A DNA stretch of 34,591 bases from Desulfovibrionaceae bacterium (lineage in GTDB: Bacteria; Desulfobacterota; Desulfovibrionia; Desulfovibrionales; Desulfovibrionaceae), in assembly GCA_031082225.1 (NCBI GenBank), contig JAVHLG010000041.1:1-34591 (forward strand), written 5' to 3'. Under the pieces are notes generated by a model. That model had not been told where the DNA came from and made no database searches. It saw only the letters and a program-made list of their open reading frames with translations. Shown one piece after another: positions 1 through 34,591 of the stretch; position 1 is the stretch's first letter, and each line of letters starts with the position of its first letter. Made by a program: the position numbers and the translations under genes.

Positions 1-57
1 CAAAAAGGGGTTCCCCTCCCGATTCCCCTTCTCCACTCCCCCCCAAAAGGAGCGCGT

Positions 58-633
58 ATGAAACTCTGGGCAGGAATTCTGGCGATCGTGTTGTTATCGG
101 GCTGCGGCTACAACGAGATGCAAAAAAACGACGAGGCCGTGGGCGCGGCCTGGGGCAATGTGCAGTCGGCGTTGCAGCGGCGCATGGACCTGATCCCCAA
201 TCTGGTGGAGACGGTAAAGGGCTACGCGGCCCATGAGAAGGACACCTTGCAGGCCGTGGTGGACGCCAGGGCCAAGGCCACACAGATGAAGCTCTCCGTG
301 GACGCCTTGTCCGACGCCCATGCCGTGGAAAGTTTCGTCAAGGCCCAGTCGGAGATGTCGTCGGCCCTGACGCGGCTTTTGGCCGTGGTGGAAAACTATC
401 CGGACCTCAAGGCGAGCCAGAATTTCCTGGATCTGCAGCACCAGTTGGAGGGCACGGAGAACCGCATCAACGTGGCCCGGGAGCGCTTCAACGAGGCCGT
501 GCAGGCGTATAACACATCGATTCGGACCTTCCCGAATTCGCTGACGAATTCCATGCTGCTGCATCTTGCGCCCAAGGAATACTTCAAGGCCGAGGAAGCG
601 GCGGCCACGCCCCCCAAGGTGAAGTTCAACTAA
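58..633 (+). CDS. LemA family lipoprotein
   Basis: 191-aa protein of the LemA family, a membrane-tethered helical-bundle family of uncertain role. The N-terminus is a short lipoprotein signal with lipobox LLSGC, so Cys16 is the likely lipidated residue. The family signature follows directly: [19 protein letters not shown], then [19 protein letters not shown] (residues ~24-62), and near residue 120 a conserved stretch with [14 protein letters not shown]. The length is typical (about 190 aa). The ATG at 58 has a strong AAAAGGAG ribosome site. The TPM-domain gene starts 15 nt after the stop; lemA-TPM pairing is common in bacteria and supports one operon. Family assignment is firm; cellular function is not established from sequence. 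Confidence 0.93.
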
Positions 634-648
634 GCGCCGGAGGCTGAC

Positions 649-1512
649 ATGAAAGGCATGCTGCACGCGTCGCGTCTCGCCGCCCTGCTTGTGGTGATGG
701 GCATGGTGCTGGCGGCCGGTTCGGCCTGGTCGCTGGACGTCCCGCCGCTTCGGGGCCGTGTCAACGACCTGGCCGGGATCCTGTCCCCGGACACGGTCAA
801 ACGTCTGGAGAGCGCCCTGGCGGCCTTCGAGGCCTCGGACTCGACCCAGGTGGTGGTTCTGACCGTGCCGTCCCTTGAGGGCGACACCATCGAGGGCTTT
901 TCCATAAAGACCGCCCAGAAGTGGGGCATCGGCCAGAAGGGCAAGGACAACGGGGCGCTTGTGGTGGTCTCCAAGGGCGACCGGGAGGTGCGCATCGAGG
1001 TCGGGCGTGGCCTGGAGGGACGCCTGACGGACGCCCTGAGCGGCCGGATCATCGACCATGTGATCGTTCCGGAGTTCAAGAAGGGCGATTTCAATGCGGG
1101 CGTGGAACAGGGCGTAACGAAGATCATGGAGGCGGTGCGCGGGGAATATACGGGCGACGGGGCGTCCGGCGGCTCCTCCGAGATGGACGACGAGACGTCG
1201 TATCTGCTTTTCGGGTCCATGATCTGCCTGGTGCTCATGTCCATCCTGCGGTTTTTGCCTGCCTTTGTCCGGGCCGGGCTTGGCGGCGCAGGCATGGGGG
1301 TGCTGGCCTTTGCGGTCGCGACCGGGATCGGCATGATCGTGTTGATGATTCTGGTGGGGATGATCCTGGGTGTTGTTGCGCCGTTTCTCTTTCGGGGCGG
1401 CCGTGGCGGCCTGGGTGGCGGCGGCGGTTTTTCGGGAGGTGGAGGTGGCGGCGGCGGTTTTTCCGGCGGCGGCGGGTCGTTCAGCGGCGGCGGTTCATCG
1501 GGCAAGTGGTGA
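649..1512 (+). CDS. TPM-domain (YgcG-like) membrane-anchored protein
   Basis: 287-aa protein with a cleavable signal peptide (hydrophobic run to about residue 28, AGSAWS). A TPM domain follows (about residues 35-165), with typical features: GRVNDLAGILSPDTVKRLE, VVVLTVPSLEGDTIEGFS, and a WGIGQKGKDNGALVVVSKGDREVRIE motif split over two strands. Two hydrophobic segments lie at about 185-205 and 215-245. The tail is a low-complexity Gly/Ser run (GGGGGFSGGG repeats), characteristic of this family. GGAGG lies 6 nt before the chosen ATG; an in-frame ATG three codons later is less well placed. It sits right behind lemA, the usual partner. TPM domains have been linked to photosystem repair or phosphatase activity in other organisms, but no role can be assigned here. 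Confidence 0.9.
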   Translation: MKGMLHASRLAALLVVMGMVLAAGSAWSLDVPPLRGRVNDLAGILSPDTVKRLESALAAFEASDSTQVVVLTVPSLEGDTIEGFSIKTAQKWGIGQKGKDNGALVVVSKGDREVRIEVGRGLEGRLTDALSGRIIDHVIVPEFKKGDFNAGVEQGVTKIMEAVRGEYTGDGASGGSSEMDDETSYLLFGSMICLVLMSILRFLPAFVRAGLGGAGMGVLAFAVATGIGMIVLMILVGMILGVVAPFLFRGGRGGLGGGGGFSGGGGGGGGFSGGGGSFSGGGSSGKW

Positions 1513-1689
1513 TCCACCCGCCGGGCATGGCGACTGCCATGGGGGCTCTCACGCTCCCGTGCCCGGCCGCGCTGGCGGCACATGGCGACACGGACGGGCA
1601 CGGACGGGCACGACAGGGTTGTCTTTGGGACCGAAGTGTGAAAAGGTCCGGCCTTTCGGTGCCCGCGTCTATTTTATGGAGGAGCGTCA

Positions 1690-1980
1690 ATGCTTGCGCT
1701 TGGAACGGCTTTTTTCTGGCTGGCCCTGTACCTGGCTGCTTTTTTTCTGTATTATCGCTATTATTTCCGTCCCAGGCTGTATCTGCTCCTGCTCGACGAG
1801 GAACCCTACCTGGAGCATTACCTGTCCAGGCTGCCGCACATGAAAAATCGCCAGGGCGACCGCCAGGGCATGGTGGAATTCCTCATGGACAAGCGCGGCA
1901 CGTTTATCCGCGAAAACCGCATTTTTCTGGTGGCCGCCACCATCCTGCTGCTTCTGGGCCTGGCCTTTTCCGCCAGTTGA
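1690..1980 (+). CDS. Small two-TM membrane protein, unknown function
   Basis: 96-aa protein with an N-terminal transmembrane helix (about residues 4-22), an aromatic/basic stretch (YYRYYFRPRLY), a charged middle with DEEPYLEHYLSRLPHMKNR, and a second helix at the C-terminus (about 78-95). GGAGG sits 7 nt upstream of the ATG, so translation is well supported. It is 177 nt downstream of the TPM gene on the same strand and could share its transcript. No family recognised. The 177-nt gap holds only a short tandem GGACGGGCAC repeat (near 1594-1615). Confidence 0.7.
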   Translation: MLALGTAFFWLALYLAAFFLYYRYYFRPRLYLLLLDEEPYLEHYLSRLPHMKNRQGDRQGMVEFLMDKRGTFIRENRIFLVAATILLLLGLAFSAS

Positions 1981-2126
1981 ACCCGTTTCCCCCGCAATCC
2001 CGGGATATTCCGGGCGGCGCGCCAAAGAGGACCGGGGCCGACAACGGTCCGGGCCCGGCAGGGGGCGGCGCCCGGTTTTTCCCCGTACGGCCCCTCCGGG
2101 CCGCCGCATGGGGCTGACGCCCGCCG

Positions 2127-2304
2127 CTCTCTCTTGGGTATTCCGAGCTTTTTGATCCGAGAATCCATGACGGCGGCGTGCGGTCTTGTTCCGTACAGCC
2201 CTTGCGAACCGTCGCGTGGGGCGGCCCCCGCCGCTATCTCTTGGGTATTCCGAGTTTTTTGATCCGCGAATCAAGGGCGGCGGCGTGCGGTGCGGCCCCC
2301 GCCG
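2127..2304 (-). repeat. Two degenerate copies of the sigma-54 regulator 3' end
   Basis: Downstream of the regulator stop codon the last ~42 bp of its coding sequence recur twice, at 2234-2275 and 2127-2168. Each copy would encode DSRIKKLGIPKR, against DSRIKKLGIRKR in the gene. Copies are offset by 71 and 107 bp. The spacers after copies 2 and 3 are also related (both contain a TGTACGG or CGTACGG core and end GCCGCCG), so the repeat unit is about 107 bp with a shortened first spacer. The whole gap 1981-2304 carries no other gene; the left part (1981-2126) is GC-rich and probably the tail of the last unit. Confidence 0.85.
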
Positions 2305-3864
2305 CTATCTCTTGCGTATTCCGAGCTTTTTGATCCGCGAATCAAAGGTGGACCGGTTGACCCCGGCCCGGGCTGCGGCCTGGGTGATGTTCCATTTGTA
2401 CTTGTCCAGAAGCGCCAGCACGTAGGCGCGCTCCAGTTCCTCCCAGGTCTGGCCGCACAAATCCGCAGAAGGACCGGGGCTGCCGCCATGACCGGCCTCG
2501 GCCGGGGGCGTGCGGCCCGGCGCGGCCGGTGGGCCTGAATCCGTCTGCGCGGCGGGCGGGGGGGCAAGGATGGTGGCGGGCAGGTCGGCCTCGTCGATGG
2601 TGTCGCCGTGCAGGGTGGTCAGCAGATAGCGCACCAGGTTTTCCATCTCCCGGATATTGCCCTTCCAGGTATGCTCGGTAAACCGCCGCAGGGCCCTTGG
2701 AGTGAGCTTTTTCGGGGCGATGCCCAGGCGCTCGCCGTCGCGGCGCAAAAAATAGTTCAAAAGCAGCCCGATGTCCTCGCGGCGTTCGCGAAGGGGCGGT
2801 ATGGCCAGGGGCAGGACGTTTAAGCGATAGAACAGATCCTCGCGAAAGGTTCCGGCGGCGATGGCCTGGCGCAGATCCTTGTTGGTGGCCGAGATGATGC
2901 GCACGTCCACCTGTTTGCAGCCGGTCCCGCCCAGGGGCTTGATCTCGTTTTGCTGGATGACGCGCAGGATGCGGGCCTGCAGCGGCAGGGCCATGTCCCC
3001 GATCTCGTCCAGAAAGACCGTGCCGCCCGAGGCGGCCTCGAAAAGGCCGGTCTTGTCCTTGTCCGCCCCGGTGAAGGCCCCTTTGCGGTATCCGAACAGT
3101 TCGCTCTCAAGCAGGGTGTCGGGGATGGCGCTGACGTTTTGCACCAGAAAGGGGCCGTTGCGCCGGGCGCTCAGACGGTGGAGCTCCCGGGCCGCCAGTT
3201 CCTTGCCCGTTCCGGATTCGCCGGTGATGAGCACCGGGAAATCCGTCTTGGCGTAGTCGCCAAGCGACTTCTGCATGGCCAAGAAGGCGTCGCTTTGGCC
3301 GATGAGGGTCTCGGCATGCAGGTCCGCGATCATGCGGCGCAGTTTTTCGTTCTCGGCCCGCTTGTCGGCGAAAGCCAGGGCGTTGCCCAGGGCGATGGCC
3401 CCGATGGCCACCAGATCCTCCATCAGTTCCAGATAGTCCTTGTGCAGGTTGAGTCGGCTGCCGCCGTGGGAGGTGTCGATGATCTCCACCGCGCCGTAGA
3501 CCCGGCCGTCGCGCAGGATCAGGGGATAGCACAGGATGATGGTGCTTTTGACGTCGAGCCCGACCTCCACCTCGCGGAAATGACGCTTGTCCTTGTAGGC
3601 CTCGGCAATGGTCATGCGGCCGTTTTCGATGACCCAGCCCACGATGCTTTGCGCGCTCTTGGGGATGCAGTAGCCCGCGATGTCCGCACTTTGCGACCCC
3701 ACGGCCGCGATGCACCGGTAGCCCTCGCCGTCGGCGATCCACAGGGAGCCGCGTTCGACGTTCTGCATTTCGAGCAGGGCCGAGAGGAATTTCTGCTGCA
3801 AACGACTGGTGTCGAGCTCCTCGAACAGGGCCTTGTGGAATTCGAGCGCCTGGGATTTCATCAT
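2305..3864 (-). CDS. Sigma-54-dependent activator (GAF-AAA+-Fis HTH)
   Basis: 519-aa enhancer-binding protein. Residues ~20-165 form a GAF sensor domain; 190-430 a sigma-54 AAA+ ATPase with Walker A GESGTGKE (215-222), the sigma-54 contact loop GAFTGA (262-267) and Walker B GTVFLDEIGD (281-290); 431-470 a Pro/Gly-rich linker; 475-519 a Fis-type HTH (WNITQAAARAGVNRSTFDSR). All key motifs are intact, so it should hydrolyse ATP and open sigma-54 promoters. There is no receiver domain, so the signal is probably a small molecule bound by GAF, or a partner protein. I chose the MM start at 3864 because the GAF homology begins there; the frame stays open upstream but that part is Arg/Pro-rich and looks non-coding. 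The target genes are not evident; no clear -24/-12 promoter was found nearby. Confidence 0.93.
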   Translation of the reverse strand: MMKSQALEFHKALFEELDTSRLQQKFLSALLEMQNVERGSLWIADGEGYRCIAAVGSQSADIAGYCIPKSAQSIVGWVIENGRMTIAEAYKDKRHFREVEVGLDVKSTIILCYPLILRDGRVYGAVEIIDTSHGGSRLNLHKDYLELMEDLVAIGAIALGNALAFADKRAENEKLRRMIADLHAETLIGQSDAFLAMQKSLGDYAKTDFPVLITGESGTGKELAARELHRLSARRNGPFLVQNVSAIPDTLLESELFGYRKGAFTGADKDKTGLFEAASGGTVFLDEIGDMALPLQARILRVIQQNEIKPLGGTGCKQVDVRIISATNKDLRQAIAAGTFREDLFYRLNVLPLAIPPLRERREDIGLLLNYFLRRDGERLGIAPKKLTPRALRRFTEHTWKGNIREMENLVRYLLTTLHGDTIDEADLPATILAPPPAAQTDSGPPAAPGRTPPAEAGHGGSPGPSADLCGQTWEELERAYVLALLDKYKWNITQAAARAGVNRSTFDSRIKKLGIRKR

Positions 3865-4157
3865 CCGCCCTTGGTCTTGGTGTTCCTGTGGCGGCGCGGC
3901 GGAAACCGGCCTTTGCGGGCACCGTATGTTCCCGCATGGAAAATGACAAGGGGGAATGGACGCTTGAAGCCTCCCGGGGGCATCGACGCCGACCCCCGAG
4001 GAACCGGTGCACGGGATGGCGCGGCGCGTGCGGGCTGGCCTGCATGTCCAGGGCCCTGGCGCTGCCCACGGCGCATGCCGTACAACATGCGGCCTCGCGC
4101 CAGACGCCTGCCGATGGATTTCGCCCTCCGGCAACGGTCTGGCGCGGGCCGGGATCG
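3865..4157. other. Intergenic gap between rsgA and the sigma-54 regulator
   Basis: 293 bp without a convincing gene. It must hold the end of the rsgA transcript and the promoter of the regulator, but no clear -35/-10 pair was recognised. The only distinct structure is the long inverted repeat at 4096-4146. Confidence 0.6.
4096..4146 (-). terminator. Long hairpin just downstream of rsgA
   Basis: Perfect 10-bp arms CGCGCCAGAC (4096-4105) and GTCTGGCGCG (4137-4146), with a nested TGCCG/CGGCA pair inside, begin 11 nt after the rsgA stop. There is no T-tract, so it is not a textbook intrinsic terminator; it may act as a 3'-end stabiliser or a Rho-linked end. Confidence 0.45.
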
Positions 4158-5213
4158 TCAATCGTCTTGCCGTTTTTTTACCGATTTCAGGAATCGACCG
4201 AAGTTTCTGTCTTTTTTCCGTTTCTCCAGGGACGACATCCCGTGGTATTCCGATTCCTTTTTGAGTTTGAGATAGTTCGCATAGCGGTCGTGATGCAGTT
4301 CCCCGTTTTCCAGTGCGACCCTGACGGCGCACCCTGGCTCGCCCTGGTGGCTGCAGTCCGCATAACGGCAATGCGCTGAAAGCGCGGCGATCTCTTCGAA
4401 TCCTCCGTCGAATCCCTGGTCGACGCCAAGGACCCCAAGCTCCCGCATGCCGGGCGTGTCGATCACCATGGCCCCGTTGCCGAGCACGGCGAGTTGTCGG
4501 CGCGTGGTCGTATGGATGCCCTCTCCCGTGCTGCTGACGGCCTGGGTGGCGAAGGCCTCCCGGCCCACGAGCCGGTTGAGGAGCGTCGTCTTGCCCACGC
4601 CCGAGGAACCGAGCAGGCAGTATGTCCTTCCCGGCGAGAGCAGCCGGGCAAGCGCGTCACACCCGCCTCCGGTGACCATGCTGCAGGCGATCACGCTGCA
4701 GCGGGTGACCGTGCGCAGTATGTCCAGCTTGTGCTCCAAGTCCTCCCGGGTGATCAAATCCGTCTTGGTGAGAACGACGACCGGTTCGACGCCTCCGTCC
4801 CCGGCCATGGCCAGGTACCGTTCCAAACGATTCGGGTTGAAGTCGAAATGACAGGATTGGACAAGAAACGCGGTGTCCACGTTGGCGGCTATCATCTGGA
4901 AGTCAAGGCCTTGGCCCGGGCGCTTCCGCCGCAGGAAGGTCTTTCGCGGAAGCACCTGATGGATGATGGCCGCAGCGTCCTCAGCGGACACGTCCGCCGC
5001 CACAAAGTCGCCGACACAGGGCAGGTCGGCGGCGCTTGCAATCCGGTAGGCCAGCCTCCCTGACAGTTCGGCCGGGACGTCCCGTGCGGCGTCCCGTATG
5101 CGGTAGGAACCGCGGGCCACAGCGGATATGCGGGCGACGCCGCACGCATCCAGGCCGCGCTGCGCGGCCTGCGCGGCAAACCATTGGTCGAAGCCCAACG
5201 CACCAGGCATCAT
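4158..5213 (-). CDS. rsgA: Ribosome small subunit biogenesis GTPase RsgA
   Basis: 351-aa circularly permuted GTPase that helps mature the 30S ribosomal subunit. An N-terminal OB-fold region (about 25-95) precedes the permuted G domain: G4 TKTD (149-152) comes before G1 GSSGVGKT (202-209) and G3 DTPG (252-255). A zinc site follows with Cys282, Cys287, His289 and Cys295 (CRYADCSHQGEPGC). Length and motif order match the family. GAGG lies 8 nt upstream of the first ATG. The start overlaps the TGA of a truncated upstream reading frame (TCATGATG), so translation may be coupled to it. Confidence 0.96.
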   Translation of the reverse strand: MMPGALGFDQWFAAQAAQRGLDACGVARISAVARGSYRIRDAARDVPAELSGRLAYRIASAADLPCVGDFVAADVSAEDAAAIIHQVLPRKTFLRRKRPGQGLDFQMIAANVDTAFLVQSCHFDFNPNRLERYLAMAGDGGVEPVVVLTKTDLITREDLEHKLDILRTVTRCSVIACSMVTGGGCDALARLLSPGRTYCLLGSSGVGKTTLLNRLVGREAFATQAVSSTGEGIHTTTRRQLAVLGNGAMVIDTPGMRELGVLGVDQGFDGGFEEIAALSAHCRYADCSHQGEPGCAVRVALENGELHHDRYANYLKLKKESEYHGMSSLEKRKKDRNFGRFLKSVKKRQDD

Positions 5214-5371
5214 GACAGACCTCGCGAAGGGCGTCCCGCCGACAGGCGGTCCACGATATGAGGCCCCACGGGTCCGCTCCCGGGCGCGTGCGTCGAATGC
5301 CCCGTGCAGGCGGCGTAGTGGATGTATGTGATGGCGAAGGCGTCATCAGGCCGTTCGTCTCTGAGCAGCAT
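5210..5371 (-). pseudogene. Truncated GNAT N-acetyltransferase remnant (5' part)
   Basis: 53-codon frame with a good ribosome site (AGGAG 8 nt before ATG). Its start, MLLRDERPDDAFAI, matches the opening strand and helix of GNAT acetyltransferases, and the later GHSTHAPG...HIVDRLSAG resembles the next conserved part of the same subfamily (typically GHP..APGTE..IVD.LRAAG). The frame then ends at a TGA that overlaps the rsgA ATG, so the acetyl-CoA-binding core is missing. I read it as the 5' third of a GNAT gene cut off next to rsgA. It may persist as a short coupled leader frame. The GNAT resemblance is by eye only. Confidence 0.55.
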
Positions 5372-5931
5372 TGCAGCACTCCTTGCGTGTGACGGTTTCA
5401 CATGGCCGGGCATATGGCCAGACGGGCGCATGGCTGCCCCATGCGCGGCATATGGCCCATGATTGCCTGAAGAAACGACAAGGAAGGGTTGCCGGACGAA
5501 AACGTGAAAAGACCGGCCCGGGGAGGCCGGGCAGGATCGGCAGGAGTAAACGGATGTTCCCGCAGCGCAAAAGGCCTCCTTCATGCCAGGAGGCTCAGGC
5601 CTTGGGGGCGCTTACCGGCCGAGGCTTTCGCCAGCAACCAGCGCGACAGGATCCAGTGTGGTGGTGCTCAAAAAATCCTCTTTAGGAAAGGCAGTTACGT
5701 GGGCAATCCCTACATCCGGGTTGGCGCGGCGTCAAGATGGCGGGCATCGGCCGGTCCGGACCACGGCGGGAGCCGCCGCCCCGGACGCCGGGACGCTCTT
5801 TTCCCTGAGGCAATTGCCGCCAGGCCCCCTGCTTGCTATCCTCTCCGGAAGGCCGCCGGACAAGTCCGGGAGTTGCTGACCAAGGCGCAACCCGGCCACG
5901 CCACGAAGAAACCTTGCCGCAGGAGCACCCC
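5372..5931. other. Gene-free gap between GNAT remnant and binding protein
   Basis: 560 bp in which no reading frame has credible composition or a ribosome site. Visible structures are an 8-bp-arm inverted repeat at 5426-5446 (GCGCATGG/CCATGCGC) flanked by two GGCATATGGCC motifs, and the hairpin at 5574-5594. It should contain divergent promoters for rsgA (left) and the binding-protein gene (right), but I could not identify them. No riboswitch recognised. Confidence 0.5.
5566..5594 (-). terminator. Possible leader hairpin upstream of GNAT remnant/rsgA
   Basis: On the minus strand GCCTCCT and AGGAGGC form a perfect 7-bp stem with a 7-nt loop, followed by CTTTTG. No minus-strand gene lies upstream of it, so if functional it would be a leader attenuator for the rsgA transcript rather than a gene-end terminator. 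Short T-run; weak evidence. Confidence 0.25.
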
Positions 5932-7077
5932 ATGACCCGTCTTCTGTCCCTGATGTCCGTCCTGGCCGCGCTGGTCGTCCTGACCCTCCCCGCCGTGGCC
6001 GCGCCGCTTCGGATCGCGGCCCTGTACAACACGACCGGCGGCATGAGCTCCATCGACGCCCCGGGCCTGCGCGGGGCCACACTGGCCGCCAAGCACATCA
6101 ACGCCCAGGGCGGCGTCGGCGGCAGGCCCATCGAGCTTGTGGTCTTCGACACCGCCACCGACCCGCAGGCCGCGGCCGACGCGGCCGAAAAGGCCCTGGC
6201 CGGGGGCGTGGTCGCGGGCATCGGCTATGGCGACACGAATTTCGTCCTGGCCGCCGCGCCGCGTTTCATGGAAAAAGGCGTGCCCTTCGTCACCTCCGGG
6301 GCCACGCACCCGGAACTGCCCAAACGGCTGGGCGCGAATTTTTTCATGGTCCCCTTCGGTGACGACGACCAGGCCCACGCCATCGCCGACTACGCCCGGG
6401 AGGAACTGGGCGTGAAGCGGGTCGCCGTGTGGACCGACGCCTCCATGGACTTCACCACGGCGCTTTCCCGCTATTTTGAGAAGCGTTTCCGGGCCGGGGG
6501 CGGCGAGGTGGTCGTGACGGACGAATTCAAGGCCGGGGACCGGGACTTTTCAGCCCTGGTCGGGCGTCTGCAAAAGGCCGATCCGAGGCCCGAGGCGGTG
6601 TTCGTGGCCGCCGTTCCGGACGAGGCCGGGGTCATCGTGCAGCAGATTCGCCAGGCCGGTCTGACGCTGCCCATCCTGTCCGGCGACGGCTTCGACACCG
6701 AGCTTGTGACCGAGGTTCCAGGGCCGACATTGGCCCATGGCGTCTATTTCTCCACCCACACCTTTCGCGGCGACGCCCGGCCCAGGGTGCAGGAGTTTAT
6801 CGCCGACTACCGGGCCGAATACGGCGTGGCGCCGGAAAGCGCCTTTGCCGCCCTGGGGTACGACGCGGTGATGCTTGTGGCCGACGCGTATCGCCGGGCG
6901 GGCAAGGGCGACGCCCGGACCTTGCAGCAGGCCCTGCGCGGCACGCGGCATTTCGAGGGCGTGACCGGAAGGATCGATTACAGCCGGGCGAGCGGCGTGC
7001 CGAAAAAGGCCGTGTCGATCATCGGGGTGACGGGCGGGGCGTACACGGTGGAAAAGGTGTGGCGGCCGGGGAAATAG
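5932..7077 (+). CDS. Branched-chain amino-acid-type ABC substrate-binding protein
   Basis: 381-aa periplasmic binding protein of the LivJ/LivK (type I fold) class. A Sec signal peptide covers residues ~1-24 (LLSLMSVLAALVVLTLPAVAA). Family features follow: PLRIAALYNTTGGMSSID, GLRGATLAAKHINAQGGVGGR, VAGIGYGDTNFVLAAAP and, late, FAALGYDAVMLVADAYRRAG. AGGAG lies 6 nt before the chosen ATG; an upstream in-frame start would put the signal peptide inside the protein. No permease or ATPase genes accompany it, so it either feeds a transporter encoded elsewhere or serves as a sensor. A decayed copy of its 3' end lies about 1 kb downstream. The ligand cannot be told from sequence. Confidence 0.92.
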   Translation: MTRLLSLMSVLAALVVLTLPAVAAPLRIAALYNTTGGMSSIDAPGLRGATLAAKHINAQGGVGGRPIELVVFDTATDPQAAADAAEKALAGGVVAGIGYGDTNFVLAAAPRFMEKGVPFVTSGATHPELPKRLGANFFMVPFGDDDQAHAIADYAREELGVKRVAVWTDASMDFTTALSRYFEKRFRAGGGEVVVTDEFKAGDRDFSALVGRLQKADPRPEAVFVAAVPDEAGVIVQQIRQAGLTLPILSGDGFDTELVTEVPGPTLAHGVYFSTHTFRGDARPRVQEFIADYRAEYGVAPESAFAALGYDAVMLVADAYRRAGKGDARTLQQALRGTRHFEGVTGRIDYSRASGVPKKAVSIIGVTGGAYTVEKVWRPGK

Positions 7078-7137
7078 TCTCCCGGTTGCGGCGCGTGTCA
7101 GGCAATAAGACGTTCCGTGCGGAAAGGACGGCTGCCT

Positions 7138-7920
7138 ATGCTCAATTACCTGCTCACATTCGGCGCGATTGCCTGCATAAGCATTGCGATGCCCACCATT
7201 TATCTGGCCCTGAAAAAACGTGTCGCCAGGATCACCGAAGAAAAACCCGCATGCAGCGTCAGCGGAACCATCTTTTCCCTTTTCGGCTCGATCTATGCTT
7301 TTTTCATCGGATTTTGCATCGTGACCCTGTGGAGCACGTTCAACACCACCAAGGCGAACCTCGCCGAAGAGGCCAACGCCCTGCTCGTCGCCAGCTACAT
7401 CTCCCGAAATTTTAACGACTCCAGCGGGTTTCGCAATGCCGTGGCGGCATACCTGGAGAGCGTCATGCAGGACGAGTGGCCGTCCATGGACAAGGAAAAC
7501 GCCATGTCCGCCATTTCGAAGCAGCATTTCGACACGGTCTGGGATGCATTCCGCGCCCTGAAGCCGGGAGACAAGGAAGACAATTCTCTCTATGTCGAAC
7601 TCGGCACGACGCTGATGCTGTCTTCGAAACTGCGCGCGGCGCGGGCCTTGTCCCTGTCCGGGAATCTGTATCCGCCGGTGTGGATCATCATGATCATCGG
7701 GTTTGTCGGGATCTGCCTGGAACTGAATGCTACCGGCGCAAAAAACGGCATGCGGAAATACGTCGTGGAGAGCATCGCCATTTTCACCATCCTGTCGTGC
7801 ATGTATTTCATCTACGACATCAACACCCCCTTTTCGGGGTCGGTGAACATTTCGCCTCAGGCGTTCGTTTCGGCCCTGGAGCGGATAGAGGAGTCTTCGC
7901 CGTTGGCCGGTTGGAATTGA
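7138..7920 (+). CDS. DUF4239-like membrane protein
   Basis: 260-aa protein with four predicted membrane helices: two N-terminal (about residues 2-22 and 44-66) and two late (about 180-200 and 210-230). Between them lies a soluble helical part with EEANALLVASYISRNF and a Tyr/Glu/Trp-Pro motif. The C-terminal D(I)NTPFSGSVNISPQAF closely fits the signature of DUF4239 (bestrophin-like) proteins. The ATG at 7138 has AAAGGA 8-9 nt upstream; a GTG seven codons earlier is possible but lacks a site. It is flanked on both sides by homologous binding-protein 3' ends, implying insertion or duplication at this spot. No function is known for the family that I can apply here. Confidence 0.75.
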   Translation: MLNYLLTFGAIACISIAMPTIYLALKKRVARITEEKPACSVSGTIFSLFGSIYAFFIGFCIVTLWSTFNTTKANLAEEANALLVASYISRNFNDSSGFRNAVAAYLESVMQDEWPSMDKENAMSAISKQHFDTVWDAFRALKPGDKEDNSLYVELGTTLMLSSKLRAARALSLSGNLYPPVWIIMIIGFVGICLELNATGAKNGMRKYVVESIAIFTILSCMYFIYDINTPFSGSVNISPQAFVSALERIEESSPLAGWN

Positions 7921-7926
7921 TTGTAA

Positions 7927-8072
7927 GCATATAGCAGAGAGACAGCACGCGGAACACAGCATATCGGAGGAGTGCCTGGAAAGATCGATGACCGCCGCAC
8001 AAGCGGCCTGCCGAAAAAAGCCGTGCCGGTCATTGGGTGATGGGCGGGGCGTATAAGGATGAAGAAATCTGG
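7927..8072 (+). pseudogene. Decayed 3' fragment of a second substrate-binding protein gene
   Basis: Begins right after the DUF4239 stop. Translated from 7945 it reads ARGTQHIGGVPGK then IDDRRTSGLPKKAVPVIG, and after a one-base loss near 8035 VMGGAYKDEEIW. This aligns without other gaps to residues LRGTRHFEGVTGR, IDYSRASGVPKKAVSIIG and VTGGAYTVEKVW at the end of the binding protein encoded at 5932-7077. Only the last ~48 codons remain, with a frameshift and no start. The coding similarity is directly visible in both DNA and protein. Confidence 0.85.
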
Positions 8073-8096
8073 ATTTCTAAATATTACTTTTTTTCA

Positions 8097-8126
8097 TTGA
8101 CAAAACCAGCAAACTGATTTTATATT
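8097..8126 (+). promoter_or_regulatory. Near-consensus sigma-70 promoter for the AT-rich gene
   Basis: TTGACA (8097-8102), 17-bp spacer, TTATAT (8120-8125), or TATATT with an 18-bp spacer. It lies 43 nt upstream of the start codon in an AT-rich stretch and is the clearest promoter match in the window. Confidence 0.65.
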
Positions 8127-8168
8127 TTATTTATACATGTAAAAATATATTTGTGAAGGAAATTGTCG

Positions 8169-8753
8169 ATGGATACTGCGAATTTAATTAGCCTGGGAAT
8201 ATTTATCGCTACGCTTGGGGCGGCCATTGTCGCAGCGTTTTATACTGCTTTTACGTACAAGATGCTCGCAACCATGAAAAACCAATACATAGACTCAATA
8301 AAACCAAAAATACACATAAAAGTTCAACCTGAACATAGGTCCACAATGTTCTATCTCATTATAAAAAATATCGGAACAGGAATTGCTAAAGATATATCTT
8401 TTTCACTTGACAAAGATTTTTATCTTCTTTCAAAAAAAGAGGAGAAAAAAAATTTAAGAAATTACAATCTATTCAAGAACACTATTTCATATATGCCGCC
8501 TGGGGATGAATATGCATTTTATCTCGACTCCGCACGGAATATTTCGGATGGTGAAAAAATTGAAAGTGACAACGTAAACCCAAGTGTATTTGCGATAACA
8601 TGTAAATATGCATATGCCATGCAAGAATATGCGGAGACATATACGATTGATCTTAGAAACTATTTCAAAACAACAGAACCCCCTAATCCACTTCTTACTG
8701 AGCTAAAAATACTCAACGGAAACATTGAAAAAATAAAATCTATAAGCTCATAG
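8169..8753 (+). CDS. AT-rich orphan protein with N-terminal TM anchor
   Basis: 194-aa protein of unknown family. One hydrophobic helix (about residues 6-30, LISLGIFIATLGAAIVAAFYTAF) is followed by a soluble domain rich in beta-type segments, with FYLIIKNIGTGIAKDISFSL, a pattern seen in small beta-sandwich domains of membrane-anchored accessory proteins. The C-terminus is helical (LLTELKILNGNIEKIKSI). AAGGA sits 8 nt before the ATG. Its base composition and codon use (many AAA, ATA, TTT and TAT codons) contrast sharply with every neighbour, which is strong evidence of recent transfer. It has its own promoter and a strong terminator and thus forms a one-gene cassette. Similar anchored proteins occur near defence genes, but nothing here proves such a role. 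Confidence 0.8.
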   Translation: MDTANLISLGIFIATLGAAIVAAFYTAFTYKMLATMKNQYIDSIKPKIHIKVQPEHRSTMFYLIIKNIGTGIAKDISFSLDKDFYLLSKKEEKKNLRNYNLFKNTISYMPPGDEYAFYLDSARNISDGEKIESDNVNPSVFAITCKYAYAMQEYAETYTIDLRNYFKTTEPPNPLLTELKILNGNIEKIKSISS

Positions 8754-8786
8754 ACTATGTGAAATGAACCCATTTAAAAATGGCGA

Positions 8787-8826
8787 AGCCCCCCGGACGC
8801 GATCACGTCCGGGGGGCTGCGTTTTT
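8787..8826. terminator. Strong bidirectional intrinsic terminator
   Basis: A perfect 13-bp stem AGCCCCCCGGACG (8787-8799) / CGTCCGGGGGGCT (8806-8818) with a 6-nt loop is followed by GCGTTTTT on the plus strand and, on the minus strand, by TCGCCATTTTT. It should end both the AT-rich gene and the convergent RND pump operon. Confidence 0.9.
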
Positions 8827-8845
8827 CGTCAGACCGTTTGGAAGA

Positions 8846-11800
8846 TTATCCCGCCGTCACGGCCTCGCCCTTCGCCTTGGCCTTTCTCCCGAAAAGCCGC
8901 CCCAGCCACGACTGGAACCGATCCAGGTAGATGTAATAGACCGGCGTGAAATACAGCGTCAAAAGCTGCGACACCACAAGCCCGCCCACCACCGCCAGGC
9001 CCAGGGGGCGTCTGGCCTCGGCCCCGGCCCCCATGCCCAGGGCAATGGGCAGCGTGCCCATGAGCGCCGCCATGGTGGTCATCATGATCGGCCGAAACCG
9101 GACCAATGCGCCGTCGACGATGGCCTGGGCCGGGTCGAGCTTCCCGGCCCGCTGGGCCTCCAGCGCAAAATCGATCATCATGATGGCGTTTTTCTTGACG
9201 ATGCCAATCAGCATGATGATGCCCACGAACCCGTAGATATTCAAATCCTGGCCGAACACGTAGAGCGTGAGAAGCGCCCCAACGCCCGCCGACGGCAGCC
9301 CCGACAGGATGGTCAGGGGATGGATGAAGCTCTCGTACAGGATGCCTAAAACGATGTAGATGACCACGATGGCCATGGCCAGAAGCAGCCACAACCCCTG
9401 AAACGAACTCTGGAAGGCTTGGGCCTCGCCCTGAAACGCGGTGCTGATGCCGTCAGGCAATGTCTGGCGGGCCATGTCCTCCACCGCCGTCACCGCGTCG
9501 CCCAAAGACACCCCGGGACGCAGGTTAAAAGACAAGGTCACGGACGGCAACTGACCGGAATGGTTGACGGAAAGCGGCCCGGCCGCAACCGACCACCTGG
9601 CCAGGGAATCCATGGTCACCAGCTTGCCGTCCTTGGAGCGCACATACAGCAGCGCCAACGCATCGGGATTGGCCTGATATTTCGGATCGAGCTCCACCAT
9701 GACCTTGTAGGTGCTGTTGGAGGCGTAGATGGTGGACACCTCGCGGTTGCCGTAGGCCGTGGCCAGGGCGTCCTCGATCTGGTAGGCGGAGATGCCCAGC
9801 GAGGAGGCCTTGTCGCGGTCGATGGTCACGTTGAGCTGGGGGTTTTTGATCTCCAGGTCGCTGTTGACGTCCTGAAGCAGGGGCAACCCGCGCAGCCGTT
9901 CCTCCAGGACCGAGCCCTCGCGGTAGAGTTCCTCGATGTTGGGGCTTTGCAGGGTGAGCTGATATTGGCCCTTGGTGGCCAGGCCGCCCACCTTGATGGG
10001 CGGCGGGTTCTGCAGAAACACCCGCACCCCCGGCACCTGGGACAGCTTGCCGCGCAGACGCTGCATGACCTCGTTGGCGTGGTCCGGCCGCTCATCCCGG
10101 GGTTTGAGACGGATCATGAGCCGTCCGGTATTGCCGGCGGAGTTGGGACCACCGGCCCCCACCACGGACATGAAGGCCTGCACGGAGGGATCCTTCGAAA
10201 CCACCTCCATGAGCCTTTTCTGGTGTCCGACCATGGCCTCGATGGCGATGCCCTGCTCCCCCTCCACCACAGCCTGGAGGCCGCCGTTGTCCTCGCTGGG
10301 CACGAAGCCCTTGGGGACGATGCGAAACAGGTAGACCGAGGCCCCCACCAGCAGAAAGGAGAAGAGCAGCACCGCCAGTTTGTGGTTGATGGTGCCCCGC
10401 AGGGTCTTTTCGTAGAGGCGGCGCATGCCCTCGAATACGTTTTCCATGAACCGGTAGAACCGGCCATGCTTTTGTCCCTGGACATGGGGCTTGAGCATGA
10501 GCTTGCACAGCATGGGGGTCAGGGTCAGGGACACGAATCCCGAAATCAGGATGGCCGAGGAAATGGTCACGGCAAATTCGTGGAACAGCCGCCCCACCAC
10601 GCCGCCCATGAACAACACCGGCAGAAACACCGCCGCAAGCGAGATGGTCATGGACACGATGGTGAAAAAGATCTCCCTGGAGCCGTCCATGGCCGCCTGA
10701 AGCGGGGTCTTGCCCTGCTCCATGTGGCGCACGATGTTTTCCAGCATGACGATGGCGTCGTCCACCACGAACCCCACGGCCAGGGTCAGGGCCATGAGCG
10801 AGATGTTGTTTAAGCTGAACCCCATCTGGTACATGACCGCAAAGGTTCCCACCACGGACATGGGCAGGGCCAAGCTTGGGATAATCGTGGCCGTGAGGTT
10901 GCGCAGGAACAGGAAGATGACCATGATGACCAGGCCCACGGTGAGCATCAGGGTGAACTTCACCTCGCCCACGGACTCCTTGATGGAGTCCGAGCGGTCG
11001 AACAGGATGTCCAGGTTGACCGCCGCCGGGAGCTGGGAGCGGAACTCGGGCAACAGATCCTTGACGGCCTGGGCCACGCCCACGGTATTGGTGCCGGGCT
11101 GACGCTGGATGGCCAGGACCATGGCCGGGGTGAAGTTGTACCAGTTGGCCCGGCGCGGCTGCTCCACGCTGTCAAAGACCCTGGCCACCTCGTTTAAGCG
11201 CACGGGCGCGCCGTTGCGCCAGGCCACCACCAGGGGGCCATAGGCCTCGGCGTTCATGAGCTTGCCGCTGGACATCACGGTGTATTCGCGCTGGGGACCG
11301 GCCACGGTGCCCACGGGCAGATTCACGTTGCCACTTTTGATGGCCGCGTTCACCTCGTCCACCCCGATCCCCCGCGAGGCCAGGGCCTCGGGGTCGAGCT
11401 GGATGCGCACGGCGTATTTGCGCGACCCGTAGACCATGACCTGGGCCACGCCGTTGACCATGGAGATGCGCTGGGCCATGAGCGTCTCGGCGTATTCGTT
11501 GACGTCGGACAGCCGCAGCGTGGGCGAGGAGATGGCCAGATAGAGGATGGGCTGGTCCGCCGGGTTGACCTTGCGGTAGGTGGGCGGCGTGGTCATGTCC
11601 GAGGGCAGTTGCCGCATGGCGGCGGTGATGGCCGCCTGCACGTCCTGGGCTGCGGCGTCGATGTCGCGCTCCAGCGAGAACTGCAGGGTGATGCGTGTAG
11701 CCCCCAGGCTGTTGGCCGAAGTCATGGAGTCGATGCCCGCGATGGTGGAGAATTCCTTTTCCAGGGGCGTGGCCACGGCCGAGGCCATGGTCTCGGGGTT

Positions 11801-11962
11801 GGCCCCGGCCAGGTTGGCCGAGACCTGGATGGTGGGGAAGTCCACGTTGGGAAGATCGCTGACCGGCAGCCGGTTGTAGGCCATGATCCCGAACAGCAAC
11901 AGCCCCAGCATGATCAGGGTGGTGGTCACCGGGCGGTTGATGAAAAGGGCCGAGGGATTCAT
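8846..11962 (-). CDS. RND (HAE1/MdtB-type) multidrug efflux pump
   Basis: 1038-aa inner-membrane proton-driven exporter of the resistance-nodulation-division superfamily. It starts with the typical INRPVTTTLIMLGLLLFG first helix; the porter motif MSTxNxxG counterpart appears as SMTSANSLGATRITLQF, and the proton-relay helix carries GFVVDDAIVMLENI with the paired aspartates. The late helices include VGIIMLIGIVKKNAIMMIDFA and RPIMMTTMAALMGTLPIAL, both family hallmarks. Length matches. The ATG overlaps the TGA of the adaptor gene (ATGA), so the two are translationally coupled. The sequence is closer in style to the MdtB/MdtC branch than to AcrB, so xenobiotics are likelier than metals, but substrate cannot be read from sequence. 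No outer-membrane factor gene follows. Confidence 0.96.
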   Translation of the reverse strand: MNPSALFINRPVTTTLIMLGLLLFGIMAYNRLPVSDLPNVDFPTIQVSANLAGANPETMASAVATPLEKEFSTIAGIDSMTSANSLGATRITLQFSLERDIDAAAQDVQAAITAAMRQLPSDMTTPPTYRKVNPADQPILYLAISSPTLRLSDVNEYAETLMAQRISMVNGVAQVMVYGSRKYAVRIQLDPEALASRGIGVDEVNAAIKSGNVNLPVGTVAGPQREYTVMSSGKLMNAEAYGPLVVAWRNGAPVRLNEVARVFDSVEQPRRANWYNFTPAMVLAIQRQPGTNTVGVAQAVKDLLPEFRSQLPAAVNLDILFDRSDSIKESVGEVKFTLMLTVGLVIMVIFLFLRNLTATIIPSLALPMSVVGTFAVMYQMGFSLNNISLMALTLAVGFVVDDAIVMLENIVRHMEQGKTPLQAAMDGSREIFFTIVSMTISLAAVFLPVLFMGGVVGRLFHEFAVTISSAILISGFVSLTLTPMLCKLMLKPHVQGQKHGRFYRFMENVFEGMRRLYEKTLRGTINHKLAVLLFSFLLVGASVYLFRIVPKGFVPSEDNGGLQAVVEGEQGIAIEAMVGHQKRLMEVVSKDPSVQAFMSVVGAGGPNSAGNTGRLMIRLKPRDERPDHANEVMQRLRGKLSQVPGVRVFLQNPPPIKVGGLATKGQYQLTLQSPNIEELYREGSVLEERLRGLPLLQDVNSDLEIKNPQLNVTIDRDKASSLGISAYQIEDALATAYGNREVSTIYASNSTYKVMVELDPKYQANPDALALLYVRSKDGKLVTMDSLARWSVAAGPLSVNHSGQLPSVTLSFNLRPGVSLGDAVTAVEDMARQTLPDGISTAFQGEAQAFQSSFQGLWLLLAMAIVVIYIVLGILYESFIHPLTILSGLPSAGVGALLTLYVFGQDLNIYGFVGIIMLIGIVKKNAIMMIDFALEAQRAGKLDPAQAIVDGALVRFRPIMMTTMAALMGTLPIALGMGAGAEARRPLGLAVVGGLVVSQLLTLYFTPVYYIYLDRFQSWLGRLFGRKAKAKGEAVTAG

Positions 11963-13197
11963 TTGGAACCTTCCTTGCCGGGCGTCTCAGCGGCCTTGGC
12001 CGCGCCCGGCTCCGGCGCTTTGTTTCTTCCGGCCTCCCCGCCGGAAGCGCCCTTGGCCTCCACCGCAGCACCCGGCTTCAGACGCAGTTGCCCGTCCGTG
12101 ACCACGGTCTCGCCGTCGGCCACGCCCTCGTCAAGCACGGTCTCTCCGGCCACAACGCCGTAGACCTTGATGTCGCGCGACTCCACGGTATTGTCGGGTT
12201 TGACCACATACAGGTATGGGCCGTGCAGCCCCTCCTGCACGGCGGGCGTGGGCACCACCACCCCCTGGCGCTGGTCGAGGGCAACCGTCACCCGTACGAA
12301 CTGTCCAGGCCACAGGGCGGCGTCGGCGTTGGTGAAGCTGGCCTTGAGCCGGATGGACCCGGTGGTGGTGTCCACGGTATTGTTTAAGGCCGAAAGCACC
12401 CCGGTCTCCGTCGTCGACTCCCCGTCCACCTGGGCCGTGACCGTGACCGGCCCGGTCTTCATGCGGGCCATGATCTCGGGCAGATGGCGTTCGGGAACGG
12501 AAAACGAGACGTAGATGGGCCGGATACGGTTGATGACCACCAGCACGCGGTCGTCGTTGGCCTTGATGACGTTGCCCTTGTGCAAGAGGATCGCCCCCAC
12601 CCGGCCGTCAATGGGAGAGCGCACATGGGCGTATTCCAGGTCGAGCCTGGCCCTGTCCCGCTCCGCCTCGCTGACCTTGATGGTGCCGCGCAGGGTCCGG
12701 GCCTGGGCCAGGGTATGGTCGTAGGACTCCTTGGCGATGACGTCTTTTTCCTTGAGCCGGGCGTAGCGCTCCAGATCCTCCTCGGCCTTTTGCAACAGGG
12801 CGTGGTCCCGCTCGATCTTGGCCTCGGCCTCGGTCACGGCCAAGGCAAAGGGGCGCGGATCGATGAGAAACAATTTGTCGCCCTCGGCCACGTCCTGGCC
12901 GTCGGTGACATACTGCTCCACGATCAGCCCCCCCACCTGGGTCTTGACCGCCACCGAGGCCATGGATTCCACGTTGCCCACGGCCTGGATGGTCACGGGA
13001 ACGGTTTTTTTCACGGCCGTGGCCACGGCCACCGGGACCGGCCGGGCGGCCTTCGGCCCGGCGGCCTTGTCCGCCTCCCCGTTACAGGACCAGGCGGCGA
13101 TCACCAGCGTCACCATGAGCACGCCCCGCAGGATGGGGGACCGAAACCGCAACGCGCCGCATCTTAGGGCGCGCGTTTTGTTGGCGCGTGTCGACAA
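11959..13197 (-). CDS. RND periplasmic adaptor (membrane fusion) lipoprotein
   Basis: 412-aa adaptor that bridges the RND pump to an outer-membrane channel. The basic n-region and hydrophobic GVLMVTLVIAAWSC end in a Cys, suggesting a lipoprotein (or a membrane anchor; the lipobox is imperfect). Then come the barrel/lipoyl part (TVPVTIQAVGNVESMASVAVKTQ in two pieces), a coiled-coil hairpin (about residues 100-170, AEAKIERDHALLQKAEEDLERYA), the second lipoyl half (YAHVRSPIDGRVGAI) and a beta-barrel (PGQFVRVTVALDQRQGVVVP). I chose the TTG at 13197 because GGAG lies 7 nt upstream and it keeps the signal intact; longer frames would overlap tetR. An Ala/Pro/Gly-rich charged tail ends the protein. 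It is 25 nt after tetR and overlaps the pump gene. Confidence 0.92.
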   Translation of the reverse strand: MSTRANKTRALRCGALRFRSPILRGVLMVTLVIAAWSCNGEADKAAGPKAARPVPVAVATAVKKTVPVTIQAVGNVESMASVAVKTQVGGLIVEQYVTDGQDVAEGDKLFLIDPRPFALAVTEAEAKIERDHALLQKAEEDLERYARLKEKDVIAKESYDHTLAQARTLRGTIKVSEAERDRARLDLEYAHVRSPIDGRVGAILLHKGNVIKANDDRVLVVINRIRPIYVSFSVPERHLPEIMARMKTGPVTVTAQVDGESTTETGVLSALNNTVDTTTGSIRLKASFTNADAALWPGQFVRVTVALDQRQGVVVPTPAVQEGLHGPYLYVVKPDNTVESRDIKVYGVVAGETVLDEGVADGETVVTDGQLRLKPGAAVEAKGASGGEAGRNKAPEPGAAKAAETPGKEGSK

Positions 13198-13222
13198 GGG
13201 ATATCTCCGATGGGGTTTGGTG

Positions 13223-13927
13223 TTACTGCCGCACGTGGCTGTCGGGCCGGGACGGGATGGCGTGGGCCGTTTCGGCCCCAAGCCCCTCGTCCTGCCGGTC
13301 GTGGTAATGGGCCATGGCCGCCACGGAAAACCGGACGATATGCTCGGCCAGTCGGGTGATGCCGGAATCGTCGTAGGTCAGGTCCGGAAACAACCGGACC
13401 AGGATGGGCCGGGCCACGGCGTAGTTGCGGCACTGGCCCACGATGCTCTGCACGCACAGGCCGACAAGGGCCGCGTCGGCCCCGGGGCCCAGGATGTCGC
13501 TTACGATCTCGCGCAGTTTCTCCATCCGGGGCAGGATGGAACGGTCCACGAACCGCCCCAGCATGGGCGTGGGCTCGGCCAGTTCCCGGGCCATGAGCGC
13601 GCCGTGCCAGGCATTTTCCCCCTTGGACAGCATCCGCAGCAGCAAGGCCCGGACGTAGGCCGACAGGCGTTCCCGGGGGGTGCTGGCCCCGCTTAAGCCC
13701 ATGTCCACGGGAAAACGGCTCAGGGCATCCTCATGGGCATGGCGCAGCACGGCCTCGTAAAGCCGCTCCTTGTTGCCGAAATGGTAGTGCACGGCGGCCA
13801 CGTTGGCCTTGGCCTTGCGGCAGATATCCCGGATGGTGGCCCCCTGGTAGCCCTTCCTGGAAAAGATGTCGCCTGCCGCGTGCAGGAGCCGAACCCTCGT
13901 GTCCTCGCCGTTTCCGCTGTCGGCCAT
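13223..13927 (-). CDS. TetR-family regulator (CerR-like)
   Basis: 234-aa repressor-type regulator. The N-terminal TetR HTH spans about residues 8-55, with LLHAAGDIFSRKGYQGATI, DICRKAKANVAAVHYHFGNKE and LYEAVL. The C-terminal ligand domain with WHGALMARELAEPTPM and a later QCRNYAVARPI is like the CerR/YbiH group, which often controls efflux genes. GGAGG stands 7 nt before the chosen ATG; an upstream TTG overlaps the operator and lacks a site. It is the first gene of the adaptor-pump operon and carries a tandem palindrome immediately upstream, so autoregulated control of the pump is the straightforward inference. Confidence 0.94.
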   Translation of the reverse strand: MADSGNGEDTRVRLLHAAGDIFSRKGYQGATIRDICRKAKANVAAVHYHFGNKERLYEAVLRHAHEDALSRFPVDMGLSGASTPRERLSAYVRALLLRMLSKGENAWHGALMARELAEPTPMLGRFVDRSILPRMEKLREIVSDILGPGADAALVGLCVQSIVGQCRNYAVARPILVRLFPDLTYDDSGITRLAEHIVRFSVAAMAHYHDRQDEGLGAETAHAIPSRPDSHVRQ

Positions 13928-13942
13928 GCCGCCACCTCCGTC

Positions 13943-13967
13943 AAACAAATGTTTGAAACGAATGTTT
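13943..13967 (-). promoter_or_regulatory. Tandem palindromic operator upstream of tetR
   Basis: Two 12-bp dyads sit end to end one base apart: AAACAAATGTTT (13943-13954, perfect AAACA/TGTTT arms) and AAACGAATGTTT (13956-13967, one mismatch). The tandem arrangement and position 16 bp ahead of the tetR ATG fit a TetR-family binding site for autorepression. AT-rich within a GC-rich region. Confidence 0.75.
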
Positions 13968-14141
13968 AGGGACAGGCGTCCACCCTGTCAACACCTCCGT
14001 CGCGGCCGGGAGGGCGCACGTCGGTCAAACCCTCTTTTTCCGCTGCGGCCGTGACCAACCTCCCCCAAGCCCTTTGAGCTTCACATCCGGACGTGCTAGA
14101 AGCCGCACAAGCAACACCTCAGCCAAAAGGAACACACACCC

Positions 14142-15455
14142 ATGGGCATTCTCGCCAAAAACACGTCCCTTTCCCAACTCCTCGCCACCCATGCCGCCGC
14201 CCTGGCCGGGGCGGAACACCTCGACGTAGCCGCCCTGACCGGCGGCATCGACGCCGGGCGCATGGTGCTTTTGGCCAATCCGGCCCATTTAAGCGTCATC
14301 CCCACCGTGGTAGGCCAGCCCGCCACGATCAAGGTCAACGCCAATATCGGCACCTCGGTTTTGATCAACGACGTCAAGATGGAGATGCAAAAGCTCCGGC
14401 TGGCCCAAAAGGCCGGGGCGCACACGGTCATGGACCTGTCCACGGCCGGGGATCTGCACGCCATCCGCAAGGAGATCATCGCCGCCTCGGAACTGCCCAT
14501 CGGCACGGTGCCGCTGTATGGGCTGGCCCAGAAATACGTGGCCCGGGGCCAGGATCCCAGCGACTTTTCCGTGGAGGAGTTTCTGGAGGAAATCGCCCGC
14601 CAGGCCGAAGAGGGCGTGGACTTCATGACCCTGCACTGCGGGGTCACGGCCCGGGGCGCGGCCATGGCCCAGGGAGGCCGCCGGGTGCTGGGGATCGTGT
14701 CCCGGGGCGGCTCCATCCTGGCCCGGTGGATGAAACGCCGGGGCGCGGAAAATCCGCTTCTGGAACGCTTCGACGACGTGCTCGACATCTGCCTGCGACA
14801 CAACGTGACCATAAGCCTTGGGGACGGGCTGCGGCCCGGGGCCGGGGCCGACGCCGGGGACGGGGCCCAGTGGGAAGAGGTGGTCACCCTGGGAGAACTG
14901 ACGCTTCGGGCCTGGGAACGCGGGGTGCAGATCATGATCGAAGGCCCGGGACACGTGCCGCTGCATCTGGTGCAGTCCCAGATCGAGGGCATCAAGCGCC
15001 TGACCCACCATGCCCCGCTCTACGTCCTGGGGCCCCTGACCACGGACTGCGCCCCGGGCTACGACCACATCGCCGGGGCCATCGGCGGGGCCCTGGCCGC
15101 CACCTATGGCGCGGATTTCCTCTGTTACCTGACCCCGGCCGAACACCTGACCCTGCCCGGTCCCGAGGACGTATGGGCCGGAGTCAAGGCCAGCCTGGTG
15201 GCCGCCCAGAGCGCAGAAACGGCCCTGGGCCGTCCCCATGCCGTGGCCCGCGACCGGGCCATCTCCGAGGCCCGGGCCAAACTCGACTGGGAGGCCATGG
15301 CGACGGCGGCCATCGACCCCCAGATGCTGCACAAACGCCGGGAACACCACCGCGACGAACGCGAATGCGCCATGTGCGGCACGTTTTGCGCCATCCGCAT
15401 GGTCACCGGCATCGACGACGCGCCCGTGCCGACGCGGGGCGGCAAGAACGGATAG
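14142..15455 (+). CDS. thiC: Phosphomethylpyrimidine synthase ThiC (short form; BzaF possible)
   Basis: 437-aa radical SAM enzyme of the ThiC family, which rearranges aminoimidazole ribotide to the HMP-P pyrimidine of thiamine. Conserved blocks are visible: KVNANIGTS, VMDLSTAGDLHAIRKEI, PIGTVPLY, DFMTLHCGVT, SRGGSILARWM, SLGDGLRPGAGADA, MIEGPGHVPLH, GPLTTDCAPGYDHI and GADFLCYLTPAEHL. The C-terminal cluster motif is CAMCGTFC (Cys409, 412, 416), CX2CX3C, one residue tighter than the CX2CX4C of the long E. coli-type enzyme. It is the short class without the ~150-aa N-terminal extension. AAAAGGA lies upstream of the ATG. No TPP or cobalamin riboswitch is seen in the 170-bp leader and no thi or bza genes adjoin, so the paralogue BzaF (5-hydroxybenzimidazole synthase) cannot be excluded. 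Confidence 0.88.
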   Translation: MGILAKNTSLSQLLATHAAALAGAEHLDVAALTGGIDAGRMVLLANPAHLSVIPTVVGQPATIKVNANIGTSVLINDVKMEMQKLRLAQKAGAHTVMDLSTAGDLHAIRKEIIAASELPIGTVPLYGLAQKYVARGQDPSDFSVEEFLEEIARQAEEGVDFMTLHCGVTARGAAMAQGGRRVLGIVSRGGSILARWMKRRGAENPLLERFDDVLDICLRHNVTISLGDGLRPGAGADAGDGAQWEEVVTLGELTLRAWERGVQIMIEGPGHVPLHLVQSQIEGIKRLTHHAPLYVLGPLTTDCAPGYDHIAGAIGGALAATYGADFLCYLTPAEHLTLPGPEDVWAGVKASLVAAQSAETALGRPHAVARDRAISEARAKLDWEAMATAAIDPQMLHKRREHHRDERECAMCGTFCAIRMVTGIDDAPVPTRGGKNG

Positions 15456-15485
15456 AGGCGGCCTCCGGCGGCCAAAGGAGACTCC

Positions 15486-16235
15486 ATGTATACGCTCGTA
15501 CTGTTGCGGCATGGGCAGAGCCAGTGGAACCTGGAGAACCGGTTCACGGGCTGGACGGACGTGGGCCTGACGCCTCAGGGCGAGGCCGAGGCAAAAAGCG
15601 CGGCGGAACTGCTCGCGCAAGGGGGCTATGATTTCGACGCCTGCCTGACGTCGGTTTTGAAGCGCGCGATCAAGACGCTGGACATCGTGCTTGAGGGCAT
15701 GGACCGCATGTGGCTGCCGGTGGTGAAGTCCTGGCGCTTGAACGAGCGGCATTACGGGGCGCTTCAGGGCTTAAACAAGGCCGAGATGACCGAGAAATTC
15801 GGCGAGGCCCAGGTATTTTCCTGGCGGCGCAGCTACGATGTGCCGCCGCCGGCGCTCACGCCGGACGATCCCCGGCATCCGGGCCGGGACCGGAGATATG
15901 CGGGCCTGACCGAGGCGGAACTGCCGCTCACGGAATGCCTGAAGGACACCGTGGCCCGGGTCATGCCCTACTGGGAAGGCGAAGTGGCCCCGCGCATCCG
16001 GGCCGGGCAGCGGCTCCTCATCGCGGCCCACGGCAACTCCATCCGGGCCATGGTCAAGGACTTGGACGGCATAAGCGACGCGGACATCGCCGGGGTGAAC
16101 ATCCCCACGGGCGTTCCCCTGGTCTATGAACTGGACGAAAAACTGCAGCCCCTGCGCCACTTTTACCTGGGCGACCCTGAGGCCGTAGCCAGGAGCATCC
16201 AGGCCGTGGCTGATCAGGCCAAGGCGAAAAAATAG
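15486..16235 (+). CDS. gpmA: 2,3-bisphosphoglycerate-dependent phosphoglycerate mutase
   Basis: 249-aa glycolytic enzyme interconverting 3- and 2-phosphoglycerate. The catalytic [10 protein letters not shown] motif places the phospho-accepting His at residue 9. [11 protein letters not shown] supplies the general acid/base Glu, and [10 protein letters not shown] the second active-site His. The insert with [12 protein letters not shown] is specific to the GpmA subgroup rather than the broader histidine phosphatases. Length is canonical (about 249). AAAGGAG stands directly upstream of the ATG. It starts 30 nt after the thiC stop and may be co-transcribed; the junction contains a GCCTCCGGCGGCCAAAGG element also found at the right end of the window. 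Confidence 0.96.
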
Positions 16236-16258
16236 GGCCGGGGGGCTTGCCCCCGACC
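16236..16258. terminator. GC-rich hairpin after gpmA
   Basis: GGGGGC and GCCCCC form a tight stem with flanking pairs immediately after the gpmA stop. There is no T-run, so termination efficiency is doubtful. The following ~100 bp to 16355 hold nothing else recognised. Confidence 0.3.
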
Positions 16259-16355
16259 CTGGTGCGCGATCAGGTCAGCATTGATCACGCCGTGCCCGGC
16301 CGGGCGGGTCCGCACCCTGACCCGGCCTTTCTCGTCGCCCGGGTGGCCTGGCCGA

Positions 16356-16556
16356 TCAGTCGGCGTCCTTCTTCCGGGGAGGCTTCTGCCCCGTACCGTC
16401 CTCCGGAACGACTGTATCTTTATTCCCCCGGTAGACAGCAACAGCGCAAAGGGCCAGGCTCAGTCCGAAAAGTACATAGGACAGGACGAACAGATCCTTT
16501 TCATAACACACCAGAAACGCCATAAACAGCAGCAAGGCGACAATCACCGTCTTCAT
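16356..16556 (-). CDS. Small two-TM membrane protein, unknown
   Basis: 66-aa protein with two closely spaced hydrophobic helices (about residues 3-17 and 23-42) and a charged, Lys/Pro-rich cytoplasmic-type tail (GQKPPRKKDAD). An AGAGGA ribosome site lies 9 nt upstream of the ATG. It converges with gpmA. Composition and the clean helix-loop-helix-charged-tail design support a real gene; no family recognised. Confidence 0.65.
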   Translation of the reverse strand: MKTVIVALLLFMAFLVCYEKDLFVLSYVLFGLSLALCAVAVYRGNKDTVVPEDGTGQKPPRKKDAD

Positions 16557-16748
16557 TTTTCAAGTCCTCTTCCCTTTCTCGACACAGCATGCGGCGTCCG
16601 GGGCGTTCGGCATGCGCACGGCTTGGCGTGTCGCCAACGCCTGACGTACCCGGACGCGTTTCGGGGGCTGGGGCGCGATGGAGACCGTCCCGGGCAACGG
16701 GCTGTGAACGGTCGCACGCCGACGACACACGCGGGATTCGGGAAGGGA

Positions 16749-17180
16749 CTAGCCGCAGGCGATGCGGCAAAGCGGGGAGAGCGTGCGCAGGCGCGTCCAG
16801 GTAAAGGCGTATTCGCCGTCCGTAGGCAGATTGCGCGTCACGCAGAACAGGGTCGAAAGCAGTGGCTTCGGCAGGGTCGTGGCGAAACGTTGGCCGACAG
16901 GGAGCGGCGGCGTTTCCAGGACGCCTTGGAACAACTGCGCGCGGGGATCCGCAACGGCCCCGTTTACAGCAGAGCCGGTTGCCGCCGCGCCAGCGACCAG
17001 CAGGGAGTCCGAAGCGCCATCCCTGCCTTCCGAAAACGACGCCTGCCCCAAAAGGAGGATCGCCAGGGCCATGGTTGAAAGCATGACCAGGCGCACGGCC
17101 TGGCGCGACGACGTCGCAGAGGTGGCGCAGTGCAGGGATCGCCGGGGAGGCGGGACACGGCGGGGCCGGGGCGTGGTCAC
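16749..17180 (-). CDS. Possible secreted or membrane-anchored small protein
   Basis: 143 codons from a GTG at 17180 that has GGAGG 9 nt upstream. An Arg/Pro-rich start is followed by a hydrophobic segment (about residues 32-47, MLSTMALAILLLGQA) and a ~95-residue exported part with GVLETPPLPVGQRFATTLP, ending in two Cys (LCRIAC). Third codon positions are overwhelmingly G or C and the frame is open, which argues for coding. Alternative starts are a GTG at 17096 or ATG at 17084, either giving a classic signal peptide but no ribosome site. No homologue recognised. The flanking gaps 16557-16748 and 17181-17359 hold nothing identifiable. Confidence 0.45.
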   Translation of the reverse strand: MTTPRPRRVPPPRRSLHCATSATSSRQAVRLVMLSTMALAILLLGQASFSEGRDGASDSLLVAGAAATGSAVNGAVADPRAQLFQGVLETPPLPVGQRFATTLPKPLLSTLFCVTRNLPTDGEYAFTWTRLRTLSPLCRIACG

Positions 17181-17359
17181 GTTCCGAGGCCTCCGGGCGT
17201 CACCTACGCCCGATCCGGCCGTACGATTGCCCGCCACGGGGCAGGCACACGCCCTTTTCGTGGGCAGCGGGGCGAAACCGTCCGACTGGCGGCGTGGGGA
17301 AACGCCGGGTGGATCGAAAACCCGGCCGGGCAGTGGGCAATACACCCGGAGGATCTGTT

Positions 17360-17797
17360 TCAACAACAGGGAAATCCCGTCATCTCGGACTGCCTGACCT
17401 GATCCAGCATGTCGGCCAGGGTGATGGAGTCGAGTTCGCGAAAGACCGACTGGGTGGCCCGCTCCCAGATACGCCGGGCCACGCAATCCGAGGAGATGGG
17501 ACAGACCGACTCGTCGCTGACGCATTCGGTAAGCGCCGGACGCCCCTCCAGGATACGCACCACATCGCCGATCTTGATCTCAGAAGGGATGCGGGCCAGG
17601 ACATGTCCGCCCTTGGGGCCGCGTTTGCTGTGGATGAAGCCGCCTTTTTTGAGTTCGCGGATAAGTTGCTCCAGATATTTCACGGAAATCTTGCGTCGTT
17701 CGGCGATATCCTGGATGCGCACGGGACCGTTGCCGCCGTTTACGGCAATGTCGAGGAGCATGCGCAGTCCGTAGCGGCTCCGAGTGGTCAGTTGCAT
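17360..17797 (-). CDS. Rrf2/IscR-type Fe-S-sensing regulator
   Basis: 145-aa winged-helix regulator of the Rrf2 family. It begins MQLTTRSRYGLRMLLDIAV, followed by the recognition region ISVKYLEQLIRELKKGGF and the wing SKRGPKGGHVLAR, all highly typical. The candidate cluster ligands are Cys in CVSDESVCPISSDC (spacing CX6CX5C), similar to but not identical with IscR's CX5CX5C. A pair of cysteines also ends the chain. It could sense iron-sulfur status, redox or sulfur metabolites. There is no adjacent iscS/iscU, so the regulon is elsewhere or includes the nearby zinc-ribbon gene. The start at 17797 has AGGGA upstream; a longer frame to 17896 would run over the promoter. Confidence 0.92.
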   Translation of the reverse strand: MQLTTRSRYGLRMLLDIAVNGGNGPVRIQDIAERRKISVKYLEQLIRELKKGGFIHSKRGPKGGHVLARIPSEIKIGDVVRILEGRPALTECVSDESVCPISSDCVARRIWERATQSVFRELDSITLADMLDQVRQSEMTGFPCC

Positions 17798-17827
17798 GGA
17801 GGGTTCCCTGGGAAAAAGGTGGTCGCC

Positions 17828-17856
17828 AATATCCGACGACAAACCTATAGTTCCAA
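17828..17856 (-). promoter_or_regulatory. Promoter of the Rrf2 regulator gene
   Basis: On the minus strand TTGGAA (17856-17851), a 17-bp spacer, then GATATT (17833-17828), 31 nt before the ATG. A reasonable sigma-70 match in an otherwise GC-rich region. Confidence 0.5.
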
Positions 17857-17921
17857 AAATCCCGGCGAAGGGCAAGGGGAACCCACCAGAAAACAATGAC
17901 CGTACAGGCGCTTCCCGCCTG

Positions 17922-18125
17922 TCATCCCGCCCGGTTCACGGCCATGCGGCCATACCCCTCCCGCATCATGGCCGGATTCTCTCCCGTCTCCTGACCTGGA
18001 TGCGTGCGGCTCACCCGTATCCCCCGGGACACGACGCAGGTGCTGCACACCACCGCACCGGCCGATACGACATAAAAATCCAGGTCCGAGACCACCCCCC
18101 CGCACAACTGGCACATCCGTTTCAT
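17922..18125 (-). CDS. Zinc-ribbon mini-protein
   Basis: 67-aa protein with two CXXC knuckles, CQLC (near residue 5) and CSTC (near residue 29), separated by ~20 residues: a typical single zinc-ribbon fold. The remaining C-terminal half is polar and basic (GYGRMAVNRAG) with no recognised domain. A GGAGG site lies 6-7 nt before the ATG. It precedes the Rrf2 gene on the same strand but the Rrf2 promoter lies between. Function unknown; rubredoxin-like electron transfer or nucleic-acid binding are both possible, and CXXC spacing alone does not decide. Confidence 0.6.
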   Translation of the reverse strand: MKRMCQLCGGVVSDLDFYVVSAGAVVCSTCVVSRGIRVSRTHPGQETGENPAMMREGYGRMAVNRAG

Positions 18126-18244
18126 GCCATGCCTCCCTGTTTGACGTTCCCCCACAACGTACAGGCGCTTTTCAGGAATCGTGCCGAAAGACGCAGGCGG
18201 CATGACGCCCGCGAGGCCAGGCGGCGGCTACGTCACGTGGGGAA

Positions 18245-18391
18245 GGCCGTGGCTGCGTCAGGCCAGGCGGCCGTGGCTGCGTCAGGCCAGGCGGCCGTGG
18301 CTGCGTCAGAAAAGGACGGCCGTGGCCGCGTCAGGCCAGGCGGCCGTGGCCGCGTCAGAAAAGGACGGCCGTGGCCGCGTCATGTGAGGAC
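18245..18391. repeat. Six-unit 24/25-bp tandem repeat at the mnmA 3' end
   Basis: Units start at 18245, 18269, 18293, 18318, 18342 and 18367. Each has the core GGCCGTGGCYGCGTCA, followed by either GGCCAGGC (24-bp units) or GAAAAGGAC (25-bp units); the two linkers alternate in the right-hand units. The last unit overlaps the mnmA stop codon (18380-18382), and the following coding sequence (GAGGACGGCCCCGGCCAGG) looks like the parent of the unit. A more degenerate unit precedes at about 18215-18244. The frame is not kept, so this is not a protein repeat. Confidence 0.9.
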
Positions 18392-19441
18392 GGCCCCGGC
18401 CAGGATCATGCCCGCACCATCGCGCACCACCAGGGTCTGGCCCGGGGCCGGACGGGGAACCGGGGCGGCAAAGGCCACGTCCAGCATGTCGCCGTCCGGA
18501 CTCCGGACGACCGCGACCCGGGCCGGACGGGGGCGTTGCCGGTAGCAGGTCTGCACCAGAAGCTGCCCGGGCCAGGCCGCGGGATCAGCCAGAAAATTGA
18601 CGCTGCGGGCCTGGCAGCCCGTGGCGTCGAGTTCGGCCCTGACGCCGACCACCAGGGCGTTTTTCGCCGCATCCCGGGCCAGGACGTACAGGGGCTCGCG
18701 GAAGGCCACGCCAAGCCCCCGCCGCTGTCCCACGGTATGCCGCCACAGGCCCGCATGTCTGCCCACCTCCCGTCCGTCGGCCAGAAGGATCGGCCCCGGT
18801 CCGGAGAGGGCGACGTCCCGGGAGAGCAGGAAGGCCCGGTAGTCGTCGCCGGGGATGAAGCACACCTCCCGGCTCTCGCGCGGCAGCGGCGGCGCAAGGC
18901 CGCGCGCGGCCAGTTCGGCGGCCAGTTGGCTCTTCATGCGCCCGGACAGGGGAAAGACCGACCGGGCCAGATCATGGGGCGGCACCAGGGCCAGGAAATA
19001 GCTTTGGTCGCGGGTGTGGTCCGTGGCCGGGAACAGCCGGACGTCGCCTTCCGGCGAGACGTCGAGCCGGGCATAGTGGCCCGTGGCCAGGCGCGAGGCG
19101 CCGAGATCGCGGGCACGTTCGGCCAGCACCCCGAATTTCATGCGCGGGTTGCACTGGCTGCACGGGTTGGGGGTGAGGCCCGAGGCGAACGCCGCCGCAA
19201 AGGGGGCGATGACGGCGGCCTCGAATGCGGCGCGCAGGTCGAGATCGAAAAAGGGCAGGCCCAGGCCCCCGCACAGGTCGGCCAGGCCCTGGGCGGCGCG
19301 ATCCGAGTCGTCGGGGCGGCCGTCACCCTGGCGCGGCAGAAAGCGGGCATGCACGGCCAGGACCGCGTGCCCCGCCTCGCGAAGCAGGGCCAGGGCCATG
19401 AGGCTGTCGGTTCCGCCGCTTACGGCCACGGCGATGGGCAT
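18380..19441 (-). CDS. mnmA: tRNA-specific 2-thiouridylase MnmA
   Basis: 353-aa enzyme that installs the 2-thio group on wobble uridine of Lys/Glu/Gln tRNAs. The PP-loop SGGTDS lies at residues 8-13. The catalytic cysteines are in NPCSQCN and REVCFIPG; GHYAR, RDQSYFLA and HTVGQRRGLG are family hallmarks. The NPC..CN form has an extra Cys compared with the E. coli NPD..CN. The ATG at 19441 begins exactly at the PP-loop strand; a TTG at 19477 would overlap the toxin stop. It lies 32 nt after the DUF5615 stop and is likely co-transcribed with that module. Its 3' end runs into the tandem repeat. Confidence 0.9.
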   Translation of the reverse strand: MPIAVAVSGGTDSLMALALLREAGHAVLAVHARFLPRQGDGRPDDSDRAAQGLADLCGGLGLPFFDLDLRAAFEAAVIAPFAAAFASGLTPNPCSQCNPRMKFGVLAERARDLGASRLATGHYARLDVSPEGDVRLFPATDHTRDQSYFLALVPPHDLARSVFPLSGRMKSQLAAELAARGLAPPLPRESREVCFIPGDDYRAFLLSRDVALSGPGPILLADGREVGRHAGLWRHTVGQRRGLGVAFREPLYVLARDAAKNALVVGVRAELDATGCQARSVNFLADPAAWPGQLLVQTCYRQRPRPARVAVVRSPDGDMLDVAFAAPVPRPAPGQTLVVRDGAGMILAGAVLT

Positions 19442-19473
19442 GGCGTTGCGATCCCGTTGTAGCAGAGATGAAT

Positions 19474-19851
19474 TCAAGAACAGAGAGAGTCCATAACATC
19501 GGGCAAAACATGCAAGCGGATACGCGCCTGGTCAATCACCGCAAAAACGCCCGTCCAGTCGTTGCGGGTCGCGAGCGCGTCCAGAATCCGTCGGCATAAA
19601 TGCCCTGGCGTGTCCGCCACCATGCGGAAGAGAACAACGCCAACTGATCGCGGCAGGGATGACCGAAAAGCCAACTCCCCAAAGTCCTTGTCAAAGGTGA
19701 AAAGAACCCGTTCCTGTTCCCGGGCGATCCGCAACACCTCGTGGTCGGAGACGCCAGGACTCACTTCATGAATCCATACCACATCGTGCCCCGATTCACG
19801 TAATGCCGCTACCAGTACTTTCGGAATATTCTCGTCGGCCAGGACTCGCAC
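19474..19851 (-). CDS. DUF5615 PIN-like toxin
   Basis: 125-aa PIN-like protein. The start MRVLADENIPKVLVAALRESGHDV and the later VLFTFDKDFGELAF carry the conserved acidic residues (D6, E7 and the DKDFGEL motif) expected to bind Mg2+ for RNase activity. VLRIAREQERV sits between them as in the family. A GTG start is used, 9 nt after the antitoxin stop. DUF433 plus DUF5615 is an established type II toxin-antitoxin pairing; RNA cleavage is inferred from the PIN-like fold. Directly upstream of mnmA. Confidence 0.9.
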   Translation of the reverse strand: MRVLADENIPKVLVAALRESGHDVVWIHEVSPGVSDHEVLRIAREQERVLFTFDKDFGELAFRSSLPRSVGVVLFRMVADTPGHLCRRILDALATRNDWTGVFAVIDQARIRLHVLPDVMDSLCS

Positions 19852-19860
19852 GGGATTCTC

Positions 19861-20091
19861 TCAGACCGCCAAAGGGTAGACCCGCTCGGCGCGGAGCATC
19901 TCCGAGGCGTACTCCAGGCAGGCCAGGACATCCTCCCGATCAAGACCGGGATAATTCTCCCGGATTTCCGCCGGAGACCAGCCCTTGGCCAGGAGATCCA
20001 CCACGAATTCCACGGAAAGCCGTGTTCCCCTGACAAGGGGCTTGCCGCTCAATATTCCGGGGTCAAGGATGATGCGCTCACGCCACTCCAT
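19861..20091 (-). CDS. DUF433 antitoxin
   Basis: 76-aa small HTH-type protein. The opening IILDPGILSGKPLVRGTRLSVEFVVD in two parts is the DUF433 signature, followed by LLAKGWSPAEIRENYPGL and DREDVLACLEYA. GGGAGA stands 7-8 nt before the ATG. It is first in the module, followed by the DUF5615 toxin at 9 nt, the usual order. It should bind and neutralise the toxin and autoregulate the operon. The promoter probably lies in the 59-bp gap to gatA. Confidence 0.92.
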   Translation of the reverse strand: MEWRERIILDPGILSGKPLVRGTRLSVEFVVDLLAKGWSPAEIRENYPGLDREDVLACLEYASEMLRAERVYPLAV

Positions 20092-20150
20092 GTTGGTTCT
20101 CCCGCGAGGTCTCCCCCGCTCTTTCTACCATGGGCATGAAATGTAAAAAA

Positions 20151-21629
20151 TCAAATCCCCCTCGGGACCATGGGCGGCCTGACCGCATCCATCACGGCCT
20201 TGGCCGTGCACAAAAGGCGCGTCTCGCCAAAGGCCGGGCCGAAAAGCTGAAGCCCCACCGGCATGGCGCTTTTCGCGCCAAGCCCCACGGGGATGGACAT
20301 GCCCGGCAGGCCCGCCAGATTGAGCGAGATGGTGAAGATGTCGCTCAAATACATCTGCAGGGGGTCTTCGGTCTTCTCGGCGATGCCAAAGGCCGCAAAC
20401 GGCGAGGTCGGCCCCACGATCACGTCGCAGGAGGCGAAGGCGTCGAGGAAGTCCTGGCGGATGAGCCGTCTGACCTGGGCCGCCTTGCGGTAATAGGCGT
20501 CGTAATATCCGGCTGAGAGCACATAGGTGCCGATGACGATGCGCCGCTGCACCTCGGGGCCAAACCCTTTGGCCCGGGACAGCTCGTAGAGCCCGGCCAG
20601 ATCCGTGGCCGAGGCGTCGCGATATCCGTAGCGCACCCCGTCGAACCGGGCCAGGTTGGAACTGGCCTCGGCCATGGCCACGATATAATAGGTGGCCACG
20701 GCGTACGGGGTGTGCGGCAACGACACCCGCACCACCTCGGCTCCGAGCCCCCTGGCCGCATCCACGGCCGCCCGGCAGCAGTCCAGCACCTCGGCGTCCA
20801 CGCCCTCCCCCCAATATTCGTCGGGAAGCCCCAGGCGCACGCCCGCCAGATCGCCCTTCCCCGCCCAGGCGGCAAGGTCCGCCTCATAGTCCGGCGTCGC
20901 TTCCGGGGCGCTGGTGGAATCCTTGGGGTCATGCCCGGCGATGGCCGTGAGCATGGCCGCGGCGTCCTCCACGGTGCGGGTCATGGGGCCGATCTGGTCC
21001 AGGCTGGATCCATAGGCCACCAGCCCGTAGCGCGACACCCGGCCATAGGTGGGCTTTATGCCGACAATGCCGCAAAACGACGCGGGCTGGCGGATGGAGC
21101 CGCCCGTGTCCGTGCCCAGGGCCCCGAAGCACTGGCCGGAGCTGACGGCGGCGGCGGAACCGCCGCTGGAACCGCCCGGAACCTTGGCGACGTCCCAGGG
21201 GTTGGCCGTGGTCTGGTAGGCGGAATTCTCCGTGGACGAGCCCATGGCGAACTCGTCCATGTTGGTCTTGCCCAGGATCACCGCCCCGGCCGCCTTGAGC
21301 CCGGCCACGGCCGTGGCGTCGTAAAAGGGGACGAAGTTTTCCAGGATCTTCGAGCCGCAGGTGGTGGGCAGGCCCTTGGTGCAGATGGCGTCCTTGACCA
21401 GAACCGGCACGCCCCACAGGCGTTTGTCCGGGTCGGGTCCGGCCGCGTCCAGGCGGGCCGCCTCGGCCAGGGCCGCGTCGGCGGCCAGATGCAGCACGGC
21501 GTGCAGCTTCGGCTCCGTGGCCGCGATGCGGGCCAGGCAGGTCCGCGTGGCGGAGACCGCCGTGATCTCGCCGCTGCGCAGCAGGTCACGCACGGCGGTC
21601 AGAGACAGGGAACACAGCTCGTGGCTCAT
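20151..21629 (-). CDS. gatA: Asp/Glu-tRNA amidotransferase subunit A
   Basis: 492-aa amidase subunit of GatCAB, which converts Glu-tRNA(Gln) and/or Asp-tRNA(Asn) to the amide form by hydrolysing glutamine. The Ser-Ser-Lys triad is complete: Lys79 in VLVKDAIC, Ser154 in [10 protein letters not shown], and Ser178 in [11 protein letters not shown], at the same numbering as the characterised staphylococcal enzyme. Later FDGVRYGYR and [10 protein letters not shown] are conserved. The ATG at 21629 has AGAGG upstream; earlier ATGs are too close to that site. It follows gatC after 112 bp that include a T-rich run. gatB is not in the window. Confidence 0.97.
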
Positions 21630-21741
21630 AACCGGCATCCTCTTATGTCGCATCCCTGAAAACTATGGGCGTACTATTGAGAAAAAAAGAATTCGCTTCA
21701 TCTGTCATCTTCACATTTCGCATCTTCGAACGCGAAGGACA

Positions 21742-22026
21742 CTAGACGATTTTGGGGACGATAAAGAACCGGCCGTCGGTTTCCGGGGCGTTGTGCAGCA
21801 CTTCGTCCCGGGTGCACGTGCGCACCACCTCGTCGGGACGGGTGGGCGAGACGTGGGCCACGGGACCGTAGAGCGGCTCGACGCCTGTGGTGTCCACGGC
21901 GGCAAGGGTCTCCATATACTTCAGGATGTCGCCCATCTGTCCGGCAAAGCGTTCGAGCTTGTCGGCATCCAGGCGCAGCCTGGCCAGGGTGGCGATCTTG
22001 GCGGCGAATTCGGGGGAAACGTCCAT
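21742..22026 (-). CDS. gatC: Asp/Glu-tRNA amidotransferase subunit C
   Basis: 94-aa GatC, the small subunit that wraps and stabilises GatA. It starts [19 protein letters not shown], has the helical [20 protein letters not shown] and ends with [11 protein letters not shown], the extended C-terminal strand that packs on GatA. An ATG three codons earlier (22035) lies only 2 nt from the GGAG site, so 22026 is preferred. It begins 26 nt after the stop of the LpoA-like gene and precedes gatA; the three probably form an operon. Confidence 0.95.
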
Positions 22027-22052
22027 GGCTGGCATGACTCCGTGTCGGTTGA

Positions 22053-24299
22053 TTAGAGCGCGGGCTGATGGGCCGGGACAGGCGCCTGGGGAGCGGGCTG
22101 GACCGGGGGGACAGGGGAAGACGGCGCACGGCCGGGAGAGGCGGTCGCCGGGGCCGGGGTCGCTGCACCTGGGCCCCCGGCCGGAGAGGTCGGGCCAAGG
22201 GGAAGCATCTCCCCGGCCGCGCCCTGGTCCGGCGGCAGCGGGGCGAGGCCCATCTGCTCCTCGCGGCCGGCCGCATAGGCGCTCTCGGATTCCGGGACGG
22301 CCCCAGGCGCGGCCCCGCGACTGCGGATGGTGTTTAGGCGGTCGCGGAAGCCCTCGGGATCCAGGGGCACGGGACCGGCCACCGAGGGCCTAAACAGAAA
22401 CATGGACTGATGCACCTGCCCCGTGGCGTCGTAGCTTAGGGGGGCCATGCTCCACTGCATGGAGGCGGCGGACTGGGCCAGCCTGGCGCTCACGTCGCCC
22501 GGGGAGATTCCCGGCGACAGGGGGCCGACCAGGGCGGCCATGCGGATGAAGTCGTAGCCCAGGGCCACCCAGAAGTCCGCAGGCTGCTGGCCTTCGGCGT
22601 GCATCAGGCGCACCAGTTCCCGCGTGGCCGGGGCCTCGCTCTCCTGCCACCATGCGCCGGGGCACACGGCCAGACGATAATTCTGGATGTTGATGCTGGT
22701 TTTGCTGGCGGCGGCCCGGCTCAGGGCCTCGGTCCACAACTGCGGTCCCATGATCAGCAGGTCCTGCACGTTGTTGTGGAAAAAATACGGCAGGACGCCG
22801 TCCGAACGGCTCCAGTCGTCGGGGATGAACACCGCCCCGAAAGCGCCCCCGGCCTCGGCCTGCTGCAGCATCTGCTGCACGGCCACGTCCCAGCCCGTGG
22901 CGTCGGCGGGATTGTAGATGCTCGTCGCCGTGACCTGTCCGCCGAGTCTGGCCGCCTCCAGGGCGAAGAGATCGCCCATGGCCTGGCCGTAGCGGTCCTC
23001 GGGACGCAGAAGCCCGTAATGGCGGATGCCGAAGGAGCCCAGGGACAGGTTCAAAAGCGCGTCGATCTCGTCCTTGGGGCTGCTGAAAAAGCGCCAGGCC
23101 TCCACGCCCTCGTGCAGGGACTCGCCCAGGGTGGGCATGAACACCAAAAAGACCCGCCCGCCCGGGATGGCCCCGGCATTCTGCAATTCCTGGAACGAAA
23201 TCCGGTGCATGGGGCCGCCCACAAGCATCACCTCGGGAGGCAGGCTCTGCAGCCGGGTCAGCCAGTCGGGCTGGGTGACGTCGATAACCGTGACCTCCAC
23301 AGGCGTCCCGGCCTGGACCAGCTCCGCCTGCCCGGCATGGATGCCCTTGACCACCTTGCCGCCGAACTCCCGGAACTGCCCGCCAAGGGGCAGAAGCACG
23401 GCCACGCTGTGCCCGGACGGCCCCTGGGTCTCGATCTGGCTGGCCGGGGCCAGTGACGAGGCGGCCAGACTGTCCAGACCGCGGTTCATCACCCGCTGGG
23501 GCAGGGTCTTGTCGGCCAGATCGCTCATGCGCGTCAGCCGGTCCACCAACTCCCGCAGCCAGGGCCGCTTGTCCGGCCTGGTCAGGGCGTCGCGCCGGGC
23601 GCGCTCCAGGGCGATGAGGTTGTAGGGAAAGGTGTTCAAAATGGCGTCGGAGACCAGGGCGTCGCACTTGGCCAGGGCGGCGTCCGGCAGATTGCCGAGA
23701 TTTTTGGCCAGGTATTCCTCCATCCTGCCCAGGGCGGCGGGGTCCGTGCCGCGACGACGCACCTCGCTTAAGACCTGCACCCCGCGCGCGGCGTCGCCGG
23801 ATTTGGCGTAGCGCATGAAAAGGTCGATGGCCGCCTCGGCCTGGACCATCCAGGGCAACCGGTTCTCCTGGATGAGCCGGGTCAGGTGCTCCCGGGCGCG
23901 ATCATCCTGGCCCACGGCCGTCAGGGCCTGGGCATAGCGGTAGTGCCATTCCCATCCGTTCAGAGCCGCCGGATCGGCCGCGCCCCAGGCCTCGAGGCCG
24001 GACAGGGCGGCCTTGCCGTCGCCCATGAACAGGGCGCTTAAGGCGCTGCGCTTGATGGCCAGAAGCTTTAAGTCCTGGGGCAGGGACCGCTGGGTCATGA
24101 GCTGGGAATAGAGGTTGCGGCTCTGCTCATGCCGCCCGCCCTGCCAGGCGGCGTCGGCCTCGGCCCAGCGGGGGTCGCGCGCGGCAGCCGAGGGTTTTCC
24201 GGGTTCTTCCGGGCCCTGCATGCCGGCGCACCCGGTGAGGGCGGCAAGAAGCGACAGAACCGCGACGGCGCGAAAAAACGCATGTGTGGGAAATTTCAT
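22053..24299 (-). CDS. LpoA-like lipoprotein: TPR-like repeats plus periplasmic-binding fold
   Basis: 748-aa outer-envelope lipoprotein. The signal ends in the lipobox LTGC (Cys about residue 23). Residues ~40-290 are helical repeats of TPR type ([20 protein letters not shown]). From ~330 a type I periplasmic-binding fold begins ([24 protein letters not shown]) with later [19 protein letters not shown], the architecture of E. coli LpoA, the activator of penicillin-binding protein 1A. The last ~60 residues are Pro/Ala/Gly-rich. Homology suggests a role in peptidoglycan synthesis; similar fusions also occur as solute-binding proteins, so the role is inferred. Start 24299 or 24305 (MVM) are both possible; neither has a clear ribosome site. 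It leads the gatC-gatA operon. Confidence 0.82.
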
Positions 24300-24489
24300 G
24301 ACCATTTCGGGGGTTTCGGCAGGCCGCACAGGCGCGCCGCCGTTTTTTGAAAAACGGGAAAACCGCTCACTTGGGGCGTGGCAGGTAATTTCCTTATACG
24401 CATGGGACGGAGAAGGCAAGGACGGGCGACGACGGCCACGGCCGCCATGGGCATCCCTGGCCCTGGGCGGCCCAGGCGCGCCCACGGCG

Positions 24490-24536
24490 CGAAAACAAAA
24501 CGCCCCCGGCCAGGGGACTGTCCCATGGCCGGGGGC
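24490..24536 (-). terminator. Terminator hairpin (a) after the second DUF1640 gene
   Basis: A 16-bp stem with one mismatch (24502-24517 and 24521-24536) and a 3-nt loop is followed on the minus strand by GTTTTGTTTTC. This is the one member of the three-hairpin set that has a proper T-rich tail, and it ends the heat-shock/DUF1640 gene string. Confidence 0.8.
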
Positions 24537-24605
24537 GATATCTGGATTGAGCCAAGACGACCGTGCGAAAGCCGATGCGGACGCCTACACGCAACGGCTT
24601 GCCGA

Positions 24606-24881
24606 CTACAGAAGCTTCACCAACGCGGCAATCAGCGCCGCCTGGGCCACCAGCATCCCCGCCACCCACTTGATGATCTCGGTTCTGGTCTCGGCCAGTC
24701 TGGTTTCCACATCGGCCCGCAACAATGCGATGTCTTTCTGGATAAGGGCAATGTCATGCTTGGAGGCCGCTTCCTTCTGAATCGCCTCGTCCCGGGCCTC
24801 GAACAGTTTGGCGATAACCTCCGCAGCCTCGGGGCCAAGGGTTTTTTCGAGCTTTTTGGCATCGTCGAAAAGAAGCGTCAT
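24606..24881 (-). CDS. DUF1640-like coiled-coil/TM protein (B)
   Basis: 91-aa protein with a helical, charged body and a C-terminal membrane helix. The N-terminus (FDDAKKLEKTLGPEAAEVIA) differs from its neighbour, but the body is heptad-patterned (IALIQKDIALLRADVETRLAE) and the last 19 residues are the same as in protein A (WVAGMLVAQAALIAALVKL). AGGAGA lies 6 nt before the ATG. This coiled coil plus C-terminal anchor is the layout of DUF1640/CCDC90 proteins, whose mitochondrial members include MCUR1. The classic N-terminal motif seen in A is missing. Likely a domain-swapped paralogue of the preceding gene. Function unknown. Confidence 0.8.
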   Translation of the reverse strand: MTLLFDDAKKLEKTLGPEAAEVIAKLFEARDEAIQKEAASKHDIALIQKDIALLRADVETRLAETRTEIIKWVAGMLVAQAALIAALVKLL

Positions 24882-24962
24882 GAAAATCTCCTTGTCCTGA
24901 CCGCCATTGGTCCACTGTTTATATTCCCCGGCCAGGGAAGGCAAGCCTGCGCCCAACGTCAA

Positions 24963-24997
24963 GCCCCCGGCCATGGGACTATCCCATGACCGGGGGC
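24963..24997 (-). repeat. Hairpin (b) between the two DUF1640 genes
   Basis: A 16-bp stem with one mismatch (24963-24978 and 24982-24997), almost identical to hairpins (a) and (c). On the minus strand it is followed by TTGACGTTGG rather than a T-run. It lies 72 nt after the stop of protein A. Confidence 0.85.
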
Positions 24998-25145
24998 GAT
25001 GTCTTTCAGATTGAGCCAAGTCGATCGTACGAAAGCCAATGCGGACGCCTTCACGCGACGGCTTGCCGACTACAGAAGCTTCACCAACGCGGCGATCAAC
25101 GCCGCCTGAGCCACCAGCATCCCCGCCACCCACTTCAGGATGTCG
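24963..25145 (-). repeat. ~180-bp duplication covering a DUF1640 3' end and downstream hairpin
   Basis: The segment 24963-25145 is close to 24502-24680 base for base (roughly nine in ten positions by eye). It covers the last ~25 codons, the ~65-nt 3' untranslated stretch and the hairpin. The 5' halves of the two genes are unrelated, so only the tail plus 3' UTR was duplicated or homogenised. Confidence 0.85.
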
Positions 25146-25342
25146 GCCTTGGTCTCGGCGTTGGTTTTGACAACCTCCGTCGTCAGGCGCAGTTCCAGCT
25201 CCCGTAGATCCCGCTTGGTGGCCAGTTCCGACTCCACGATTTCGCGCAACACCGTGACCTGGGCCTCGGCCTGCCGTTCGGTGAAGCCCGCCTCCATAAG
25301 CCTTTTGGCGAACGCCAAGGTGTCGAAAGTGGTGTTGGCCAT
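25070..25342 (-). CDS. DUF1640-family coiled-coil/TM protein (A)
   Basis: 90-aa protein with the DUF1640 N-terminal signature FDTLAFAKRLMEAGFTERQ followed by AEAQVTVLREIVESELATK, a coiled coil (about residues 25-68, RDLRELELRLTTEVV) and a C-terminal membrane helix (about 72-90). This matches the small bacterial members of the CCDC90/MCUR1-like family. The ribosome site is weak (GGTGG). It follows dnaK across hairpin (c), and may be co-transcribed by read-through from the heat-shock operon or use a promoter after the hairpin (TTGACG). Family is clear; function in bacteria is not established. Confidence 0.85.
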   Translation of the reverse strand: MANTTFDTLAFAKRLMEAGFTERQAEAQVTVLREIVESELATKRDLRELELRLTTEVVKTNAETKADILKWVAGMLVAQAALIAALVKLL

Positions 25343-25377
25343 GGAGCCACCATGCGTATGCGGGAGGCCAACGTCAA

Positions 25378-25411
25378 GCCCCCGGCCATGGGCTGTCCCA
25401 TGGCCGGGGGC
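25378..25411 (-). terminator. Hairpin (c) downstream of dnaK
   Basis: Perfect 15-bp stem GCCCCCGGCCATGGG (25378-25392) / CCCATGGCCGGGGGC (25397-25411) with a 4-nt loop, 29 nt after the dnaK stop. The sequence after it on the minus strand is TTGACGTTGG, the same ten bases that follow hairpin (b). With no T-run it may be a partial terminator or a processing/stability element. Confidence 0.7.
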
Positions 25412-25439
25412 GATATTCCCGATAGCCGAGAAGCGGCTG

Positions 25440-27359
<1,920 letters not shown>

Positions 27360-27470
27360 ATTGTCCTCCCTCTTTCTTCTTTCCGCCAGACGCGGCCTGG
27401 TTTCCGCCGCGCCCGAACAATTGTGAAGTATAAGTCCGCGCCGCCCGCAGTAAAGGGGCCTTGCCGCGAT

Positions 27471-27998
27471 TTATCCCTGCCGAACCATGACCTTGGCCGG
27501 ACGCAACAGCCTGCCGCGCAGACGGTATCCCCTCTGCAGCACCCGGCTGATGTGGTTTGCCGCCACATCCGGAGACTCTTCCATCCCGACGGCCTCGTGA
27601 TGTTCGGGGTTGAACTCCTCCCCCGGCGCGCCGAACTCCTCCACGCCATGCCGGGACAGGATGTCCACGAACACCTTGCGGGTCATCTCCACGCCCATGA
27701 CCAGATCCTTGCACCCCGCAGCGCCCCGGCCGTGCAAAAGGGCCAGGTCGAGGTTGTCCAACACCGGCAAAAGCTCGGAGACGATGCTCTCTGTGGCGTA
27801 CTTGAAGTATTCTTCCTTTTCCTTGACCAGCCGCTTCTTGAGATTCTCGGACTCGGCCAGGATGTACAGCCGCCGCTCGCTCTCGGCTGCCAGTTCCTCG
27901 CGGCACCGGGCCAGTTCCTGGGCCGGGTCCATGGCGGCGTCGCCCGGGCCGCCCGCCTGGGGGGCGTCCATGCGGTTTTTTTCCTCGTTGTGCTCCAT
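27471..27998 (-). CDS. grpE: Nucleotide exchange factor GrpE
   Basis: 175-aa cofactor that releases ADP from DnaK. An acidic, Pro/Gly-containing N-terminus precedes the long helix (about 25-75, ILAESENLKKRLVKEKEEY) and the beta domain with GMEESPDVAANHISRVLQRGY and LLRPAKVMV, both conserved. AAGGAG is 10 nt from this ATG; an ATG three codons earlier (28007) lies almost on the ribosome site. Between hrcA and dnaK as usual for this operon. Confidence 0.97.
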   Translation of the reverse strand: MEHNEEKNRMDAPQAGGPGDAAMDPAQELARCREELAAESERRLYILAESENLKKRLVKEKEEYFKYATESIVSELLPVLDNLDLALLHGRGAAGCKDLVMGVEMTRKVFVDILSRHGVEEFGAPGEEFNPEHHEAVGMEESPDVAANHISRVLQRGYRLRGRLLRPAKVMVRQG

Positions 27999-28110
27999 GC
28001 CGGACATGCTCCTTCACGTGATTTCGACGAACATGTGGCCCGACACTCCCTCTGGCGAAGTCCCGGGCCGAAAAAACGTCCCCGGGGGGCATCCCCCGAA
28101 AACCTGGCGG

Positions 28111-29142
28111 TCAAAACCGCCGGTCGAGCATTTTGGTTAAAACCCGGGCCGTATAATTGAGGACCGGGGCCAGCCGCGCATAATCCATGCGCACCGGGCC
28201 GATGACCCCAAGCGCCCCCAGGGGGTGGTCGCCCGGGCCGTACGGCGTGGAGATGGACCCGAAATCCCGGAAGGACTCGAGTTGCGACTCCTCGCCCAAG
28301 ATAAACACGGTTTTGAATTCGTCCATGCTTTTGTCCAAAAGCTCCAAAAGCTTGGTGCGATTTTCCAGAACCCGCAACAACTCGCCCATGCGCCCGACAT
28401 CGGAAAATTCCGGCTGGTTGACGATGTTGGCCGTGCCGTCCACGAAAAGCTCCCGGGTCGATTCCGGGGCGAAGGCCTCGGCGGCCAGGGTCAGGGCCCG
28501 GCGGTACAGTTCGCCGAACTGGCTCTCGGCCTTGCGCAGCTCGGCCAGAAGCTTGGCCCGCACCTCGGACACGGTCATCTCGCCGAAAAGATGATTGAGA
28601 TAGTTGGCCGAGGCGACCAGATCGTCGGCGGTGATGTCCGGGCTGGTCTCAAGCAGCCGGTCCAGGACCATGCCGCCCTGCAGGATCAGGATGGCCATGA
28701 CCAGTCCGGGCTTGATCAGGGTGAATTCGATGCGCTTCCAGCGCGCGTCGGCGTGGCGGGGGGCGATGACCAGGCTCACCTGGAGGGAATGCCCGGACAG
28801 GATGCGCGACACCTGGCGCAGGATGTCCCCAAGCTCCGGCCCGGCGGCCCCAAGAAGCGTGGCGATCCTGTTTTTCTGGGACTCGGCCAGGGGCCGCAGG
28901 CGCATTACCTCGTTGATGTAGAGCCGAAAGGCCCGGGCCGAGGGGATGCGCCCGGCCGAGGCATGGGGCTGCTCCAGATATCCCTGCTCGGTCAGGTCGG
29001 CCATGATGTTGCGGATGGAGGCCGGGGACAGGTTCAGGCCGCTTTTTTTGGCCACGGTGCGCGATCCTACGGGGGCGGCGTCGGCGATGTAGGATTCGAC
29101 GATGGTGGTCAACACCTGGCGTTCGCGTTCGAGAAGCGGCAT
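28111..29142 (-). CDS. hrcA: Heat-shock repressor HrcA
   Basis: 343-aa repressor that binds CIRCE and is folded by GroE. The N-terminal winged HTH has RERQVLTTIVESYIADAAPV, GSRTVAKKSGLNLSPASIRNIMADL and GYLEQPHASAGRIPSARAFR in overlapping blocks, the most conserved part of the family. The C-terminal part includes the DYARLAPVLNYTARVL signature. The ATG at 29142 has an AGGGGA site; the longer frame from 29217 would place the CIRCE inside the gene. First gene of the heat-shock operon and divergent from the giant membrane protein. Confidence 0.98.
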   Translation of the reverse strand: MPLLERERQVLTTIVESYIADAAPVGSRTVAKKSGLNLSPASIRNIMADLTEQGYLEQPHASAGRIPSARAFRLYINEVMRLRPLAESQKNRIATLLGAAGPELGDILRQVSRILSGHSLQVSLVIAPRHADARWKRIEFTLIKPGLVMAILILQGGMVLDRLLETSPDITADDLVASANYLNHLFGEMTVSEVRAKLLAELRKAESQFGELYRRALTLAAEAFAPESTRELFVDGTANIVNQPEFSDVGRMGELLRVLENRTKLLELLDKSMDEFKTVFILGEESQLESFRDFGSISTPYGPGDHPLGALGVIGPVRMDYARLAPVLNYTARVLTKMLDRRF

Positions 29143-29152
29143 GGCGTCCCCT

Positions 29153-29183
29153 GTCTGGCACTCTTGTGGCGAGAGTGCCAGAC
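29153..29183 (-). promoter_or_regulatory. CIRCE operator of hrcA
   Basis: Perfect 11-bp arms GTCTGGCACTC (29153-29163) and GAGTGCCAGAC (29173-29183) around a 9-bp spacer: the CIRCE design (consensus TTAGCACTC-N9-GAGTGCTAA) with GC-shifted outer bases. It begins 11 nt upstream of the hrcA ATG, so HrcA should autorepress the hrcA-grpE-dnaK operon. Confidence 0.95.
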
Positions 29184-29250
29184 GGGTAACAACGGCATGG
29201 CCGCCTGTCAAGGACAACGCGGAAAATTATATATCTAATTCATTGAATTA
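29183..29250 (-). promoter_or_regulatory. hrcA promoter region with AT-rich palindrome
   Basis: On the minus strand a TTGACA box (29211-29206) lies about 17 bp before a weak -10 (TACCCG, 29188-29183) that abuts CIRCE, so HrcA would block it. Farther up is a perfect TATAAT (29231-29226) that could be the -10 of a second promoter without a good -35. A perfect 15-bp palindrome TAATTCA-T-TGAATTA (29236-29250) overlaps the expected -35 of that second promoter and could bind a regulator. Confidence 0.5.
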
Positions 29251-29413
29251 AAACATTTTTTCTTTCTATCGAACCGCGTCCCCCCCGCGCCGCCCATACC
29301 ATGCGGGCTTTGCATTAGACACCGCCCCCGCCTTGGGATACCTCCCATATCGATACGGAGCCCCTTCGCGTCATTGCAACCATCTGCTCCACGGCCCTGC
29401 GCCGGAGCCCGCC

Positions 29414-32400
29414 ATGCCGAAACGACACACCGGTCGCACCCTGATCGGCCTCACGGCCATCGCCCTGTTCCTGTCGCCCCTGTGCCTGCTGCTGGCGAAC
29501 GCGCCGCACAGCCATGCCGCGCCGTCGGCCGTCCCAGCTCCCTCCCTCCGGGCCTTGGAGGCGGCCGCCCCGGACACGGGCGCGCCCGAGTCCCTGGCCG
29601 TCTGGAAGGACTGGGTGCTTGGCGGCGAGCCGGAAGCGGCCTGCCCCACCGTGGGCAACGACCCGGGCACGCGGCAATGCGCCTTTCCCACCCGGCTTTC
29701 CCTGGCCCTGGACGACTCCGGGGCAACCTTCGTCATGACCGTAACCGTTTTCGCCGAGACCGGCGTGGCCCTGCCGCGCACCGCCCGGGCCTGGCCCGAC
29801 GAGGTACGCGCCAACGGCCGGCCCCTGCCCGTGGCCTGGGCCGGGTCCGGGACGCCGCCCACCCCAAAGGGCCAGCCCGGGACGCCGCCCACCGGGACAG
29901 CCGAACCCCGGGTCGTCCTGCCTGCCGGGGAGCATGAGATTTCCGGCCGCCTGACCTTCTCCGGCATGCCCGAGGTGATCTCCATCGACGCCCGCACGGG
30001 CCTGGTGGAGATGACCAGAAACGGCGCGGCCGTCCCCTTCGAACTCGGCCCAGGCGGCCAGATGCGCACCGCCGTGGCCAGGACCGAAAAAAAGGACGGC
30101 GACGCCCTGTCCGTCACGGTCTTTCGGCTGGTACGCGACGGTTCGCCCCTGACCGTGACCACCCTGGCCCGCCTGGACGTGTCGGGCATGGCCCGCCGCC
30201 TGACCCTGGAGCGGCTCCTGCCTGCCGGGTCCGTGCCGCTTGGGGCCAAAAGCCCTCTGCCCGTGGCCTTCGGGCCGGACGGAACACTTTTCGTGCAGGC
30301 CGGTCCCGGGCGGTTCGAGGTGGAGGTGACCTCCCGGATGCCCGGGCGGGTCACGGCCATCGGCCCCGCCCCCTGCCCCTTCGGCCCCGAGACCTGGGCC
30401 TTTTCCCCGGCCCCGGACCTGCGCGAGGTGGAACTGGCCGGGGCTTCGGCCGTCGATCCCCGCAACACGGATCTGCCCGGGGCCTGGAAGGGCTTTGCAG
30501 CCTTGGCCGTCACCCCGGGAACCGTCCTGACCCTGACCGAGACCCACCGGGGCGAGCCGCCCGCCGGTCCCGACGCGGTGTCCCTGACGCGCACCCTGTG
30601 GCTGGATTTCTCCGGCCGGGGGGCCACGGTGCAGGACCGGCTCACCGGGGAGGTACGCCATGCCCGGACCCTGACCATGCCCCTGCCGGGCGCGCTTGGC
30701 CGGGTGACCCTGGCCGGACGCGACGCCCCGGTGGTGCTTGTGCGCCCTGAAGGGGCATCGGCCGACGCCGCCCCGACGCCCGGGGTGGTCCTGCCCGGAT
30801 CGCGCCTGGACGCCGTGGCCGAATCGCGCCTGGACGACTTTTCCGGCGTCTTCCCGGCCGTGGGCTTCGACCTGGACGTGGCCCGCCTTTCCGCCGAGGT
30901 GCGGCTGCCGCCGGGCTGGACGGTCCTGGCCGCCGGGGGCGCGGATGCGGCCTCGCCTACCTTCGTGGGACAGTTCACCCTGCTCGACCTGTTCCTGATC
31001 CTTTTGGCCGCCCTGGCCGCCGCCAAACTCGGCGGACTGGCCGCCGGGGGCTGCGTGTTCGTGTTTGCGGCCCTGTCCCTGCACGAAACCGACGCCCCCG
31101 GCACGGCCTGGATCTTCCTCCTGGCCGCCCTGGCCCTGGCCAGGCTGGCCGCTGCAAAGGGCGTGGCCGAGCGGGCGCCCTGGTTTGGCCGCCTGACGCG
31201 CATCCTGCGCGGGGGGGCCTGGCTGGTCATGCTCGTGGCCACGGTGCAGTTCATCCCCGCCCAGTTGCGCCAGGGGATGCACCCCCAGTTGGAAGACCGT
31301 GGGCAGTTCTTTGCCCCCCAGGTCGACCTGGCCCCGGCCATGGCCCCCGAGACGAGCCGAAACATGGCCCAGGGGGACATGGAATACCTGGACGAAGACG
31401 CGCCCCCCGCCCCGCCCCCAGGCCCGGCGGGCAAGGTCTCCCGGGCCGCCAAGGCCGCGCCCATGGCCATGGCCGCCGGGGCCGCCCCGCCGGGAGAACG
31501 GGCCTCCCTGGACTACGACCCCGAGGCCCTGATCCAGACCGGCCCCGGGCTCCCGGACTGGTCCTTTCACACCCTGAACCTGTCCTTCGACGGCCCCGTG
31601 TCCCGCACCCAGAGCGTGCGGCTGTGGCTCATCCCGCCCTTTGCCAACCTGATCCTGGCCTTTGTCCGCAGCGCCCTGCTTCTGGCCGCCCTGTTCCTTT
31701 TGGCCCGCCGGGACAGGATGTTATTGCCGGATGGTCCGGCCCCGGCGCCTGCTGCCGCCGCCGGGACGGCCTCGGCCGTGGCGCTGGCCCTGGCGGCCTT
31801 GCTGGCGGCCGCAACACCGGTTGCCGCCCAGGACTTCCCGCCCAGGGAGCTTTTAGAGGCCTACAAGGCCCGGCTGACCAAGCCTGCGGCCTGCTTCCCG
31901 GCCTGTCTGGGCAGCCCCCGGGCCGAGATCACGGCCCGGGACGGCCGGTTGACCATCATGCTCCGCCTGGACGCGGCCGCCCGGACCACGGCCCCCCTGC
32001 CCCGGGTGTCCGACGGCTGGCGGCCGGACAGCGTCAGCCTGGACGACGCCCCGGCCCGGGAACTGGCCCGCCGGGGCGACGAGGCGCATCTGCTGCTCCC
32101 CCGGGGCGTACACCGGGTCGTTTTGTCCGGGCCGTTGCCCACGGCCGACTCCTTTGCCGTGGACTGGCCCCTGCCGCCACGATTTCTGGCCGTGACCGCG
32201 CCGGGCTTCCAGACCCGGGGCCTGTCCGCCGACGGGATCCCGGAACGCGTGGTGCGCCTGGACCGCGAAAAAAAGGACGCCCCCCCCGCAGCCGGCAGCG
32301 ACACGCCGCCGTCCGAAGCGGCCACCTCGCGCTTCGCCCCCTTTCTGCACGTCTCGCGAACCATCACCATGGGCCTGACCTGGGGCGTCGTCACCGACGT

Positions 32401-33799
32401 GACCCGCGTCAGCCCGCCGGGCGAGGCCGTGGCGGCGGAGATAGCCCTTTTGCCCGGCGAAGCCGTGCTGGACGAGACGGTCAAGGCCGTGGGCGGCAAG
32501 GCCCTGGTCACCCTGCAACCGGACCAGCAACGCCTGTCGTTTACGTCCAAGCTGGCCGTGGCCCCGGAACTGGCCCTCGTCGCCCAGACGGACGCGCCCT
32601 TCACCGAGACCTGGACCCTGGCCCCATCGCCCATCTGGGAGGTGACCCCCTCGGGCGTGCCGCCGTCGCGGACCTTCGATCCGGCCGGGATATTTCAGCC
32701 CGTCTACCGGCCCTGGCCCGGCGAGACCCTGACCGTTGGCGTGGCCCGCCCGGGTCCGGCCCCGGGAGAGACCCTGACCATCGATTCGGCCCATTTGCGC
32801 GTCAGCCGGGGCGAACGGCTGGCCGAATCGTCCCTGTCGCTTACCCTGCGCGCGGCCAGGGGGATGCGCCACGTCCTGACGCTTCCGGCCGACGCCGCGC
32901 AGATCAAACTCGTGGTCGACGGCCGGGAGACGGCCTATGGCGGCGATCCCGCCGCCGGAGACGCCGGGCAGGCCCCCGGCCGGGTGGAGTTTCCCATAAA
33001 GCCCGGGGCCCACGACGTGCAGGTGACCTGGCGGCAGGACGCGGGCATGTCCCTTGTGGCCCATGGCCCGGCCGTGGACCTGGGGCATGCGGCGGTCAAC
33101 GTGCTGGTTGAGATCGAACTGCCCCGGGACCGCTGGACGCTGTTGGTCTTCGGGGACACGCCGCTCTCGCCCGTGGTGGGTTTCTGGAGCTATCTGGCCT
33201 TCATCCTGGCGGCGGCCCTGATCCTGGGGGGTTTTCAGGCCACGCCGCTTTCCAGGACGCAGTGGTTTCTGTTGGCCCTTGGCCTGTCCCAGATTCCGGC
33301 CCCGGCGGCCATGCTGGCCGCGGCCTGGCTGTTCGCCCTGGGCCTGCGCCGCAGCTACGCCCCCAGGGACGGCTGGCTGGCCTTCAACGCCATGCAGACC
33401 GGCCTTGCGGCTCTGACGGCCGTGGGCCTTTTCTGCCTGTATACGGCCATCGAGCGCGGGCTTTTGGGCGATCCGCTCATGCAGGTGGCCGGGAACGGCT
33501 CCTCGGCGCGCCTTTTGCGCTTCACCTTCGACCGGGTGGCGGGCATGGTCCCGGACACCATGGTCGTCAGCGCCCCGCTCGTCTTTTACCGGCTGGCCAT
33601 GCTGGCCTGGTCGTTGTGGATGGCCCTGGCCCTGTTGTCCTGGCTCAAGTGGGGCGTGGCCCGTTTCACCGAGGACGGGGCCTGGCGTCGGTCCGTGATC
33701 CGGCTGCCCCGGTTTTCCCGCCAGGCCGGGCCCGTTTCGCCCCCGTCGCCCCCCGAAGGCGGCCAGGGACCGGATGCGCCCGGGAGCGCCAACCCGTAA
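29414..33799 (+). CDS. Giant polytopic membrane protein of unknown function
   Basis: 1461-aa protein. A signal-type helix (about residues 9-28) leads into a long beta-rich extracytoplasmic region (about 40-515). Membrane helices lie at about 520-585 (LLDLFLILLAALAAAKLGG and neighbours), 598-618, 743-766 and 784-804. A second long extracytoplasmic region (about 805-1250) follows, and four C-terminal helices (about 1255-1410, including FWSYLAFILAAALILGGF). A Pro/Ala-rich stretch around 655-710 links the first helices to the next beta segment. The paired architecture, two large periplasmic parts each ended by helices, suggests internal duplication or transporter/assembly function, but no catalytic motif is recognised. 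CGGAG lies 6 nt before the ATG. Divergent from hrcA; gmhB follows at 43 nt. Confidence 0.88.
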   Translation: MPKRHTGRTLIGLTAIALFLSPLCLLLANAPHSHAAPSAVPAPSLRALEAAAPDTGAPESLAVWKDWVLGGEPEAACPTVGNDPGTRQCAFPTRLSLALDDSGATFVMTVTVFAETGVALPRTARAWPDEVRANGRPLPVAWAGSGTPPTPKGQPGTPPTGTAEPRVVLPAGEHEISGRLTFSGMPEVISIDARTGLVEMTRNGAAVPFELGPGGQMRTAVARTEKKDGDALSVTVFRLVRDGSPLTVTTLARLDVSGMARRLTLERLLPAGSVPLGAKSPLPVAFGPDGTLFVQAGPGRFEVEVTSRMPGRVTAIGPAPCPFGPETWAFSPAPDLREVELAGASAVDPRNTDLPGAWKGFAALAVTPGTVLTLTETHRGEPPAGPDAVSLTRTLWLDFSGRGATVQDRLTGEVRHARTLTMPLPGALGRVTLAGRDAPVVLVRPEGASADAAPTPGVVLPGSRLDAVAESRLDDFSGVFPAVGFDLDVARLSAEVRLPPGWTVLAAGGADAASPTFVGQFTLLDLFLILLAALAAAKLGGLAAGGCVFVFAALSLHETDAPGTAWIFLLAALALARLAAAKGVAERAPWFGRLTRILRGGAWLVMLVATVQFIPAQLRQGMHPQLEDRGQFFAPQVDLAPAMAPETSRNMAQGDMEYLDEDAPPAPPPGPAGKVSRAAKAAPMAMAAGAAPPGERASLDYDPEALIQTGPGLPDWSFHTLNLSFDGPVSRTQSVRLWLIPPFANLILAFVRSALLLAALFLLARRDRMLLPDGPAPAPAAAAGTASAVALALAALLAAATPVAAQDFPPRELLEAYKARLTKPAACFPACLGSPRAEITARDGRLTIMLRLDAAARTTAPLPRVSDGWRPDSVSLDDAPARELARRGDEAHLLLPRGVHRVVLSGPLPTADSFAVDWPLPPRFLAVTAPGFQTRGLSADGIPERVVRLDREKKDAPPAAGSDTPPSEAATSRFAPFLHVSRTITMGLTWGVVTDVTRVSPPGEAVAAEIALLPGEAVLDETVKAVGGKALVTLQPDQQRLSFTSKLAVAPELALVAQTDAPFTETWTLAPSPIWEVTPSGVPPSRTFDPAGIFQPVYRPWPGETLTVGVARPGPAPGETLTIDSAHLRVSRGERLAESSLSLTLRAARGMRHVLTLPADAAQIKLVVDGRETAYGGDPAAGDAGQAPGRVEFPIKPGAHDVQVTWRQDAGMSLVAHGPAVDLGHAAVNVLVEIELPRDRWTLLVFGDTPLSPVVGFWSYLAFILAAALILGGFQATPLSRTQWFLLALGLSQIPAPAAMLAAAWLFALGLRRSYAPRDGWLAFNAMQTGLAALTAVGLFCLYTAIERGLLGDPLMQVAGNGSSARLLRFTFDRVAGMVPDTMVVSAPLVFYRLAMLAWSLWMALALLSWLKWGVARFTEDGAWRRSVIRLPRFSRQAGPVSPPSPPEGGQGPDAPGSANP

Positions 33800-33842
33800 C
33801 GGAAAGGGACGCGGCCCGCGCCGCGTCTCCAGCGAAAGATTC

Positions 33843-34442
33843 ATGCCCCGTATCGACACCGTCCTTCTCGACCGCGACGGCACGGTCATCGTGGACGAAC
33901 ACTACCTGTGCGACCCGGCCCGGGTGCGCCTTCTTCCCGGCGCAGGGCAGGCCCTGGCCCGGCTTGCGGCGTCCGGGGCGCGTCTTTTCCTGGTCTCCAA
34001 CCAGTCCGGGATCGGCCGGGGCTATTTCACCCAGGTCGGGCACCTGGCCGTTCAGGCCCGGCTGGAGGAGCTTCTTTGCGAACACGGCGTGCGCCTGGCA
34101 GGCGCGGCCTTTTGCCCCCACGCCCCGGACGCGGGCTGCCCCTGCCGCAAGCCGGGGCTTGGGCAATGGGAGGCCCTGCGCGACCGCCACGGTCTGGATG
34201 CGGCCACCACGGCGGTCATCGGCGACAAGGCCTCGGATGTGGCCTTCGGCCACGCCCTGGGCGCGGCGGTCACCGTGCTGGTGCTCACCGGACACGGCGA
34301 GCAGCAGGCGCAAAGCCTTGGCCTGCCGCCCCTGGCCGGAGAGGCCATGGACCTGACCGGCGAGACCCCGGACGGCCGTCCCTGGCCGGACGTCCTGGCC
34401 CGGGATCTGGCCGCCGCCGTGGAGCGGATCGTGGGGAAGTGA
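33843..34442 (+). CDS. gmhB: D,D-heptose 1,7-bisphosphate phosphatase-type HAD enzyme
   Basis: 199-aa HAD phosphatase of the GmhB/HisB-N class. Motif I LLDRDGT contains the nucleophile and acid/base Asp; SNQSGIGRGYFT is the class-specific block with motif II Ser/Asn; FCPHAPDAGCPCRKP supplies the Cys/His zinc-binding loop; IGDKASDVAFG is motif IV. GmhB removes the 1-phosphate during ADP-heptose synthesis for LPS core; the closely related histidinol-phosphate phosphatase activity cannot be fully excluded, but no his genes adjoin. The ribosome site is weak. It may be co-transcribed with the giant membrane protein, 43 nt upstream. Confidence 0.88.
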   Translation: MPRIDTVLLDRDGTVIVDEHYLCDPARVRLLPGAGQALARLAASGARLFLVSNQSGIGRGYFTQVGHLAVQARLEELLCEHGVRLAGAAFCPHAPDAGCPCRKPGLGQWEALRDRHGLDAATTAVIGDKASDVAFGHALGAAVTVLVLTGHGEQQAQSLGLPPLAGEAMDLTGETPDGRPWPDVLARDLAAAVERIVGK

Positions 34443-34591
34443 GGTGAGGAGCGGAGGGGAGGCGTGGGGTGATGAATGCCTCCGGCGGCCCGGGCAAGAG
34501 CGTGGGACTGGGGTGAAGGATGCCTCCGGCGGCCAAAGGGCTTCGCCCTTTGGAATCCCGTCAAAACGGGGCCATGCAATGCATGGCCCCG
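34443..34591. repeat. Extragenic repeat elements and hairpins at the right edge
   Basis: Two copies of ATGCCTCCGGCGGC follow gmhB (near 34478 and 34520). The second continues as GGCCAAAGGG with a hairpin CCAAAGGG (34533-34540) / CCCTTTGG (34546-34553). A further perfect 11-bp-arm palindrome GGGGCCATGCA-A-TGCATGGCCCC covers 34568-34590, reaching the window end; it may be the stem of a terminator whose T-run lies outside. The same GCCTCCGGCGGCCAAAGG string occurs ahead of gpmA (15462-15479), so it is a dispersed element. Confidence 0.75.

Follow-up and report, generated by a model that had tools for sequence, protein, structure and literature searches.

An AT-rich single-gene stretch next to acrB in a Desulfovibrionaceae genome and the patchy family of its predicted membrane-anchored product

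Genes and signals at the locus

The window analysed here is a stretch of 34,591 nucleotides (contig JAVHLG010000041.1, assembly GCA_031082225.1) from a Desulfovibrionaceae bacterium. Between a bestrophin-like gene and an acrB-type transporter gene lies an AT-rich stretch with a single gene, the product of which is referred to as P0001. The locus comprises the following features:

7138-7920, plus strand: bestrophin-like gene (PF14023), left conserved flank of the slot (Pfam match, synteny in the genus)
7948-8072, plus strand: decayed partial copy, from the 3' end, of the livK-type gene lying upstream (self-comparison)
8073-8785, plus strand: AT-rich, foreign stretch with one gene (composition; dissimilar slots in genomes G002 and G001 of the genus)
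8097-8126, plus strand: sigma-70-type promoter-like site TTGACA-N18-TATATT (11 of 12 consensus bases)
8155-8159, plus strand: ribosome-binding-site-like GAAGG (read off the sequence)
8169-8753, plus strand: P0001 gene, an ORF of 194 aa with an N-terminal transmembrane (TM) helix at about residues 6-24, a helical linker, a β-rich domain at about 48-161 and a C-terminal tail
8787-8818, no strand assigned: 13-pair terminator hairpin of acrB, which is convergent, outside the acquired stretch (folding and conservation beside acrB)
8846-11962, minus strand: acrB-type RND transporter gene, right conserved flank (profile match, synteny in the genus)

A preliminary description of the window had singled out a one-gene AT-rich island with a base composition and codon use unlike those of its neighbours, and both observations hold. 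The stretch runs from 8073 to about 8785. The ORF has a GC content of 0.340 and a GC3 of 0.313, against a GC3 of 0.709-0.895 in the 21 other coding sequences measured, and the 500-base intervals 8001-8500 and 8251-8750 have GC contents of 0.342 and 0.322 in a window that lies mostly at 0.6-0.7. No tRNA gene was found in the window.

The gene had also been credited with its own promoter, TTGACA-N17-TTATAT. The strong TTGACA site at 8097 is retained here, with a corrected spacing, as N18-TATATT (11/12) is the better fit. When the 96 bp upstream of the gene were shuffled 20,000 times by mononucleotides, 0.67% of the shuffles had a site with at least 11 of 12 consensus bases. Looser 9/12 sites occurred at chance level in the region 6900-9000 (3 found, 2.5 expected). 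The GAAGG motif is followed after 9 bases by the ATG of P0001.

The 13-pair hairpin previously assigned to the island as its terminator is real, is followed by TTTTT and folds with z = -5.1 (8760-8835). Terminator-like sites in 6900-9000 numbered 2 with 2.6 expected, and the one at 8787-8818 is far stronger than the other. Window 8782-8818 matches L027 7599-7635 at 89%, and window 8786-8827 matches L029 6919-6958 (G001) at 88%. Both other genomes of the genus keep the hairpin beside acrB, and we therefore assign it to the vertically inherited acrB rather than to the island. The P0001 gene is convergent with acrB, with this terminator between them, and the hairpin can also serve P0001 on the plus strand. 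Rfam returned only matches under the gathering score, located on or near the hairpin.

On the left, the decayed fragment consists of two pieces with a 1-bp shift, 78% identical to 6937-7026 and 76% identical to 7025-7062. By eye, it shares some bases with the livK copy of contig C86 and others with that of contig C143. The second livK-type gene, on C143, encodes a protein with 86% identity, and the bestrophin-like copy behind it runs off the end of the contig; in DNA, window 5929-7920 and L030 (G000:C143) 11201-12504 each carry the livK-type gene with the first part of the bestrophin-like gene, at about 91% identity, so that both occur twice in the genome. Upstream of livK, G002 matches C143 rather than the contig of the window. 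Since the synteny of G002 is split between the two copies, the locus has been rearranged around livK, with a breakpoint there. The decayed livK-type fragment, proposed earlier as a recombination scar, borders the insert and may or may not have had a part in the insertion. The repeats found in 5900-9000 do not bound P0001.

The slot beyond acrB within the genus

The locus was compared across three genomes of the genus, own genome included, with one genome per species. The P0001 gene was found in neither G001 nor G002 by single-sequence and profile searches. G002 has the same order of livK-type gene, bestrophin-like gene, slot, hairpin and acrB, and its flanks match window 6014-7911 and 8786-13500 at 91-92%. 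Its slot carries a 134-aa ORF on the opposite strand, to which no Pfam family was assigned, and shows no above-chance similarity to the slot studied here (best E 0.24). In G001, acrB lies far from the livK-type gene. Beyond its acrB hairpin, an HTH-cupin ORF and an O-methyltransferase ORF are found in AT-rich DNA, which again has no above-chance similarity to the slot of the window (best E 0.49). On the acrB side, the similarity of the window to each of the two genomes thus reaches no further than the hairpin (window 8782-8786).

A separate observation in G001 is that the 3' end of acrB is duplicated (L029 5442-5642) past the AT-rich HTH-cupin/O-methyltransferase insert, with 87% identity to window 8875-9082.

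We also inspected the acrB 3' flanks of nine homologues from other genera (56-69% identity). Most are not AT-rich; the exceptions are G010, with a 400-bp stretch at GC 0.37-0.53, and G003, which is AT-richer throughout. Judged from only three genomes, the position beyond the acrB terminator resembles a slot whose content varies within the genus.

Horizontal acquisition of the P0001 gene is strongly supported by these sequence comparisons, because the gene was not found in G001 or G002 and their DNA past the hairpin is unrelated to the insert. The acquisition suggested in the preliminary description also withstands the refutation proposed there, presence of the gene at the same locus with matching composition in all relatives: it was found in neither of the two genomes, the family is patchy and the nearest relative resides in a repeat-bounded integrative element (see below).

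The P0001 family and its genomic neighbourhoods

The claim that P0001 is TM-anchored is in line with the hydropathy scan, which predicts a single N-terminal TM segment followed by positive charge. In an alignment of 14 members (A5), the N-terminal hydrophobic stretch has more K/R after than before it in 12/14; the two exceptions are L058, where another hydrophobic stretch occurs, and L059, for which a segment further along was selected by the scan. According to the positive-inside rule, the positive side of a TM segment faces the cytoplasm. Given this rule and the K/R excess after the TM segment, the β-rich domain is predicted to lie in the cytoplasm. Four residues (P46, N67, G69 and A73, P0001 numbering) are invariant in A5, and P0001 keeps all of them. 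The low-confidence single-sequence AlphaFold2 model of P0001 (pLDDT 51.5) has a helix at 3-44, with strands between 48 and 161, and the best Foldseek matches include Ig-like appendage domains (TMq ~0.3). Given this confidence and TMq, the model is no more than suggestive of a β-sandwich fold. P0001 is probably an N-out/C-in inner-membrane protein with a predicted cytoplasmic β-sandwich. A profile search against solved structures returned three coiled-coil designs on the C-terminal tail, which were rejected.

P0001 had been described as an orphan, which did not survive wider searching. A single-sequence search matched 4/59 genomes (own and three distant relatives). Profile A1, built from these four sequences, matched 18/348 genomes of the class in 13/59 genera, own and the three other profile rows being among the 18; the weakest three matches have E-values of 2.4e-7 to 1.1e-5, and the match in G307 contains one stop. 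The nearest relative, encoded by G331 of another genus, is 49% identical (95/192 residues). A profile of P0001 and this relative matched 3/395 genomes of the phylum (own, G488 and G699). Profile A3, made from restriction-linked members, likewise matched 3/395 phylum genomes (G699, G542 and G613) and did not pick up P0001 at E ≤ 1e-10; the subfamilies therefore lie far apart. P0001 shares the features of the A1 family, namely the N-terminal TM segment, the β-rich domain and P46/N67/G69/A73, and is itself a row of A1; independent support for its membership comes from the single-sequence search and the 49% identical relative.

The phage family phrog_11802, of unknown function, matches residues 7-128 of P0001 (E 1.2e-6), covering positions 13-129 of the 230 profile positions only. 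Of 59 genomes searched it matches 5, that of P0001 among them, and of 14 control genomes only E. coli. The same family matches a protein of the SPbeta-type phage Goe14 (E 2.6e-43), encoded by the third gene before the arbitrium gene aimR, whereas P0001 is encoded by a lone chromosomal gene. YOMG_N (PF24049) scored 17.3 bits on P0001, below the Pfam gathering cut-off of 27. Phage records yielded two hits for P0001 at E ≤ 1, Goe14 for the relative from G023 and none for the relative from G331. No confirmed relative was found in genome contigs and viral contigs queried with P0001 alone or with P0001 and the G331 relative, nor in viral contigs queried with the G023 relative, the Goe14 protein or the A3 alignment; plasmids gave no match to P0001. 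Neither PADLOC-DB 2.0.0 (E ≤ 1) nor NCBIfam matched P0001 or three relatives examined alongside it (0/4 each). A limited literature search found no description of the P0001 family, of phrog_11802 or of the YomG N-terminal domain, and no paper bringing together at least four of DrmD, type III restriction, UvrD, transmembrane and defense island.

One of the two phage records matched by P0001, L034 (MT838374.1), has a P0001-like ORF, one of the 14 rows of A5, that precedes a Schlafen AlbA_2 gene. It was rejected as phage evidence, as a β-glucosidase-like ORF recognised by eye makes it look like a bacterial fragment.

Neighbourhoods were compared at 21 loci, comprising the 18 A1 loci (own included) and those of G488, G699 and G542; G613 was left out (1.7 kb, truncated ORF). 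Five loci were labeled as defence-linked (an immediate neighbour of the restriction, HEC-01 or Abi type), five as mobile-linked (on a recognisable or apparent mobile element) and 11, including P0001, as neither, a count that includes loci where the profile scans skipped the immediate neighbours (G023, G026, G164, G542) or covered one ORF only (G019, G293, G307, G233, G054). The defence-linked loci are:

G287: flanked by type III Mod (PADLOC E 0) and UvrD, with DrmD (E 2.1e-274) next in line
G106: gene order res, mod, relative, UvrD
G025: beside type III res (E 3.1e-21)
G488: directly after an HEC-01 pair (E 7.6e-207 and 9.5e-83)
G278: beside an AbiJ_NTD5 and DUF4145 protein

The mobile-linked loci are:

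G331: repeat-bounded element of about 16 kb at tRNA-Pro, the relative directly following a Phage_integrase ORF (tyrosine recombinase, E 1.2e-13)
G699: integron-type array, the relative being the sixth listed ORF of a same-strand array
G320: one ORF from tail-fibre/baseplate genes
G188: beside a primase/anti-restriction ORF
G172: labeled by resemblance to G188 only; its neighbours gave one DNA_methylase match

The G331 element is bounded by a 66-bp, 95% identical repeat of the 3' part of tRNA-Pro, about 16 kb away, and encodes a second integrase (Arm-DNA-bind_3 and Phage_integrase), Rha, a primase zinc ribbon, AAA_25 and a Cro/C1-type HTH ORF. At the start of the G699 array (L105 1-6000) lies an IntI4-like integrase piece (E 3e-21), and elements between its ORFs are repeated; the ORFs after the relative presumably encode toxin-antitoxin pairs, judged by their resemblance to HicAB and MazEF. 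The label conjugative-type for G188 is based on the primase/anti-restriction ORF and on an apparent resemblance of its neighbours.

Several further signals were kept outside the defence count, namely a mad2 match in G233 (PADLOC E 1.2e-11) on an ORF that Pfam identifies as a SAM methyltransferase, and HNH (E 7e-7) and DUF4365 (E 3.2e-9) in G225. Near the relative in G320 is a D12 methyltransferase ORF (PADLOC MTase_II E 3.3e-73), G054 has a TIR ORF about 5.5 kb from its relative and G542 an IS91-type transposase ORF seen by eye only. The relatives in G023 and G278 adjoin tRNA genes, and some others are lone genes beside ribonucleotide reductase, glycosyltransferase or phosphatidylserine decarboxylase. 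At 12 of the 18 loci computed (own, G699, G542 and G613 excluded), the relative has a GC content at least 0.05 lower than its surroundings. As a background control, 0/10 genes of the window gave a PADLOC match, in a small sample. Two candidate patterns were dropped: a restriction link defining the whole A3 subfamily, since the DNA examined around its more distant members in G699, G542 and G613 has no such genes, and a cassette array in G054 (L031), where no direct repeats ≥ 28 occur in 1-9000.

Two of these neighbourhoods deserve mention in their own right. The restriction clusters L056 3544-16557 (G287) and L054 5835-14449 (G106) contain type III res, mod, a predicted TM-β-sandwich protein and UvrD, and so have an unannotated membrane component; the G287 cluster continues with DrmD and a 430-aa protein. 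In L094 7542-10081 (G488), the HEC-01 pair (AAA_21 and DUF4276) is followed by the P0001 relative as a possible third gene.

Possible role of P0001 and rival explanations

The suggestion of an accessory or defence-type gene is plausible, with 5/21 loci defence-linked and 5 more mobile. P0001 itself has neither kind of neighbour; its flanking genes are livK-type, bestrophin-like and acrB. Inspection of the sequence and of the ORF list by eye revealed neither an attC site nor an integron integrase near it. Those relatives that do have defence neighbours share only 16-28% identity with P0001, and a common function is therefore not assured. The best reading of P0001 is mobile accessory cargo, for which an anti-phage function is plausible from context only. 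The reading as a whole, to which we give an even chance, is that of an acquired accessory gene whose family is spread by mobile elements and acts through membrane-tethered partner binding in protecting the cell.

Under this reading, the gene would have been inserted as one transcription unit into the variable slot directly past the acrB terminator, and its own promoter would drive its transcription. The protein's single TM helix would enter the inner membrane so that the short N-terminus faces outward and the lysine-rich side inward, which would keep the putative β-sandwich at the membrane on its cytoplasmic side. There, it may bind a partner, most likely either a phage component on its way in or a host or nuclease protein recruited to the membrane. 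Binding would protect the cell, either as a superinfection block or through a membrane-tethered adaptor. The product would belong to a family of small proteins, patchy in its distribution and anchored in the membrane by the N-terminus, that travels on mobile elements and stands beside anti-phage systems in several genomes.

Known systems offer partial parallels, of which the first two are analogies. The variable cargo near int in satellites and prophages of the P4/P2 type is a described home of anti-phage genes (PMC9122126). Similar to such cargo, the G331 relative adjoins a recombinase and its element has an Arm-DNA-bind_3 integrase, Rha and primase; unlike it, the genes scanned in G331 include no structural gene, the element is at most a candidate P4 relative and P0001 lies in no recognised element. 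PdpSau is described as a membrane-anchored abortive-infection protein of prophages in another host (PMC10127798). Its likeness to P0001, as a membrane-anchored accessory protein, is an analogy only, and PdpSau differs in host and in its position in the lysis module. In type III restriction-modification operons with UvrD (and DrmD), the G106 and G287 relatives have mod on one side and uvrD on the other, whereas P0001 lacks these neighbours and is 16% and 19% identical to the two relatives. HECs are PADLOC's Hma-embedded candidates. Several of them, HEC-06 among them, were antiviral in a 2026 study of archaeal immunity, the portion of which drawn on here does not name HEC-01 (PMC12988326).

The same neighbourhoods can be read differently. 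P0001 may serve a mobile element instead of the host, through maintenance, exclusion of like elements or entry control, and may have been left behind after loss of the element. We regard this as rather unlikely, even though a recombinase gene immediately precedes the nearest relative within its repeat-bounded element and others occur near phage tail genes, beside a primase/anti-restriction ORF or in an integron-type array. Relatives in restriction operons and as lone chromosomal genes suggest selection apart from any one element, and no element remnant was recognised around P0001 by eye in the ORF list. It is also unlikely that the acquired gene has a role other than defence, for example as membrane scaffold, in envelope stress or as partner of the adjacent efflux pump. 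Its place beside acrB and the bestrophin-like gene would suit such a role, as would the lone relatives beside metabolic genes, but P0001 is convergent with acrB with a terminator between, and a link to the pump is unlikely because neither of the other two genus members has related DNA past the acrB hairpin. That a recently arrived, functionless gene is decaying here seems highly improbable. The gene is lone, next to a decayed fragment and not found in relatives of the genus; against decay, the ORF is intact with a promoter-like site and ribosome-binding site, a 49% identical relative exists in another genus and the four residues invariant in the 14-member alignment are kept.

If the preferred reading of a protective accessory gene is true, a widely scattered family has gone unannotated and unnamed by PADLOC even inside a restriction operon, and the restriction operons, the HEC-01 neighbour and the acrB slot are testable starting points for a possible membrane-tethered part of immunity. 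If the horizontal origin alone is true, P0001 is an ordinary acquired accessory gene. A broader proposal, which we consider doubtful, is that an unnamed superfamily of β-sandwich proteins, anchored in the inner membrane and facing the cytoplasm, is a modular anti-phage component. Its members would act alone, as P0001 and the relative in the tRNA-Pro element would, and would also serve type III restriction-UvrD-DrmD operons and HEC-01 pairs as their membrane adaptor, which would tether nucleases or sensors where phage DNA enters.

Elsewhere in the window, at 24394-25342 (minus strand), short neighbouring ORFs share near-identical stretches, which points to a tandem duplication at this place; one example is the C-terminal WVAGMLVAQAALIAALVKLL, present in both 24606-25133 and 25070-25342.
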